From: Bacteroidales bacterium
GTDB taxonomy: Bacteria; Bacteroidota; Bacteroidia; Bacteroidales; UBA932
Reading direction: 5' to 3'
DNA: 64,000 nucleotides
Assembly: GCA_017471965.1 (NCBI GenBank)
Contig: JAFURF010000005.1
Location: 1-64,000, forward strand
Below the pieces are notes generated by a model that saw nothing but the letters and a program-made list of their open reading frames with translations, was not told the origin of the DNA and did no database searches. Numbering within the stretch: the stretch's first letter is position 1; every line of letters begins with the position of its first letter. The position numbers and the translations under genes are program-made. Below, piece after piece: positions 1-64,000 of this stretch.

Positions 1-2944
1 CGAGCAGGGTACCACAAACGGTACTTCGACCGGTCTGGACGGCGACTATGTCCTTACTGTTTCTAGCGCTGATGCAGTGGTCGAGATCAGTTGCATCGGC
101 TATGCATCACAGACTTTCGTTGCATCACAGATGCCTGCGACAGTGACTCTCGGCGAGGACACACAGTTCCTTAACGAGGTTGTTGTGATCGGTTACGGTA
201 CTGTCAAGAAGGAAGACATGACCGGATCCATCACTGCAATCAAGAATGAGGAACTCAACCGTGGTGCTGTCGTTTCAACTCAGGATATGCTCAAGGGTAA
301 GGTTCCGGGCCTTCTCATCACTCCTGGTGACGGTGGCCCTGGTTCAGGATCTACCATCCGTATCCGTGGTGCCGCTTCACTCAATGCATCCAACGACCCT
401 CTTATCGTAATCGACGGTGTTCCTATAGCTCGCGAAGGTGGTTTCGGTATGTCCAATCCTCTTGATATGGTCAACCCTAACGATATCGAGTCATTCACCA
501 TCCTCAAGGATGCATCTTCGGCAGCCATCTACGGTTCGCGTGCATCAAACGGTGTCATCCTCATCACTACAAAGAAGGGTAAGGGAAATGCTCCTAAGGT
601 GTCTTACAGCGGAAGCATGAGCGTGCAGACAAACTCACGTCAACTTCAGGTTCTCTCTCCTTCTGAGTTCAGAGGATTCATCAAGGATACTTACGGCATC
701 TATTGGGAGAACGGACAACTCATGGGTGACCTTTCTACACCTGCAGGCAAGACCATTGCGGCAAGACTCAGCGAGAATACGAATGTCAACTATCAGGACC
801 TCGTCTTCCGTCCGGCAGTCTCATATGAGCACAGTGCAAGTGTGAGCGGCAACATCAATGACCGCATGCCTTATCGCGGATCGCTCAGTTATACCGGACA
901 GCAGGGTACCCTCAAGGGATCTGACTATGACAAGGCTACCATCGACCTCAGTCTGAATCCTCACTTCCTTGACAAGCACCTCACTTTCAACCTCAATGCA
1001 AAGGGTGTATATACATATTCAAAATATGCTGACGGCGGAGTTGTGGGCAATGCGGCCTTCTTCAACCCTACCCAGGATCCTTATTTCAGAAATGCTGACG
1101 GCAGCATCGACTACACCACATGTAACGGTTATTTCAACTACGGTTCAGGGCGCGGAGATGACTTTGTGGGAAACAATCTTCTCGGTGTAGGTCCGATGTC
1201 ACAACTTTATGACAGAGTAAGTTACGGATCTTCACGCCGTATCGTTGCAAGCGCTGCAGCCGACTATAAGGTACACGGACTTGAGGCTCTGAGATTCAAT
1301 GTCACAGGATCCGTTGACTGGTCGGATTACGACAATAGAAACGGCTCTGTTCCAGGTTCTTATCAGGCGATGGCAGATACTGAGAACCGCGGAATAGGTC
1401 AGTACTCGGAGGAATGGCAGATGCGCCGCAGTACCGCTCTCGAGGCATATGCCAACTATAACGAGACATGGGGCGTTCACAACCTCGATGTAATGGCCGG
1501 TTACTCTTGGCAGCATTTCTACGGATCGAACCGTACCATCTCATATTTCAATGAGACAGACGAGATGAAACTGAACCCTGGTGAAACTCCGCTCGGACGT
1601 TACCCTAAGTGGGCTTGGGAAAGTTATCTCGTTTCATTCTACGGACGTATCAACTATTCGATCGCATCCAAGTATCTCTTCACGGCATCTCTCCGTAGCG
1701 ACGGATCATCACGATTCTCTCCTGCAACACGTTGGGGTATCTTCCCTTCAGGAGCGTTCGCATGGAACATCGGTGCTGAGGACTTCCTCAAGGACAGCAA
1801 GGCCGTCTCTCAGTTGAAACTCCGTCTTTCAGCCGGTATGACAGGTCAGCAGGACGGTATCGGAGAGTATGCACATCTTTCTCGCTATGGCCTTTCTACA
1901 GATGTATATCATCAGTATTGGATGGGTGACAAGGAAGGCTTCCAGTTCATGTGGACTCCAGGCGTCTATGACCCTAACATCAAGTGGGAGACAACAACTA
2001 CCTATAACGTAGGTCTCGACTTCGGTTTCCTCAAGGACAGGATCACCGGTAGCGTGGATGCATATCTCCGCAATACTGACGACCTCCTTAATGAGGTGAT
2101 GATTCCTATGGGATCGAACTTCGGTAACAAACTCCTTACAAACGTGGGTTCTATGCAGAACAAGGGTATCGAGTTTGCAATCAACGTGATTCCTGTCCAG
2201 ACAGAGGACTGGCATCTTTCTATCGGATTCAACGGTACTTTCCAGGATACCAAGTTCACGAAACTCAGTATAAACGATTCTGAGGACTACTACATCCAGA
2301 CTTCAGGAATCTCTCATGGTACAGGATCATTCATAGGCCGTCATCAGGTGGGATATGCTCCATACAGTTACTATGTATTCAAGCAACTCTATGATGACAA
2401 GGGAATGCCTGTACAGGATGCCTTCGTAGACCTTACAGGAGACGGCGTGATCAACAACGACGACCGTTACTGTGCAGGTGACCCTAATCCGGACTTCTAT
2501 TACGGTCTCAACCTCAAGTTGACCTATAAGAACTGGGACTTCGGCTTCAACGGCCACGGATCTGCCGGATATCAGGTGTTCAATGACTTTGCATCCAACA
2601 ATTCTACCGCATATTTCGATGTGAATGCAGGTAACCTCCCTAACTTCACAAAGGCTGCGGTAAGATCCGGCTTCACCAAGAACAGCGGTGACTATCAGTT
2701 CTATTCTGACTACTATCTTGAGGACGCATCGTTCTTCCGTCTTGACGATATCAACCTTGGATATACATTCAGGAACATCAGGAACTGGGCTGGTGACATC
2801 CGTATCGCGGCATCATGCCAGAATGTGTTCGTGATCACTAACTATAGTGGTATCGATCCTGAAATCAACAGTACTGACGGTGTTGACAGAACTTTCTGGC
2901 CAAGACCTCGTACATTCTCTATCCGTCTTAACGTTAATTTCTAA
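1..2944 (+). CDS. susC: SusC-type TonB-dependent outer-membrane receptor, copy 1 (5' partial)
   Basis: Imports oligosaccharides, here probably malto-oligosaccharides, across the outer membrane with its SusD partner. The reading frame is open from base 2, so the GTG at 77 is internal and the true start lies outside the window. Visible parts are the end of the carboxypeptidase-regulatory-like domain (GTSTGLDGDYVLTV), the plug (VVVIGYGTVKKEDMTGSI, IRIRGAASLNASNDPLIVIDG, LKDASSAAIYGSRASNGVI) and a long beta-barrel ending in a terminal phenylalanine (LNVNF). It is followed 11 bp later by susD and is closely similar along its length to the second SusC at 9605. Arg codons here are mostly CGT/CGC, whereas copy 2 uses many AGG/AGA. 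Family assignment is secure; the starch substrate is inferred from neighbours. Confidence 0.96.
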   Translation, partial: EQGTTNGTSTGLDGDYVLTVSSADAVVEISCIGYASQTFVASQMPATVTLGEDTQFLNEVVVIGYGTVKKEDMTGSITAIKNEELNRGAVVSTQDMLKGKVPGLLITPGDGGPGSGSTIRIRGAASLNASNDPLIVIDGVPIAREGGFGMSNPLDMVNPNDIESFTILKDASSAAIYGSRASNGVILITTKKGKGNAPKVSYSGSMSVQTNSRQLQVLSPSEFRGFIKDTYGIYWENGQLMGDLSTPAGKTIAARLSENTNVNYQDLVFRPAVSYEHSASVSGNINDRMPYRGSLSYTGQQGTLKGSDYDKATIDLSLNPHFLDKHLTFNLNAKGVYTYSKYADGGVVGNAAFFNPTQDPYFRNADGSIDYTTCNGYFNYGSGRGDDFVGNNLLGVGPMSQLYDRVSYGSSRRIVASAAADYKVHGLEALRFNVTGSVDWSDYDNRNGSVPGSYQAMADTENRGIGQYSEEWQMRRSTALEAYANYNETWGVHNLDVMAGYSWQHFYGSNRTISYFNETDEMKLNPGETPLGRYPKWAWESYLVSFYGRINYSIASKYLFTASLRSDGSSRFSPATRWGIFPSGAFAWNIGAEDFLKDSKAVSQLKLRLSAGMTGQQDGIGEYAHLSRYGLSTDVYHQYWMGDKEGFQFMWTPGVYDPNIKWETTTTYNVGLDFGFLKDRITGSVDAYLRNTDDLLNEVMIPMGSNFGNKLLTNVGSMQNKGIEFAINVIPVQTEDWHLSIGFNGTFQDTKFTKLSINDSEDYYIQTSGISHGTGSFIGRHQVGYAPYSYYVFKQLYDDKGMPVQDAFVDLTGDGVINNDDRYCAGDPNPDFYYGLNLKLTYKNWDFGFNGHGSAGYQVFNDFASNNSTAYFDVNAGNLPNFTKAAVRSGFTKNSGDYQFYSDYYLEDASFFRLDDINLGYTFRNIRNWAGDIRIAASCQNVFVITNYSGIDPEINSTDGVDRTFWPRPRTFSIRLNVNF

Positions 2945-2955
2945 TAAGGAGGATA

Positions 2956-4635
2956 ATGAAAATGAATATAAAGAATATCTTTTCAGCGGCTGCCGCTGCT
3001 GTAATGCTTACAGCCTGCATCGGAGACCTCAATACAGTTCCTTTGAACAAGACCGATGTGACTTCTGAGTCTGCCTATGGAGCAGATGAGGCAGGCTATC
3101 TGCAGGGACTTACAAAAGTCTATGCACTCATGATCAATGATGATAAGGAAAATCCGAAACTTGAGGTCAGCGACGGTGGTGCATCCGAATTTGTCCGTGC
3201 CTTCTGGTCTACACAGGAGGTTACAGCAGATGCTGCGAAATGTGCTTGGCCTGACGCTTGGGTGAATGACCTCAACAACTGTACATGGAAGGGTGATGTC
3301 CTCAATGACGCTGTATATGCCGTGTATGTGCGTACTCTTCAGGGAGTAGCATACGCTAATGAATTCCTTCGTCAGACATCTTCTGCAAATCTCGAGTTGA
3401 GAGGTGTAAGTGCTGAAGTGGCAAAGAAGATTGACCAGTTCCGTGCAGAGGCCCGCTTTATCCGTGCATATTTGTATTGGGCGGCTCTTGACACTTTCGG
3501 ACAGGTTCCTTTCTCTACAGAGGATTCTCCATTCGGAGGCGGATACAACCCTCCTCAGACAGACCGTAAGACAGTCTTCAACTTCGTGATAGAGGAACTT
3601 GAGGAACTTGCCGGTGAGAATAGTGCGATGCCTGCGGCTCAGTCTAATTATCCTCGTGCAGACAAGGGTTCATGCCTTGGTCTTCTTGCACGTATGTATC
3701 TCAATGCCGAGGTCTACACAGGAACTGCGATGTGGGCAGAGGCGAAGTCTACCTGCGAAAGGATTTACAAGTTGGGGTATAAACTTGCTCCTACTCATGC
3801 AGAAGTGTTCAGAGGTGATAATGGTGAAAACCCTGATGCAAGGGGTGAGATCCTTTTTGCTGCATCATATGACGCCGAGAATGCCCGCTCTTATGGCGGA
3901 ACCACTTATCTGACTCTTTCTACCTTGTGCTCTAATGAGACTCTTGATGACAAGCCAACAGAGAAGACAGGTATAAACGGAGGATGGGCAGGAAACCGTG
4001 TGCCTTATGAATATATCCAGAAGTTCTTCCCGGATGTAAAGAATCCTGATTATGAGGCAGAGTGGACAGTAAGTGATCCTGGTTATGATTATACTGATAA
4101 GCGTGCAGGCTATTTCTTCATTCAGAACAGAAGTGAGTCCATGCTTGATGCACTTAATACCTTTAAGTGCGGATGGTCGTGCATGAAGTTCAATAATGTT
4201 CCTCATGACATTGAGAACCCGCTCGACTATAAGAATACGGCTGTAGTAAAGACATTCAGTGACATTGACTGGCCTCTTATCCGTCTTGGCGAGATCCACC
4301 TTATCTATGCCGAGGCTTGTATGCACGCAGGCGGTGATGCTTCCACTCAACTTGCTCAGATAGCGAACCGTGCCGGTGTCGCTCCTGTAAAGCAGGCTGA
4401 TGTTACAAATGACTGGCTTATGGAGGAGCGTGCCCGCGAACTTATGTGGGAAGGACATCGTCGTACAGACCTTATCCGCTACGACAAGTGGATAAGCGGA
4501 TACAACTGGACATACAAGGGTGGAGACTTCACAGGCAAGGATCTTCCTTCGCATTTCGATGTGTTCCCTATCCCTTCTTCAGAGTTGACCACAAACCTTG
4601 ATCTTGAGCAGAACCCAGGTTATGCAAGACCATAA
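2956..4635 (+). CDS. susD: SusD/RagB-family substrate-binding lipoprotein, copy 1
   Basis: Surface glycan-binding lipoprotein that lids the SusC barrel. It has a lipoprotein signal (AAVMLTAC, Cys about residue 22), then the alpha-helical TPR-like SusD fold (FRAEARFIRAYLYWAALDTFG) and the C-terminal SusD block (RLGEIHLIYAEACM, ERARELMWEGHRRTDLIRYDKW). At 559 aa it has normal length. The start at 2956 follows an AAGGAGG-like purine run, which is stronger than usual for this phylum; an in-frame ATG 6 bp later is possible. It lies between susC1 and the SusE/F-like gene with very short gaps, so it is co-transcribed. The paralogue at 12659 shares long blocks with it. Confidence 0.95.
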   Translation: MKMNIKNIFSAAAAAVMLTACIGDLNTVPLNKTDVTSESAYGADEAGYLQGLTKVYALMINDDKENPKLEVSDGGASEFVRAFWSTQEVTADAAKCAWPDAWVNDLNNCTWKGDVLNDAVYAVYVRTLQGVAYANEFLRQTSSANLELRGVSAEVAKKIDQFRAEARFIRAYLYWAALDTFGQVPFSTEDSPFGGGYNPPQTDRKTVFNFVIEELEELAGENSAMPAAQSNYPRADKGSCLGLLARMYLNAEVYTGTAMWAEAKSTCERIYKLGYKLAPTHAEVFRGDNGENPDARGEILFAASYDAENARSYGGTTYLTLSTLCSNETLDDKPTEKTGINGGWAGNRVPYEYIQKFFPDVKNPDYEAEWTVSDPGYDYTDKRAGYFFIQNRSESMLDALNTFKCGWSCMKFNNVPHDIENPLDYKNTAVVKTFSDIDWPLIRLGEIHLIYAEACMHAGGDASTQLAQIANRAGVAPVKQADVTNDWLMEERARELMWEGHRRTDLIRYDKWISGYNWTYKGGDFTGKDLPSHFDVFPIPSSELTTNLDLEQNPGYARP

Positions 4636-4641
4636 AACCTT

Positions 4642-6831
4642 ATGAACATGAAGATTACAAAATATATTCTTACTCTCGCAGCGGCAATCGGAATGTTTGC
4701 CGGATGCCAGAAGGCTGAGTTGGTCCAGATGGCTGCTCCGGAGGATGTGCTTGCTCCGGTACTTGCTGATGTCGCTGATGAAGTCATCGTCGATGCCAAG
4801 ACCATGACCAACGATTTCCTTGAGTTCACATGGACCAAGGCGGACTATGGTGTGAACACACAGATCAATTATGCAGTGGAAGTAGCCCTTGCTGGTTCGG
4901 ATACCAAGGCTGTGGTCACTTCGGGTATCTCTGTCGCACTAGATGCTGAACCTGTTGCCAAGGTTTCATATGAGACCCTGAACAAGGTGTTCCTTACTTC
5001 TCTTGAACTCGAGCCTGAAACCCTTACTGATGTCAACTTCTATGTAAGTTCACAGGTAGGACAGTCTGTGAAGGTCTACTCCAATGCAGTCGCTTCAAAG
5101 GTTTCTGCAGCATCTGCAGAGATTGACTATCCTAAGATGACAGTTGTAGGAAACTATCAGGGATGGTCTCCTGGCAAGCCTCAGTATGTGTTTGACTTTG
5201 CAGGTGATGACAAGGCATATGAGGGTCTTGTTGACTTCGGTGCAAACGGCTTCGATTACACAACTCTTGAGTTCAAGATCACAGGTAAGGATTGGGGTGC
5301 AGCAAATGGCGAGCATTCTGTTCCAAAGGGAGAGGCTCAGGAAGAAGAGGCTGCGACAATCAAACTTGTAAATGATGGTGGAGATAACATCACTGCATAC
5401 CGTGAAAAGAGATTCTATCACTTCACATTCGACAAGACTGTTCCTAGCATTACAAAGAACATGTCGTTCGATCAGGTAGGCGTGATCGGTGCAAACGGTG
5501 ACTGGGAAAATGATATCGTGATGAACTTCGATCCTGCCAAGCAGAAGTTCTGGGCAGATGTGGAGTTCCCTGCTGACAGTGAGTTCAAGTTCCGTCTCGA
5601 CGCAGCCTGGGGCACAAACTGGGGTGTGACAGACGGCAAGATGGTCAAGGATGGAGAAAACATCCCTGTTGCAGCAGGCAAATATCGTATCTACTTCAAT
5701 ATGAACGACCTTGATGCATTGACTTACGAACTCAACGCAAATGATTATGGAAAGGCTGACGACACTCCTGTAGAGCCTGAAGAGCCAGAGCAGCCTGAGG
5801 AGCCTGGACTTGAAGGCTGGGGCCTTGTAGGTGCGTTTACCGGCTGGGCTGACGGAGCGGATGTGATGCTCGCGTCGGACGGCACCTATTTCTATGCGAA
5901 GGGTGTTGAACTCGAAGGAGAATTGAAGTTCCGCAAAGACGGCAAGTGGGAGATGGATTTCGGTCTTGCGGAGGGCGCTTCATTTGAGGCTGACGCAGAA
6001 ATTGCTCTTGCAAAGGGCGGTGCGAATATCAATGTAACGGCTGGAACATATGACGTATATCTGGATGAGGCGAATGCAAAGGCATGGTTCATTACCGACG
6101 GAACATATCCTGGCGGTGGCGTGGCTCCTGTAGTTTCTGAATGGGGACTCATCGGATCTCTTGCAGCATGCTCGAACTGGTCTGACAATATTACGATGTA
6201 CGAGTCAGGTGATTATATTGTCGCTAAGGACGTTGTCTTTGCTGAAAATGACGAGTTCAAGTTCAGGAAGGGTACAAGTTGGGATGTTGCCTATACTGCG
6301 GATTGCTCTGTTTCTCCTGATGCAGAGTATCCTATGAGCACAAATGGCGGCAACACCAAGATGTCTGTTGCCGGAACTTATGACGTATATGTTACCAAGA
6401 CTCTGGACAAACTCTATGTCATGACCTCGGGAAAGACTCCTGCTGATGCCGGTGAGGCTGTGGTTACTTATATCGATGCATCGAATATTGTTGTCGGCTT
6501 CTCAGGTGCATTCGGTGGCCAGGAACAGTGGACTGACCCAGAGGGTGCGAGACTTGCGACATTCGAGAGCAAGACACTCACAGACGAGGCTACATATGCC
6601 GGAAACTATGTCTATAAGATCGACGGCTTCCAGATGTCCAACGGTGACAAGTTCAAGGTGAGAATCAATGGAGCATGGATCGGTGGTTCTGATGGTTTGA
6701 CTTGTGAGGGAATCGACGCATCCGGTGACGGCGATATCGTTGTCAACGAAGGCGGTACATTCAACATCAAGATCTCGTTTGATTGGGACGGCCAGAAGCA
6801 TTCTGATGTAAAGGTTGTCTTTACTAAATAG
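4642..6831 (+). CDS. susE: SusE/SusF-type multi-module starch-binding outer-membrane lipoprotein
   Basis: Binds starch chains at the cell surface and has no catalytic role. A lipoprotein signal (IGMFAGC) is followed by a SusE-type N-terminal domain (about 30-155) and then five repeated Trp-rich modules. These begin near residues 166 (VVGNYQGWSPG), 279 (VIGANGDWEND), 393 (WGLVGAFTGWADG), 501 (WGLIGSLAACSNWSD) and 616 (VVGFSGAFGGQEQWTD). A Pro/Glu linker at about 373-392 separates modules 2 and 3. B. thetaiotaomicron SusE has two starch-binding modules and SusF three, so this 729-aa protein looks like both combined. The gap to susD is only 6 bp. The symbol is by analogy; 'SusE/F-like' is the safer name. 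Confidence 0.88.
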   Translation: MNMKITKYILTLAAAIGMFAGCQKAELVQMAAPEDVLAPVLADVADEVIVDAKTMTNDFLEFTWTKADYGVNTQINYAVEVALAGSDTKAVVTSGISVALDAEPVAKVSYETLNKVFLTSLELEPETLTDVNFYVSSQVGQSVKVYSNAVASKVSAASAEIDYPKMTVVGNYQGWSPGKPQYVFDFAGDDKAYEGLVDFGANGFDYTTLEFKITGKDWGAANGEHSVPKGEAQEEEAATIKLVNDGGDNITAYREKRFYHFTFDKTVPSITKNMSFDQVGVIGANGDWENDIVMNFDPAKQKFWADVEFPADSEFKFRLDAAWGTNWGVTDGKMVKDGENIPVAAGKYRIYFNMNDLDALTYELNANDYGKADDTPVEPEEPEQPEEPGLEGWGLVGAFTGWADGADVMLASDGTYFYAKGVELEGELKFRKDGKWEMDFGLAEGASFEADAEIALAKGGANINVTAGTYDVYLDEANAKAWFITDGTYPGGGVAPVVSEWGLIGSLAACSNWSDNITMYESGDYIVAKDVVFAENDEFKFRKGTSWDVAYTADCSVSPDAEYPMSTNGGNTKMSVAGTYDVYVTKTLDKLYVMTSGKTPADAGEAVVTYIDASNIVVGFSGAFGGQEQWTDPEGARLATFESKTLTDEATYAGNYVYKIDGFQMSNGDKFKVRINGAWIGGSDGLTCEGIDASGDGDIVVNEGGTFNIKISFDWDGQKHSDVKVVFTK

Positions 6832-6836
6832 CATGT

Positions 6837-6898
6837 ATGAGTGACCGATGCATCGGTCACTCATTTTATGGCCGGAAGCCCCTGACAGGACTTCCGGC
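6837..6898 (+). terminator. Palindrome plus second hairpin between SusE/F gene and amylase gene
   Basis: Two stem-loops lie in the 93-bp gap. The first, 6837-6864, is a perfect 28-bp palindrome with arms ATGAGTGACCGA and TCGGTCACTCAT around TGCA, followed by TTT. The second pairs GCCGGAAG (6871-6878) with CTTCCGGC (6891-6898) around a 12-nt loop. The first has the shape of an intrinsic terminator with a short T-run, so partial read-through into the amylase gene is likely. No -7 box was seen between it and the next start. Confidence 0.6.
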
Positions 6899-6924
6899 TG
6901 CATTTAACGATAATTATATCAATT

Positions 6925-9465
6925 ATGAAAAGGTTTGTTTTTGCCGTTCTCGCTGTGGCATTGATATTTGCAGGATGTGCTCCTGAGACAGTAAAGGGTG
7001 AACTTTCCGTATCTCCGGACAAGTTGGATTTCCCTGCAAAGGGTGGAGTCAGGCAGATCGAGGTGTCCTCGACTTCCGCATGGACTGTGACTGTCGGTTC
7101 CGGCTCCGACTGGTGTACTCTGTCCCGTACTTCTGCTGAATCTTCCGCAAAGGTGAATATAACGGTTTCGGAGAATACAGGGGACGCAGGACGTGCCGCT
7201 ACCCTTAAATTCTCTTCTGCAGGCTGTGATCCCGTGTCCATGTCTGTGACCCAGGACTTTGACGAGATGGCTAAATATGCATATCTTGACATTGATACAT
7301 CATCTCTTGAGGACGGTTTCACCCTGTCTCCTGACGATGCTGATGCAGACAAGCCGGCGAAGATATATTTCAAGGCAGGCTCTTCTTCTGCCCTCTATGG
7401 CTATTCCGGTGATGTATATGTCCATATCGGGGTTGCTGATGCATATGACGAGTGGCAGTGCGTTCCGTCTGGTTGGGGAGAGAACATTGACAAGTGCAGG
7501 ATGTCAAAGGAGACTTCCAATGTATGGTCCATCCTCCTCTATCCTTCCATCCGTGAATGGTTTGCCTCCGGAGAGGCACCTGTAAATGCCATCGCAATCA
7601 TTGCAAGGGATGCAAAGGGCGAGAAGAAAGGAGTTGACCATGACACCTATCTCAGAGGTATCACTGACAATAAATACCATGCTGAAGTATTCAATCCGGA
7701 TCCTGTAGTCAAGGAGACGATGCCTGCAGATGTTACTTACGGAATCAACTGCAAGGCGGACGGCAGCGTGACATTCGTTCTGTATGACAAGGATACCGAA
7801 GGCAGGTGCCACGAGTACTGTTATATAGTAGGTGATTGGAATGAGTGGGAACGCAATGCTGAGAGTGCCATGAAGAGGGATGATGCGTCAGGCTGCTGGT
7901 GGATCACGATCGACGGATTTGACCCGGCAAAGGAATACCGTTTCCAATACAGGCTCGGCAACGCCGACGGACGTGCCGACACATTCGTGAGCGATCCGTA
8001 TACTGAAATCGTTTATGACCAGTGGAATGACCAGTATATTGCAGGAGTGCCTGCGTTCCCTGAAGAGGCGAGAGGCCATGTTTCAGCATTCCGGATAGAA
8101 AGACCGGAATTCGCATGGCAGCATTCTGATTTCGAGATCGAAGACAAGCATGACCTTGTCATTTATGAGATGCTTTTCCGTGACTTCTCAAAGACTCAGG
8201 ACATTGCAGGAGCGATGGCTCAACTCGACTATATCGAGGGACTTGGTGTGAATGCGATAGAACTGATGCCAATACAGGAGTTTGACGGCAACCTGAGCTG
8301 GGGTTACAATCCTAACCATTGGTATGCTCTCGACAAATACTACGGCACCCGTGAGGACTACAAGAGATTCATTGACGAATGCCATCGTAGAGGCATGGCG
8401 GTGATTGTTGACGTGGTGTACAATCATGCATACGGCTCACATCCATGGGCCAAGATGTATTGGGACTCGTCGCTCAACCGTACTGCGTCAAACAACCCGT
8501 GGTTCAACACGTACGCCAGACATCCGTTCAATGTAGGCCATGACATGAATCATGAGAACCCTATGGTCAGAGACCATGTCAAGGGCAGTCTCCAGTATCT
8601 CCTTGAAGAGTATGATGTTGACGGCTTCCGTTTCGACCTCAGCAAGGGATTCACCCAGAAGGACTCCGGGGAGCAGGATACTCCGTCGAATGTCACGAGC
8701 TGGGGCAGATATGATGAGACCAGGGTTGCCATCCTCAAGGACTATGCAGATGCCATCTGGGAGGTGAATTCAAATGCAATGGTCATTCTCGAGCATCTGT
8801 CCGACTGGGATGAAGAGGAGGTGCTTGCAGATTACGGCATGCAACTCTGGAGAAAGGGTAACTGGGAATACCGGGAGGCAGTCAACGGAAAGACCGGCAA
8901 TTTCAAGGACATGTATTCGACAGAACCGTTCGGTGGTTTTGTGGGCTATATGGAAAGTCATGACGAGCAGCGTTTATGTTATAGTTCATCTTCTGACGAA
9001 GAAGCATTGAAGACAAGGCTCTCCCGTGCCGCTGCTTCTGCAGCCTTCTTCTTCACAGTGCCGGGACCGAAGATGATCTGGCAGTTCGGAGAGATCGGAT
9101 ATGACTATGATATAGAACATAACGGACGTACCGGAGAAAAGCCTGTAGTGACTGCGGAATATATGGCAGTTCCGGAGCGCAAGGCCCTGTATGATACCTA
9201 TGCCGCTCTGATCGGGTTCCGTCGTGACAACCCGAGATTCTTCGACCAGGATGCAGATTTCACATGGACCCCTTCAGCGACAGTGAAGACAATAACCTGT
9301 TCTGCAGACGGCAAGACCTTCCACGTGGTCGGCAACTTCGGCAAGTCTTCGACGACATATTCTGTCCCTTCCGGCGACTGGAAGGACTATTTTGCCGATG
9401 GAGCCTCTGTGAGCGGTGACATCACCCTCGATGCCGGTGAGTTCCGCCTCCTGACCGATTTCTAA
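6925..9465 (+). CDS. BACON-domain GH13 alpha-amylase, surface lipoprotein (SusG-like role)
   Basis: Cleaves internal alpha-1,4 bonds of starch, probably at the cell surface. Order of parts: lipoprotein signal (ALIFAGC), a BACON domain at about 27-113 (LSVSPDKLDFPAKGGVRQIEV, SAWTVTV), a region of uncertain fold, a CBM48-like beta domain at about 265-370 (YIVGDWNEWERNAESAMKRD), then the GH13 barrel from about 385. Catalytic residues are D571 (GFRFDLSKG), E623 (VILEHL) and D680 (ESHDEQ); a conserved VVDVVYNHAYGSHP block is present. It is the last gene before a strong terminator, so it closes the first transcription unit. The domain plan is close to GH13 branching or pullulanase-type enzymes, so alpha-1,6 activity cannot be excluded. 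Confidence 0.9.
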   Translation: MKRFVFAVLAVALIFAGCAPETVKGELSVSPDKLDFPAKGGVRQIEVSSTSAWTVTVGSGSDWCTLSRTSAESSAKVNITVSENTGDAGRAATLKFSSAGCDPVSMSVTQDFDEMAKYAYLDIDTSSLEDGFTLSPDDADADKPAKIYFKAGSSSALYGYSGDVYVHIGVADAYDEWQCVPSGWGENIDKCRMSKETSNVWSILLYPSIREWFASGEAPVNAIAIIARDAKGEKKGVDHDTYLRGITDNKYHAEVFNPDPVVKETMPADVTYGINCKADGSVTFVLYDKDTEGRCHEYCYIVGDWNEWERNAESAMKRDDASGCWWITIDGFDPAKEYRFQYRLGNADGRADTFVSDPYTEIVYDQWNDQYIAGVPAFPEEARGHVSAFRIERPEFAWQHSDFEIEDKHDLVIYEMLFRDFSKTQDIAGAMAQLDYIEGLGVNAIELMPIQEFDGNLSWGYNPNHWYALDKYYGTREDYKRFIDECHRRGMAVIVDVVYNHAYGSHPWAKMYWDSSLNRTASNNPWFNTYARHPFNVGHDMNHENPMVRDHVKGSLQYLLEEYDVDGFRFDLSKGFTQKDSGEQDTPSNVTSWGRYDETRVAILKDYADAIWEVNSNAMVILEHLSDWDEEEVLADYGMQLWRKGNWEYREAVNGKTGNFKDMYSTEPFGGFVGYMESHDEQRLCYSSSSDEEALKTRLSRAAASAAFFFTVPGPKMIWQFGEIGYDYDIEHNGRTGEKPVVTAEYMAVPERKALYDTYAALIGFRRDNPRFFDQDADFTWTPSATVKTITCSADGKTFHVVGNFGKSSTTYSVPSGDWKDYFADGASVSGDITLDAGEFRLLTDF

Positions 9466-9477
9466 AACCAGACCTGA

Positions 9478-9518
9478 GTCATCCGGAGAAACCCGTGTTT
9501 TTCCGGATGACCTGTTTT
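9478..9518 (+). terminator. Intrinsic terminator closing the first sus unit
   Basis: A 10-bp perfect stem (GTCATCCGGA at 9478-9487 with TCCGGATGAC at 9502-9511), extendable inward by GAAA/TTTT, is followed by CTGTTTTT. It lies 12 bp after the amylase stop and ahead of the second susC. Confidence 0.85.
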
Positions 9519-9604
9519 TATTTTGCTCACTGGTCGGGATTTGGTCCGAGGATTGTTTGTAAGGCCGTTTGTAATTTGGAATAATTATAAAATGGCTTAC
9601 AGAT

Positions 9605-12600
9605 ATGGACAGATTGATTAACATTTGCACTGCCTTGATACTCTTATGTACGGGCAGTGCTGTTGTCTCGGCCCAGGGCGGATATACGGTTCAGGGAAGC
9701 GTAGAGGATGAATATGGCCCTGTGATCGGTGCGGCAGTGGTCGAGCAGGGAACCTCGAACGGTACATCCACAGGACCGGACGGAGGGTTCTCCCTGACAG
9801 TGTCGGGCCCTTCAGCGCTTGTGGAAATAAGTTGCATAGGATATGCGAGCCAGGTCTTCGAGGCTGCCCTTGTTCCCCAGACGGTGACCTTGAAGGAAGA
9901 CTCCGAGTATCTGGACGAAGTGGTGGTGATCGGTTACGGAACCGTGAAGAAGGACGACATGACCGGCTCGATCACGGCTATCAAGGCCGAGGACCTGAAC
10001 AGAGGTGCTGTGGTCAATACCCAGGACATGCTCAAGGGAAAGGTTGCCGGACTTCTTGTGACTCCCGGTGACGGAGGCCCGGGTTCAGGATCGCGCATCC
10101 GCATCAGAGGCTCGGCATCCTTGAACGCCTCCAACGACCCTCTTATAGTCATAGACGGAGTCCCGATAGCGCAGGGTGCAGGTGGGGCCATGTCAAATCC
10201 CTTGGACCTTATGAATCCAAATGACATCGAATCATTCTCGGTGCTGAAGGATGCGTCTGCTGCCGCCATCTACGGCTCCAGGGCATCCAACGGTGTGATC
10301 ATCATCACGACCAAGAAAGGCAAAGGAAGCAGGCCTCAGGTAGCCTACAGCGGCTCCGTAAGTGTGCAGCGCATATCCGGGAAGGTTCCAGTGATGTCAG
10401 CATCGGAACTGAGGGATTTCTATTCGAAGGTCTATCCGGCAGGCACCGCCACCGGTGACAGGATTGCTGAACTTACAGGCAACTCAGATACAGACTGGCA
10501 GGACCTTGTGTTCCGTACCGCGCTTGCCACAGAGCATAATATAAGCATATATGGAAACTACAGGAACCGGATGCCGTACAGGGCGTCTGCTGCCTACCTT
10601 GGTCAGCAGGGAACCCTGAATGAATCCTCATACGACAGAGGAACTGTCGATTTCAGTCTTACACCGGACTTCCTTGACAAACATCTGACTTTGGATGTCA
10701 ATGTCAAAGGAGTCTATTCATATTCCGACTATGCAGACGGAGGTACGGTAGGACGTGCGGCATTCTTCAATCCTACTATGGACCCGTACTGGCGCAATGC
10801 TGACGGCTCGATAGACTATACGACCACCAACGGATATTGGAATTACGGGAACGGCCGCGGAGAGGCATTCACGCCCAATACCCTCGTAGGTCCTAGTCCT
10901 CTTTCGCAACTTTATGACAATATCAGTGATGCCCGTTCGTCACGGTTCATCGGCAGGATGGCCGTGGATTACAAGATCCATGGCTTCGAGGCTCTTAGGG
11001 TCAATGTCAGCGCAGGGCTTGACTTTACCGGGACCGATTCCTACAACGGAGTCCGCCCGGGGTCGTTCCAGGCATATTCTGACACCGACAACCTGCGCAT
11101 CGGACAGCATACGAAAGGCCGTCACATAAGCAGGAGCCGGATCTTCGAGGCCTATGCAGACTACAATGAGACCTGGGGTGTCCACAATCTTGACGTCATG
11201 GCCGGATATTCATGGCAGAACAGCTACAGGGCGAACCGCAGCGTGACCTATTTCAACATCACCGATGAAGTCAACCTCAATCCGGGTGAGACTCCGGAGT
11301 CCAGATATCTCTGGTACAGGAATGAGAATTACCTTGTGTCATTCTACGGCAGGGTCAATTACTCTCTTGATTCAAGATATGTCTTCACCTTCACGGCGCG
11401 TGCTGACGGATCGAGCAAGTTCGCCAAGGCCCACAGGTGGGGATTCTTCCCTTCGGGAGCCTTCGCATGGAACATCAAGCACGAGCCTTTCCTGAAGGAT
11501 GTGAAGGAGGTGTCCACACTCAAGTTGCGACTGTCTGCAGGACTTACAGGCCAGCAGGACGGCATAGGCGACTATGTCCACCTTGCCCGGTACAATATCT
11601 CCAACAATCCGTCATATACCTACAACATGGGCACAGGGTTCGTCGATCCGATGACCCCTCAGGCCTATGATCCGACCATCAGGTGGGAGACCACCATGAC
11701 ATGGAACGCCGGAGTCGACTTCGGATTCTTCGACGACCGTCTGTCAGGAAGCATAGATGCCTATCTCCGGGATACCAGGGACCTTCTGAACTCTGTACAG
11801 GTACCTATGGGGTCCAATTTCGGCAACCGTCTGATGACAAACATCGGATCCATACGCAACAAGGGACTCGAATTCTCCATCAGCGGAGTGCCTGTCCAGA
11901 CCGGTGACTGGAGCGTGCAGGTGGGCTTCAACGGAACCTTCCAGGACACGAAGTTCACGAAATTGAATCCTACAGACGACAGGAATTATTATATCGAGAC
12001 CGGCAATATATCGAAGGGAACCGGAGGCTTCCTGTGCCGTCAGATGACGGGATATGCTCCGTATACATATTATCTGTATCAGCAGAAATACGATGCCGAC
12101 GGAAGGCCTCTGCAGAATGAATTCGTGGACCTCACAGGTGACGGACAGATCACTGAGGCCGACAGATACATGACCGGCAAGAGCGTGTCTCCGAAATTCT
12201 TCTACGGCCTCAACATGAAGGTGACATGGCGCGACTGGGACTTCGGTCTGAACGGTCACGGTGCGGCAGGGACATGGGTCTTCAACGACTTCGCTTCTGC
12301 CAACTCTACCGCAAGCGTGGACCTGAATGCAGGAAATCTCCCGAACCAGGCCCGTCTTGTCAAGACCACCGGTTTCACGGCGCCGAACAGCGCAAGACAA
12401 TGGTACTCGGACTATTTCCTTGAAAACGCCTCCTTCTTCCGTCTCGACGACATCAACCTCGGATATACCTTCCGCGCCATAGGACGGTGGGAGACCGATA
12501 TCCGTCTGGCCCTTGGAATGCAGAATGTGTTCATCCTGACAGGTTACAGCGGGGCGGACCCTGAAGTGGTATCGGAGACAGGTATAGACGGCACCATGTG

Positions 12601-12646
12601 GCCTCGTCCACGTACATGGTCCCTCCGTGTCAATGTGAACTTTTAA
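9605..12646 (+). CDS. susC: SusC-type TonB-dependent outer-membrane receptor, copy 2
   Basis: Second SusC paralogue of the locus, complete at 1013 aa. It has a signal peptide ending near residue 23 (GSAVVSAQ), a carboxypeptidase-regulatory-like domain at about 29-105 (GAAVVEQGTSNGTSTGPDGG), a plug (VVVIGYGTVKKDDMTGSI, GDGGPGSGSRIRIRG) and a barrel ending in RVNVNF. Long stretches match copy 1 almost residue for residue, but synonymous choice differs (CTG, AGG and CGG are more common here), so the two copies are not a recent identical duplication. The barrel loops differ more (for example VYHQYWMGDKEGFQ in copy 1 against SYTYNMGTGF here), which suggests different oligosaccharide preference. 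Its start lies 139 bp after the preceding stop codon. Confidence 0.96.
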   Translation: MDRLINICTALILLCTGSAVVSAQGGYTVQGSVEDEYGPVIGAAVVEQGTSNGTSTGPDGGFSLTVSGPSALVEISCIGYASQVFEAALVPQTVTLKEDSEYLDEVVVIGYGTVKKDDMTGSITAIKAEDLNRGAVVNTQDMLKGKVAGLLVTPGDGGPGSGSRIRIRGSASLNASNDPLIVIDGVPIAQGAGGAMSNPLDLMNPNDIESFSVLKDASAAAIYGSRASNGVIIITTKKGKGSRPQVAYSGSVSVQRISGKVPVMSASELRDFYSKVYPAGTATGDRIAELTGNSDTDWQDLVFRTALATEHNISIYGNYRNRMPYRASAAYLGQQGTLNESSYDRGTVDFSLTPDFLDKHLTLDVNVKGVYSYSDYADGGTVGRAAFFNPTMDPYWRNADGSIDYTTTNGYWNYGNGRGEAFTPNTLVGPSPLSQLYDNISDARSSRFIGRMAVDYKIHGFEALRVNVSAGLDFTGTDSYNGVRPGSFQAYSDTDNLRIGQHTKGRHISRSRIFEAYADYNETWGVHNLDVMAGYSWQNSYRANRSVTYFNITDEVNLNPGETPESRYLWYRNENYLVSFYGRVNYSLDSRYVFTFTARADGSSKFAKAHRWGFFPSGAFAWNIKHEPFLKDVKEVSTLKLRLSAGLTGQQDGIGDYVHLARYNISNNPSYTYNMGTGFVDPMTPQAYDPTIRWETTMTWNAGVDFGFFDDRLSGSIDAYLRDTRDLLNSVQVPMGSNFGNRLMTNIGSIRNKGLEFSISGVPVQTGDWSVQVGFNGTFQDTKFTKLNPTDDRNYYIETGNISKGTGGFLCRQMTGYAPYTYYLYQQKYDADGRPLQNEFVDLTGDGQITEADRYMTGKSVSPKFFYGLNMKVTWRDWDFGLNGHGAAGTWVFNDFASANSTASVDLNAGNLPNQARLVKTTGFTAPNSARQWYSDYFLENASFFRLDDINLGYTFRAIGRWETDIRLALGMQNVFILTGYSGADPEVVSETGIDGTMWPRPRTWSLRVNVNF

Positions 12647-12658
12647 ACCGACAAAGAA

Positions 12659-14296
12659 ATGAAAAAGACAATATATATTATCGCCATAACGCTGACCGCA
12701 GCGTCGTGCGTGAACGATCTCGATACCCTGCCGCTGGACAAGACGGAACCGGTATCCGAGTATGTCTACGGCACATCCGAGGAAGCCTACCTTTCCGGTC
12801 TGGCACGCCTGTATTTCCAGTTCGTGTCGAATGACCTTACCGACCTCCAGGCCATGGATGGAGGGGCGTCGGAGGTGATAAGGGCGTTCTGGTCGGTGCA
12901 GGAAACCACTACAGACGAGGCAAAATGCTCATGGGAGAATGATGCATGGGTGCGTGCCTTGAACACAAATACATGGACTGAAGTCCAGAATGACGCTGTC
13001 TATGCCGTGTATGTGCGTACCTTGCAGGGAGTAGCCTTTGTCAACGAATACCTTCGTCAGACCACTCCGGAACGTCTTAAGGACAGGGGAGTGTCTCCGG
13101 AACTGGCGGCAAAGATCGATGTGTTCAGGGCTGAGGCCCGGTTCATAAGGGCATATCTCTACTGGATGGCTCTCGACTGTTTCGGAAGCGTTCCGTTCAC
13201 TACTGAAAACTCTCCTTTCGGAGGGACATATTTCCCTAAGCAGGCATCCGGAGCCGAGATATTCGCCTTCTGCGTGAATGAACTGGAGTACCTGAGGTCA
13301 GATGAAAGTCCGATGATGGCTCCACGTTCTCTTTATCCACGTGCTGACAAAGGTGCCGCTACGGGGCTTCTTGCCAGAATGTATCTCAATGCGGAAGTCT
13401 ATACGGGGACAGCCATGTGGTCTGAGGCAAAGGCTGCCTGTGAGGATATCTTTGCGATGGGATATTCCCTATCGCCGGACTATGCCGCCCTCTTCCGAGG
13501 CGATAACGGCCAGAATCCGGAGACGCGTGCAGAGATGCTGTGGGCAATCGATTATGATGACAGCAATACGGATTCATATGGAGGAACATCCTACCTCCTT
13601 GCCGCATCTCTGGCATCTACCGACATTACGGATGTCTCCCGTCCTAACGGGCAGCGTAACGGATGGGCCGGTCTGCGCGTACCTTATGAATTTGTGAACC
13701 GATATTTTGATGTGAGCGGTCAGAATTATGAGACAGGTACATATGACGTCGCGGACAAGAGGGGAGAGGTGTTCTATATCAAAGGCCGTCAGGAATCGAT
13801 GGATGGGGCTCTCTATTCGTTTATGAACGGGTGGTCGTGCCTGAAATTCAACAATATACCTCATGACCAGACGAATGAATCCTTCCTGTCCCAATCCGCC
13901 ACGAAAAACTTTTCCGATGTGGATTTCCCTATGATAAGGCTGGGTGAGATATATCTGATATATGCGGAGGCATGCATGCGCTTGGGGCAGCCTTCGACGG
14001 CATTGACCAGAATCGAGGAACTTGCCGGGAGGGCAGGTACGGAGCCTCCGACGGAAATCACACCTGGATTCCTTGTGGATGAAAGGGCCCGCGAACTCTT
14101 CTGGGAGGCCCATCGCCGTACCGACCTCATAAGGTTCGGACTCTACCATACCGATGCTTATCTCTGGCCGTACAAAGGTGGGGATTCATATGCAGGTCAA
14201 TCGTTTCCGGCACATATGCTGCTGTTTCCGATTCCGCCTACGGAACTTGCCACAAACGATGCTTTGGTCCAGAATCCGGGCTATCCGGTTCCGTAA
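12659..14296 (+). CDS. susD: SusD/RagB-family substrate-binding lipoprotein, copy 2
   Basis: Partner of SusC copy 2, starting 12 bp after it. Lipoprotein signal is ITLTAASC (Cys 17). Shared landmarks with copy 1 include FRAEARFIRAYLYWMALDCFG, YPRADKGAATGLLARMYLNAEVYTGTAMWSEAK and ERARELFWEAHRRTDLIRF. At 545 aa it is slightly shorter than copy 1. No SusE/F-like gene follows; instead a 146-bp gap leads to the pullulanase gene, so this pair either shares the first SusE/F protein or works without one. Confidence 0.95.
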   Translation: MKKTIYIIAITLTAASCVNDLDTLPLDKTEPVSEYVYGTSEEAYLSGLARLYFQFVSNDLTDLQAMDGGASEVIRAFWSVQETTTDEAKCSWENDAWVRALNTNTWTEVQNDAVYAVYVRTLQGVAFVNEYLRQTTPERLKDRGVSPELAAKIDVFRAEARFIRAYLYWMALDCFGSVPFTTENSPFGGTYFPKQASGAEIFAFCVNELEYLRSDESPMMAPRSLYPRADKGAATGLLARMYLNAEVYTGTAMWSEAKAACEDIFAMGYSLSPDYAALFRGDNGQNPETRAEMLWAIDYDDSNTDSYGGTSYLLAASLASTDITDVSRPNGQRNGWAGLRVPYEFVNRYFDVSGQNYETGTYDVADKRGEVFYIKGRQESMDGALYSFMNGWSCLKFNNIPHDQTNESFLSQSATKNFSDVDFPMIRLGEIYLIYAEACMRLGQPSTALTRIEELAGRAGTEPPTEITPGFLVDERARELFWEAHRRTDLIRFGLYHTDAYLWPYKGGDSYAGQSFPAHMLLFPIPPTELATNDALVQNPGYPVP

Positions 14297-14442
14297 AGAT
14301 TACGATTCGTCACGAAAAAATGACCGTTCGTCGTAAAACTTTAAGTGATTCATCTTTCATTTATGACAGATTTGCCGAATTATCACTATTTTCGTAGGAT
14401 GTGTAAATGGGCACTTATGAATTTTGATATAAATTTGGAATC

Positions 14443-16395
14443 ATGAAGATATCATTTAAAGTTTTTTTGATGGGAACAATCGCTGCCGCTATGGCTTCAT
14501 GCGCTTCTGACGGATCTTTTGCCGTGCCGGAACCGCCTCTTGAGGAGTGTGTCTACAATGGGGGAACTACGGAATTCTCCGTATGGTCGCCGGATGCCGA
14601 CGCCGCACAGTTGAGACTGTATCATTCTGCATCAGACGACGCTGCATTCAGGACAGTCAACATGAAGAAGGCCAAGGGCGGACTTTGGAAGACAGTGGTC
14701 AACGAGGATCTCAAGGGGACCTTCTATGCTTTCAGGGTGGAGAAGGATGGAAAATGGCTGGAAGAGACGGCCGGAATCGCAGCAAAGGCTGTGGGAGTGA
14801 ACGGAATGCGTGGTGCGGTGATCGACTGGAAGGATACCGATCCTGAAGGCTGGTCCGAGGACAGGAGCCCGGCCATCAAGCCTTCGGACATCATCGTATA
14901 TGAACTCCAGCATAGGGATTTCTCCATCCACGAGACCTCAGGAATCAGCAACAGAGGCAAGTACCTCGCCCTGACAGAGGAAGGTACGAAGAACCCTCAG
15001 GGACTTGCTACAGGTATCGACCACCTCAAGGAACTGGGAGTGACATATGTTCAGCTTCTTCCTTCGACTGACTTCGCTACCATCGACGAGACCCGTCTGG
15101 AAGACAATCAGTACAACTGGGGATACGAACCTCTGAACTACAACGCCGTAGAGGGCTCGTTCTCTACAGACCCATACAACCCTGTAACACGCATCAAGGA
15201 GTTCAAGCAGATGGTCCAGGCTCTTCACAAGGCCGGTTTCCGCGTCATCCTTGACGTGGTCTACAACCATACCACCAACGCTGCCAACACAGGTTTCGAG
15301 CGCACCATGCCGGGATATTTCTACCGCATGCGTGAGGACGGCACCTTCTTCGACGGCTCAGGCTGCGGCAACGAGACTGCATCGGAGCAGGAGATGTTCC
15401 GCAAATACATGGTCGAGTCCCTCGAATGGTGGATGAAGGAATACCACATAGACGGATTCAGATTCGACCTCATGGCCATCCATGACATCGAGACCATGAA
15501 CCTCATCAGCGAGCGTCTGCACGCCATCGATCCTGACGTCGTGATATACGGTGAAGGCTGGGCAGCATCAGCCCCTGCATATCCTGCAGAAGAGATTGCG
15601 CTCAAGGCTAATACATACATGCTCGACAAGGTCGGTGCATTCAGCGACAACATCCGTGACGCCGTACGCGGCCCTCTCGGATGCGAGAATGCCGGATTCA
15701 TGGACGGAGTCGCAGGAAACAAACCGAATGTGGAATTCGGAATCGCCGGCGGAATCGAGCATCCTCAGGTGACTGTGGAGCGCTGGACAAACAATCCTCT
15801 CCAGCATGTAAGTTATGTAAGCTGCCACGACGACCATTGCCTGCGCGACCGCCTTGAAGAGGCTACGGATGCGACAGAGGCGGAGCGTCTGAAGATGGTG
15901 AAACTGGCCCAGACTGCAGTCTATACCTCACAGGGCATTCCTTTCATCTTCAACGGAGAGGAACTCTACCGTCACAAGCAGGGCGTGAAGAACAGTTACA
16001 ATCAGCCTGATTCCATCAACGCCATCGACTGGACCTACAAGACAAAGTACAAGGACCTCGTGGACTATTATGCGGCGCTCGCTGCAATCCGTCATGCACA
16101 TCCGGGCTTCTGCCTCGGCGATGCGGATCTCGTACGCGAGAAACTTTCATTCATCGATGTCGATGACCCATGCGTAGTGGCATTCAGGATCGACTGCCTT
16201 GAGGGCATTGATTCCGCAAAGTCTCTCACAGTGCTTCTGAACGGATCGAAGGACGCTGTCAAGGTCGGTATCCCGCAGGGCAACTACACCGTGCTTGCAA
16301 AGAACGGACAGGCCGATGCAGAAGGCCTCGGAGCGTTCTCCGGCAACACCATTTCTGCAGAGGCTACTTCTGCAACCATTCTTGCTGAAATGTAA
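14443..16395 (+). CDS. pulA: Type I pullulanase, GH13, lipoprotein
   Basis: Hydrolyses alpha-1,6 branch points of pullulan, amylopectin and limit dextrins. Lipoprotein signal AAAMASC; CBM48-like N-terminal domain at about 35-130; then the GH13 barrel. The pullulanase type I signature YNWGYEP is at residues 224-230. Catalytic residues are D342 (GFRFDLMAIHD), E371 (VIYGEGW) and D463 (SCHDDH). At 650 aa it has the usual length for Bacteroidales PulA. A TAAATTTG box at 14430-14437 sits only six bases before the start, with no good -33, so an almost leaderless promoter is possible but weak. It begins the enzyme group running to susB. Confidence 0.93.
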   Translation: MKISFKVFLMGTIAAAMASCASDGSFAVPEPPLEECVYNGGTTEFSVWSPDADAAQLRLYHSASDDAAFRTVNMKKAKGGLWKTVVNEDLKGTFYAFRVEKDGKWLEETAGIAAKAVGVNGMRGAVIDWKDTDPEGWSEDRSPAIKPSDIIVYELQHRDFSIHETSGISNRGKYLALTEEGTKNPQGLATGIDHLKELGVTYVQLLPSTDFATIDETRLEDNQYNWGYEPLNYNAVEGSFSTDPYNPVTRIKEFKQMVQALHKAGFRVILDVVYNHTTNAANTGFERTMPGYFYRMREDGTFFDGSGCGNETASEQEMFRKYMVESLEWWMKEYHIDGFRFDLMAIHDIETMNLISERLHAIDPDVVIYGEGWAASAPAYPAEEIALKANTYMLDKVGAFSDNIRDAVRGPLGCENAGFMDGVAGNKPNVEFGIAGGIEHPQVTVERWTNNPLQHVSYVSCHDDHCLRDRLEEATDATEAERLKMVKLAQTAVYTSQGIPFIFNGEELYRHKQGVKNSYNQPDSINAIDWTYKTKYKDLVDYYAALAAIRHAHPGFCLGDADLVREKLSFIDVDDPCVVAFRIDCLEGIDSAKSLTVLLNGSKDAVKVGIPQGNYTVLAKNGQADAEGLGAFSGNTISAEATSATILAEM

Positions 16396-16399
16396 TGCA

Positions 16400-16471
16400 G
16401 CATGGACCGAGGCTCGCGGAGCGAAGCATTTCCCTATGCTTCTGCGAAGCGAGGCGAGCCTCGGTCCATGC
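16400..16471. repeat. Large intercistronic hairpin between pulA and the next amylase
   Basis: An 18-bp perfect stem (GCATGGACCGAGGCTCGC at 16400-16417 with its complement at 16454-16471) encloses a second stem, GAAGCAT (16423-16429) with ATGCTTC (16436-16442). The core also carries GCGAAGC-type repeats. No T-run follows, so it is more likely an mRNA-processing or stability element, or an extragenic palindromic repeat, than a terminator. Its core differs from the two hairpins flanking susB. Confidence 0.85.
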
Positions 16472-16500
16472 ATGAAAAGACAACAATAAAACAAACAGAT

Positions 16501-17724
16501 ATGAAGAAGATACTTTTTGCAGTCTGCGCTGCCTTTCTGGCTCTTTCGTGCACTCAGGCACCGGAACTGAAGCAGCAGCCTCTTGAAAACTCGGTAGTCT
16601 ACGAGATGAACGTGCGTCAGTACACACCGGAAGGAACATTTGCTGCCGCACAGCAGCAGTTGCCTCGCCTCGCCGAACTCGGCGTCGACATCGTATGGCT
16701 CATGCCGATCTATCCTATCGGAGTAGAGGGCCGCAAAGGCACCCTCGGTTCATACTATGCCGTGAAGGACTATTGTGCCGTGAACCCTGAGTTCGGAACC
16801 CTCGAAGACTTTGACAACTTCCTTGCAGAGGCTCACCGCCTCGGTCTGCGCGTTGTCATCGACTGGGTGGCAAATCACACGTCTCCTGACGCAGTCTGGG
16901 TGACAGGCAAGGCTCCGGAGTGGTATGAGCGCGATGCTGAAGGCAATACAACCTTTACAGCCGACTGGTCAGACACCGCAAATCTCAACTATGAGAATAA
17001 GGACGTATGGAAAGGCATGCAGGCGGCGCTCCGTTTCTGGATGGAACGCGGCATCGACGGCTTCCGCTGCGACATGGCATGCGAGGTCCCTCTCGAGTTC
17101 TGGCAGGAGACCATCGCAGGACTCCGTGCTGACTACCCGCACATGTACTGGCTTGCAGAGGGCGAGGAACCTCTCCTTCATTCCCTTTCCGACTTCGATG
17201 CTTCATATTCATGGGAACTCCACCACATGATGAATGCGATCGCACGTGGCGAAAAGAACATCCCTGAACTTCTCGAATATATTCAGAAGGACGCTGAAAG
17301 ACAGCCGGCCGACGCCTTCCGTCTTATGTTCACATCCAACCACGACGAGAACTCATGGGCAGGAACCGAATTCGAAAGGATGGGTGATGCAGCAAAACTG
17401 ATGGCGGTACTTACCTTCACCCTTCCAGGCGGTCAGCCGCTTATCTATACCGGTCAGGAAATGGGCTGGAACAAGAGATTCGAGTTCTTCGAGAAGGATC
17501 ATATACCGGCATGGGAGGAGAACGAATATACCGATTTCTACAAATCCCTGATCGACATCCGTCACAATAATCCTGCTCTGGCAGCGGGTGACAAGGGCGG
17601 CAAGTTCGAGGTAGTGTCTGCCGAAGACAGCGTCCTCGTCTTCACCCGTACCCTTCCTGACAATACAGTCACAGTAAAGGCTGAACTCAAGGCACCTTGG
17701 TCATACGAAATCACAGCAGAATAA
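16501..17724 (+). CDS. Small GH13 alpha-amylase-family glycosidase, lipoprotein
   Basis: Acts on malto-oligosaccharides or starch. The frame opens at 16402 inside the hairpin, but ATG 16501 gives a clean lipoprotein signal (MKKILFAVCAAFLALSC), so 407 aa is preferred. It is almost a bare catalytic barrel: VVYEMNVRQYTPEG at the first strand, WLMPIYPIG, VVIDWVANHTSPD, D191 (GFRCDMAC), E220 (WLAEGEEP) and D282 (TSNHDENSW), with a short C-terminal beta domain. The family is certain; the exact subfamily and product (maltose-forming or general amylase) are not. Confidence 0.92.
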   Translation: MKKILFAVCAAFLALSCTQAPELKQQPLENSVVYEMNVRQYTPEGTFAAAQQQLPRLAELGVDIVWLMPIYPIGVEGRKGTLGSYYAVKDYCAVNPEFGTLEDFDNFLAEAHRLGLRVVIDWVANHTSPDAVWVTGKAPEWYERDAEGNTTFTADWSDTANLNYENKDVWKGMQAALRFWMERGIDGFRCDMACEVPLEFWQETIAGLRADYPHMYWLAEGEEPLLHSLSDFDASYSWELHHMMNAIARGEKNIPELLEYIQKDAERQPADAFRLMFTSNHDENSWAGTEFERMGDAAKLMAVLTFTLPGGQPLIYTGQEMGWNKRFEFFEKDHIPAWEENEYTDFYKSLIDIRHNNPALAAGDKGGKFEVVSAEDSVLVFTRTLPDNTVTVKAELKAPWSYEITAE

Positions 17725-17735
17725 CAAACGTGAAT

Positions 17736-19667
17736 ATGAAAAGAATCCTTTTAGCAATCGCAGTCGTTGCCCTCGCGGCATGTTCGGGCAAGCCTGCCTT
17801 CGATCCTGCTTCAGTGGCTGATGCCACTTCAGAACAGGTGACACGTGTGGAACCCCTTTCATGGTGGGTCGGCATGAAGACGGACCTTCAACTCCTGGTC
17901 CAGGGTGCCGGCATCTCTGAGTATGATGTGACCATCGAAGGTGGTGCTGGTGTGTCAGTAGAGAAGGTCATCAAGGCGGAGAGCCCTAATTATCTCTTCG
18001 TCGATGTCAATATCGCTCCGGACGCCGAGCCTGGCACATACTATATTGTCTTCTCGAAGGACGGCCAGTCATTCAAATATCCATATGAGATCGCTGCACG
18101 CGAGGAAGGCTCTGCAGAACGCAAGAGTTTCACCACCGCTGACATGGTCTACCTCATCATGCCAGACCGTTTCGCAAACGGCGATCCGTCAAACGATTCC
18201 ACCGAAGACACTGCAGAGAAGGCAGACCGTGCAGACGGCAACGGACGCCACGGCGGAGACATCCAGGGTGTCATAGACCACCTCGACTACATCAGCGATC
18301 TCGGTGCTACATATATCTGGACGACTCCGTTCCTGGAGGACAATGCTCCTGACGGATCATACCACGGATATGCCGCTTCCGACTATTATCACATCGACTC
18401 GCGTTTCGGCTCGAACGAACTTTACAGGACCCTCGTCGACAAGGCCCGCGAAAAGGGAATCGGCATCATCATGGACATCGTCCCTAACCACTGCGGTACT
18501 GAGCACTGGTGGATGAACGACCTTCCGTTCCAGGACTGGATCCATCAGTTCCCTGAATACACAGGCACGAACGTGGCATTCTCCACAAACATGGACCCTA
18601 ACGCTTCACAGAAGGACCTCTACATCCAGGAAAGCGGCTGGTTCGTGCCTTCTATGGTGGACATGAACCTCGACAATCCATACGTGCTCCAATATTTCAT
18701 CCAGTGGGGCGTGTGGTGGATCGAGTATTCCGGTCTCAACGGTTTCCGTGTGGATACATATCCATACAATGAGAAGGAACCTGCTTCTGAGTGGTGCAAG
18801 GCCATAATGAACGAATATCCGAACTTCAACATAGTAGGAGAGTGCTGGACTTCATCAATTCCTCAACTCGCATACTGGCAGGGCGGCAACGAAAACAAGG
18901 ACGGTTTCGACTCTAACCTTCCGTCTATCATGGACTTCCCTCTCCACGATGCGATGCGCGCGGCTCTTGCCGAGGATGAAGGAGGCTGGGGAGCCGGCAT
19001 GACCAAGGTATATGACATCCTCTCCCATGACTTCGTCTACCACGACCTTTCCAAGATGCTCATCTTCCCTGGCAACCACGATACAGCACGTATCGGTGAC
19101 GTTGTGCGCAAGGATCCTCGTGCCCTCAAGATCGCCATGGCGATGATGGCCACAATGCGAGGCATCCCTCAGATATTTGCCGGTGACGAACTCATGTTCG
19201 TTTCATCAAAGCCGGACAACATCGGTGACCACCCAGGTCTCCGCGTGGATTTCCCAGGCGGATGGGAAGGCGATGAGATCGATCTCTTCACAGCAGAAGG
19301 CCGTAAGGCTCAGACTCATAACACCGACGGACTCAAGGTGGAGAAAGGTCAGGCAGCCGACCTCTTCGACTATGTGAGCGGTCTCTTCCAGTGGAGAAAG
19401 ACAAAGGACGTCATCCACAACGGCAAGACAATGCATTTCATGACCCGTGACAATACTTATGCATACTTCCGTTACGACGAAGACGATGTGGTGTTCGTAT
19501 ACATCAACAACAACCTCGAGCCGGTGAACGTTCCGTGGTCATACTACTCGGAGATCGCAGACGGCCTCAAGGGTGGCGTGGATGTCATCACAGGCGAGCC
19601 TTTTGAAGTGTCCGATGCCACTGTCGTCGCTCCGAAATCAGTACTTATTGTGGAATATAGTAGATAA
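17736..19667 (+). CDS. susA: SusA-type neopullulanase/cyclomaltodextrinase, GH13, lipoprotein
   Basis: Degrades malto-oligosaccharides and cyclodextrins inside the outer membrane. ATG 17736 gives a lipoprotein signal (VVALAACSGK) and 643 aa, close to the usual SusA length; the frame is open upstream but overlaps the previous gene. An N-terminal immunoglobulin-like domain at about 30-135 (VEPLSWWVGMKTDLQLLVQG) precedes the barrel, which starts MVYLIMPDRFANGDPSND. Catalytic residues are D340 (GFRVDTYPYNEKEP), E369 (VGECWTSS) and D449 (PGNHDTARIGD). SusA of B. thetaiotaomicron is described as periplasmic and soluble; the lipobox here suggests membrane attachment. It starts 11 bp after the preceding gene. 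Confidence 0.92.
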   Translation: MKRILLAIAVVALAACSGKPAFDPASVADATSEQVTRVEPLSWWVGMKTDLQLLVQGAGISEYDVTIEGGAGVSVEKVIKAESPNYLFVDVNIAPDAEPGTYYIVFSKDGQSFKYPYEIAAREEGSAERKSFTTADMVYLIMPDRFANGDPSNDSTEDTAEKADRADGNGRHGGDIQGVIDHLDYISDLGATYIWTTPFLEDNAPDGSYHGYAASDYYHIDSRFGSNELYRTLVDKAREKGIGIIMDIVPNHCGTEHWWMNDLPFQDWIHQFPEYTGTNVAFSTNMDPNASQKDLYIQESGWFVPSMVDMNLDNPYVLQYFIQWGVWWIEYSGLNGFRVDTYPYNEKEPASEWCKAIMNEYPNFNIVGECWTSSIPQLAYWQGGNENKDGFDSNLPSIMDFPLHDAMRAALAEDEGGWGAGMTKVYDILSHDFVYHDLSKMLIFPGNHDTARIGDVVRKDPRALKIAMAMMATMRGIPQIFAGDELMFVSSKPDNIGDHPGLRVDFPGGWEGDEIDLFTAEGRKAQTHNTDGLKVEKGQAADLFDYVSGLFQWRKTKDVIHNGKTMHFMTRDNTYAYFRYDEDDVVFVYINNNLEPVNVPWSYYSEIADGLKGGVDVITGEPFEVSDATVVAPKSVLIVEYSR

Positions 19668-19670
19668 TAA

Positions 19671-19766
19671 TTTCATCTGATATAATATGGAGGAGACATC
19701 GCACCCCCGCGTAGGGGGTGGCTGCCGAAGGCAGACGGGGGTCTCCGGAATATTATACAGATGAAA
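19671..19766. repeat. Structured intergenic element with two-stem-loop core, copy A
   Basis: Outer stem: TTTCATCTG-(bulged A)-TATAATAT (19671-19688) pairs with ATATTATA-CAGATGAAA (19750-19766). Core: GGAGAC (19692-19697) pairs with GTCTCC (19741-19746). Inside it are hairpin CACCCCC/GGGGGTG (19702-19720) and hairpin CTGCC-GAA-GGCAG (19722-19734), then CGGGGG. It sits between susA and susB. The core recurs at 22027-22082 with compensatory changes, so this is a structured repeat family. No T-run follows it on the plus strand. Confidence 0.9.
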
Positions 19767-19771
19767 AATAA

Positions 19772-21985
<2,214 letters not shown>

Positions 21986-22002
21986 GCGGTTCTTTCAATA
22001 AG

Positions 22003-22104
22003 ACAGTTCCCGCTGGATAACAATAAGGTGACATGCCACCCCCGGCCAGGGGGTGCCTCCCGAAAGGGAGGCGGGGGTCACCGGTTGTTACCAGCGGGAA
22101 CTGT
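22003..22104. repeat. Structured intergenic element with two-stem-loop core, copy B
   Basis: Outer stem: ACAGTTCCCGCTGG-(bulged A)-TAACAA (22003-22023) pairs with TTGTTA-CCAGCGGGAACTGT (22085-22104). Core: GGTGAC/GTCACC (22027-22032 with 22077-22082), hairpin CACCCCC/GGGGGTG (22037-22055), hairpin CTCCC-GAAA-GGGAG (22057-22070), then CGGGGG. Compared with copy A, the closing stem and second hairpin change on both arms, so pairing is kept. It lies between convergent susB and the S9 peptidase gene and is followed by TTTTG, so it may also end transcription. Confidence 0.9.
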
Positions 22105-22120
22105 TTTGTTGCAGGGTATG

Positions 22121-24505
22121 CTATCTTTTTGGAATGTCCACGAACTTCTCGCTCTGTCCCTTGAGATGCTCAGAGAAGTAGTCCACGAGCCTCCAGTAGA
22201 AGTATTCGTTCATATCTCCGAAGCCGTGACGCTGCTGAGGCAGGAGAAGCATGTCGAAACGCTTGCCTGCGCGGATGAGAGCGTCTACCACCCTCATGGT
22301 GTTTCCCGGATGCACGTTGTCGTCGATGTCACCATGGATCAGAAGGAGATGGCCCTTGAGGTTCTTCGCGATCTCAGGATTTGTTCCGATCTTGTATACG
22401 AAGGTAGTGTCTCCCTGGTCTGTGACTGTCTCCTTTACGCCGTGATGAGTCTCGCTCCACCATCTGTTGTAGATGTTGTTGTCATGGTTGCCGGCGCATG
22501 ATACCGCAGCCTTGAAGAAGTCAGGATACTGGCACATTGCTGCAGTACTCATGAATCCTCCGCCCGAGTGTCCGTGGATGCCGACCTTGTTGATGTCGAT
22601 GAACGGATGACGGTTTGCAAGTTGCTCGATGACATACTTGTGGTCCGCCAGAGGGTAGTCCCTCATGTTGCCGTAGCCGTAGTTGTGGTACCACTTCGAC
22701 CTGCTCGGATGACCTCCGCGATGGCCGACTGTGATGACGATGAATCCAGCCTGTGCAAGGCGGTCGGTGCGCGGGCTCATTCTGGTGAAAGGATAAACGG
22801 TAGACTCTGTCTGAGGACCGGGATAGACGTAATCCACGATAGGGTAGACCTTTGTCGAGTCAAAGTCGAACGGCTTGTACATCACTCCGTAGAGGTCGGT
22901 GACGCCGTCTGCAGCCTTTGCGGTGAAGAGTTCAGGGAACTTGTATCCGTTGGCGAACAACTGCGAGAAGTCGCTCTCCTGAAGATCCATCACCTTGTTT
23001 CCGGCATTGTCGAGAACGACAGCGACAGGAACGGTGTCCACGCGTGAGTAGTTGTCCACGATGTAACGGGCGTCGTCATCTACCTCCACCTGATGGAAGA
23101 ACTCTCCTGCCGTGATCTGCTTCAGGCCTGTTCCGTCGAGGTTGGCACGGTAGAGATGCTCGTAGTATGGGTTCTCGCCCGTGTTGCGGCCGTTTGCCAT
23201 GAAGTATACCGTACGTGTCTTCTCATCCACCTTGAGGATCTCATCCACATGCCATGGGCCTTTGGTGATGCGGTTCTTGAGATTTCCCTTGTCGTCATAG
23301 AGATAGAGATGTGCCCATCCGTCACGCTCGCTCCACTGGATGAGTTCCTTTCCTCCATTCAGGATATGGATGTCGCGGCTCTCCTGATAGGTGTTCATGC
23401 GCTCTTCGATGATAGGGACGATGCTGTCCTGTCCGACGGTGTATGTGCATACATCGATCCTGTGGAGGTCGCGGCTATGGCGTGTCATGAAGAATCTTTC
23501 GTTGTCTCCCTGCCATACCAGGGACAAGTCTTCCTTGTCACGCTGCTTCTGCTCGAAAGGCTTGCCCTCGATGCCGATGAACTGGTTCTTGAATGCCGCC
23601 ACCTTTATCTCCTTGCGGGTGTTATTTTCCATGTCAAAGATGTACAGGTGCTCTTCCGGTGCCTCCTTTTCGCCGGGCATCTGATACTTGTATGTCTCGA
23701 GGGTAGGGCGAGGCTGTGACATGGTGTTGATGACCCAGAGGTCCTTCACTGCCCTGTCGTCAGAGATGGTGATGGCGAAATGCTTCGAGTCAGGAGACCA
23801 GTATCCGTATACGCCGCGGCGTGATCCGTTGCACAGAGTGTCGGTGTTCACCATCTTGTGCGGAATGCCGTAGCCGAAATGCTCCTGTCCGTCAGTAGTG
23901 AGTTGAATCTCGACGATGGTCGAGTCCTTCTCGTTCTTCTTCGCCTTCAGGTAGTCCTCGTAACTCATCTTGTAGAGGTTCATGTCCTTGGCATATACTA
24001 CTGTCTTTCTGTCCGGTGATACGAGTCCCCATCTGAGTTCCTTAGGTTCCTTTTCCTTGTCCTTGAGGTGGGTCAACTGACGTGCAGGATAGTCGTATGA
24101 GAAGTAGAATGTGGAGTCCTTTGAAGACTTCACCTCGAAGGTGAAGGTCTTGCCGTCTTCCTGTGCCTTGAGGTTGGTGATAGGGATGTGGCGTGCCTCG
24201 AAAGGATCCTTTACGGTCTCGGTAAGTTGTGCTGCGATCTCATCGCGGTCAAAGAGAGGGGTCTGTGTCTTCTTGGACGGGTCCACTACATACCATGACT
24301 TTCCGTCACTGGTCTTGTACTCATACCAGAAGCAGTTGCCCTTCTGGAACCAGTGAGGGTCAACCTTGGTGGAGAAAAGCATGCTGTTGAGTTTGTCCAG
24401 AGTGAATTTCTCGGCCTGAAGATATTCAGGCAGTCTTTCCTGTGCTCCGCAGTATGCGCATGCAATGCAGGCTGTCAGGAATAATATGGTCAGAATACGC
24501 TTCAT
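22121..24505 (-). CDS. S9-family dipeptidyl peptidase IV-like serine peptidase
   Basis: Removes dipeptides, probably X-Pro or similar, in the periplasm. A Sec signal (ACIACAYCGAQ) is followed by the DPP IV beta-propeller (about 40-530) and a C-terminal alpha/beta-hydrolase domain. The triad is S647 (GHSGGGF), D728 (HGDIDDNVH) and H760 (QRHGFGD). The length of 794 aa is normal. It is monocistronic and convergent with susB. A TACATTTG box on the minus strand (24534-24541) lies upstream and would give a short leader. The exact specificity (DPP IV or another S9B/C member) cannot be fixed from sequence. Confidence 0.92.
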   Translation of the reverse strand: MKRILTILFLTACIACAYCGAQERLPEYLQAEKFTLDKLNSMLFSTKVDPHWFQKGNCFWYEYKTSDGKSWYVVDPSKKTQTPLFDRDEIAAQLTETVKDPFEARHIPITNLKAQEDGKTFTFEVKSSKDSTFYFSYDYPARQLTHLKDKEKEPKELRWGLVSPDRKTVVYAKDMNLYKMSYEDYLKAKKNEKDSTIVEIQLTTDGQEHFGYGIPHKMVNTDTLCNGSRRGVYGYWSPDSKHFAITISDDRAVKDLWVINTMSQPRPTLETYKYQMPGEKEAPEEHLYIFDMENNTRKEIKVAAFKNQFIGIEGKPFEQKQRDKEDLSLVWQGDNERFFMTRHSRDLHRIDVCTYTVGQDSIVPIIEERMNTYQESRDIHILNGGKELIQWSERDGWAHLYLYDDKGNLKNRITKGPWHVDEILKVDEKTRTVYFMANGRNTGENPYYEHLYRANLDGTGLKQITAGEFFHQVEVDDDARYIVDNYSRVDTVPVAVVLDNAGNKVMDLQESDFSQLFANGYKFPELFTAKAADGVTDLYGVMYKPFDFDSTKVYPIVDYVYPGPQTESTVYPFTRMSPRTDRLAQAGFIVITVGHRGGHPSRSKWYHNYGYGNMRDYPLADHKYVIEQLANRHPFIDINKVGIHGHSGGGFMSTAAMCQYPDFFKAAVSCAGNHDNNIYNRWWSETHHGVKETVTDQGDTTFVYKIGTNPEIAKNLKGHLLLIHGDIDDNVHPGNTMRVVDALIRAGKRFDMLLLPQQRHGFGDMNEYFYWRLVDYFSEHLKGQSEKFVDIPKR

Positions 24506-24533
24506 TTTATGTTATGGTTGTGTTTTCAGAGGG

Positions 24534-24571
24534 CAAATGTAAGGATTTATCCGCTTATTTTATTATATTTG
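24534..24571. promoter_or_regulatory. Divergent -7 boxes for the S9 peptidase and the aminotransferase
   Basis: On the minus strand TACATTTG (24534-24541) precedes the peptidase start at 24505. On the plus strand TATATTTG (24564-24571) precedes the aminotransferase ATG at 24599. Both fit the Bacteroides -7 consensus TAnnTTTG. Neither has a clear TTTG at -33, so support rests on the -7 box and position alone. Confidence 0.5.
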
Positions 24572-24598
24572 GACGGTTTCTCCCCGCCAAAGGATAAA

Positions 24599-25909
24599 AT
24601 GAAACTTCCAATCGACAATTCTGTCCTTGCCTCCGTACTGGAGGAAATGGACATCCTTGACATTTCCGGCGCAACGATCCGTCAGTCTGGAGCGATTGCG
24701 CGGACTCTTGAAACGCGCACTTCCACTGAGTTCCTCCATCTTGAGATGGGCATCCCCGGCCTGCCTCCGACACGCGTCGGCATCGAGGCGGAAAAGCATG
24801 CCCTTGATGCAGGTGTGGCATCTCAGTATCCTAACATGTTAGGCACTCCTGACCTGAAGGAACAGGCATCCCGTTTTCTGAAGGCCTACCTTGATGTCGA
24901 CCTGGCGCCATTGGGCTGTATCCCTACCGTAGGATCCATGCAGGGCAGTTTCTCCATCTTCCTTCTCTGCGCCCATCTGACCCGGGAAAAGGATACCATC
25001 CTGTTCATAGACCCGGGATTCCCTGTACAGCGTACCCAGGCCCATATCCTGAACATCCGCAGTGAGTCTTTCGATATATATGACTATCGCGGGGACAGGT
25101 TGAGGTCCAAGTTGGAAGAGCATCTCAGGAGCGGACGCATCGCGGCCATAATATATTCGAGTCCGAACAACCCAGCATGGTTCAATCTTACCGAGGATGA
25201 ACTCAGGACGATAGGTGAACTGGCTACGGAGTATGATACTATCGTCATAGAGGACCTGGCCTATATGTGCATGGATTTCCGCAAGCCTCTGGGCAATCCG
25301 TACGAACCTCCTTTCCAGCCTACTGTGGCCAGATATACGGACAACTACATCATCATGATGTCCGGCTCAAAGATGTTCAGTTATGCCGGTCAGAGAATTG
25401 CCATCATTGCGATTTCCGACCATCTTTACAAACGGGAATATCCGCTTCTGAAAGAGATATACAAGATGTCCCGGCTGGGTGATGCATATGTGTTTGCCGT
25501 CCTTTATGCCGTGTCATCGGGAGCGAGTCATTCGGCGCAGTATGCCCTCGCGGAGATGCTCAGGGCTGCGGCGGACGGTGAACTGGATTTCGTTACCGCC
25601 GCATCTGAGTATGCCCGTCGTGCATCCCTTACCAAGAAGATGTTCCTCGACAACGGTTTCCATATAGTATATTCGATGGACGGCGACGAGCCGGTAAGTG
25701 ACGGCTTCTTCTATACCGTTGGATATAAAGGACTGTCGAGCGGAGTACTTATGAGCGAACTCATGCGTTACGGAATATGCTCGATCTCTCTCGAACTGAC
25801 CGGCAGCAGGCAGGACGGTGTCAGGATATGCGTATCACAGATGAACCGTCCGGACCAGTTTGAACTTCTGGCTGAAAGATTGAAACAATTTGCACAGGAC
25901 CATATATGA
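24599..25909 (+). CDS. PLP-dependent class I/II aminotransferase
   Basis: Fold-type I aminotransferase of 436 aa from ATG 24599; the frame is open upstream, but this start lies 28 bp behind a good -7 box and the protein then begins normally. The PLP lysine is probably K258 (MSGSKMFSYAGQRIAI). Other landmarks are PNMLGTPDLKEQASRF, SMQGSFSIFLL, YSSPNNPAWFNLTEDEL and VIEDLAYMCMDF. Its stop overlaps the start of the next gene (ATGA), so the two products are probably made together. Amino-acid specificity is unknown. Confidence 0.85.
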   Translation: MKLPIDNSVLASVLEEMDILDISGATIRQSGAIARTLETRTSTEFLHLEMGIPGLPPTRVGIEAEKHALDAGVASQYPNMLGTPDLKEQASRFLKAYLDVDLAPLGCIPTVGSMQGSFSIFLLCAHLTREKDTILFIDPGFPVQRTQAHILNIRSESFDIYDYRGDRLRSKLEEHLRSGRIAAIIYSSPNNPAWFNLTEDELRTIGELATEYDTIVIEDLAYMCMDFRKPLGNPYEPPFQPTVARYTDNYIIMMSGSKMFSYAGQRIAIIAISDHLYKREYPLLKEIYKMSRLGDAYVFAVLYAVSSGASHSAQYALAEMLRAAADGELDFVTAASEYARRASLTKKMFLDNGFHIVYSMDGDEPVSDGFFYTVGYKGLSSGVLMSELMRYGICSISLELTGSRQDGVRICVSQMNRPDQFELLAERLKQFAQDHI

Positions 25910-27204
25910 TCAGATACATGAGCGCGGCGGAGGCCGTTGGCCTGATAAACTCGGGCGACAGCGTCTATATTCAGGGAAGCACTTCCATTCCGGAAGTCCT
26001 TTCTCAGGCACTTGCCGACAGAGGAAATGAACTTCGTGGTGTGACCGTCTATGCCGCCTTCGCGGTGGGACGTTGCGAGGCGCCTTACTGCCGCCCCGAA
26101 TACAAGGACTCCTTCATAGTCAAGAGTCTCTTTGTTGCAAATAATATAAGACGTTGGCTTGCTGATGGTTATGGGTCTACAATACCTGCCTTTCTTGGCG
26201 AGATTCCAGGCCTTTTCCGTGACGGGACCCTCCCTCTGGATGCGGTCTTTCTGAATGTATCACCTCCGAATGAGGACGGTTACTGTTCCTTCGGAGTGTC
26301 TGCCGACCTTGCCGTGAGTGCGACTGAATGTGCCCGTAAGGTGATAGTGCAGGTGAACAAGGCCATGCCGTTTTCGTATGGTGATGCCCTGATCCATGTG
26401 TCGAAGATAGATGCTGCGGTTGAGGTGGACGATCCTCTTGTGGAAGTCCCGACTGCCGTGCCGACAGAGGTCGATATCGCCATAGGCCGTCATATTGCAG
26501 AGATGATTCCTGACGGAGCCACTCTTCAGATCGGTGTGGGAGGCATCCCTAATGCCGTACTTTCTGCACTGAAGGACCATCAGCATCTGGGTCTTCATAC
26601 GGAGGCAATGACGGACGGAGTCCTGCCGCTTCTTGAGAGCGGAGTCATAGACAATTCATGCAAGACTGTCTGTCCCGGCATTTCGGTGGCTTCACTTGCT
26701 CTGGGATCGCGCCGTCTGTATGACTACATGGACTACCGCAAGGACCTCCTGCTGAAGGATGTGGCCTGGACGAACGATCCTTTCCGCATTGCGCAGAATC
26801 CTAAGGTGATGGCCATCAATTCCGCTGTGGAAGTGGATCTGACAGGACAGGTCTGCGCCGATTCGGTAGGTACCCGCATCATTTCCGGCGTAGGCGGCCA
26901 GCATGATTTCATGTACGGAGGTTCTCTGTCAAAGGGGGGAAAGACATTCATCGCCATCCCGTCCATGACCGAGAAAGGCGTGTCGAAGATAAAGCCGGTG
27001 CTTACGGAAGGGGCAGGAGTGGTGACCACGCGACATTTCGTGCAGAACATAGTTACCGAATATGGTGTCGCTGAACTTCGTGGAAAGAGCCTTGCCGAGA
27101 GAGCCCGTGCCCTGATCGCCATCGCCCACCCGTCTGTGCGTGAAGAACTGGACCGTGCCGCAGCCGCCCGTTTCGGATATGCGTATCTGCGCTGTGATGC
27201 GTAA
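25906..27204 (+). CDS. Acetyl-CoA hydrolase/transferase-family CoA-transferase
   Basis: Moves CoA between short-chain acids, as in Cat-type acetate, succinate or 4-hydroxybutyrate CoA-transferases. The catalytic glutamate is probably E233 in LGLHTEAMTDG, with the glycine-rich LQIGVGGIPNAV before it and SGVGGQHDFMYG after it. The length of 432 aa is normal. Start is fixed by the 4-bp ATGA overlap with the aminotransferase gene. The coupling suggests an amino-acid fermentation step in which the keto acid becomes a CoA ester, but the substrate is inference. Confidence 0.88.
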   Translation: MIRYMSAAEAVGLINSGDSVYIQGSTSIPEVLSQALADRGNELRGVTVYAAFAVGRCEAPYCRPEYKDSFIVKSLFVANNIRRWLADGYGSTIPAFLGEIPGLFRDGTLPLDAVFLNVSPPNEDGYCSFGVSADLAVSATECARKVIVQVNKAMPFSYGDALIHVSKIDAAVEVDDPLVEVPTAVPTEVDIAIGRHIAEMIPDGATLQIGVGGIPNAVLSALKDHQHLGLHTEAMTDGVLPLLESGVIDNSCKTVCPGISVASLALGSRRLYDYMDYRKDLLLKDVAWTNDPFRIAQNPKVMAINSAVEVDLTGQVCADSVGTRIISGVGGQHDFMYGGSLSKGGKTFIAIPSMTEKGVSKIKPVLTEGAGVVTTRHFVQNIVTEYGVAELRGKSLAERARALIAIAHPSVREELDRAAAARFGYAYLRCDA

Positions 27205-27337
27205 CTTTCTGGCACAGAGTGTCTTGACTGCTTTGTCCTGCAGGATTTGTCTTGCAGGCTGGAGTGGTTAATATGCTGATGTGTAGTGTTTTGTGTATCA
27301 TGCAATCTATTCGTGTGAAAGTTTTCAAGATAATTAG

Positions 27338-27345
27338 TAATTTTG
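27338..27345 (+). promoter_or_regulatory. -7 box upstream of uvrA
   Basis: TAATTTTG fits TAnnTTTG and lies 22 bp before the ATG at 27368. The -33 region has only a TGTG-like match, so the call is moderate. Confidence 0.5.
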
Positions 27346-27367
27346 CATGTTGCGATATGGTTGCAGA

Positions 27368-30202
27368 ATGGATAAAAAGGAATATATAGAGATAAAGGGT
27401 GCGAAGGCGCATAACCTCAAAGGTGCAAGTCTTTCGATTCCGCGCAGGAAGTTTGTGGTTGTGACCGGTCTGAGCGGGAGCGGCAAGTCGTCGCTGGCTT
27501 TCGATACCATATATGCGGAGGGGCAGAGGAGGTACATGGATACGCTCTCGACCTACGCAAAGCATTTCATGGGCATACTGGAAAAGCCGGAGGTCGAGTC
27601 CATCACCGGCCTAAGTCCCATCATCGCCATAGAACAGAAGACCACCGGAAACAATCCCAGGTCCACAGTGGGTACCATCACGGAAATCTATGACTTTCTC
27701 CGACTTCTGTATGCCCGTGCGTCGACAGCATATTCTCCCGAGACAGGCAAGGCCATGGTCCGATACACGGACGAGCAGATCGTCTCTCTCATCATGGAGA
27801 ATTACAAGGACCGCAAGTGCTATCTCCTTTCGCCTGTGGTCAAGGGAAGGAAGGGACATTACAAGGAACTTCTCGAGCAGATGCGCAAGAGAGGATATAC
27901 CCAGGTGCGGATTGACGGAGAGTTGCATGAACTTAATGAAGTCACGGCGCTGGACCGTTACAAGGCTCATTTCATCGAACTTGTGATCGATCGTCTGAAG
28001 CCGTCGCAGAAGGATGAGAAGCGCATCAAGAGTTCTGTGATGTCTGCTCTGAATTACGGGAAGGGCTCACTTGCCATAATGGATATGGAGACCGGTGAAG
28101 TCAGCCATTATTCGAAGCATCTTGTCTGTCCGGACACTGGAATTTCTTTAGCAGAGCCTGCACCGCATTCGTTTTCGTTCAATTCTCCCCAGGGATATTG
28201 TCCTCACTGCAAGGGACTTGGCATCATCGTGGATGTCAATATGGATACGATCATCCCCGACAGGAAACTATCCATTGCGGAAGGTGGTATCGTTCCATTG
28301 GGAAAGGTGCGCGAGACGAAGAAGTTCGATGTCATCAGGTCGATAGCACGAAAATATAACTTTTCATTATACGATCCTATAGCGGAACTTCCTGATGAGG
28401 TGGTGTCGTTGATAGTATTCGGTTCAGATGAACTTTTCAGGGTAGGTGAGGGTACGTCTTCCGAGATGGTGTCGTTTTCCGGCATTGTCGGTGATATCAA
28501 TGAGAAGGTGGTATGTCCTGTGTGCGGAGGTACAAGGCTGAATAAGGAAACTACATATTTCAGGATAGACGGAAAGACTATTTCCGAGGTTGCGGCGATG
28601 GAGATAAGCCAACTCCGTGACTGGCTCTTTTCTTTGGACGATGTGTTCGGCAAGAGGGAGAGCACGATTGCCCGGGATATCCTGAAGGAACTGAAGGACA
28701 GGGTGTCCTTCCTTCTGGATGTAGGTCTGGATTATCTTTCACTTGATCGTGCAACTGCTTCATTGTCAGGAGGTGAGAGTCAGCGTATCCGCCTCGCGAC
28801 GCAGATTGGTTCGAAACTGGTCAATGTGCTGTATATACTTGATGAGCCTTCGATAGGCCTCCATCAGAGGGACAACCGTAAACTCATAGCGTCGCTGAAG
28901 AAACTTCGTGACGAGGGCAATTCCGTGATGGTCGTTGAGCATGATGCCGAAACCATGATGGCTGCGGACTGGCTTGTGGACGTAGGTCCCGGGGCCGGTG
29001 AGGACGGCGGCCGCATCTGCCTCAGTGCTCCGCTTTCTGTTCTTCTGTCCGACTCCTTGTCAGATGATTCTGTGGTATTGTCCGACAGTCCGGGATCTGA
29101 AGGACAGGAGGATGCGGAGAGAATGATTATAGGCCCGTCGACAACTCTGGAGTACCTCCGCGGCGAAAAGGCCATCGAAGTACCGTCTTCCAGAAGGACC
29201 GGCAACGGCCTTACTCTGGGTATCCGTGGCGCTACAGGCAACAACCTGAAGAATGTAGATGTGGATTTTCCTCTGGGAATGCTGATCGGAGTGAGCGGAG
29301 TCAGTGGCAGCGGCAAGTCGTCTCTGATCAACGAGACTCTCATGCCGATCCTCAAGAACCGGTTCTACAATGCCAAGATGCAGCCTCTGCCATGCAGGGA
29401 AATTGTAGGAGTTGAGAATATAGACAAACTCATTGAGATTGACCAGAGCCCTATAGGAAGGACGCCGAGAAGCAATCCTGCGACCTTTACGGGCGTGTTC
29501 AACGATATCCGCAGTCTTTTCGAGGCTACACCTGACGCAAAGGTACGAGGTTTCAAGGCCGGAAGGTTCTCGTTCAATGTGCCGGGCGGCAGATGCGAAG
29601 AGTGCAAGGGTGCCGGAATAAAGGTGATAGAAATGAATTTCCTGCCGTCGGTCAATGTCGTCTGCAACGAATGCCGTGGCCGCCGGTATAAGAATGATAC
29701 TCTCGCAGTAAAATATAAAGGCAAGAATATCAATGACGTCCTGGAGATGCCTATAAGTGAGGCATACGAGTTCTTTGAGAATATACCTTCAATAGCGCAG
29801 AAACTGAAGGCCATGGTGGATGTCGGACTGGGATATGTGCGTCTGGGACAGTCTGCCGTAACTCTTTCGGGAGGTGAGAGCCAGAGGATGAAACTTGCTG
29901 CTGAACTTGCGCGTAAGGGGACGGGAAACACTCTGTATATATTGGATGAACCTACAACGGGCCTTCATTTTGATGACATCAAGGTGCTCATGGATGTGCT
30001 CCAGCAACTGGTGGAGCAGGGAAATACCGTCATCGTCATCGAGCACAACCTCGATGTCCTCAAGTCGATGGATTATATCTTCGACATGGGTCCGGAAGGT
30101 GGAAAGGCCGGAGGAATGATAGTTGCGGAGGGCACTCCGGAGCAGTTGGCCGCCGACCCTGATTCGGTGACCGGTCCTTTCCTTAAAGAAATACTGCCGT
30201 AA
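27368..30202 (+). CDS. uvrA: Excinuclease ABC subunit A (UvrA)
   Basis: Damage-recognition ATPase of nucleotide excision repair, 944 aa from ATG 27368; an upstream in-frame ATG at 27347 is less likely because it would place a -7 box directly against the start. It has two ABC ATPase halves with Walker [13 protein letters not shown] and [11 protein letters not shown], and signatures [12 protein letters not shown] and [12 protein letters not shown]. Zinc modules are visible at [17 protein letters not shown], and CEECKGAG with CNECRGRRY. The first CxxC of the N-terminal zinc finger reads CPDTG, so one expected cysteine is a threonine. The nucleoside kinase gene follows after 17 bp. Confidence 0.97.
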
Positions 30203-30219
30203 AATACAAAACACGCTAT

Positions 30220-31932
30220 ATGGAAGAAATCAGAATCTGGTGCGAAAATACCGGTTCATTTGAAAAGGTCGCGATGGGTACGACCTTGAAGGAAGTGTCT
30301 GAACGTATCTGCCCGACAGTCAAATCCGGGGACGCATGTGGACTGCCTGTACTGTCTGCCCTCGTGGACAATAAACTCAAGTCTCTGGACTATAAGATAA
30401 TAAATCCTCATAATGTGCGTTTTGTCGGATATGACCATCCTGACGGACGTCGTACATATATCCGTTCTCTGTGCTTTGTCCTGCAGAATGTGATAAGGGA
30501 AATGTATCCGTCCAAGGTACTTGTCATAGATTATTCTCTTCCGAGCGGACTCTATTGCGAGATCCGTGAGGTCGAACTGATGGAAGACGGACGTCCGAAG
30601 GTTTATTATGCGACGGACGAGGAACTGGAGAAGATCGAGTCCAGGATGCATGAGATTGTCGCTGCCGACCTTCCTTTCCGAAAGGTGATGATGAGTCTGA
30701 ACGAATGTGAGAGATTATATTCGGCCAATCACCAGACCCTTAAGGTTAATCTTCATAAAAGCATCGGCAGGTTCAACTATAATGTGTATTTTCTTGACGG
30801 ACAGGCTGATACCTTCTATGGCCCGCTGACTCCTTCCACAGGAGTGCTGACGACCTTCAACATCATGGGCTTCAATGACGGATTCTGTCTGCAGTATCCT
30901 ATGGACGGAGATCCGGACAAGGTGCTTCCTATGAAGAGGCAGTCGAAACTTGCCACTGCCCTGAAGGAGCATTCTGACTGGTGCTCGATAATGGGTGTGC
31001 GCGGAGTCGGCATGCTGAACAGCAAGGTACGTGACGGAAGCATTGTGGACCTTATAAATCTTTCCGAGGCCCTGCATGAGAGGAAATATGCCGACATTGC
31101 GGACCAGATATACGAAAGGCGTGGCAGCGTGAAGATCGTCTTCATTGCCGGACCTTCGAGCAGCGGAAAGACGTCGACCTCGAAAAGATTGGCCATACAG
31201 TGCCGCATCCTAGGCCTGAACCCTAAGGTGATAGAACTGGACAACTATTTCGTCGACCGTGAAAGGACACCACGTGACGAGAATGGAGAATATGATTTCG
31301 AGGCCCTGAATGCCATGGACCTGGATCTTCTGGGACGTCAGTTGAATGATCTTCTGGACGGCAAGGAAGTGGAGATTCCTCGTTTTGACTTCAAGGAGGG
31401 CCGTCAACTTTTCGAGGGGAACATGATGCGGTTGCATGAAAAGGACATCCTTATAATGGAAGGCATACATGCACTTAATCCTGCGATGATCCCGGGAGTG
31501 GACCCTTCGAAGGTCTTCCGCGTGTATGCGTCAGCCCTTACGTCTCTCTCCATTGACGAGAACAACAACATCTCGACTTCCGACAACCGCATGTTGCGTC
31601 GTATGGTCCGTGATAACCGCACAAGGGGAGTGGTTCCTGAGGATACGATAATGAGGTGGCATAGCGTGCGTAGGGGAGAGAACCGCAATATCTTCCCGTT
31701 CCAGGAGAATGCCGATGCGGTCTTCAATTCCGCCCATATCTTTGAACTGCCGGTGCTGAAATACTACGCAGAGCCGCTTCTGCGCCGCATTTCGCCGTCT
31801 TCTCCGGCTTATGCAGAGGCCTCGCGCATGCTGAAGTTCCTGGATTATATCGTGGCCCTGTCTCCTGCTGAGATCGCGGCCATCCCTCCGACTTCCATCC
31901 TCAGGGAGTTCATCGACGGACAGACTTTATAA
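30220..31932 (+). CDS. Nucleoside kinase (uridine kinase-like) with N-terminal TGS/ThrRS-like region
   Basis: Probably phosphorylates uridine or a related nucleoside in salvage. N-terminal TGS domain at about 1-65 and a threonyl-tRNA-synthetase-like second domain at about 70-240 (SGLYCEIREVELMEDGRPKVYYATDEE), then a phosphoribulokinase/uridine-kinase domain at about 300-500 with Walker A GPSSSGKTSTSK from residue 311, DNYFVDRERTPRDENGEYDFE and MEGIHALNP. This fused layout is known in Bacteroidales and Firmicutes proteins annotated as nucleoside kinase. The role of the TGS part is unknown. It is probably in one operon with uvrA. Confidence 0.88.
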   Translation: MEEIRIWCENTGSFEKVAMGTTLKEVSERICPTVKSGDACGLPVLSALVDNKLKSLDYKIINPHNVRFVGYDHPDGRRTYIRSLCFVLQNVIREMYPSKVLVIDYSLPSGLYCEIREVELMEDGRPKVYYATDEELEKIESRMHEIVAADLPFRKVMMSLNECERLYSANHQTLKVNLHKSIGRFNYNVYFLDGQADTFYGPLTPSTGVLTTFNIMGFNDGFCLQYPMDGDPDKVLPMKRQSKLATALKEHSDWCSIMGVRGVGMLNSKVRDGSIVDLINLSEALHERKYADIADQIYERRGSVKIVFIAGPSSSGKTSTSKRLAIQCRILGLNPKVIELDNYFVDRERTPRDENGEYDFEALNAMDLDLLGRQLNDLLDGKEVEIPRFDFKEGRQLFEGNMMRLHEKDILIMEGIHALNPAMIPGVDPSKVFRVYASALTSLSIDENNNISTSDNRMLRRMVRDNRTRGVVPEDTIMRWHSVRRGENRNIFPFQENADAVFNSAHIFELPVLKYYAEPLLRRISPSSPAYAEASRMLKFLDYIVALSPAEIAAIPPTSILREFIDGQTL

Positions 31933-31943
31933 ATATCGATATT

Positions 31944-32273
31944 ATGGCTAAGGTTCTGACACTTAAATTTGTAGACGGCTCATACAAGGAGTGTGAGGTC
32001 ACAGGAAGAATCATGGGTGGCGAGAATGTATACTACAGGCCCCTCTCATCTTTGACAAAGGGATGTATCGGATGGGATTCCGGAGCCGAACCCGATCATA
32101 ATGTGTATGTCCTTGAGGTGGGCGAAGACTATGTTGTAGTCGAAGTCAAGGGGTGGGGACGCGAGAAAACCGGTCCTTACACACTGTATGAAGGCGTCGA
32201 GAAACGCTACAGTTACATGTTCGGGGAATGGTCCTACCATTTTTCCGTCTCCCTCGTCCGGATGGATGTCTGA
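31944..32273 (+). CDS. Conserved-looking hypothetical protein, 109 aa
   Basis: No family recognised. It is rich in beta-forming residues and aromatics (NVYVLEVGEDYVVVEVKGWG, YMFGEWSYHFSVSLVRMDV), has no signal peptide or membrane segment, and looks like a small cytoplasmic beta protein. It starts 11 bp after the nucleoside kinase gene, so it is likely in the same transcript, and ends 11 bp from the convergent MBL gene. Confidence 0.7.
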   Translation: MAKVLTLKFVDGSYKECEVTGRIMGGENVYYRPLSSLTKGCIGWDSGAEPDHNVYVLEVGEDYVVVEVKGWGREKTGPYTLYEGVEKRYSYMFGEWSYHFSVSLVRMDV

Positions 32274-32284
32274 ATCCGTTGACG

Positions 32285-32947
32285 TCAGTCTTCGTAAGGC
32301 TCGTTGAAAGGCATGAGGAACGGATTGGTCATGCGCTCGGTGGCGATGTCTGTCGACGGGCCGTGGCCGGGATGTACCTCTATGGCTCCGTCCAGTGTCA
32401 TGATCTTTTCGAATATGCTTTTCATCAGGACATCGTAGTCGCCGCCCGGATGGTCTGAACGTCCGATGGCGCCTGCGAAAAGCGTGTCGCCGCTGAAGAG
32501 GATTCCGTTTTTACGCTCAAGGTAGCATACACCTCCTACGGTATGTCCCGGAGTCTCGATGACCTCGAACTTCAGGGATCCTACCTCTATTATATCGCCC
32601 TCCCTTACGTCAGAAGTCCTGAAGGACTCTGGCATAGGGGCACCGAACACGCGGCAGAAGAATTCGTTGTTCTCCAGAGTGAAATTGTCCTCCGGATGCA
32701 TGTACACAGGGATACCTCCGTAAAGTGCTGCCAGTCTGGCTACTCCAAGTATGTGGTCGAAATGGCCGTGGGTGAGCATGATGCATGAAGGCTTGAGGCC
32801 TTTGGATGTAACGAAGTCAGTCAGGCGTTTTACCTCTGCTTCTGAATTGCATCCCGGGTCGATGAATGCGCAGTTTCCCTCTTCATCCCACGCTGCGTAG
32901 CAGGTGGTCTGGAAACTGTTGAAGGTGAAGTGTTCTATGTGTATCAT
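32285..32947 (-). CDS. MBL-fold metallo-hydrolase, glyoxalase II-like
   Basis: Cytoplasmic zinc hydrolase of 220 aa. The metal motif is LTHGHFDHILG (HxHxDH), with further ligands at PGHTVGG, FSGDTLF and the C-terminal VHPGHGPST. Bacteroidales proteins of this type are usually annotated as hydroxyacylglutathione hydrolase-like, but this phylum generally lacks glutathione, so the thioester or other substrate is unknown. It is divergent from the deoxynucleoside kinase gene. Confidence 0.9.
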   Translation of the reverse strand: MIHIEHFTFNSFQTTCYAAWDEEGNCAFIDPGCNSEAEVKRLTDFVTSKGLKPSCIMLTHGHFDHILGVARLAALYGGIPVYMHPEDNFTLENNEFFCRVFGAPMPESFRTSDVREGDIIEVGSLKFEVIETPGHTVGGVCYLERKNGILFSGDTLFAGAIGRSDHPGGDYDVLMKSIFEKIMTLDGAIEVHPGHGPSTDIATERMTNPFLMPFNEPYED

Positions 32948-32969
32948 TCAAAAAATCATTTAAAACACA

Positions 32970-32998
32970 CAAATTTACATTAAAATTTAGTATGTTTG
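32970..32998. promoter_or_regulatory. Divergent -7 boxes for the MBL hydrolase and deoxynucleoside kinase
   Basis: Minus strand TAAATTTG (32970-32977) precedes the MBL gene start at 32947. Plus strand TATGTTTG (32991-32998) precedes the kinase start at 33081. Both fit TAnnTTTG in an AT-rich gap; -33 boxes are not clear. Confidence 0.5.
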
Positions 32999-33080
32999 CT
33001 AATTATTAGGTTAGAAACTGCTTTGGGCGATGAAAAATTCGAGCCAAAACGGTTTCTCAAATTATGCTAAAATCTAAGTT

Positions 33081-33701
33081 ATGCACATAGCGATTGCAGG
33101 AAACATCGGCAGCGGAAAGACAACCCTTACAAGGATGCTGGCTGCCCATTACGGCTGGACCCCTAAGTTCGAGTCGGTAGATTACAACCCATATCTCGCT
33201 GATTTCTATGAGGATATGGAAAGATGGTCGTTCAATCTTCAGGTGTACTTCCTTAACAAGAGGTTCAAGGATGTGGTGGATATTTCAAAATTGGACGAAG
33301 TCATCATCCAGGACCGCACCATCTATGAGGATGCCCGTATATTCGCTCCTAACCTTCATGGCATGGGGCTGATGAGCACGAGGGATTTCGAGAACTATTC
33401 GGATCTCTTCGACCTGATGATGTCTCTGGTGAATCCGCCTGATCTTCTCATATATCTCAGAAGTTCGATCCCTAACCTTATCGGTCAGATCCAGAAGAGA
33501 GGACGCGAGTACGAGAAGAGCATCCGTATCGACTACATCACAGGACTGAACGAATGCTATGAAAACTGGATCAAGGACTACAAGCACAAACTTCTTATCC
33601 TTGACGTAGACCGCATCAAGTTCGAGAACAATCCGGAGCATTTCCAGGAGGTTACCGACAAGATCGATGCAGAACTCTTCGGACTTTTCACTAACGAATA
33701 A
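33081..33701 (+). CDS. Deoxynucleoside kinase
   Basis: Phosphorylates deoxynucleosides in salvage (dGK/dAK/dCK-type family). P-loop GNIGSGKTTL lies at the N-terminus; the QDRTIYEDARIF block matches the family's DRS/E-type substrate motif; SSIPNLIGQIQKRGREYEKSI provides the lid arginines. At 206 aa it has normal length. Which base it prefers cannot be told. Confidence 0.9.
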   Translation: MHIAIAGNIGSGKTTLTRMLAAHYGWTPKFESVDYNPYLADFYEDMERWSFNLQVYFLNKRFKDVVDISKLDEVIIQDRTIYEDARIFAPNLHGMGLMSTRDFENYSDLFDLMMSLVNPPDLLIYLRSSIPNLIGQIQKRGREYEKSIRIDYITGLNECYENWIKDYKHKLLILDVDRIKFENNPEHFQEVTDKIDAELFGLFTNE

Positions 33702-33757
33702 CTAGCGGGGCGGTTCCCTTGAAGGGAGGCCTCTGTACTAATCTAAACAGAATAATT

Positions 33758-35668
33758 ATGGCAGAAAGATTAACCATTATCGACTTTGTCGAGAAGTATG
33801 TTGCCAAGTATTCCAAGAATCCTTTCCTCTGGGAGAAGAATCTTGATACGAATGTCTGGGAACCTACAACTTATGAAGAGACATTGGCTAAAGCCAAACG
33901 TATTGCAGCCGGTCTCATGGCTCTTGGCGTGCAGAAGGGAGAAAAGATCTCATACCTCAGCGAAGGCCGTGACATGTGGGTGATCGGAGAACTCGGAGTT
34001 CTCTATGCAGGTGCAGTGAACGTTCCTCTTTCCATCAAACTTGGTGAGACGAATGACCTCGTGTTCCGAGTGAAGCATTCGGATTCGAAATATGTGATCA
34101 CCTCGAAGTTCCAGCTTGCCAAGATCAGGGCCGTTCTTCCTGAATGCCCTATGGTGGAGAAGGTCATCATCTTCGATCAGGTGGATGACATGAAGGAGAA
34201 TGAGATGTATATCGGCGACATCATCGAGATGGGAGACAAGTTCCTCGCAGAGCATGAGGACCTCTTCATCCAGAGATACAAGTCTATCGGACCTGACGAT
34301 TATGCTAACATCAGTTACACTTCAGGAACCACCGCGGATCCTAAGGGCATCCTCCTCACTCACAGGAACTATACTGCAAACGTCGAGCAGGCTCACTCGG
34401 TTATCGGTGTGACACCTGAAGACAGGATGCTCATCATCCTCCCTCTCGACCACTGCTTCGCTCACGTAGCAGGATTCTACACAATGATGTCATATGGCGC
34501 ATCCCTCGGTATGGTGCCATCAGGAAAGAGCGGAAAGGAGGCTTTGAGAAACATTTCTCCAAGTATCCAGGAACTCAAGCCTAGCGTGATGCTTTCGGTT
34601 CCAACCCTTGCAAAGAGTTTCAAGAAGAACATCGAGACCACCATCGCAAAGAAGGGCCCGACTATCGAGAAACTTTACAACTTCGCACTCAGGAATGCGA
34701 TCGCATACAACAAGGAAGGCTACAACAAGGGAACGCAGTTCGTCGACATCTTCCGCAAGCCTCTCATGCTTCTCTTCGACAAACTCATCTTCAAGGCTGT
34801 GCGTCAGGGACTCGGCGGAAACATGAAGTTCTTCGTCGGCGGAGGCGCCCTCCTCGATATCGACCTTCAGAGGTACTACTATGCAATCGGCATCCCTATG
34901 TACCAGGGTTACGGCCTTTCAGAGGCGACTCCTATCATCTCGGCAAACTCTCCTGCAAGACATATCTTCGGTTCATCAGGCAAGATCGTCCAGCCTATGG
35001 AGATCAAGATTCTCGATGCTGACGGCGTAGAGCAGCCGTTCGGATCGAAGGGTGAGATATGCATCAAGGGCGAGAATGTGATGGCCGGTTACTGGAAGAA
35101 CCCTAAGTCGACAGCGGATACTATCGTGGACGGCTGGCTCCATACCGGAGACATGGGTTACATGCGTGACGAGGAAATGCTTTATGTCGTAGGCCGATTC
35201 AAGTCTCTCCTTATCGCTGCTGACGGTGAGAAATATTCACCTGAAGGAATCGAGGAAAATCTCGTGGAAAGTTCGAAATATATCGACGGAGCCCTCCTTC
35301 ACAACAGTCAGGACCCATATACCATCGCCCTCATCACTCCTAACAAGGAGGCCTTGAAGGCCTATGCAAAGGAACTCGGTCTTGATCCGACATCCAAGGA
35401 GGCGAAGGTGAAGATGCTCGAACTTCTTCAGGACGAGGTCAACATGTACCGCAAGGGCGGACGTCTCTTCGGTGCCTTCCCTGAAAGATGGCTTCCTGCT
35501 GCAGTCTGTGTGCTTCCAGAGCCTTGGACAGAGCAGAACCACTTCCTCAACAGTTCGATGAAGGTTGTCCGTGGTCGTGTCGAGGAGGCTTACAAGGCAC
35601 ATATGGAGTACGTATATACTCCTGAAGGAAAGAATATTGTGAACGACATGAACCTTGCTTCACTCTAA
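33758..35668 (+). CDS. AMP-dependent long-chain acyl-CoA synthetase
   Basis: Activates fatty acids to acyl-CoA with ATP. ATG 33758 gives 636 aa; the longer frame from 33719 adds a short segment with no family character. Motifs: AMP-binding P-loop YTSGTTADPKGILLTH, YGLSEATPIISAN and GWLHTGDMGYMRDEEMLYVVGRFKSLL. Its last base overlaps the next start (TAATG), which couples it to the nitroreductase gene. Cytoplasmic or membrane-associated. Confidence 0.92.
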   Translation: MAERLTIIDFVEKYVAKYSKNPFLWEKNLDTNVWEPTTYEETLAKAKRIAAGLMALGVQKGEKISYLSEGRDMWVIGELGVLYAGAVNVPLSIKLGETNDLVFRVKHSDSKYVITSKFQLAKIRAVLPECPMVEKVIIFDQVDDMKENEMYIGDIIEMGDKFLAEHEDLFIQRYKSIGPDDYANISYTSGTTADPKGILLTHRNYTANVEQAHSVIGVTPEDRMLIILPLDHCFAHVAGFYTMMSYGASLGMVPSGKSGKEALRNISPSIQELKPSVMLSVPTLAKSFKKNIETTIAKKGPTIEKLYNFALRNAIAYNKEGYNKGTQFVDIFRKPLMLLFDKLIFKAVRQGLGGNMKFFVGGGALLDIDLQRYYYAIGIPMYQGYGLSEATPIISANSPARHIFGSSGKIVQPMEIKILDADGVEQPFGSKGEICIKGENVMAGYWKNPKSTADTIVDGWLHTGDMGYMRDEEMLYVVGRFKSLLIAADGEKYSPEGIEENLVESSKYIDGALLHNSQDPYTIALITPNKEALKAYAKELGLDPTSKEAKVKMLELLQDEVNMYRKGGRLFGAFPERWLPAAVCVLPEPWTEQNHFLNSSMKVVRGRVEEAYKAHMEYVYTPEGKNIVNDMNLASL

Positions 35669-36201
35669 TGGATTTTTCAGAACTGATTCAGAAAAGACAA
35701 AGTGATAGAAGATATGCTCCCAAGCCAGTGGCGAGGGAGCATATTCTCAAATGTCTCGAAGCCGCCCGTCTGGCTCCGTCGGCCTGCAATTCGCAGCCAT
35801 GGAAGTTCGTCGTTGTGGACGACAGGGCAAAACTTGCAGAGATGGCCGACGCTGCCATCGGTCTGGGGATGAACAAGTTCACTGTGCAGGTTCCGGTACT
35901 TGTGGCCGTAGTGCAGGAGCCGATGAACCTTTCGGCCAGAGCGGGTGCCCTTGCCAAGGACAAGGACTACAGCATGATGGACCTAGGGATGGCTGTGGAG
36001 AATTTCTGTCTTCAGGCTGCAGAACTCGGTCTTGGCACATGCATCATGGGCTGGTTTGACGAGAAGCGCATCAAGAAACTTCTCGGCGTGCCGCGAAGCA
36101 GGCGCATCCAACTCCTCATAGCCTTGGGGCATCCGGATTCTCCTACCCGTCAGAAGATCCGCAAGCCCCTGGAAGAAATCTCCTCCTGGAACAACTACTG
36201 A
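35668..36201 (+). CDS. Nitroreductase-family FMN oxidoreductase
   Basis: NAD(P)H-dependent flavoenzyme of 177 aa. The N-terminal RQSDRRYAPKPVAREHI and LAPSACNSQPWKFVVV form the FMN site, and AAELGLGTCIMGWFDEKRIKKLLGVP completes the family pattern. The start overlaps the preceding stop by one base. The physiological substrate is unknown; many such proteins are general quinone or nitro reductases. It ends 6 bp from the convergent superoxide dismutase gene. Confidence 0.9.
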   Translation: MDFSELIQKRQSDRRYAPKPVAREHILKCLEAARLAPSACNSQPWKFVVVDDRAKLAEMADAAIGLGMNKFTVQVPVLVAVVQEPMNLSARAGALAKDKDYSMMDLGMAVENFCLQAAELGLGTCIMGWFDEKRIKKLLGVPRSRRIQLLIALGHPDSPTRQKIRKPLEEISSWNNY

Positions 36202-36207
36202 TTCCTG

Positions 36208-37065
36208 TCATTTTTCAGGTTCGAAGTGTTCCTTGCCTACACCGCAGGCAGGGCAGGTCCAGTCGTCCGGCAGGTCTTCGAACGGCGTGCCGGGGGCTAT
36301 TCCGCCTTCCGGATCTCCTTCGTCAGGGTCATATACCCATCCGCAGATGATGCAGACGTACCTCTGCATTGCTGCCTCTTCATCTTCTTCGATGGCCTCT
36401 TCGATCATTTCCTTGACTTCTTCTTTTGATGCTTTCCCCACGACGATAGTCTCCTCGCTCAGGTCTGCAACCTTGGCTGCCGGGGATGGCTCGTGCAGCC
36501 TTTCCGTCACCTTTTTCCAGTCGATGAGGTCCCAGCAACTGTCTACATAGGCTGCCCTCCTGTTGCGGTAGTCGATGTAATATGCATGTTCCCATACGTC
36601 AATGGTCATCAGCGGCTTGTAACCTGCTCTGAGAGGATTGCCTGCATTCGATTCCTGAATGATATGGAGTCTCCCGCCCGGATCCTGGGCTAGCCAGGCC
36701 CATCCGGAGCCGAAGATTTCAATTGCTGCCTTCTTGAATTTCTCCTTGAATGTTTCCACCGATCCGAAATCACGGATGAGGTAGTCCTTGAGTTCCAGTG
36801 GCATAGGCTCCGGATCTGGGGATAGTGTGTTGAAGAAGAAGGTGTGGTTCCAGACCTGTGCCGCATTATTGAATATAGGCCCGGTCGATGTGAGGATAAG
36901 AGTCTCCAGAGGAACCTCGGCATAAGGTGTGCCTTCAGTGAGACGGTTGAGGTTGTCGATGTAGGTCTGGAGATGCTTTCCGTAATGATACTCGATGGTC
37001 TCCTTGCTCATTCTTGGCTCCAGTGCATCATATGCATAAGGGAGTTGGGGTAAAATGTAGATCAT
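36208..37065 (-). CDS. sodB: Iron/manganese superoxide dismutase fused to C-terminal rubredoxin
   Basis: Two complete domains in one 285-aa chain. Residues 1-194 are a Fe/Mn superoxide dismutase with metal ligands H27, H74, D156 and H160 ([32 protein letters not shown]). Q70 in AAQVWNH and the SNAG stretch at 139-142 are Fe-type marks. An acidic linker (195-235, [16 protein letters not shown]) leads to a full rubredoxin (236-285) with iron ligands C238, C241, C271 and C274 ([25 protein letters not shown]). No signal peptide, so cytoplasmic. The rubredoxin could pass electrons to the dismutase site or to a partner peroxide or superoxide reductase; that is inference. The sod symbol refers only to the first domain. 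Confidence 0.93.
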
Positions 37066-37122
37066 GACTTTTTGTTTTAAAGTTCGTTACTTACCCCGGA
37101 ATCAATTATCAGACCTTAGGCG

Positions 37123-37734
37123 TCAGTGAGCGAATATGAATCCGAAATAAATTCTCGGACCCATAGGGCGGTTGAGTCCGTCCTTGTTGACTGCAAGCAG
37201 AAAGTCTGCCTTCAGAGTCAGCCTCAGGGCTTCTCCGGCGGCATATTCCACTCCGATGAAAGGGTCTACAGCGAAGAAAGGTTTCTTGTTGTAGACAGCA
37301 CTCGTTTCCGGAATCCAGTCGTGCTTGTCTCCCTCGAACATATAGTATGCTGTCTCCATACCTCCTCCTACGGTTGCTCCTATATAAGGATAGAATTTTC
37401 CCACTTTCCAGTACCAGTCGGCAAGAAGTCCGGTCCAGAACAATTTGTTGAAACTGCCGCTCGCGACCTCTTTCCTCAGGCCCATGCTGGAGAAATATCC
37501 TTCAAATCCTGCGCGGAAATGGTCTGTAAGGTGCAGTTTTGCTACACCTCCGATGCCGAAGGTCATGCCTTTGGGGTTGAAGTTGAACGGATTGTCGCAT
37601 CCGCTGAGATAGCCTGTGTGGACCATCATTCCGCCGGAGAATCCCTTGATGACCTTGTTGTCTGTAGACTGAGCCATGCCGGAAACGGGGAAGAGCATGA
37701 GAAAGATCGCAATATATATAAGTGTGTTTTTCAT
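37123..37734 (-). CDS. Small outer-membrane beta-barrel-like protein
   Basis: A 203-aa exported protein from ATG 37734 (MKNTLIYIAIFLMLFPVSGMAQ); the longer frame adds 13 residues upstream of a good signal peptide and was not used. After the signal the sequence alternates in short amphipathic strands with many Gly and aromatic residues (GFEGYFSSMGLRK, YPYIGATVGGGMETAYY) and ends in a strand (PRIYFGFIFAH), as in 8-stranded barrels. A canonical promoter lies directly upstream on the minus strand. Function unknown. Confidence 0.75.
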   Translation of the reverse strand: MKNTLIYIAIFLMLFPVSGMAQSTDNKVIKGFSGGMMVHTGYLSGCDNPFNFNPKGMTFGIGGVAKLHLTDHFRAGFEGYFSSMGLRKEVASGSFNKLFWTGLLADWYWKVGKFYPYIGATVGGGMETAYYMFEGDKHDWIPETSAVYNKKPFFAVDPFIGVEYAAGEALRLTLKADFLLAVNKDGLNRPMGPRIYFGFIFAH

Positions 37735-37742
37735 AACTACTG

Positions 37743-37774
37743 CAAAAATAGACATAAATCTGACTATACGCAAA
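37743..37774 (-). promoter_or_regulatory. Canonical Bacteroides promoter for the beta-barrel gene
   Basis: On the minus strand TTTG (complement of 37771-37774), 20 nt, then TATTTTTG (complement of 37743-37750). The ATG at 37734 is only about 8 bp beyond the -7 box, so the transcript would have a very short leader. Confidence 0.7.
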
Positions 37775-37870
37775 TGCTGGAATCTGTGTGCTGATTTTTG
37801 CCTAAAGGGTCGGTTTGTCGCTTTGATTTTTATTAAAATGCGTAAAATGTCTTTTAAATTTAATTAAAAA

Positions 37871-37901
37871 TTTGGAAATGAATTTTAAATCATTACCTTT
37901 G
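37871..37901 (+). promoter_or_regulatory. Canonical Bacteroides promoter upstream of the sugar transporter leader
   Basis: TTTG at 37871-37874, a 19-nt spacer, then TACCTTTG at 37894-37901, matching the -33/-7 consensus fully. The predicted transcript start is near 37908, about 185 nt ahead of the transporter ATG. Confidence 0.8.
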
Positions 37902-37907
37902 CAAAAG

Positions 37908-37993
37908 ACATCAGAAATTTTTTTCGTGTCTATTTGTTAAGTTCGTTTTATATACGGCAGGCGTCCTTGGGGAGGGGCGCCTGCTAATTTTTA
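37908..37993 (+). ncRNA. Candidate short leader RNA or small RNA ahead of the sugar transporter
   Basis: Bounded by the canonical promoter at 37871-37901 and the terminator at 37957-37993, this would be an RNA of about 85 nt with no reading frame of note. It could be a free small RNA or the prematurely ended leader of the transporter mRNA. No known riboswitch fold was recognised. Confidence 0.4.
37957..37993 (+). terminator. Terminator/attenuator in the transporter leader
   Basis: Stem GCAGGCG (37957-37963) with CGCCTGC (37978-37984), extendable inward by TCC with GGG (one G-T pair) to 10 bp around an 8-nt loop, followed by TAATTTTT. It lies inside the 5' leader of the transporter gene, and no second -7 box with a -33 was seen between it and the ATG at 38095. 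Confidence 0.65.
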
Positions 37994-38094
37994 TGCAATT
38001 GACCCTATGTGTCGATTTTTTTTGTAACTTAGGCGCGATTTTGACGGATAGTGTCGAATTCTATGTAATTATTAACAATAAAACACAACTGAAA

Positions 38095-39393
38095 ATGAAC
38101 AAGAACAAGATCAATTGGGTTGCGGTCCTTACCATGATGTTCCTCTTCGGAATGATCTCTTTCGTGACCAACCTTGCAGCACCTATCGGAGTAATCTGGA
38201 AACAGGCCCCTGGTATCGACGGCTCAAGTTTCTGGGGTATGATGGGTAACATGATGAACTTCCTTGCATACCTTTTCATGGGTATCCCTGCCGGTAAACT
38301 CATCACAAACCATGGTTACAAGAAGACTACCCTCATCGGTGTCGGAGTCGGATTCTGCGGTGTACTCGTGCAGTTCCTTTCAGGTAAGATCGGTGTAGGC
38401 GCAACTCTGGCAGGACTTCCTGCAAATTTCTTCGTATACCTTCTCGGAGCATTCATCTGCGGTTTCTCGGTATGTATCCTCAATACAGTCGTGAACCCTA
38501 TGCTCAACCTCCTCGGTGGCGGTGGTAACAGAGGTAATCAGCTTGTTCAGATCGGTGGCTCATTCAACTCTCTCATGGGTACCCTTACTCCTATGCTCGT
38601 AGGAGCCCTCATTGGAGCCGTTACTGCCGAGACTCAGATTGCTGACGTCAATACAGTGCTCTTCATGGCAATGGGAGTATTTGCTGCAACATTCTGCGTG
38701 CTTATCTTCGTTCCTTTCGTTGAACCTGAGCAGGATAAGTCAAATGCTTCTGTAAAGAGCCTCTTCCAGTATCGTCATCTTGTATACGGTGTGATCGCCA
38801 TTTTCCTTTATGTAGGTGTAGAGATCGGAATCCCTGGTACACTCAACTTCTTCCTTGCCGACTCAGAGAAAGGTGCAGGTCTTGACCCTGCTACTGCCGC
38901 TTCAATCGCAGGTTCTGTTGCTGCGATGTACTGGCTCCTCATGCTCTGCGGACGTTTTGTTTCAAGTTTCATCAGTGGAAAGGTATCCAGCAAGATGCAG
39001 TTGGGAGTAACTTCAGCGGTTGCTATCGTTCTCGTCCTCTGTGCGATGTTCACTTCGAACGTTGACATCAAGATGCCTGTATTGAAGGGCTTCACTGAGG
39101 GATTCGCAATGATGACTCTTCCTCTTTCTGCTCTTCTGCTCGTGCTCTGCGGTCTCTGTACTTCAGTTATGTGGGGAACTATCTTCAACCTTTCTGTCGA
39201 GGGACTCGGAAAGCAGTCCGCTCTTGCATCAGGCCTCTTCATGACAATGGTCGTAGGTGGTGGCGTCCTTCCTCTTATCCAGAATGCTATCGCTGACGCT
39301 GCGACATATATGGTAAGTTACTGGGTGATTGTAGCCGCTCTGGCTTACATCCTCTGGTTCGCTGTCGCAGGTTCAAAAGTTAAGAACGCTTAA
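38095..39393 (+). CDS. MFS hexose:H+ symporter of the FHS (FucP/GluP) family
   Basis: Inner-membrane sugar transporter of 432 aa with about 12 membrane segments. ATG 38095 is chosen because it gives a short polar N-terminus before the first helix (NWVAVLTMMFLFGMISFVTNLAAPIGV); the frame from 37993 would run through leader sequence. The GIPAGKLITNHGYKKTT loop is the MFS motif between helices 2 and 3. The 19-bp gap to a ROK glucokinase suggests glucose or galactose import linked to phosphorylation, and the pair would serve the starch locus at the start of the window. Confidence 0.9.
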   Translation: MNKNKINWVAVLTMMFLFGMISFVTNLAAPIGVIWKQAPGIDGSSFWGMMGNMMNFLAYLFMGIPAGKLITNHGYKKTTLIGVGVGFCGVLVQFLSGKIGVGATLAGLPANFFVYLLGAFICGFSVCILNTVVNPMLNLLGGGGNRGNQLVQIGGSFNSLMGTLTPMLVGALIGAVTAETQIADVNTVLFMAMGVFAATFCVLIFVPFVEPEQDKSNASVKSLFQYRHLVYGVIAIFLYVGVEIGIPGTLNFFLADSEKGAGLDPATAASIAGSVAAMYWLLMLCGRFVSSFISGKVSSKMQLGVTSAVAIVLVLCAMFTSNVDIKMPVLKGFTEGFAMMTLPLSALLLVLCGLCTSVMWGTIFNLSVEGLGKQSALASGLFMTMVVGGGVLPLIQNAIADAATYMVSYWVIVAALAYILWFAVAGSKVKNA

Positions 39394-39412
39394 TTAATAA
39401 CTTGATAATACT

Positions 39413-40366
39413 ATGGATTCATCATTTGTAGTCGGTATTGACGTAGGAGGACAGACCTCCAAGATCGGTGTTGTTGATGCACGCGGAACAGTTCTCGCAC
39501 AGACTGTCATCCGCACAGATACATATGAGCAGGTAGAGCCTTATATCGCGGAACTTGCTGAGGCAGTAAAGAAACTCATCAAGGAGTCAGGCACAGAAGG
39601 CAAGGTGAGGGGAGTCGGAGTAGGTGCTCCTAACGGAAACTATTATACAGGTACGATCGAGAACGCTCCGAACCTTCTTTGGGGACGTCAGAAGGTGGAG
39701 TTTTCAAAACTTCTCAACAAGGCCCTCGGCCTTCCTGTAGCGCTTACCAATGACGCTAATGCAGCGGCAGTAGGAGAGATGACCTATGGTGCAGCGAGAG
39801 GTATGAAGAACTTCATCATGATCACTCTCGGAACCGGAGTCGGCTCAGGTATCGTGATCAATGGTGAGGTCGTATATGGCCATGACGGTTTTGCCGGTGA
39901 GTTGGGACATACGACTGCAGTCCGCAACAACGGCCGCGTATGCGGTTGCGGAAAGACGGGATGTCTCGAGACATATTGCTCTGCTACAGGTGTGGCACGT
40001 ACCGCACGCGAGTGGCTCGAACTCTCTGATGAGCCATCTGTCCTCAGAAGCCTCGACAGCATTGCTTCAAAGGACGTGTATGAAGCAGCAAAGGAGGGTG
40101 ACAAACTTGCTCTCAAGATATTCGAGTTCACAGGAAAGATCCTCGGACGCTCGTTTGCAGACTTCATCGCATTCAGCGCACCGGAGGCTATCGTCCTCTT
40201 CGGTGGTCTTGCACGTGCAAAGGAATTCCTTCTTGAGCCTATGGAGAATGCGATGAACGAGAACTGCCTCAAGATGTGGAAGGGTAAGGTGAAGATCGTG
40301 TTCTCGCAACTCAAGGAGTCAGACGCAGCCATCCTCGGCGCCTCTGCTCTTGCTTGGGAACTCTAG
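39413..40366 (+). CDS. ROK-family glucokinase
   Basis: Phosphorylates glucose with ATP in the cytoplasm. GIDVGGQTSKIGVVD is the N-terminal phosphate loop, TNDANAAAVGEMTYGAARG holds the catalytic Asp, and the ROK zinc site is H166 with C177, C179 and C184 (CGCGKTGCLETYC). EGKVRGVGVGAPN and LGTGVGSGIVINGE are also typical. At 317 aa it has normal length. It follows the MFS transporter in the same operon and ends at a strong terminator. Other hexoses are possible substrates. Confidence 0.93.
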   Translation: MDSSFVVGIDVGGQTSKIGVVDARGTVLAQTVIRTDTYEQVEPYIAELAEAVKKLIKESGTEGKVRGVGVGAPNGNYYTGTIENAPNLLWGRQKVEFSKLLNKALGLPVALTNDANAAAVGEMTYGAARGMKNFIMITLGTGVGSGIVINGEVVYGHDGFAGELGHTTAVRNNGRVCGCGKTGCLETYCSATGVARTAREWLELSDEPSVLRSLDSIASKDVYEAAKEGDKLALKIFEFTGKILGRSFADFIAFSAPEAIVLFGGLARAKEFLLEPMENAMNENCLKMWKGKVKIVFSQLKESDAAILGASALAWEL

Positions 40367-40386
40367 TTTTTACTGAAATATTCGAT

Positions 40387-40424
40387 AAAATCGCCCTTGG
40401 AACTGCTTCCAAGGGCGATTTTTT
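40387..40424 (+). terminator. Intrinsic terminator after glucokinase gene
   Basis: A 14-bp perfect stem (AAAATCGCCCTTGG at 40387-40400 with CCAAGGGCGATTTT at 40409-40422), 8-nt loop, ending in a run of six T. It could work on both strands. The rest of the 235-bp gap to the next gene shows nothing I can name. Confidence 0.92.
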
Positions 40425-40601
40425 AAATTATCCGCATACTTTTCGCTTCGCTCCTCGCAATGACGGGCAGTGAAAGTTCTCGCACCAGACCTCTGTTCAA
40501 ACGCCTGTTTTTGCTGTCCGAATCAGGTAAATTCCCCGTGGAAGATGCGCATGCGAGAGGCCCGGCTGAAGAACAGGTGGAGGCATTGTTTGAGTTACCT
40601 C

Positions 40602-42113
40602 TTACTCAAGGACGATCATGGCCCCTCTGTCTGATTTTCTTAGGCTCTTTGATATGCGCATGTCCTTGATAGGGCGGAGGCTCTGCTGCATTGGAGCCTG
40701 TTCCTCTGTCACCTTGGTCATCGCCATCGGGAATGGTAGATACCCGTTCCATGACGTCATGTCTTCTTCGTTGTATGCAAAGTATCCCATTCCGATATAC
40801 TTGATGGCAGTTCCTTGAATGGTCTGTCCAAGTCCTGATATTGTACCGGTCTGACCATTGTCTTCAGTCTTTCCTATGGCCATCGGCATTTCATCAAATC
40901 CAGCAAGTACGTTCTGAGTCTGTCCTTCAATCGTCAGGCTTGCAATGCCGTAAAGTCCGAAGTAGTAGTAACCGCTTTCCTCAAATTCGACATAGTCAAG
41001 CGTTGTTTCGCGGAATTCGAGATTTCCATTGTTGTAATATACAGGGATAACATACTCACCTACATATTCCCTGATATCCAATTCCGATCCATTCTCTTCC
41101 CAGCCTGTCATCGCATAGATATTGTTGTTGTCGTATGGCAACAGAGTGACCGTATAGGTGGTCGTGAAATCATTGATGTTCCCATCTTCATCCTTAACCT
41201 GATAATTGCTTGTCAAGTCCCAAGTTCCCAGCCACTGGTTGTATGCATCTTCAGCAGTTTCCTCCACAACAGTAAACTCTTGAGATGAGAAGAATCCTGT
41301 CGGCTCTCCCTCAGCATCATATCCTATTGCAAGAGCAACATAGTCGCCATGTTCCATCCTTTGAGCGGCCAACTTGTAACTCTCGTCTACATAAAGGTCA
41401 GACCATTTGTATCCATATGAGAGCAAAAGAGGCACTTCTGTTTCAATCACATACTTGATATAATCCACGATAGTGAACTCGTTGACCTCGAGAAGGTATG
41501 TGTCGACTGTAGTGAAATAGAAGCCTTTGCCCTTTTCGCATTCGATAGTGAAAATTTCTGCTTTCTGTCCCTGGTTCTCGCCTCTCTGATAAGAGATCTT
41601 CCAGTCTTGAGTCTCAGTCATGAGGTCCTTGTTTCTTGTGGTAGTGAACTTGACAGAGGCAGCGGTTCCGTAGAATTCGCCTTTATCTGAGAGACCGAAT
41701 ACAATATATTTATAGTCGGTCTTCGCATCGAGTCCTCTTATGGTCAATGAAGAGGATTTCTGTTTTTTCAGACCGCTGATCTTTCCTTCGTCAGTCATTC
41801 TCTTTATTTCGGCAGCGATGAGTGTCGCATCGTTACCGTCGGCATCCGAGGTTACGAACCCGTACCATGTGTCTTTTGTTTCTCCGTTGTGTGATACCTT
41901 GATCTTTGCCTGATCATGAGAAACCTCCGTAACTTCTAGCGTGAACTCTATACTTTGATTGAGTTTCTCTTCTTCTTTCTGGTCACCGCTGCCTGTGTTT
42001 TCCTCAGGAGTTTCTCCAGGCTTTTCTGTATCTTCCGGATCATTAATTGGTGTACATGCTGCTATCGCTATCGCTGCGACTGCTGTCAGTAAGAATTTGA
42101 ATGTCTTTTTCAT
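40602..42113 (-). CDS. Uncharacterised lipoprotein with fibronectin-like N-terminal domain
   Basis: A 503-aa lipoprotein (AIAIAACTP), an acidic low-complexity spacer (about 22-50), a fibronectin III-like beta domain at about 50-160 (IEFTLEVTEVSHDQAKIKVSH, GLDAKTDYKYIVFGLSDKGEF), then an unassigned beta-rich half (WLGTWDLTSNYQVKDEDGN, TIQGTAIKYIGMGYFAYN). It is the last gene of the left peptidase operon. The lipoprotein at 57825 in the right operon has a comparable plan. Probably a surface binding protein for peptides; no catalytic motif seen. Confidence 0.8.
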   Translation of the reverse strand: MKKTFKFLLTAVAAIAIAACTPINDPEDTEKPGETPEENTGSGDQKEEEKLNQSIEFTLEVTEVSHDQAKIKVSHNGETKDTWYGFVTSDADGNDATLIAAEIKRMTDEGKISGLKKQKSSSLTIRGLDAKTDYKYIVFGLSDKGEFYGTAASVKFTTTRNKDLMTETQDWKISYQRGENQGQKAEIFTIECEKGKGFYFTTVDTYLLEVNEFTIVDYIKYVIETEVPLLLSYGYKWSDLYVDESYKLAAQRMEHGDYVALAIGYDAEGEPTGFFSSQEFTVVEETAEDAYNQWLGTWDLTSNYQVKDEDGNINDFTTTYTVTLLPYDNNNIYAMTGWEENGSELDIREYVGEYVIPVYYNNGNLEFRETTLDYVEFEESGYYYFGLYGIASLTIEGQTQNVLAGFDEMPMAIGKTEDNGQTGTISGLGQTIQGTAIKYIGMGYFAYNEEDMTSWNGYLPFPMAMTKVTEEQAPMQQSLRPIKDMRISKSLRKSDRGAMIVLE

Positions 42114-42141
42114 TGTGTATATTTGATTGATATATTATAAG

Positions 42142-43053
42142 TTAGAAACAGTACCCCAGTCCGATTGCAAAGGTGTTGCCCATTGTCTCGGAACTAAGAA
42201 CATATGCCATATTAAGTTTGATGCCGTACCATTTTACTCCAAGTCCTACGGTTGCAAACTGTGGTACAGGAGATTCGCCGCCATGACGATAACCGGCACG
42301 CACAGAAACAAGGTCGTTGAAGGTATATTCTGCTCCGAGTGCTGCCGCGATGCTCCCTTCAAGGAAATAATCGGCATCCAGAAGAACATCAACGGCGTGC
42401 TTTTCAGCGAACTTTCTTCCATATCCGGCACCAATGCTCACTGATGACGGAAGCGAGAACTTCGCTCCGTTGTCAGATGTTATTGCGGTTCCGATATTGG
42501 CGGCTCCCAGGGCAACTTTCAGTCCGGAAAACGATCCCATCACGAATACGTCTGCTGCGACCGCTCCATATGAATGTCCTTCAGCCAGTGCACTTGTCGC
42601 ATATCCGATGTTTGTTCCAACAGACAGAAAGTCCAGAAACCGATATGCTACACCTGCTCCGATCTGCAAGTCTGTCGGTGAGAATGAACCTGATGGAGCA
42701 CCATTAGCCCCGATGATGTCATATGACGGATTTATTCCGTATGAGAATCCTGCTGCTATGCCGAGTCTGCCTCTCATGTTATATGCTCCGGAAGCAGTGA
42801 TTACATTGCCGGATGTCGGTCCCCACATGGTATATCCGGCCGCAATGTCAAGATCTGTCTCTGCAAATGGGATTACAGCAGCATTAGAAAACGCCGCATT
42901 CGAAACCGATCCTGTCTCGACTAAATCGGCACCGGCCTTACCTAGACTGGAAGCATCAAACTCCGCCGCTACGAACGGAAGCGCCTGAGCGCCTGCTACA
43001 GCAGGCAGCAGAAGCAGAACCGCTGCCACCATAGATGTATGTATCTTCTTCAT
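42142..43053 (-). CDS. PorV/PorQ-like outer-membrane beta-barrel protein
   Basis: A 303-aa protein with a Sec signal (LLLLPAVAGAQ) and a FadL-like barrel pattern. The early FVAAEFDASSLGKAGADLVETGSVSNAAFSNAAV block resembles the start of PorV and related type IX secretion proteins, which begin with gene-family motifs around many Asn/Ala 'NPA'-type turns. It ends GLGYCF. It lies 5 bp after the subtilisin gene, whose product has a type IX sorting domain, so a role in exporting or holding that protease is plausible. The family call is moderate. Confidence 0.7.
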   Translation of the reverse strand: MKKIHTSMVAAVLLLLPAVAGAQALPFVAAEFDASSLGKAGADLVETGSVSNAAFSNAAVIPFAETDLDIAAGYTMWGPTSGNVITASGAYNMRGRLGIAAGFSYGINPSYDIIGANGAPSGSFSPTDLQIGAGVAYRFLDFLSVGTNIGYATSALAEGHSYGAVAADVFVMGSFSGLKVALGAANIGTAITSDNGAKFSLPSSVSIGAGYGRKFAEKHAVDVLLDADYFLEGSIAAALGAEYTFNDLVSVRAGYRHGGESPVPQFATVGLGVKWYGIKLNMAYVLSSETMGNTFAIGLGYCF

Positions 43054-43058
43054 CTCTG

Positions 43059-45641
43059 TCAGATTTTAACGATTGTCTTTTTGTATTCGCCTCCACCGAA
43101 TGACACCCTCATAGTGTAGATTCCCGGAGCAAATGCGCTTATGTCGATTTTTGCCGGCTCGAACGCGCTGGCCTTGACGTTGTCTTCATATACTGTCTTT
43201 CCGGTCTGGCTCACTATTGTCACCTTGGTGTCAGCCATGTCCAAGGTACCGACATAGACAAAATCTGTAGCAGGATTCGGATAGACTGAAAGCGGATCGG
43301 AAGGATCTTTCACCATAAGTCTGAATGTTACTGTTACGGATTCTCCGCGTGCATCGCTTGCCTTGACAGTGACATCTGTGCTTCCGTATGCTATGGCAGT
43401 TATGATCAGCGAATTTCCCTTGACATTGCAGTGTGCCGTCTTTTCGTCAGACATTGTCACCTCATATTTCAACTGCTCACCATCCGGATCACTGAAATAC
43501 TTCGACAAGTCCATAGTCATTTCCTGTCCTTTTGCCTTCATGAAGATATCTTCTGGGTCAGAGACTTTGACCGGTGCCATGTTCTCACGGATAGTGTATT
43601 CTATTTCAGCGGAAGCACTGAGACCGTATTCGTCCGTTGCCTTAATCGTGGATGTATATGTTCCCATATCGACAGCGTTTCCTTTGATGGTGAGACGCCA
43701 CTTGCCGTCTGGAGTAGATGTCAGAGTCTCAGCAGGAGAACCTGATATGAGTTCCACAGTCATCTTATGGCCGTCTGGTTCTGTGACTTCTATGATGATA
43801 TTAATTGTCTCTGAAGGCATCAGTGTAAGGTCTTCTTCAGCGGTGAACTCAATCACAGGAGGATTGTTCCCGGTTGTGTTCAAAGTCACGATGTCCGTGT
43901 ATCCGGAGTAATTTCTGCCATAAGAATATGCCGCCATCTTGATATGATATGTGGTCTCGAATTCCAGGAACGGTATGCTGAACTCTACCTTGTCTCCTGC
44001 TTTTGCATTTGGAGTGACAGTCATGTATCTGACTTCGTTAAGTTCCTTTTCTGTTGCCGCTTCGATCTTCGACCTGTCAGGATCATACATGATCATGAAT
44101 CCGTATGCTGCCTTTCCGTCTTCGTCGGCCGGAACCGTCCATGCAAGGTCAAGATTATTGCCTCGCCCTGTACCTTCGAGGTCGACGACTGCCTCCGGTG
44201 CCTTGTCGTTGCCGTATGCGAACGCGCCATAGGCATCAACAAGACCACCGATCTGATAGGCCTGCGAGATTACAGATTTGTTTGCACTGCCGATAAGTTT
44301 CTCCTTGAGCATCTCATTGGTGAAGCCTGGGCCTCCGAAATGCGATACTATCAGAGCTGCTACACCGGATACATGCGGACAGGCCATCGATGTGCCGCTC
44401 ATCATGCCATAAGAGTTATCCGGCAGGGTGCTGATTATATCCGTTCCAGGAGCGCAGATATCCACCCAGTCTCCGTAATTCGAGAAAGAGGAACGGGTGC
44501 CGTTGGAAGCGATCGAGCCCACTGCTATGACAGATTCGTATGCGGCTGGAGCGGCGTTGGTGATGGTTTCGTTACCTGCTGCGAAGATCACGACACCTCC
44601 CTTCATCGGTGAGTCTGGAAGTTGGTTTCCTAGATTGTCACAACCTGCCCTTCTGATGAAATAATCTATTGCATCTTTGTCTGGGCCAGATATCGTTGCA
44701 TCCATGGCTCTTTCCAATTCGTCTCCGGTAAGTTTGCCGTCACCGTCTGCATCGTATGTATATCCCCAACTGTTCTGCGAAATGACTGCACCATGATCGG
44801 CTCCCCATTTGATGGCCTGAGCGCTGCTGCCCTGGGTGTCAGCCCCATCCTTGAATATCTGGCAACGGAGTATCTTCACGCCGCTTTTGCCTTTCGCATA
44901 GTCTCCGCCTGCAACTCCAACTACACCCTTCCCGTTGTTGCCGACTGCTGCTATGGTTCCAGCCACATGAGTGCCGTGACTGCCTGCCTTGATTACGCTG
45001 TTGTTGTCTACGAAGTTTCTGTGGCCTGAGGCAAGGACGTTTGCGCTGAGGTCCTCATGTGTCAGGTCAACTCCGCTGTCAACGACGCTTACGATCACTT
45101 CAGGATTACCTGCTGTGTAATTGTTCCATACGGGGCGTACATTTATATCAACTCCGGTCTTCTCGCGGTTATATAGTCCCCAAAGATCAGAAGTCAGGTC
45201 ATTGAAGTCATTGTTCCTTATTTTCCGTGCAGGCTCGAATTTTTCGATGCCGGGTACTGTTTCAAGACTTGACCGGGCCTTGGTGACGGGCATGTCAGGA
45301 GAATATTCCACAACATACCACCTGTGAAGGCCGTCCTCTCTGGTTCTTGGTTCAAATTCTCCGGCATGGGGAAAGAGTCGGTACATCCTGGAGATGCCGA
45401 GGTCCTCCAGAACATTGTTCAGCGGTTCCGACTTGGTCGCATGAGAGCCTGAATCAACGGCATCCTCTACTATTGCAGTCAGATCATTGCTGAGGTAAAC
45501 ATATGCCTCACCAGAGACAAAGACATCGGAGACCTCCGCGGAACTGCCTTTATCCGCTTCGGGCACCGATTGTACGAGTTCGTCCTGTACGCATGAAATG
45601 AATGTTACCGCCATAATGAAGGCAGCAAGACAATGCTTCAT
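43059..45641 (-). CDS. Subtilisin-family (S8) protease with type IX secretion C-terminal domain
   Basis: Secreted serine endopeptidase, 860 aa. A lipoprotein-like signal (MAVTFISC) and propeptide-like region (about 20-160) precede the catalytic domain, with D188 (VVDSGVD), H222 (GSHGTHVAGT), an oxyanion Asn in FAAGNET, and S418 (GTSMACPHVSG). A fibronectin-like domain (about 480-590) and two cadherin-like domains (NPPVIEFTAEEDLTL, MAPVKVSDPEDIF) follow, then a type A sorting domain at about 785-860 (LSVYPNPATDFVYVG, GIYTMRVSFGGGEYKKTIV). It follows the susCD and lipoprotein genes across a 72-bp gap that holds a terminator hairpin. The peptides it releases would feed the neighbouring SusCD pair. 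Confidence 0.93.
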   Translation of the reverse strand: MKHCLAAFIMAVTFISCVQDELVQSVPEADKGSSAEVSDVFVSGEAYVYLSNDLTAIVEDAVDSGSHATKSEPLNNVLEDLGISRMYRLFPHAGEFEPRTREDGLHRWYVVEYSPDMPVTKARSSLETVPGIEKFEPARKIRNNDFNDLTSDLWGLYNREKTGVDINVRPVWNNYTAGNPEVIVSVVDSGVDLTHEDLSANVLASGHRNFVDNNSVIKAGSHGTHVAGTIAAVGNNGKGVVGVAGGDYAKGKSGVKILRCQIFKDGADTQGSSAQAIKWGADHGAVISQNSWGYTYDADGDGKLTGDELERAMDATISGPDKDAIDYFIRRAGCDNLGNQLPDSPMKGGVVIFAAGNETITNAAPAAYESVIAVGSIASNGTRSSFSNYGDWVDICAPGTDIISTLPDNSYGMMSGTSMACPHVSGVAALIVSHFGGPGFTNEMLKEKLIGSANKSVISQAYQIGGLVDAYGAFAYGNDKAPEAVVDLEGTGRGNNLDLAWTVPADEDGKAAYGFMIMYDPDRSKIEAATEKELNEVRYMTVTPNAKAGDKVEFSIPFLEFETTYHIKMAAYSYGRNYSGYTDIVTLNTTGNNPPVIEFTAEEDLTLMPSETINIIIEVTEPDGHKMTVELISGSPAETLTSTPDGKWRLTIKGNAVDMGTYTSTIKATDEYGLSASAEIEYTIRENMAPVKVSDPEDIFMKAKGQEMTMDLSKYFSDPDGEQLKYEVTMSDEKTAHCNVKGNSLIITAIAYGSTDVTVKASDARGESVTVTFRLMVKDPSDPLSVYPNPATDFVYVGTLDMADTKVTIVSQTGKTVYEDNVKASAFEPAKIDISAFAPGIYTMRVSFGGGEYKKTIVKI

Positions 45642-45660
45642 AACTGTTGTTTAAAAAGTT

Positions 45661-45693
45661 TAAAAGGTGGGCGGCCAATTGACCGCTCACCTT
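45661..45693 (-). terminator. Intrinsic terminator between the lipoprotein and subtilisin genes
   Basis: Read on the minus strand, an 11-bp stem (AAGGTGAGCGG with CCGCCCACCTT, one G-T pair, 8-nt loop) ends in TTTT. It splits the left operon, and no -7 box was seen in the short remainder before the subtilisin start, so downstream genes probably depend on read-through. Confidence 0.65.
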
Positions 45694-45713
45694 GAGTAAA
45701 TATATCGGTGATG

Positions 45714-46595
45714 TTATTGCTTGCTGAAGACTGCCTTATTCTTATACAAGGAGTAAAATCCGGCTTGGTTAGGGGCAAATCCTGTGCTCTCAAGCCATGC
45801 ACCATATGGATTGGTGATTGTAAGTGTTTTATCTGCCTCTTTATATATCATAATCATGTCTTTGTTTAACTCAGAGAACGTTTCGTTCCATCCCATCAGC
45901 AGTCCTACTTCATACCCTTCCGGAGGAGTAACCAATGTCTGTTTGGCAGCAAATACAATTTCCTTCGTTTCACTGTTGTAGGTTCCGATTATAGCTTCTG
46001 CAAAATCCCCGTTCATCGGGTCAAGCCCTTCTACAACCACATTCTTGTAAGTAGGATCCTCAGTGTCTTCTGATATGGTGAGTTCTGTAGGGATCTCGTA
46101 ACCTTCAAACACATCAATAAGGGTTCCTGTCCATGTGCCCATCAGGAATGTCAGCGGATGGTCAAGATCCTTGATGCTGAATTTTGCGGTAGATATGTTG
46201 CCAACAGATACTCCATCTGTAAGGCTTGAAATCTCCATGGAGAATGACTTTCCTCCAGTGAATGTTCCCTCGAAAGAATTTATTCCGATCACCACGGCAA
46301 GGGAATCGGTATCTCCAGAGAATTTGAGTATGCCATTTTCCGGAGATGTGAGTTCGTAATCAATGTCTTTTTCTGCAGAATCCGGAATCAATTTGATTGC
46401 AATCTGTACTTCTTTACCAGTAGGGTTGTTCAACAGAACAGGCACCTTTACTTCACCTACAGTCTCATCAAATGAGAAAGAGGTTGTATATAACGTCGCA
46501 TAAGTTGTCGGCTCATACTTATATTCTCTGTTGCAAGATACTGACAGAAGAAGAGTAAGAGCGAGTGCGGCAAATATCAGTATGTTTCTTTTCAT
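45714..46595 (-). CDS. Lipoprotein with Calx-beta-like domain (SusE-position protein)
   Basis: A 293-aa lipoprotein (ALTLLLSVSC). Residues about 35-150 (FSFDETVGEVKVPVLLNNPTGKEVQIAIKL, KSFSMEISSLTDGVSVGNISTAKFSIKD) look like a Calx-beta-type domain; the C-terminal half is an unassigned beta domain (GTWTGTLIDVFEGYEIPTEL). It directly follows susD and has a positional and structural counterpart at 56854 in the right operon. Likely a surface accessory binding protein, as SusE is for starch. Confidence 0.8.
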   Translation of the reverse strand: MKRNILIFAALALTLLLSVSCNREYKYEPTTYATLYTTSFSFDETVGEVKVPVLLNNPTGKEVQIAIKLIPDSAEKDIDYELTSPENGILKFSGDTDSLAVVIGINSFEGTFTGGKSFSMEISSLTDGVSVGNISTAKFSIKDLDHPLTFLMGTWTGTLIDVFEGYEIPTELTISEDTEDPTYKNVVVEGLDPMNGDFAEAIIGTYNSETKEIVFAAKQTLVTPPEGYEVGLLMGWNETFSELNKDMIMIYKEADKTLTITNPYGAWLESTGFAPNQAGFYSLYKNKAVFSKQ

Positions 46596-46614
46596 TTCTT
46601 CTATGTTTTAAATG

Positions 46615-48150
46615 TTACTCAGAGACATAGCCGTCATTCTGCACAAGAGACGGTGTGATCTGAATTTCATATGTAGGGATAGGCCAGTTGAACACATGAC
46701 TGCCGGCGGCAAGAGTTCTTTCTGTAAAGCCGACACCTTGCATTACAAGATTCTCGGCTCCGTCCTGCTCAACTCTTGCTTCAAGTCCGTCTCCCCAACG
46801 CTTGATGCAAGATAGACGAAGTCCCTCACCTACGGTTTCTCTGAACCATTCCTTCTTCACGCTGGCTAGGCTGCCATCCGTAAGATTAGCCTTACGTGCT
46901 TTTTGAAGTTCGTTGAGGATGGCTTTTGCCTTGGCCTCGTCTGTGTGACTGTAAGCCTCTGCTACAATGAGATACATTTCTCCTAGCATGATTGGCTTCG
47001 CTGAATGAGCACCGTTCTCTACCTCGCCGTCATAGAGGTTCGGATTCCCTCTATACTTCTGGAATACATATATTCCGCCATAGAATGAACCTTCTACCCT
47101 GAGCGGATATGGAGGGACAGCCTCTGTAGTATAAGTGTCGTCCGTAAGACAGAACCATGATGCAAGACGAAGGTCATCATTACCATATGCAGATACCAAT
47201 GCCTTGGTAGGCAAGTAATAAGGAGAGAAGTATTTCGTGTCTTCGTTCTTGCTTACAAGGGTATAATAGGTGTTCCCCTTCAGTCCCTCAGTTTTTGATG
47301 CATAAAGTTGGATTACAGGTTCTGTTCCAAGTTCGTTAGTGTACTCTGCGAGCATTTTTTCCGCAGTGTTGGCAAGACCGTAGCCTGCCTCTGAGTCAAT
47401 GACATTCAATGCATATTCCGCAGCATTGTCATAGTCCTGTACATCCAGATAGTAGCGGGCCTTGAGAGCATATACGGCATCTACGGTCGGGATTTGTGAC
47501 CTGACTTTCCCTGGAATATCCGCAAGCAGTCCTTCGGCTTCTTCAAGGTCGAGAAGAATCTGGTCATACACATCCTTTACTGTTGCACGTTCCGGTTTCT
47601 CCAACTGGTCGTATACCAGAATGAGAGGGACACACAGGTCAGTGTCTGCTGTGGCCGGGTTGTATGCTGGACCCCAGTGTCTTGCAAGGTGAAGGTAAGA
47701 AGATGCCCTGCAGAATAGAGCAATACCCTTTAGTATAGAAGCGCTTTCCTTAAGTTCTTCAGTTACATTGTCTGCACCTTCGATTGCTATGTTGTAGTTC
47801 TTGATAACAGAGTAGTGGTTTGCCCATACGGCCTCTACTTCCTGATTGCTAGGAGTAAAGGTGTCGTCTGTCTTATGAATTATACCATAATTGTTACCGT
47901 ATCCGAGAACAGCATTGAAACCGTCGCACATAAGTTCGCTCGTGTACGAATATGTTCCGTATTGTACTGAACGATATGAAGCAAGTACACCGCTCTGGAA
48001 TGATGCGACATCGTTCTCGCTGATCAGAAGAGGCTCGTTTTCATCATAGACGATCGCTGTGGTTGGAACGAGATTCATGTCGCAAGACAGGAGTATAACT
48101 GCTGTCATTCCGCCCACGAAGATATTTCTGATTATATTTTTCATATTCAT
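46615..48150 (-). CDS. SusD/RagB-family lipoprotein of the left peptidase operon
   Basis: 511-aa lipoprotein (VILLSCDMN) with the SusD fold (GIALFCRASSYLHLARHWGPAYN, TVDAVYALKARYYLDVQDYDNAAEYA, IMLGEMYLIVAEAYSHTDEAKAKAILNELQKAR). The C-terminal VFNWPIPTYEIQITPSL is the usual SusD ending. It lies 23 bp after its SusC. The substrate is probably peptides, judging from the protease in the operon, as with RagB in Porphyromonas. Two in-frame ATGs 6 bp apart could start it. Confidence 0.93.
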   Translation of the reverse strand: MNMKNIIRNIFVGGMTAVILLSCDMNLVPTTAIVYDENEPLLISENDVASFQSGVLASYRSVQYGTYSYTSELMCDGFNAVLGYGNNYGIIHKTDDTFTPSNQEVEAVWANHYSVIKNYNIAIEGADNVTEELKESASILKGIALFCRASSYLHLARHWGPAYNPATADTDLCVPLILVYDQLEKPERATVKDVYDQILLDLEEAEGLLADIPGKVRSQIPTVDAVYALKARYYLDVQDYDNAAEYALNVIDSEAGYGLANTAEKMLAEYTNELGTEPVIQLYASKTEGLKGNTYYTLVSKNEDTKYFSPYYLPTKALVSAYGNDDLRLASWFCLTDDTYTTEAVPPYPLRVEGSFYGGIYVFQKYRGNPNLYDGEVENGAHSAKPIMLGEMYLIVAEAYSHTDEAKAKAILNELQKARKANLTDGSLASVKKEWFRETVGEGLRLSCIKRWGDGLEARVEQDGAENLVMQGVGFTERTLAAGSHVFNWPIPTYEIQITPSLVQNDGYVSE

Positions 48151-48173
48151 AGTCTTTATTTTCTGTTCCGTTT

Positions 48174-51167
48174 TTAGAATGTGAGTTCAAGACCGAATAG
48201 GAACTGCTTTGAAGCACCGACACGGCCAAAAGTCAAGTTTCCGTATACCTCTGGATCAACACCGGAGAATGGTGTGACTGTCATGAGGTTACGTCCGGTA
48301 AATGATACTTTGAGACCGTTGACAACCTTCTGATTGCCGAGGAATTTTCTAGGAAGGTCATATGCGACCATAAGATTCTTCAGACGAAGGAAGTTGGCGT
48401 TCTCATAAAGATGGGTGTCGAACTGCATCGTCTGACCCTTAGACCAGTCCGGGAACTTTGCATCTGTGTTTTCTGGAGTCCAGTAGTCCTGTACCATCTT
48501 GTGGGTGTTGTAGCCGAGATTTGATGCAGGGTTGGCATAGAAGATCATGTCGTTATTGAGGAGAGTCTTTCCGACGACATATGAAAAGTCTGCCTGGAAT
48601 GAGAGTCCTCTCCAGCCTGCGCCGATTCCGAAGCCGCCGTTGATAGGAGCGTTGAGTCTCTTTCCTATGTTCTGGGTGAGCGTGGTCTCGTCAAAGGTTT
48701 TTGTCACCCTTTCCGGGTCCATTGTGGTGACATCCTTGTTCTCACCAGGAAGGTACCACATCTGGCGTCCGTCCTCAGGATCGATACCAGCAAATATAGG
48801 AGCATAGAAAGACACTGGTTCGCCTACTACATATGCAAGACCTGTATTGGCAATCTCCCATCTTTCCATCCCGTTGAAGAGTTCGGTTACCTTTTCCTGA
48901 TTCCATCCGAAGATAACGTTTGCACGCAGATAGTAGTCCCTGCCTCTGAGGATGTCAACACCGAGAGTGACGTCTATACCAGTGTTGCTCATGCTTCCTA
49001 CATTGGCATATAGGCTGCTGAATCCTGTGGTATAGTTGTATGGAACATCCATGAGCATTGAGGTCGTAGTCCTGTTGTAGAACTCAACATTTACATCAAG
49101 TCTGTTGAAGAGACGTCCGTTGATGCCCACGGTCAGGAGAGCCTGCTGCTCCCATGTAAGGCCTGGGTTTGAAGGCTGACCCAATCCTGTAGAGTTCTGG
49201 TCTGCATACTTGGTCATAGTTCCTACGAGTCCATAATGCTGATAATCACCAATTTCAGCATTGCCCTGAGTTCCGTAACTGACCTTGAAGTTGAGATCAT
49301 CCACCCAGTCTGCATTGAGCATAAAGTTCTCTCTCTTGATCTTCCACATTCCTCCGACAGCCCAGAATGTAGCATTTCTGTTATCTCTACCGAAACGTGA
49401 AGATGAGTCATTACGGATGGATGCATCAAAGTAGTATTTGTCCATCAGTGCGTAGTCCACTCGGCCGAAGAATGACAGGAACTTGCTCTGTGACAGACTT
49501 TCGCTCACATCGTAGTAGTCCTGAGTTCCATTCTGAAGATTCATGAGACGATCATCGGTGTGTCCCTCTGAATATGCAGAGAATCCATCATAATAGTTGC
49601 TGATACCCTCCTGACCTGCAAGTACGATGAATTGGTGGTTTTGTCCGATATCGAATGAATACTCTATGGTATTCGTTATGGTTGCAGTATACTGCATTGA
49701 GGTCGACCTTGACCTGTATCCGCTTCCTGCGAACATGGTAGATGAGGGATATCCCAGAGCAACGCCGTAGCCGATATTTCCATCGAGACCAGCACGTGAT
49801 GCTATCTTGAGATTCCTTATCGGTTCTATCTCGACATTGAAGGCTCCCATCAGTCCATAGCGGTTAGATACGCCGTTTGTACTTGCCACATAATAGTCCT
49901 GGTTTAGTATCTGGTTCGGGAACTGTACTTCATAGACTTCACCAGTCTCTGGATTGATGGCAGGATGAAGCGGGCTAAGCATATATGATACACCGCCTGA
50001 CAGATATGGGTCATCAGTAAGGCTTGAACCTCCCCAGTTTCCGTTCGAAGAACGTTTATCATACGAAAGGTTGATGTTCGCTCCTACCTTGAGCCAATCC
50101 ATCGGACGTCCCTGGACATTTGAGCGGAATGTGTAGCGATCATAGTAGTTGCCATATGTTGTTCCTCTCTGATGGAACTGTGAAGCACCAATCATGTATG
50201 CAACTTTGTTGCCACCGCCTTCAATGGTAACATCATTCTGATACTGAGGGTTATTGAACTGCATCAGATATTCGTACCATTTTGTGTCTGCATCATATCC
50301 TTTTGAGGTATAATTTGCATAAATTTGTGCTGGGGTCATCAGACCGGATTCTACCCAGAAGTCCTTAAGTTCAGGACCGGACATCATGTTGTCATAGAGA
50401 GTCATGTCTGCAAGAGTGGAGATACCTGCCTGGCTTCTGATGGTCACTGATGCCTTGGCGTCGTAGGAACCGGATTTTGTGGTTACATATACGACTCCGT
50501 TTGCTGCGCGGGAACCGTAAATTGATGTGGCAGATGCATCCTTAAGTACCGAGATGCTGAGGATGTCATTTGGGTTCATCGCCATGATTGCACGACTTGT
50601 TGTCTGAATACCGTCGATAATGTAAAGAGGTGAAGTGCTTGATCCGAGCGAACCCATTCCGTGAAGAGTCATAGACACGTTGTTTTCTCCGGATACACCA
50701 CCTGTTGTCAAAACTGCAAGGCCGGCCACCTGACCTTGTAGAGCATCAAGGGCTGAAGATGACGGAGCATTTTTAATGCCTTCAGACTTTACGGTAGTTA
50801 CTGAACCGACCATTGTGCCGACTTTCTTGGCTGAACCATATCCGACAACAACGGCATCCTCAAGGATCTCCTTGTCTGCAGGAAGTTCGCAATTGACCTG
50901 AGCCCTTCCTCCTACTTCCACTTCCACTGTCTCATATCCGATAGACGAGAATACGAGAACAGCGTTCTTGGACACTGTGATCGAGTAATGTCCGTTAACG
51001 TCAGTGTTGACTCCGTTCATCGTACCCTTCTCATGAACAGATGCGAAAGGTACCGGATCGCCGTTTGTGGCGTCAGTCACATTTCCAGTGACTGTCAGAC
51101 TCTGGGCAAAGGCCAAGGTGCTGATCATCACTGCTAACGCTGTGAGAAACAGTTTGATTTTTCTCAT
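48174..51167 (-). CDS. SusC/RagA-type TonB-dependent receptor of the left peptidase operon
   Basis: 997-aa outer-membrane transporter with signal peptide (ALAVMISTLAFAQ), carboxypeptidase-regulatory-like domain (about 25-100), plug (VVVGYGSAKKVGTMVGSV, PLYIIDGIQ, VLKDASATSIYGSRAANGVVYVTT) and barrel ending GLELTF. Its start codon lies 7 bp from the left inverted repeat of the invertible segment. In the orientation given, no -7 box faces it inside that segment, so it is predicted to be off until inversion. It is only moderately similar to the right-hand SusC, so the two are not recent duplicates. Confidence 0.95.
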   Translation of the reverse strand: MRKIKLFLTALAVMISTLAFAQSLTVTGNVTDATNGDPVPFASVHEKGTMNGVNTDVNGHYSITVSKNAVLVFSSIGYETVEVEVGGRAQVNCELPADKEILEDAVVVGYGSAKKVGTMVGSVTTVKSEGIKNAPSSSALDALQGQVAGLAVLTTGGVSGENNVSMTLHGMGSLGSSTSPLYIIDGIQTTSRAIMAMNPNDILSISVLKDASATSIYGSRAANGVVYVTTKSGSYDAKASVTIRSQAGISTLADMTLYDNMMSGPELKDFWVESGLMTPAQIYANYTSKGYDADTKWYEYLMQFNNPQYQNDVTIEGGGNKVAYMIGASQFHQRGTTYGNYYDRYTFRSNVQGRPMDWLKVGANINLSYDKRSSNGNWGGSSLTDDPYLSGGVSYMLSPLHPAINPETGEVYEVQFPNQILNQDYYVASTNGVSNRYGLMGAFNVEIEPIRNLKIASRAGLDGNIGYGVALGYPSSTMFAGSGYRSRSTSMQYTATITNTIEYSFDIGQNHQFIVLAGQEGISNYYDGFSAYSEGHTDDRLMNLQNGTQDYYDVSESLSQSKFLSFFGRVDYALMDKYYFDASIRNDSSSRFGRDNRNATFWAVGGMWKIKRENFMLNADWVDDLNFKVSYGTQGNAEIGDYQHYGLVGTMTKYADQNSTGLGQPSNPGLTWEQQALLTVGINGRLFNRLDVNVEFYNRTTTSMLMDVPYNYTTGFSSLYANVGSMSNTGIDVTLGVDILRGRDYYLRANVIFGWNQEKVTELFNGMERWEIANTGLAYVVGEPVSFYAPIFAGIDPEDGRQMWYLPGENKDVTTMDPERVTKTFDETTLTQNIGKRLNAPINGGFGIGAGWRGLSFQADFSYVVGKTLLNNDMIFYANPASNLGYNTHKMVQDYWTPENTDAKFPDWSKGQTMQFDTHLYENANFLRLKNLMVAYDLPRKFLGNQKVVNGLKVSFTGRNLMTVTPFSGVDPEVYGNLTFGRVGASKQFLFGLELTF

Positions 51168-51174
51168 AGTAGTT

Positions 51175-51259
51175 ACTTTTAGTTGTTAAACATAAATATT
51201 GAATTATTATTCTTCGTACAGCATACACTACACTTACTGCACTTATAAACGGGCGTTTT
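51175..51259 (+). repeat. Left inverted repeat of the invertible segment
   Basis: Begins ACTTTTAGTTGTTAAACATA and ends AAACGGGCGTTTT. It matches the complement of 52230-52313 apart from one base of length, a scrambled hexamer near 51208-51214 and substitutions at 51224 and 51244. It makes up nearly all of the 5' leader of the left susC. Residues 51216-51242 form an imperfect dyad (GTACAGCA ... TACTGCAC, 27 bp overall), a candidate recombination site. Confidence 0.95.
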
Positions 51260-51324
51260 ATCTGGCAGAAACTAACAGGCCGTTTCTGGTAAAAAAGATT
51301 ACTAACGAATTAAATATTAAGACA

Positions 51325-51921
51325 ATGTCCGCATTTGCTTACATCAGGGTCAGTACGGAGATGCAGACCCATTCAAATCAGAAATACGAAATCTCCAACT
51401 GGTGCAGACAGCGAGGAATCAGTGTCATGGCATGGGTGTCAGAGTCTGTGTCAGGAACCGTTGCCGTCGAAAAAAGAAGTCTGGGAAGTCTGCTGGACCG
51501 CATGGAAAGGGGTGATCTTCTCATATGTACGGAACTGTCTCGCCTCGGGCGCAACATGCTGATGATCATGGGGATACTGAATACATGTGCAGAAAAAGGG
51601 ATATCGATCCACTCCATCAAGGATAACTTTGATCTCTCGGACAACATCAACTCTAAAATAATCGCCTTTGCCTTTGCGCTTGCAGCGGAAATCGAAAGGA
51701 CCCTTATTTCTCAAAGGACAAAGGAGGCCCTCGCTGTACGTCGGCTTATGGGAGTCCGCCTCGGCCGCCCTCCGGGAACATCTTATAAAAGGGAATATTT
51801 TGAAAAGAACAGGAAAGCCATAGAGTCGCTGCTTGCTGACGGCGATTCATTGTCTTCAGTTGCAAGAAGATACGGCATGCACAGGAATACGCTGAGAAGA
51901 TATCTTGATGACGGGCGGTGA
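51325..51921 (+). CDS. Serine site-specific recombinase (DNA invertase family)
   Basis: 198-aa resolvase/invertase. ATG 51325 puts the catalytic serine at residue 10 (AYIRVSTEMQ), as in Hin and gamma-delta; the open frame from 51199 runs through the inverted repeat and was not used. Other catalytic-domain marks are LICTELSRLGRNMLMIMGI and IIAFAFALAAEIERTLISQRTKEAL; a helix-turn-helix closes it (SLSSVARRYGMHRNTLRRYL). Its size and layout match the Bacteroides master invertase type (Mpi) rather than large serine integrases. Lying inside an inverted-repeat-bounded segment, it most likely inverts that segment. No TAnnTTTG box was seen before it, so it may be weakly expressed. Confidence 0.93.
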   Translation: MSAFAYIRVSTEMQTHSNQKYEISNWCRQRGISVMAWVSESVSGTVAVEKRSLGSLLDRMERGDLLICTELSRLGRNMLMIMGILNTCAEKGISIHSIKDNFDLSDNINSKIIAFAFALAAEIERTLISQRTKEALAVRRLMGVRLGRPPGTSYKREYFEKNRKAIESLLADGDSLSSVARRYGMHRNTLRRYLDDGR

Positions 51922-52179
51922 CAATTCATAAGTTACAGAATCATTAATAATGATATGAAACGGTTGACATTGCACTGAACAAAGTGTCTATATTACAGCA
52001 TATAAGGCAACTGTAATGCATTAAAAAAGCAGATATGTAACTTTTTTGAAAATTTATTTTTGTTTGGCACTGGTGCAAAAAAACTAAAGAACTGCAAAAT
52101 CTTCCATAAAATCGCTTACGAATTGTAACTAAAATTCAAACTTGTTGCTCAAAGAGTCAATCAGCGTGTTTTCAAAAGG

Positions 52180-52211
52180 TTAGGATTTTTAAAAATATCT
52201 TTTTATTTTTG
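52180..52211 (+). promoter_or_regulatory. Outward-facing promoter inside the invertible segment
   Basis: TATTTTTG at 52204-52211 fits the -7 consensus TAnnTTTG; TTAG at 52180-52183, 20 nt earlier, is an imperfect -33. The box ends 18 bp inside the right inverted repeat and about 110 bp before the right susC ATG. In this orientation it serves the right operon; after inversion it would sit at the same distance from the left one. Confidence 0.65.
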
Positions 52212-52229
52212 CAATTCGGGCTGTTTGTA

Positions 52230-52313
52230 AAAACGCCCGTTTATCAGTGCAGTAAGTGTAGTGTGTGCTGTACGAATAAGATAATTCAATATTTATGTTT
52301 AACAACTAAAAGT
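52230..52313 (-). repeat. Right inverted repeat of the invertible segment
   Basis: Near-exact inverted copy of 51175-51259, reading AAAACGCCCGTTTAT at its inner end and AACAACTAAAAGT at its outer end, 7 bp before the right susC ATG. The candidate dyad recombination site is 52247-52273 (GTGCAGTA ... TGCTGTAC). Confidence 0.95.
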
Positions 52314-52320
52314 TCAACCC

Positions 52321-55299
52321 ATGAAAAGAATCAGACTTTTTTTCACGGTTATGGTTATGCTGCTGGCTTCGGCTTCGGCCTTCGCTCAGAACATGACCGT
52401 ATCAGGTGTTGTGACCGATTCCAATGACGTGCCGCTTATCGGCGCCACAGTGATGGTGGAAGGCACTCAGACAGGAACATCGACAGATGTGGACGGAGCC
52501 TTCAAGATCACTGCTCCGAAGAACGGAACCCTCGTCGTTTCAGTCATCGGATACGCAACAAAGAACATTCCTGTCAACGGACAGTCTTTCATCACTGTTC
52601 AACTTGAAGAGGATGCGGAATTCCTTGATGCAACCATCGTCATCGGCTATGGTTCAGGCCAGAAGATCGGCAACATCGTAGGTTCGGTCGCTACCGTGTC
52701 TTCAGACGAGATCGCTTCGCGTCCGTCCGGAAACATCAGTGACGCCCTTCAGGGTAAGGTTGCAGGTCTCCAGATCTTCAACTCTTCAGGAGAGCCACAG
52801 AGTTCGGTAAGCATCAAGCTCCGCGGTACTTCATCCCTTAACCTCAGCAATGCTCCTCTTTACATTCTGGACGGAGTGCCTGTAAGTTCATCGGTATTCT
52901 CTACCCTGAACCCTCAGGATATCGAGAACATCTCCATCCTCAAGGATGCATCGTCGACAGCCATCTACGGTTCCCGTGCGGCAAACGGTGTCATCTACAT
53001 TTCTACAAAGAAAGGAAAGAAGGGTGAAAAGGCGACAGTTTCAGTACGCGCCCAGTATGGTGTGTCGACTCTGACAAAGTATAACTTCGACATGATGAAC
53101 GCAGAGGAACTCATCCGTTTCGAGGAAATCTGTGACCCTGTCACTACTAGTACACCTGAGTATCAGGCAAGAAAGGCTTTCATTCTCGGAAACAACATCG
53201 ACTTCGACTGGCTCGACTATCTTTATGACAGCGCGGCACCGGTAATGCAGGCTGACGCTTCATTGAGAGGTGCTACAGAGACCACAAACTACTATGTGTC
53301 ACTCGGATACTACTCTGAGGAAGGTACATACAAGTACAATTCAGGTATGGACCGTTTCAATATCCGTGCGAACCTGGATACTCAGATCTCCAAGTGGCTC
53401 AAGTTCGGTCTCAACCTTTCGCTTTCATACAAGAAGTATTCTACCATCACTACCGGTTGGTACTCTCAGTCTCCTATCCTCGTCGCTGTGACGGAACTTC
53501 CGTACAGGACTCCATATGAAATCATCCACAATCCTGACGGAACGATTTCTTTCGGCGACGTGAAGCAGACTTATGACTGGAACGGTACAATGGACCTCCA
53601 TGAGTATTACAAGAATACTTATAACAACAAGGATGATTTTGCAATAATGGGGCAGACGTATTTCCTTCTGACTCCTATGAAGGGTCTTACCATCCGCGCT
53701 GCGCAGGCAATAGATGCTTACGATTACACAAGCCAGAGTGTTGCCAATCCTTCCTTTACTCCTTATACATATAGAGGACGTACAACCCGTTATTTTGAGA
53801 GATATTACCAGTTGTCATCAACCAACACTATTGAGTATAAGACAGATATCAATCAGGATCACTTCTTCACCGCCCTTCTGGGACATGAGTCTCTATACAA
53901 GAACTCGAGATTCTTCAGTGCAACAGGTACCGGTCTTACAGATGACCGCCTTGTAGAGTTTGCTGCCACTACAGACATCGAGTCTTGGGATGGTTACACT
54001 CAGGAATCTGCCTTCAACTCTTTCTTCGCAAACTTCAACTACAGTTACCGCGACAGATATTTCGTGGATGCTTCCGTACGTACTGACGGTTCGTCACTTT
54101 TCGGAAAAAATCACAGATATGCCACATTCTATTCTGTAGGAGGTATGTGGAAGGCAAAGAACGAGGCCTTCCTTCAGGATGCCCATTGGCTCAATGATCT
54201 TAGTCTGAGCGTAAGTTACGGTACTACAGGTAACTCAGGCCTCAGCAGCTGGTATGCTTCACAGGGTCTCGTAGGTACAGGTCCTAAGTACAACGGAAAT
54301 GCAGGTTGGGCACTTGCTCAGGTTCCTAACGCAGACCTTACGTGGGAGACTGTGGCGACCCTTAACGTCGGTCTCCGTGCAAGATTCTTCGACAGGTTCG
54401 GAGTAGGTGTGGAATTCTATGACAAGTCTTCTTCAGACCTTCTTATGGAGATTCCATACTCAGGAACCACAGGTCACTCAGGCGGCTGGGGCAACATCGC
54501 TGCGATGACCAACAGGGGTGTTGACCTCGAAGTGGATGTAGACCTTATCCACACCAGAAACATCTACTGGGGTGTAAGGGCGAATGTGAACTACAACAAG
54601 AACGAGATCACCAAACTCTATCAGGGTCTTGACGAACTCGCATTCCCTGATGCAGGTCTCAAATATCAGGTCGGCAAGTCTTCTACTCTTGTATATACAC
54701 AGATTTTCGGAGGCGTGGATCCTCTGGACGGTAGCCCTATGTGGTACGACCTCAACGGAAACCTTACAAAGACATTCTCAAATGAGATCATGCAGTTCTG
54801 GGGTGACGACAAGGATGCCACTGCAGCATGGTCCGGCGGATTCTCGACCAACTTCTCTTGGAAGGGTCTCGGCATCAACGCCGACTTCTCATGGGTAGGT
54901 GACCGTTGGATCTGGATGAACGAGTACTACTATACAAGAAACCCTCAGAACCAGTTGTTCAACAGCAACTTCGAGAGAAAGATGATTGACATCTGGCAGA
55001 AGCCGGGTGACGTGACGGATATTCCTAAGTATGGTACTACATTCCAGTTCGATACATCGGTCTACTCAAACGCATCATTCCTCAGACTTAAGAACCTCTC
55101 GATTTCATATTCATTCCCTAAGGCTCTCCTCGAGAAGACAAAAGCTCTCACCGGACTCAAGGTATATGCTACAGCGCGTAACCTTTGGACAGTGACAGGC
55201 TTTGAGGGATATGATCCTGAGGTAGGTTACTCTAACGGTACTGCAGGACTTTATCCTAACTCCCGCCAGATCGTATTCGGTGCAGAAATCACTTTCTAA
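52321..55299 (+). CDS. SusC/RagA-type TonB-dependent receptor of the right peptidase operon
   Basis: 992-aa outer-membrane transporter: signal peptide (LLASASAFAQ), carboxypeptidase-regulatory-like domain (GATVMVEGTQTGTSTDVDG), plug (IVIGYGSGQKIGNIVGSV, PLYILDGVPVSS, ILKDASSTAIYGSRAANGVIY) and barrel ending GAEITF. The invertible-segment promoter faces it in this assembly, so it is predicted to be on. Partner SusD starts 19 bp after it. The peptide substrate is inferred from the M64 peptidase downstream. Confidence 0.95.
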   Translation: MKRIRLFFTVMVMLLASASAFAQNMTVSGVVTDSNDVPLIGATVMVEGTQTGTSTDVDGAFKITAPKNGTLVVSVIGYATKNIPVNGQSFITVQLEEDAEFLDATIVIGYGSGQKIGNIVGSVATVSSDEIASRPSGNISDALQGKVAGLQIFNSSGEPQSSVSIKLRGTSSLNLSNAPLYILDGVPVSSSVFSTLNPQDIENISILKDASSTAIYGSRAANGVIYISTKKGKKGEKATVSVRAQYGVSTLTKYNFDMMNAEELIRFEEICDPVTTSTPEYQARKAFILGNNIDFDWLDYLYDSAAPVMQADASLRGATETTNYYVSLGYYSEEGTYKYNSGMDRFNIRANLDTQISKWLKFGLNLSLSYKKYSTITTGWYSQSPILVAVTELPYRTPYEIIHNPDGTISFGDVKQTYDWNGTMDLHEYYKNTYNNKDDFAIMGQTYFLLTPMKGLTIRAAQAIDAYDYTSQSVANPSFTPYTYRGRTTRYFERYYQLSSTNTIEYKTDINQDHFFTALLGHESLYKNSRFFSATGTGLTDDRLVEFAATTDIESWDGYTQESAFNSFFANFNYSYRDRYFVDASVRTDGSSLFGKNHRYATFYSVGGMWKAKNEAFLQDAHWLNDLSLSVSYGTTGNSGLSSWYASQGLVGTGPKYNGNAGWALAQVPNADLTWETVATLNVGLRARFFDRFGVGVEFYDKSSSDLLMEIPYSGTTGHSGGWGNIAAMTNRGVDLEVDVDLIHTRNIYWGVRANVNYNKNEITKLYQGLDELAFPDAGLKYQVGKSSTLVYTQIFGGVDPLDGSPMWYDLNGNLTKTFSNEIMQFWGDDKDATAAWSGGFSTNFSWKGLGINADFSWVGDRWIWMNEYYYTRNPQNQLFNSNFERKMIDIWQKPGDVTDIPKYGTTFQFDTSVYSNASFLRLKNLSISYSFPKALLEKTKALTGLKVYATARNLWTVTGFEGYDPEVGYSNGTAGLYPNSRQIVFGAEITF

Positions 55300-55318
55300 C
55301 ATCTAAAAAGAATTGACA

Positions 55319-56827
55319 ATGAAAAAGATAAGAACAATACTCTTTACATGTGCCGCTGTCTTGATGACTGGGGCATGTAATCTGGAGAAGTTCCCGACAA
55401 CTGCGATCAACACCGAGGAGGCTATGGAGAGCGTTTCTGACTGTCAGGCTTTCCGCAACGGTCTCTATTCGGGAATGAAGTACGCGTTCTCAGGAGCATT
55501 CGTATATTATCAGGATCTTCAGACCGATCTTTTCCATGCAGTGAAGAACTTCGGTAACTGGGGCGGTCCTTTCTACAGTTATCAGTTGCAGCCGTCTGAG
55601 TCTATGTGCTCTACAACATGGTTCGGACTTTACGGATATATCGGAAATGCCAACTTCCTCATTGACGGTACAAAGAAACTTCTTGCTTCTGAAACTCTGA
55701 ATGAGGCAGATACGAAACTCGTTCAGCAGTATTATGGTGAGGCATGCTATATCCGTGCCCATATGTATTTCAACCTCACTCAGTATTTCTGCGAGGACTA
55801 TGATCCGGACACGGCATCTGAGGTTCTCGGTGTTCCTGTAGTGACCAAGTATGAGCCTACAGGTGATGCTTCAAAGTATCCATCAAGAGGTACCCTGGAC
55901 CTTGTCTATGAGCAGATTGTCGAGGACCTCGCTGAGGCAGAGACTTATGTTACAGAACCGGGAAGCGTCAATGCCAAATATGTGACCAAGGATGTGGTTA
56001 CGGCTCTTCAGGCACGCGTGGCTCTTACAATGCACGACTACGACACAGCACTCCTCAAGGCGAAGTCACTCATTGACGGTGGCAAGTATGCTCTTGTAAG
56101 CGATGCTGCCGCATTCGCTGCAGGATGGCTCAACGACAACCTTTCAGAGACACTTTGGCAGGTTGAGATGACAGGACCGGACGATACAGGTAACGCATAT
56201 TCTTATTTCATCTACAACACTACAGGTGAGGAAGGAATGGATGACCCTCAGTATGTTCCTGAGGATTGGGTTCTTGATCTTTATGACCAGACCAATGACA
56301 TCCGTTTCGCAAGTTGGTTCGACGAGCGTGAACTCAGCGTAAGAAACACAGGCCGTCTCACTCTCCTTGTAAAGTATCCTGGTAATCCTATGCTTTATTC
56401 TTCAGTTACCAACTATGTAAACAAGCCGAAAGTTTTCCGCATCTCCGAGATGTATCTCATCGCAGCCGAGGCGGCCATCGCTAAGGGAAATCAGGACGCC
56501 GTAGCAAGCAAGTACATCAACGACCTCAGGGCAAAACGTATTGCAGGCTGGAAGAATACTGATTACACAGGTGATGCACTCGTGGTGGAACTCCGTCAGG
56601 AAAGGGTTCGTGAACTTTATGGCGAGGGCTTCCGTCTCAATGACCTGAAGCGTTGGCATATGGGCTTCACCCGTACGGCAGGTCAGGATCCTGCAATGGT
56701 TCAGCCAGGTGAGGGATATGCAAAATGCACCCGCCCTGCAGATGATCCATACTTCCTGTGGCCTATCCCTGAGGATGAGATCCAGGCTAACCCTCAGATG
56801 GAGCAGAATTCTGCTTACAAGCGTTAA
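55319..56827 (+). CDS. SusD/RagB-family lipoprotein of the right peptidase operon
   Basis: 502-aa lipoprotein from ATG 55319 (a TTG two codons earlier is ignored), signal AAVLMTGAC. SusD features: QYYGEACYIRAHMYFNLTQYF, KDVVTALQARVALTMHDYDTALLKA, RISEMYLIAAEAAIAKGN, RQERVRELYGEGFRLNDLKRW and the terminal YFLWPIPEDEIQANPQMEQN. It is co-transcribed with the preceding SusC and is the binding lid of that pair. Confidence 0.94.
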   Translation: MKKIRTILFTCAAVLMTGACNLEKFPTTAINTEEAMESVSDCQAFRNGLYSGMKYAFSGAFVYYQDLQTDLFHAVKNFGNWGGPFYSYQLQPSESMCSTTWFGLYGYIGNANFLIDGTKKLLASETLNEADTKLVQQYYGEACYIRAHMYFNLTQYFCEDYDPDTASEVLGVPVVTKYEPTGDASKYPSRGTLDLVYEQIVEDLAEAETYVTEPGSVNAKYVTKDVVTALQARVALTMHDYDTALLKAKSLIDGGKYALVSDAAAFAAGWLNDNLSETLWQVEMTGPDDTGNAYSYFIYNTTGEEGMDDPQYVPEDWVLDLYDQTNDIRFASWFDERELSVRNTGRLTLLVKYPGNPMLYSSVTNYVNKPKVFRISEMYLIAAEAAIAKGNQDAVASKYINDLRAKRIAGWKNTDYTGDALVVELRQERVRELYGEGFRLNDLKRWHMGFTRTAGQDPAMVQPGEGYAKCTRPADDPYFLWPIPEDEIQANPQMEQNSAYKR

Positions 56828-56853
56828 TCAGTAAACATTAAAGTGAATTCAAA

Positions 56854-57801
56854 ATGAAAAGTTTCAAATATTTGGCAATGATCGCTTTCGCTGCTGGAGT
56901 TCTTGTTTCCTGTGATGAGACAAAGACTCCGGACGGAGCAGGAGATGCGACTATAGGCTTTGCACAGGAAGTCTACACTTTCAAGGAGTCTGCCGGTCTC
57001 CTGCGAATTCCTGTGGCGTTTACAGGAGAGCCTAAGCAGTATCCGATCACTTTCGATGTCGTTGCAGAAGTGGACGGCACCGAGTTCGAGGTTGAAGACC
57101 TTCTTCACTTCACTCAGACAGAAGGCCTTAAGTATGCAGGAAATGAAGATGCTCCTGCCTATATCGAGTTCCAGGTCTATGACAATCAGGAGATAAACGA
57201 TTCCAGGTTTGTCAACCTTACGATTACAAATGTCAAAGGTGCTGTGCTTGCAGGTACAGGCAAAACTTCAATCGAGATTGCTGACAATGACAACAATCCG
57301 TATGAAAGACTTTGGGGTAACTGGGTACTTTCAGGAACCAGTCCGTTTACCGGTGCGACTGCTAGTACAGAAGTGAACATAAGTGGCGGATTCTCAGCAG
57401 ATGAAGAGGCTGTCAACTTTGAAAAGACTTTGGTATGCTGGGGAATGGCCGGCACGCAGTCAGAGGTCAAGGGCGACCCTGTGAAGCAGCCTGTGTGGTA
57501 TTTGGCTTATAATGCAGAGGAAAAGACTCTTACCCTCCAGTCAGGTAAACTCATGGCAAATGCGTTCTCTTTCGGTATCGGAAATAACGAAGAGGTATAT
57601 GCAGCGGCTCTTTATGTAAACGAAGAGGGCAAATTGGTATATAGCATGGATTATAACGGAGTGACTGCGACGTGGAGTGACGATATGAATACCATCACAT
57701 TCGCAAATAATACCGGTATTTATGCAGCAATTTATGCAGATGGTGAAGATACCGGATATGGATGGGATGGATATCTCAATGTCACAATGACCAGAAAGTA
57801 G
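56854..57801 (+). CDS. Lipoprotein with Calx-beta-like domain (SusE-position protein)
   Basis: 315-aa lipoprotein (AAGVLVSCDE). Residues about 30-150 (IGFAQEVYTFKESAGLLRIPVAFTG, YDNQEINDSRFVNLTITNVKGAVL, TSIEIADNDNNPYERLWGNW) resemble a Calx-beta domain; the C-terminal half is an unassigned beta domain. It is the counterpart of the 293-aa lipoprotein at 45714: same place after susD, same two-part plan. It starts 26 bp after susD. Probable surface accessory binding protein. Confidence 0.8.
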   Translation: MKSFKYLAMIAFAAGVLVSCDETKTPDGAGDATIGFAQEVYTFKESAGLLRIPVAFTGEPKQYPITFDVVAEVDGTEFEVEDLLHFTQTEGLKYAGNEDAPAYIEFQVYDNQEINDSRFVNLTITNVKGAVLAGTGKTSIEIADNDNNPYERLWGNWVLSGTSPFTGATASTEVNISGGFSADEEAVNFEKTLVCWGMAGTQSEVKGDPVKQPVWYLAYNAEEKTLTLQSGKLMANAFSFGIGNNEEVYAAALYVNEEGKLVYSMDYNGVTATWSDDMNTITFANNTGIYAAIYADGEDTGYGWDGYLNVTMTRK

Positions 57802-57824
57802 ATTTAAACTAAATTGAATTGATT

Positions 57825-59522
57825 ATGAAGACATTAAAATATTTTGCTGCGTTTCTCGCTGCTGTCCTTGTACTTGGTGCATGCGACAAGGGAGACGGCC
57901 TGAGCCAGCAGAACAAAGATAAGGAGAAGCCTTATGTGACTCTTAGTCAGAAGGTCGCGGATGATGTCACCTTGACGTTCGAAATCACTGCTTCTGAAGA
58001 TGCCAAGCATTATGCTTATGCTGTCTTCGCAGGGTCTGACAATGCGGTTCCTGCTGCATATGATATCCTTGTAGGAGAAACATCGGGAGCAGATGACGGT
58101 GCATTCACTGTAGGTGAAGATAAGAAGTATACCCAGACTGTCACTGTGGACTGTTCTGCCTTCCCTTCTGAAACCTATCAGATCTTTGCGGCAGCGATGA
58201 CCGAGACCGGACTTCTGAGTGAAGTCCTGACTCTTGATGTGACCATGAACGACACACTGATACCTGAGCCTGCAGGTGCGGATATTGATGGCAACACCAT
58301 CACTCTTGCTTTCGATGAACTCATTGCACGTGGCAAAGGCAAGGCTTATGTGTCTGTGATAGCATGGGGAGTAGGAAAAGTTTATATCAACAATCAGGTG
58401 ATTGCTGAGGAGAACATCACGATCGAGGCCAATACCGTGACCATCGTTTGCCCTGAGGCAGGAAACGGAGCAGGCTATATCCTGAGTTTCGAAGAAGGAC
58501 TTGTGACTGACCTTTCCGGAAATCCATGCGAGGCATGCAAGTCCGGTCTTGATGAGAACAGTGAATATGTAGGACTCGGATGGGACACCGAGTGGGTTAA
58601 CTTCAACATTACTGAAGACTCTTTCGAGACTCCTGCAGAAGATACGGATTGGGCTGCGGAAGATGCAAGTCTGACTTTCAAATTCCCTGTACAGGTAATG
58701 GATGCCAAGGCTGTCAACCCTATCAAGGTCATCTACAAGGAGGCAGAAGGAATATACCAGCTCAATGCAGAGTATGTCTTGGCAGAGGATGCTCAGACTG
58801 TAACTGTTTATCTTCCTAAGATGCCTACCGGTGAGTTCGATGTTTCTGTTGATGCCAATGCATTCTATGACATGTGGGGAAACACGAACAATGCATTTTC
58901 TCCTGAAGGATACAGATATTCTAACTTCCTTATAGAACTTGTTGCCGGCAACTACCTTGTAGAGTATCTCTATCCGGATGCAGAAGGCAACCCTGTTCTT
59001 GATGAGTTCCCTCTTGAACTTGAGATGGTAGACAAGACTACTGTTGTCGTTTATGCTGACTGGTTCAACTATATGTATAACCAGTATGGCATGAGCGGCT
59101 ATGCTGCGGCCCCATATCTGATCGGTACAGTCAATTATGCGAAGCAGACCATAGTATTTGACGGAAGATATCTTGATAGTAAAGGTAACCTCTCACAGTA
59201 TAATGCTTTCGGTGGCGGATTTTACTACTACGATGCCGATCAGACCATGATGACCGTATTCTGGGGTGGCGGAGCAGACGGAAGTGATCCGGTTGTAGTG
59301 ACATTCAATGAAGATGGTTATCTTGACTCGATGTCATACTGTGATTACAGTGTATATAAAGTTTCCGGTGGGTATCTCGCACTGTATGGATGTACCGCTG
59401 TTACAGAAACCGCTAATGCCGCAATGACATATGTTCCTGCTGAAGATGATACAGTGTCGGCAAATGCTCCGGCAAAGAATCTTGTTGAACCTGTATATGT
59501 TCACGGCAACTTCAGGAAATAG
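57825..59522 (+). CDS. Uncharacterised lipoprotein with Ig/fibronectin-like domains
   Basis: 565-aa lipoprotein from ATG 57825 (signal AVLVLGAC). An N-terminal fibronectin-like region (VTLTFEITASEDAKHYAYAVFAG), a domain like bacterial Ig-like 'Big_5' at about 145-240 (DIDGNTITLAFDELIARGKGKAYV, FEEGLVTDLSGNPCEACKSGL), another such repeat, and a C-terminal region (NYLVEYLYPDAEGNPVLDEF, GGGFYYYDADQTMMTVFWGG). The left-operon lipoprotein at 40602 has a similar overall plan. No enzymatic motif; probably surface binding. Confidence 0.8.
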   Translation: MKTLKYFAAFLAAVLVLGACDKGDGLSQQNKDKEKPYVTLSQKVADDVTLTFEITASEDAKHYAYAVFAGSDNAVPAAYDILVGETSGADDGAFTVGEDKKYTQTVTVDCSAFPSETYQIFAAAMTETGLLSEVLTLDVTMNDTLIPEPAGADIDGNTITLAFDELIARGKGKAYVSVIAWGVGKVYINNQVIAEENITIEANTVTIVCPEAGNGAGYILSFEEGLVTDLSGNPCEACKSGLDENSEYVGLGWDTEWVNFNITEDSFETPAEDTDWAAEDASLTFKFPVQVMDAKAVNPIKVIYKEAEGIYQLNAEYVLAEDAQTVTVYLPKMPTGEFDVSVDANAFYDMWGNTNNAFSPEGYRYSNFLIELVAGNYLVEYLYPDAEGNPVLDEFPLELEMVDKTTVVVYADWFNYMYNQYGMSGYAAAPYLIGTVNYAKQTIVFDGRYLDSKGNLSQYNAFGGGFYYYDADQTMMTVFWGGGADGSDPVVVTFNEDGYLDSMSYCDYSVYKVSGGYLALYGCTAVTETANAAMTYVPAEDDTVSANAPAKNLVEPVYVHGNFRK

Positions 59523-59544
59523 CCATCATATGCTTCAGATGAAA

Positions 59545-59572
59545 CCTTCCGGCTCCCAAACGGGCCGGGAGG
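59545..59572 (+). terminator. Hairpin between binding-protein genes and the M64 peptidase gene
   Basis: Nine-pair stem CCTTCCGGC (59545-59553) with GCCGGGAGG (59564-59572), one G-T pair, 10-nt loop, followed by a weak CTTTG run. It probably attenuates rather than fully ends transcription into the peptidase gene; no TAnnTTTG box was seen before that gene. Confidence 0.5.
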
Positions 59573-59616
59573 CTTTGTCGTTTAATCAATAATGTTAAAA
59601 CCAACAATTTGTCGTA

Positions 59617-61509
59617 ATGAAAAAATTTACCAGAATGCTGTTTTTGCTCGCATCACTTATGCTTGTGGCGGGCGTTTCGAACTCCTGCAAGGAGGAGGAC
59701 AGCATCACGGCATCCAAGACCGAACTCACCTGGACCAGAGAAGGTGGCAAGAAGACAATTGAAATCTCAGCCAACTGCACATGGTCCGTATCCGGTCCCG
59801 ATTGGGTGACCGTAGACCCTTCAGAGGGAAGCGGGTCGGCAAAAGTCACTGTCACTGCGGGAAAGAATGAAGAACTTGAGCGCAAGGGTGTCCTGATGAT
59901 TTCAGGTGGCACTGCTTCAGCGTCTGTGAATCTGGCCCAGTCAGGAGTAGACTTCTCTGCCAGTCAGATGCAGTTCGAGTTTTCAGCAGAGGGTGAGCCT
60001 ATCACATTTACCGTCGTTTCAGCCTATGACTGGACCATGTCGATACCAGCTGAAGCGTCATGGGTGTCGGCAAGCCCTGTATCAGGAAAGGCCGGGGAGA
60101 CAAGTGTGACCTTGACTCCTGCACCGATCGTGGACAGAACTCCTAGGGATAAGGTTTTCCTGACCATAGATTACGGCAAATCATTCACGATGCTGACTGT
60201 CAGCCAGGTTCTGCCGAACAATGCTCCTGCAAAGCCGGAACTTGTGGCGCCGGCGGACGGAGCCGCAGATGTGAAGATCAATGCTTATTTCTCATGGAAG
60301 GCTGTGACTGATCCTGACGGTGATGCAGTGTCGTATAAACTCATGATTTCCGAGGATGACGGCGCAACCTGGAGCGGTACCGAGACAACTTCTACCCGCG
60401 CAAAGCACAGTGCTTTCCTTGCCAAGAGCAAGACACATGTCTGGAAGGTTCAGGCCATCGATGCATTCGGGGCGGTCACCGATAGTGAGGTCCGCAGTTT
60501 CACAACCGGAGACGGCGGTGCATACAAGGACGGCGAGGTGACCACATATCAGATGGAGAGTGCAGGTGCGCCTAAGCCTATCCATCTTGTCTTCATGGGT
60601 GACGGATTCATCGAAGAGGACTACTTTGAGGGCGGTGCATTCGATCAGGCTGTCGAGACTGCAGTCAATGCCTTCTTCGGTCTGGAGCCATACAAGACGT
60701 ATAAGGACTATTTCCGTGTGAGCACTGTTGCTGTATATTCTCAGGAAAGAGGTGCGACAGTCATCAAGGATATGAGCACGGTAAAGGCTCAGAAGAAGAA
60801 TACGGCATTCGCGGCGACTCTTGAGGGAGGAAACAGCACAGGAACCTCATGTAACTACGACAAGGTCTTCAGTTATGCGAAGAAGGTGTCCGGCGTAACG
60901 GAGGATGCTCTTGAGAACACGACAGTATTCCTGCTTATAAACATCGACGCTTATGCCGGAACATGCATGATGGAGTCTACAGGACGTTCAATCTCGATGT
61001 GTCCTATGGGCAAGAATTCGTTCGAGCCTGTTGTGTGCCATGAAGGTGGCGGACACGGATTCGGAAGGCTTCTCGACGAATACAGATACGACAAGGCAGA
61101 ACTTCCTAACGACATCAAGCAGCAGATCAAGTCCTGGAGGTCGATAGATCCTTACTATGGCTACAACATAGACATTACCGGAAGCAGGGACGAGGTTCAC
61201 TGGAACCACTATTTCACCCGCTCAGGTTATGACGCGGTAGGCATGTATGAAGGAGGATGCCTCTATTATTATGGCGTATGGAGACCGGAGTATATCAGTT
61301 GTATGGAAGACAACAGGATGTATTACAATGCTCCTTCACGTGAGGCGATCGTACGAAGGATCATGAGGGCTTCAGGAAAGACCTTCAACATGGATGATTT
61401 CATAGCAAAGGACATTGTAAGGTCGACGAGCCAGGCTCCCGAGACCAGGGCAGACTATGTGTCAGAGCCGTTCGTTCCTTTTGCTCCGCCTGTACTTGTT
61501 GAAAAATAA
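59617..61509 (+). CDS. M64-family (IgA peptidase) zinc metallopeptidase with BACON domains, lipoprotein
   Basis: 630-aa surface peptidase. Lipoprotein signal (GVSNSCKEE); two BACON-type domains at about 28-200 (LTWTREGGKKTIEISANCTWSVSG, SAYDWTMSIPAEASWVSASP); a fibronectin-like domain (PDGDAVSYKLMISEDDGATWSG) at about 205-300; then the M64 domain with the zinc motif HEGGGHGFGRLLDE at 475-488 (H475, E476, H480). Several family members cleave immunoglobulin A, but no specificity can be read here. It is the catalytic part of the right operon, as the subtilisin is for the left. Confidence 0.92.
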   Translation: MKKFTRMLFLLASLMLVAGVSNSCKEEDSITASKTELTWTREGGKKTIEISANCTWSVSGPDWVTVDPSEGSGSAKVTVTAGKNEELERKGVLMISGGTASASVNLAQSGVDFSASQMQFEFSAEGEPITFTVVSAYDWTMSIPAEASWVSASPVSGKAGETSVTLTPAPIVDRTPRDKVFLTIDYGKSFTMLTVSQVLPNNAPAKPELVAPADGAADVKINAYFSWKAVTDPDGDAVSYKLMISEDDGATWSGTETTSTRAKHSAFLAKSKTHVWKVQAIDAFGAVTDSEVRSFTTGDGGAYKDGEVTTYQMESAGAPKPIHLVFMGDGFIEEDYFEGGAFDQAVETAVNAFFGLEPYKTYKDYFRVSTVAVYSQERGATVIKDMSTVKAQKKNTAFAATLEGGNSTGTSCNYDKVFSYAKKVSGVTEDALENTTVFLLINIDAYAGTCMMESTGRSISMCPMGKNSFEPVVCHEGGGHGFGRLLDEYRYDKAELPNDIKQQIKSWRSIDPYYGYNIDITGSRDEVHWNHYFTRSGYDAVGMYEGGCLYYYGVWRPEYISCMEDNRMYYNAPSREAIVRRIMRASGKTFNMDDFIAKDIVRSTSQAPETRADYVSEPFVPFAPPVLVEK

Positions 61510-61528
61510 GCAAATTTCGCTAACTTTA
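61499..61528 (+). promoter_or_regulatory. Possible promoter for the YhhN-family gene
   Basis: TTG at 61499-61501, 19 nt, then TAACTTTA at 61521-61528, one base off the -7 consensus. It overlaps the end of the M64 gene and lies 24 bp before the ATG at 61553, so that gene could be transcribed apart from the invertible operon. Confidence 0.5.
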
Positions 61529-61552
61529 CATCGGACAAACTGATGATGTAAG

Positions 61553-62245
61553 ATGGCGATATTCAAAATCAACGAAAAATATGTAAAGCCCGTCGCTCTT
61601 GGAGTGACCGGGCTTTATCTGTGTCTGGCCGTGATGTTCTTCGTTCCGGGTGTGGACATACCATGCAAGGTGGCGCTCCCTGTCTCCCTTCTGTTTCTGG
61701 CATCTCTGTTTCTATGCCCATGGCAGATGATTCTTGCCATGCTGTGCTCTGCAGCAGGGGACTTCCTCGGTGCCAGGGACTGCTTCATCGGGCAGATGGG
61801 CATGTTCGGTCTTGCTCATATATGGATGATCTGGTTCTTCGTCGGGCGTTATCTTTCCAAGGTCGAGCATGACCGCAGACTGACCGGGAAGGCCAAGGGA
61901 TATACGACAATGCTGCTGTTGTGTGCAGCAGTATTGCTCATTGTCGTATTTGTGAGGATTGTTCCTTTTGCTCCTGTGGGAATCATCCGTACCGGAGTGG
62001 GAGTCTATGCCGTCCTCATCTGCATCATGCTTGTGATGGCCTTGCTCCAGAGAAGCAGCCTGTATGCCCTTGGTGCGGTCCTGTTCGTCTTCTCTGACTT
62101 CATCCTGGCCTGGAACATGTTTACAGAACCGATACCGAATGCAGGAGCACTGATACTTGTCCCATATTTCCTGGGTCAGTGGCTTCTCTTCATAAGATCT
62201 TCCCCATACAGGATAAAGTCCCAGATAAAACTGATGCGGTTCTGA
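61553..62245 (+). CDS. YhhN-family membrane protein (lysoplasmalogenase-like)
   Basis: 230-aa inner-membrane protein with about eight hydrophobic segments. The two acidic family motifs are seen: SAAGDFLGARD and FVFSDFILAWN. Family members include lysoplasmalogenases that split vinyl-ether lysophospholipids; whether this one does is unknown. It starts 43 bp after the M64 gene and has its own candidate promoter, so its link with the peptidase operon is uncertain. Confidence 0.85.
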   Translation: MAIFKINEKYVKPVALGVTGLYLCLAVMFFVPGVDIPCKVALPVSLLFLASLFLCPWQMILAMLCSAAGDFLGARDCFIGQMGMFGLAHIWMIWFFVGRYLSKVEHDRRLTGKAKGYTTMLLLCAAVLLIVVFVRIVPFAPVGIIRTGVGVYAVLICIMLVMALLQRSSLYALGAVLFVFSDFILAWNMFTEPIPNAGALILVPYFLGQWLLFIRSSPYRIKSQIKLMRF

Positions 62246-62266
62246 CAGTTGATCGCCCCAATCCTC

Positions 62267-62375
62267 AGGTGGTACATGAAAGTCTTGGTTTCATGTACCA
62301 CCTGTGCTGTTTTGAGGTCATTTAAGCCTCGTTCGAAGGGGTGTTGGACATGTAAACCCGTATTTCATGTACAAC
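62267..62375 (+). repeat. Two-hairpin direct repeat, left copy, of the Y1 transposase element
   Basis: First hairpin: a 15-bp perfect stem AGGTGGTACATGAAA (62267-62281) with its complement at 62289-62303, 7-nt loop. Then the conserved string GTGCTGTTTTGAGGT, a variable spacer, and a second hairpin GTTG-x-ACATG ... CATGT-x-CAAC (62343-62375) whose loop TAAACCCGTATTT is kept. The same unit recurs in the same orientation at 63839-63948. Confidence 0.92.
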
Positions 62376-62539
62376 GCCGTTGGCCATTTCTACGTCTTTT
62401 GCGACAAGGTTTGCCATGAAAAATAACTTTGATGAAACCGATTTTATTAAAGTTGCTGTATCTTATTGTAGTTTAGGTGATTATAGGAGTTTACCGGCCG
62501 TTTGGGGCAATCGTGCCTGACAGATTGAATGTCAGTTGA

Positions 62540-62570
62540 TTTGCCAATTAAACAATTAAGTGTATATTTG
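62540..62570 (+). promoter_or_regulatory. Canonical Bacteroides promoter for the element's genes
   Basis: TTTG at 62540-62543, a 19-nt spacer and TATATTTG at 62563-62570. It lies 70 bp before the small gene at 62641. Upstream to the left repeat, 62376-62539, I see only AT-rich sequence without a gene. Confidence 0.8.
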
Positions 62571-62640
62571 TCATTGATTGAACTGTTCTGGTTCGCCATC
62601 CACGATCAAATGGCAGGAAATTATATTAATACACTTGATC

Positions 62641-62862
62641 ATGGAAAATCGAAAAAAGATCCATCTCAATGTAAAGACCGTTCCGGCTTTTGATCCTCTC
62701 ACAATGGGTCCTCACACTGCGTTCACGGTCTTCTGTAAAACTGGTTCCACGCTTCTGTATGCTTCGGGGTGGACTCTGAAGGATGCTATTGAACTGTATG
62801 CATGTCAGTATGGATGCAATCCGGAAGATATCCGTCTGATACGTCCGTTCAGACCCCGGTAG
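62641..62862 (+). CDS. Small protein of unknown function, 73 aa, ahead of the Y1 transposase
   Basis: Begins MENRKKIHLNVKTVPAF and ends RLIRPFRPR. No signal peptide. The WTLKDAIELYACQYGCNPEDIRLIR part suggests a short helical unit, and the protein is basic at both ends. An open frame from 62578 is longer, but it would start only about 8 bp after the promoter's -7 box, so ATG 62641 is preferred. It is 14 bp from the transposase gene and probably co-transcribed. It could be an accessory or regulatory factor; no homologue recognised. Confidence 0.65.
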   Translation: MENRKKIHLNVKTVPAFDPLTMGPHTAFTVFCKTGSTLLYASGWTLKDAIELYACQYGCNPEDIRLIRPFRPR

Positions 62863-62876
62863 AGACTGGTCATTGT

Positions 62877-63812
62877 ATGAAACGGACATTTCATATCTGT
62901 CTGTCATCGCATGACGAGGTCATGTTCAGGGATGATGACGACTATAACAGGGGGTTCAATACATTTGCATTGGCTTTGTATAAGACTGATTCCATAGGAC
63001 TTGTGGAGTCATTCATGTCAGATCATGTGCATATGCTGGTCCAGACTGAAGACCCCGACAGATTCATGAGGGCATACAGGATGCCCTATACAAAATATTT
63101 CAACAACAGGTACTGCAGACATGGAAGACTTGGTGAACCCCGCCATTTTGTGTTGGAGATAAAGGGACTGCACCATCATCTTGCAGCGGCAAGTTACATC
63201 CTGCGAAATGCTCTGCATCATGGCATTGTCCCAATTCCATATGCATATCCGCATTCGTCTGTCAATGTAATTTTCCAGAGGGAAATGGGGAAACGACCTG
63301 AACGTGATCTGATTCCCAGGACTTCATATTATCGTCATATCGGCAGACATGCTTCTTTTCCGGATTCATATGTAATGAACAGATCCGGTCTTTTCCTGCG
63401 TGAAAGTGTACTTGATATTCCACAGATGGAGAACATGTTTATGACTCCTCGCAATTTTGATTATTACATGGGGCGAAGAACATCGGAAGAGTGGGTCAAA
63501 GAGCAGGAGAACGACCGCAATGGTACTGCCTCAGTTACACTGGAAGTCATTGAATCCAATGTACGGATGACGACACTGAAAGATATGCTGGTTCTGGAAA
63601 GTGGCAGGGCGGATTACCGCAGGATTTCTGATGTTGATCTCTGTCGTGAAATAGATCGTATAGTCAAGGAAGACCTCCATGCGGCTTCAATATATTCACT
63701 GTCATGTGAAGAGAAAAAGAATCTTGCCGGATACCTGAAAGGAAAATATTATTCCGGTGGTGCTCAACTCTGCCGGTGTCTTGCACTCAATTACAGGCCT
63801 TCTGCAGATTGA
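62877..63812 (+). CDS. Y1 (HUH) transposase, REP-associated tyrosine transposase-like
   Basis: Single-strand endonuclease of 311 aa. The HUH metal pair is H50 and H52 (SDHVHMLV). MPYTKYFNNRYCRHGRLGEPRHF matches the family's central block, and Y107 (YILRNALHHGIVPIPYAYPHSSVN) occupies the place of the catalytic tyrosine in RAYT proteins. Residues from about 140 on form an extra C-terminal region (PRTSYYRHIGRHASFPDSYV, MTTLKDMLVLESGRADYRRIS) that may bind the hairpin repeats. ATG 62877 is used because the HUH fold starts there (MKRTFHICLSSHDEV); the upstream frame overlaps the small gene. Flanking two-hairpin repeats support mobility. Confidence 0.85.
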   Translation: MKRTFHICLSSHDEVMFRDDDDYNRGFNTFALALYKTDSIGLVESFMSDHVHMLVQTEDPDRFMRAYRMPYTKYFNNRYCRHGRLGEPRHFVLEIKGLHHHLAAASYILRNALHHGIVPIPYAYPHSSVNVIFQREMGKRPERDLIPRTSYYRHIGRHASFPDSYVMNRSGLFLRESVLDIPQMENMFMTPRNFDYYMGRRTSEEWVKEQENDRNGTASVTLEVIESNVRMTTLKDMLVLESGRADYRRISDVDLCREIDRIVKEDLHAASIYSLSCEEKKNLAGYLKGKYYSGGAQLCRCLALNYRPSAD

Positions 63813-63838
63813 CGTACGTCTCTATTCTCGAATAAAGA

Positions 63839-63948
63839 CATGTGGTGCATGAAACTAAGACTTTCATGTACCACATGTGCTGTTTTGAGGTTGTTTCTAA
63901 GTCTATTCAAGTGATGTTGAACATGTAAACCCGTATTTCATGTACAAC
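63839..63948 (+). repeat. Two-hairpin direct repeat, right copy, of the Y1 transposase element
   Basis: First hairpin CATGTGGTGCATGAAA (63839-63854) with TTTCATGTACCACATG (63862-63877), one G-T pair, 7-nt loop. Then GTGCTGTTTTGAGGT again, a diverged spacer, and the second hairpin at 63916-63948 with loop TAAACCCGTATTT identical to the left copy. Confidence 0.92.
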
Positions 63949-63950
63949 GT

Positions 63951-64000
63951 CTAGAGTGTGTCCTTCCGTAGGTTCTCTACATATTTGTCGATCCTCTGGA
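63951..64000 (-). CDS. Possible C-terminal end of an unidentified gene (partial)
   Basis: On the minus strand, an open frame enters from the right edge and reads QRIDKYVENLRKDTL before TAG at 63951-63953, three bases from the right repeat of the mobile element. The composition looks coding, but 15 codons are too few to identify it. Confidence 0.3.
   Translation of the reverse strand, partial: QRIDKYVENLRKDTL

What the first reader, a model, noticed from the sequence alone, without database searches (positions are those of the whole stretch)
51175..52313. Hin-like reciprocal switch: one invertible promoter between two divergent SusCD-peptidase operons
Seen: two susC genes point away from each other, and between them lies a 1.1-kb segment with ~85-bp near-perfect inverted repeats, a serine recombinase gene and a single outward -7 box (52204-52211) next to the right repeat. 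No TAnnTTTG box faces left next to the left repeat. Known: serine invertases (Hin, Mpi) flip such segments, and invertible promoters before susC-like genes are established in Bacteroidales. Inferred: flipping turns the right operon off and the left one on, so cells express one or the other. A self-contained switch choosing between two peptidase uptake systems is the best candidate for an undescribed system here.
Basis: partly seen in the sequence, partly recalled or inferred. Interest (0 to 1): 0.95.

Follow-up and report, generated by a model that had tools for sequence, protein, structure and literature searches.

The report
Either-or DNA switch for protein uptake
An uncultured gut bacterium carries a 1-kb DNA cassette, with the gene of a predicted DNA-flipping enzyme and one predicted promoter, between two opposite-facing operons likely used to digest and import protein fragments; flipping it would likely switch the cell from one operon to the other, and in related species matching operons lie on the opposite side of the enzyme gene.

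Summary
Two divergent susC genes (51167, 52321) flank a cassette with 84-bp inverted arms (79 matches), a 198-aa Mpi-like serine invertase (51325-51921) and one outward -7 box (52204-52211). Each arm ends inside in a palindromic core, AAACG-GG-CGTTT, in opposite orientation, so about 984 bp should invert. Invertases of this clade were found in 65 of 400 genus genomes examined (one locus each); 37 of 54 testable loci have divergent susC on both sides within 700 bp. The core's central dinucleotide differs between loci but agrees between both cores of a locus in 41 of 43 (permuted mean 10.9). A bipartite promoter faces out at the invertase-distal core in 34 of 43 loci (not the window, whose -33 has a mismatch) and at the proximal core in 0 of 43. 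The two nearest relatives carry the window's left (SusC 71%) and right (73%) operons on the opposite side of the invertase, homology ending at the cores. Partner operons differ between species; some relatives have extra sites. Flipping within a strain and exclusive expression are inferred. Verdict: an either/or inversion switch with exchangeable cargo, a new variant of Bacteroidales phase variation.

The parts
51325..51921 (+). Mpi-like serine invertase, 198 aa, R8/S10 and R73/R76 present
   Evidence: Pfam Resolvase 5.4e-33; NF009949 Mpi family 252 bits, cut-off 272; solved DNA-invertase 4m6f E 8.8e-15; residues read
51247..51258 (+). left crossover core AAACG-GG-CGTTT (predicted)
   Evidence: homology to L224 stops at 51259
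52231..52242 (-). right crossover core, opposite orientation (predicted)
   Evidence: homology to L226 starts at 52229
51253..52236 (.). segment predicted to invert, about 984 bp
   Evidence: inferred from the two core centres
52204..52211 (+). outward -7 box TATTTTTG of the single promoter (predicted)
   Evidence: the same end carries a bipartite promoter in 34 of 43 loci
52180..52183 (+). degenerate -33 element TTAG (TTTG expected)
51168..51246 (-). left susC leader (outer part of left arm) with TCAATATTTATGTTTAA
52243..52320 (+). right susC leader (outer part of right arm) with TCAATATTTATGTTTAA
48174..51167 (-). left SusC/RagA, 997 aa
   Evidence: TIGR04056 668 bits
46615..48150 (-). left SusD-like
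   Evidence: PF14322, PF07980
45714..46595 (-). lipoprotein-like gene, weak Calx-beta match
   Evidence: 25.4 bits, below cut-off 27
43059..45641 (-). S8 subtilase with Por_Secre_tail sorting domain
   Evidence: PF00082 2.3e-46, PF18962 8.2e-12
52321..55299 (+). right SusC/RagA, 992 aa; 38% identical to the left one
   Evidence: TIGR04056 768 bits
55313..56827 (+). right SusD-like
   Evidence: PF07980 2.1e-26
56854..57801 (+). right operon gene, no Pfam match; 58% identical homologue in L226
57819..59522 (+). right operon gene, no Pfam match; 57% identical homologue in L226
59617..61509 (+). M64 peptidase with BACON domains; 75% identical homologue in L226
   Evidence: PF09471 3.4e-10

Best explanation
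The cassette at 51247-52242 is most likely a self-contained either/or DNA-inversion switch: its own Mpi-like serine invertase is predicted to flip about 984 bp between two inverted AAACG-GG-CGTTT cores, so that the single outward promoter would serve either the right SusCD/M64-peptidase operon (the assembled state) or the left SusCD/S8-subtilase operon. Shown: the parts; their conservation in the genus; the locus-specific match of the crossover dinucleotides; the one-sided promoter; and orthologues of both window operons on the opposite side of the invertase in the two nearest relatives, with homology ending at the cores. Inferred: strand exchange at the central dinucleotide, inversion in this strain, expression of one operon at a time. 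The operons behave as interchangeable cargo: across species the same operon is seen on either side and with unrelated partners.
For: Inverted arms, cores, invertase and promoter. Divergent SusC on both sides within 700 bp in 37 of 54 testable loci, on the promoter side in 51 of 54. Central dinucleotide concordant in 41 of 43 loci though GG, AG, GT, TC, GA and TT occur; permutation mean 10.9, maximum 21 of 10,000 (dinucleotide not scored). Bipartite promoter at the invertase-distal core 34 of 43, at the proximal core 0 of 43; shuffle means 3.9 and 1.6. Switch invertases are one branch, SH-aLRT 99. Window left operon against L224 and right operon against L226: operon and invertase have opposite relative direction, with match ends at 51259 and 52229. 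SusC orthologues of 90% or more: 10 pairs on opposite sides, 5 on the same side. Core fits the Mpi repeat ARACGTTCGTN with another dinucleotide (PMC8375218, passage).
Against: No reads, no second strain, no expression data. The orientation evidence is between species (SusC 71-73%), and the other partner differs, so cargo relocation rather than inversion could place an operon on the other side. Of 54 loci, 15 have SusC on one side only within 700 bp and 2 on neither. 22 of 65 loci gave no significant core pair. 9 of 43 loci, the window among them, lack the bipartite promoter pattern, which was set after viewing the loci; the plain TAnnTTTG is at the distal end in only 12 of 43 (shuffle mean 3.2, maximum 9). 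Both leaders carry TATTTATG, one base off a -7 box, so the disconnected operon might keep some transcription. Same-side pairs also lose homology at the core in 2 of 3 cases, so the drop alone does not prove inversion.
Confidence: 0.85

Rival explanations
1. The segment flips, but the disconnected operon keeps its own promoter in the leader, so the switch biases expression instead of choosing one operon.
For: Both leaders hold TATTTATG, one base off TAnnTTTG, inside TCAATATTTATGTTTAA, which recurs (up to 3 mismatches) in 24 of 43 left and 28 of 43 right leaders and in the own genome, with up to 1 mismatch, only at the two switch leaders and two places not followed by a susC.
Against: No TTTG -33 at the usual distance from it (only TGTG or TATG); the motif is missing from many leaders; it may equally be a 5' UTR element.
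Confidence: 0.2
2. Cargo exchange, not promoter flipping, is the main process: the cores and leaders serve as recombination points at which operons are swapped between species or loci, and inversion is rare.
For: Of 20 SusC pairs at 85% or more, the 9 whose partners could be compared have partners only 25-41% identical; no two loci share both SusCs at 75% or more; homology stops at the core in same-side pairs too; some relatives have a third core next to another susC.
Against: The promoter is kept at one end only and the two cores of a locus keep matching dinucleotides, as expected if recombination between the two cores is selected; left SusCs are full length (950 aa or more) in 36 of 37 two-sided loci although no promoter faces them.
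Confidence: 0.12
3. No inversion: two paralogous susC genes with similar leaders happen to flank a recombinase gene, and the arms are shared ancestry.
For: Arm similarity continues into the signal-peptide codons.
Against: The two SusCs of a locus are mostly distant (median 34% over 44 loci, window 38%, one pair at 86%); matched dinucleotides, the one-sided promoter and opposite placement of orthologues are unexplained.
Confidence: 0.03

Closest known systems
Mpi master serine invertase and its invertible capsule promoters, Bacteroides fragilis
   Same: Related small serine recombinase (NF009949, 252 bits); core AAACG-NN-CGTTT fits the published repeat ARACGTTCGTN (PMC8375218, passage); a promoter is inverted.
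   Different: Mpi acts on 13 regions (PMC4747536, passage), capsule promoters among them, mostly away from its gene; here the gene sits inside the segment and the promoter would serve an operon in both orientations. Score is below the family cut-off.
B. fragilis SusC/SusD intergenic shufflon (region EE) and Tsr0667 shufflons
   Same: DNA inversion decides which SusCD pair is expressed; larger inversions bring alternative ragA/susC genes behind an invertible promoter (PMC5729914, PMC4747536, passages).
   Different: Recombinase type: Tsr are tyrosine recombinases (Tsr0667 recalled), here serine; there many genes behind one promoter, here in the window two divergent operons and two cores. Three-core relatives (L203, L205) come closer.
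Hin switch of Salmonella flagellin (recalled; listing only, PMC9368917)
   Same: About 1-kb segment holding a serine invertase gene and a promoter; alternative surface proteins.
   Different: Hin works through a repressor of the distant fliC; here both operons touch the segment. No Fis enhancer was sought.
Campylobacter fetus sapA invertible promoter (recalled, not checked)
   Same: One promoter swings between two divergent surface-protein genes.
   Different: Recalled as a larger segment with S-layer cargo and other recombination machinery.

Membership tests
Small serine recombinase (resolvase/invertase) | Resolvase domain with catalytic Ser and Arg residues plus a C-terminal HTH | tested here: met
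   PF00239 residues 3-144, 5.4e-33; HTH matches below cut-off; R8, S10, R73, R76; alignment to 4m6f
Mpi master invertase (NF009949 equivalog) | Score above the curated cut-off of 272 bits | tested here: not met
   252.3 bits; so Mpi-like, not filed as Mpi
Mpi master invertase (NF009949 equivalog) | Site of the type ARACG-TT-CGT | tested here: met
   AAACG-GG-CGTTT: same half-site, different central dinucleotide; across loci mostly GG, AG, GT
Mpi master invertase (NF009949 equivalog) | Acts in trans on many promoters of the genome | tested here: not met
   Only two cores in the held genome with up to 1 mismatch; genome 64% complete
Invertible-promoter phase variation | Inverted recombination sites around an outward promoter | tested here: met
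   -33 imperfect in the window
Invertible-promoter phase variation | Both orientations present in one population | not testable with these tools
   No reads; opposite placement seen only between species
Hin-type flagellar switch | Invertase gene within the invertible segment | tested here: met
   51325-51921 lies between the cores
Hin-type flagellar switch | Fis-bound recombinational enhancer | not tested
   no search made
SusC/SusD shufflon (Tsr0667 type) | Tyrosine recombinase | tested here: not met
   serine recombinase
SusC/SusD shufflon (Tsr0667 type) | More than two sites moving whole susCD genes | tested here: not met
   two cores in the window genome; three or distant cores in some relatives

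The most novel reading that the evidence does not exclude
A genus-wide plug-in switch: in Candidatus Cryptobacteroides one invertase cassette serves as a socket into which SusCD-peptidase operons are exchanged between species at the crossover core, on either side and sometimes as a third cassette, so that each lineage toggles between a different pair of protein-scavenging systems and the same invertase both flips the promoter and recruits new cargo.
Probability: 0.35. Interest if true: 0.88.

Novelty: new variant of a known kind. Interest (0 to 1): 0.75.

Why it matters
The Bacteroidales inversion systems in the papers seen here switch surface operons on or off or shuffle genes behind one promoter. 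This one is compact, carries its own invertase, recurs across a genus of uncultured gut bacteria and would commit a cell to one of two peptide-uptake systems. Different species hold different operon pairs around the same switch, a natural experiment on why SusC proteins (nutrient importers, and recalled as phage and immune targets) are phase-variable. The locus-specific dinucleotides would also be a ready set of insulated serine-invertase sites.

Tried and rejected
Third 12-mer in the own genome (C75:9912): lies between a 797-aa and a 381-aa divergent ORF without the GCAC flank; taken as chance. Phage or plasmid carriage: no viral contig was found to encode a relative; 25 viral contigs hold the exact 20-mer, not followed up; the best 5000 plasmid records and 78 phage records with a match are all under 60% identity. 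Does the leader follow the operon or the locus: mixed, not decisive (arm identity within loci median 71, between loci 60). Clean two-sided inversion between species: at 50% or more only L106/L124, L108/L134 and L061/L112 match crosswise, and L119/L143 and L113/L118 straight, too distant to prove a flip. Contigs ending at the switch: 9 of 64 end within 600 bp of the invertase, about 2.1 expected; fits mixed orientations, but repeats alone could cause it. Invertase promoter: the core-to-start gap is 46 bp at the median, no consensus promoter seen upstream; unresolved. No structure was predicted.

Rows left out: the 13 loci L063-L075 (42-55% identity, SusC beside the invertase in none) did not enter the 68 loci. 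Of those 68, L158, L160 and L161 (49-51%, no SusC found) were left out. In one search, 11 of 65 loci were too short on one side; L121 counts as one-sided only because its left SusC reading frame overlaps the invertase start. 8 of 65 were not in the tree for stops or length. One search scored dinucleotide agreement and is no evidence for it; one search repeats it without that term. Site and promoter patterns were set after viewing the loci.

Full report
What is there. The segment 51168-52320 lies between two divergent SusC genes (48174-51167 minus, 52321-55299 plus), 38% identical to each other. The arms 51176-51259 and 52230-52313 agree at 79 of 84 positions. A 198-aa recombinase is encoded at 51325-51921. 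It matches Pfam Resolvase (5.4e-33), a solved DNA-invertase (4m6f, 8.8e-15) and the NCBIfam Mpi family (252 bits, below the cut-off of 272). Each arm's inner end holds AAACG-GG-CGTTT, in opposite orientation. The -7 box TATTTTTG at 52204-52211 faces right with an imperfect -33 (TTAG, 52180-52183); nothing comparable faces left. The left operon carries an S8 subtilase with a T9SS sorting tail, the right one an M64 peptidase with BACON domains.

The genus. Of 400 genus genomes, 109 have an invertase match at E 1e-50 or better. I compared 67 fetched loci and the window; 65 of these 68, one per genome, belong to the switch clade. In a tree of 57 of them and 25 other invertases the switch rows are one branch (SH-aLRT 99); the window's nearest rows are L105 and L102. 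In the order, 36 of 393 genomes match at E 1e-30 or better, three of them of the same genus; matches outside the genus are 36-53% identical.

Architecture. Of 65 loci, 11 have under 1 kb on a side. Of the other 54, 37 have divergent SusC on both sides within 700 bp, 14 on the promoter side only, 1 on the other side only, 2 on neither. With the dinucleotide left out of the score, 43 of 65 loci have a core pair above the 99% level of shuffles; among the 37 two-sided loci it is 35. The dinucleotide agrees in 41 of 43: GG 15, AG 12, GT 8, TC 3, GA 2, TT 1; permuting partners gives 10.9 on average and at most 21 in 10,000. The pattern TTG-N19..25-TTTG faces out within 75 bp of the invertase-distal core in 34 of 43 and of the proximal core in 0 of 43 (shuffle means 3.9 and 1.6, maxima 11 and 6), ending 19 bp from the core at the median. 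The window is among the nine without it. The plain TAnnTTTG is there in 12 and 0 of 43 (shuffle means 3.2 and 1.3). The patterns were set after viewing the loci.

Orientation in nature. In L224 (G063) the window's left operon matches in the window's direction (47534-51259) while the invertase stretch matches reversed; SusC is 71%, SusD 56%, the lipoprotein 39%, S8 59% identical. In L226 (G416) the right operon matches reversed (52229-58898, 59535-61512; SusC 73%, SusD 72%, M64 75%) while the invertase matches forward. These are the same genomes as L102 and L105, the window's nearest rows. So each window operon sits on the other side of the invertase in a near relative, and the main match ends at the predicted cores (51247-51258, 52231-52242). 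Among SusC pairs of 70% or more, 35 are on the same side and 33 on opposite sides; at 90% or more 5 and 10, at 95% or more 1 and 6; pairs overlap and are not independent. Over 11 pairs, identity in the 60 bp inside the core is 48-58% in 9 (two of them same-side pairs), 67% in one same-side pair and 80% in L060/L133, against 67-93% in the leader. The unit that is shared is thus operon plus leader up to the core.

Cargo. Twenty SusC pairs of 85% or more have invertases 62-92% identical; for the 9 whose partners could be compared these are 25-41% identical. No two loci share both SusCs at 75% or more and two pairs do at 60%. For 47 operons in 26 loci, 80 further genes were scanned: 11 match Peptidase_S8, 3 Peptidase_Mx1, 1 Peptidase_M64, and no glycoside hydrolase family is among the 22 families listed at E 1e-5; operons were cut at locus ends. 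A sulfatase lies inside the segment of L206, which was not in that scan.

More sites. Some relatives have cores kilobases apart or three cores: L203 has a susC pointing outward at each of two cores 13.5 kb apart with another susCD operon and the invertase between them; L201/L202, L204, L205 and L200 are variants. The window genome has two cores only.

Literature. Eight searches of open-licence PMC papers were seen as listings; of six papers I searched passages. They give the B. fragilis region EE ragA/susC shufflon behind an invertible promoter (PMC5729914), Tsr0667 shufflons at three SusC/SusD clusters and Mpi acting on 13 regions (PMC4747536), a review (PMC12632263), inversions near susC/susD in IBD (PMC10939037) and the Mpi repeat ARACGTTCGTN (PMC8375218); PMC11892184 held none of the terms asked. 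In these listings and passages I saw no serine-invertase cassette between two divergent susCD operons. Subscription papers, among them the 2009 Tsr0667 paper, were not available, so this is no proof of absence in print.

Judgement. The parts, their conservation and the opposite placement between species are shown; strand exchange, flipping in the strain and exclusive expression are inferred. Most likely this is an either/or inversion switch for peptide-uptake operons with exchangeable cargo, a new variant of Bacteroidales DNA-inversion phase variation.

Noticed in passing
L203 (cores 2758, 16271); L201/L202; L204; L205 (55, 1341, 16194); L200 (8766, 19898): Relatives with cores kilobases apart or three cores, so whole susCD operons lie between sites: shufflon-like enlargements of the same switch.
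   Followed up: partly
L204 13804-15072; L202 8547-9827; L207 6075-7295; L208 6656-8008; L206 14006-15274; L211 9998-11440: An AAA_14/DUF4143 ATPase gene recurs next to crossover cores or the invertase in six of these loci; role unknown.
   Followed up: partly
window 51186-51202 and 52286-52302: Leader motif TCAATATTTATGTTTAA occurs in the held genome (up to 1 mismatch) at the two switch leaders and two places without a susC; in relatives in 24 and 28 of 43 leaders with up to 3 mismatches.
   Followed up: partly
L133 left core: A sequence like the promoter end of L060 lies inside the left core (80% over 60 bp), so this cassette may carry promoters at both ends.
   Followed up: no
L056 (5876, 5962) and L111: Second core-like palindrome about 48 bp before the invertase start in addition to the outer left core (listed there for L037, L056 and L043).
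   Followed up: no
L215 9421-9501 (G293:C5): Two full palindromic sites with one mismatch to the core, about 550 bp apart, one with a TAnnTTTG 7 bp inside; a possible distant target in a genome that also has a switch.
   Followed up: no
L063-L075, L158, L160, L161: A second set of Mpi-like invertases in the same genus, 42-55% identical, not beside SusC and on other branches of the tree; targets unknown.
   Followed up: no
L211, L212, L213 (G092): Three contigs of one genome each carry a core near one end, next to a susC; the assembly seems to break at the cores.
   Followed up: no
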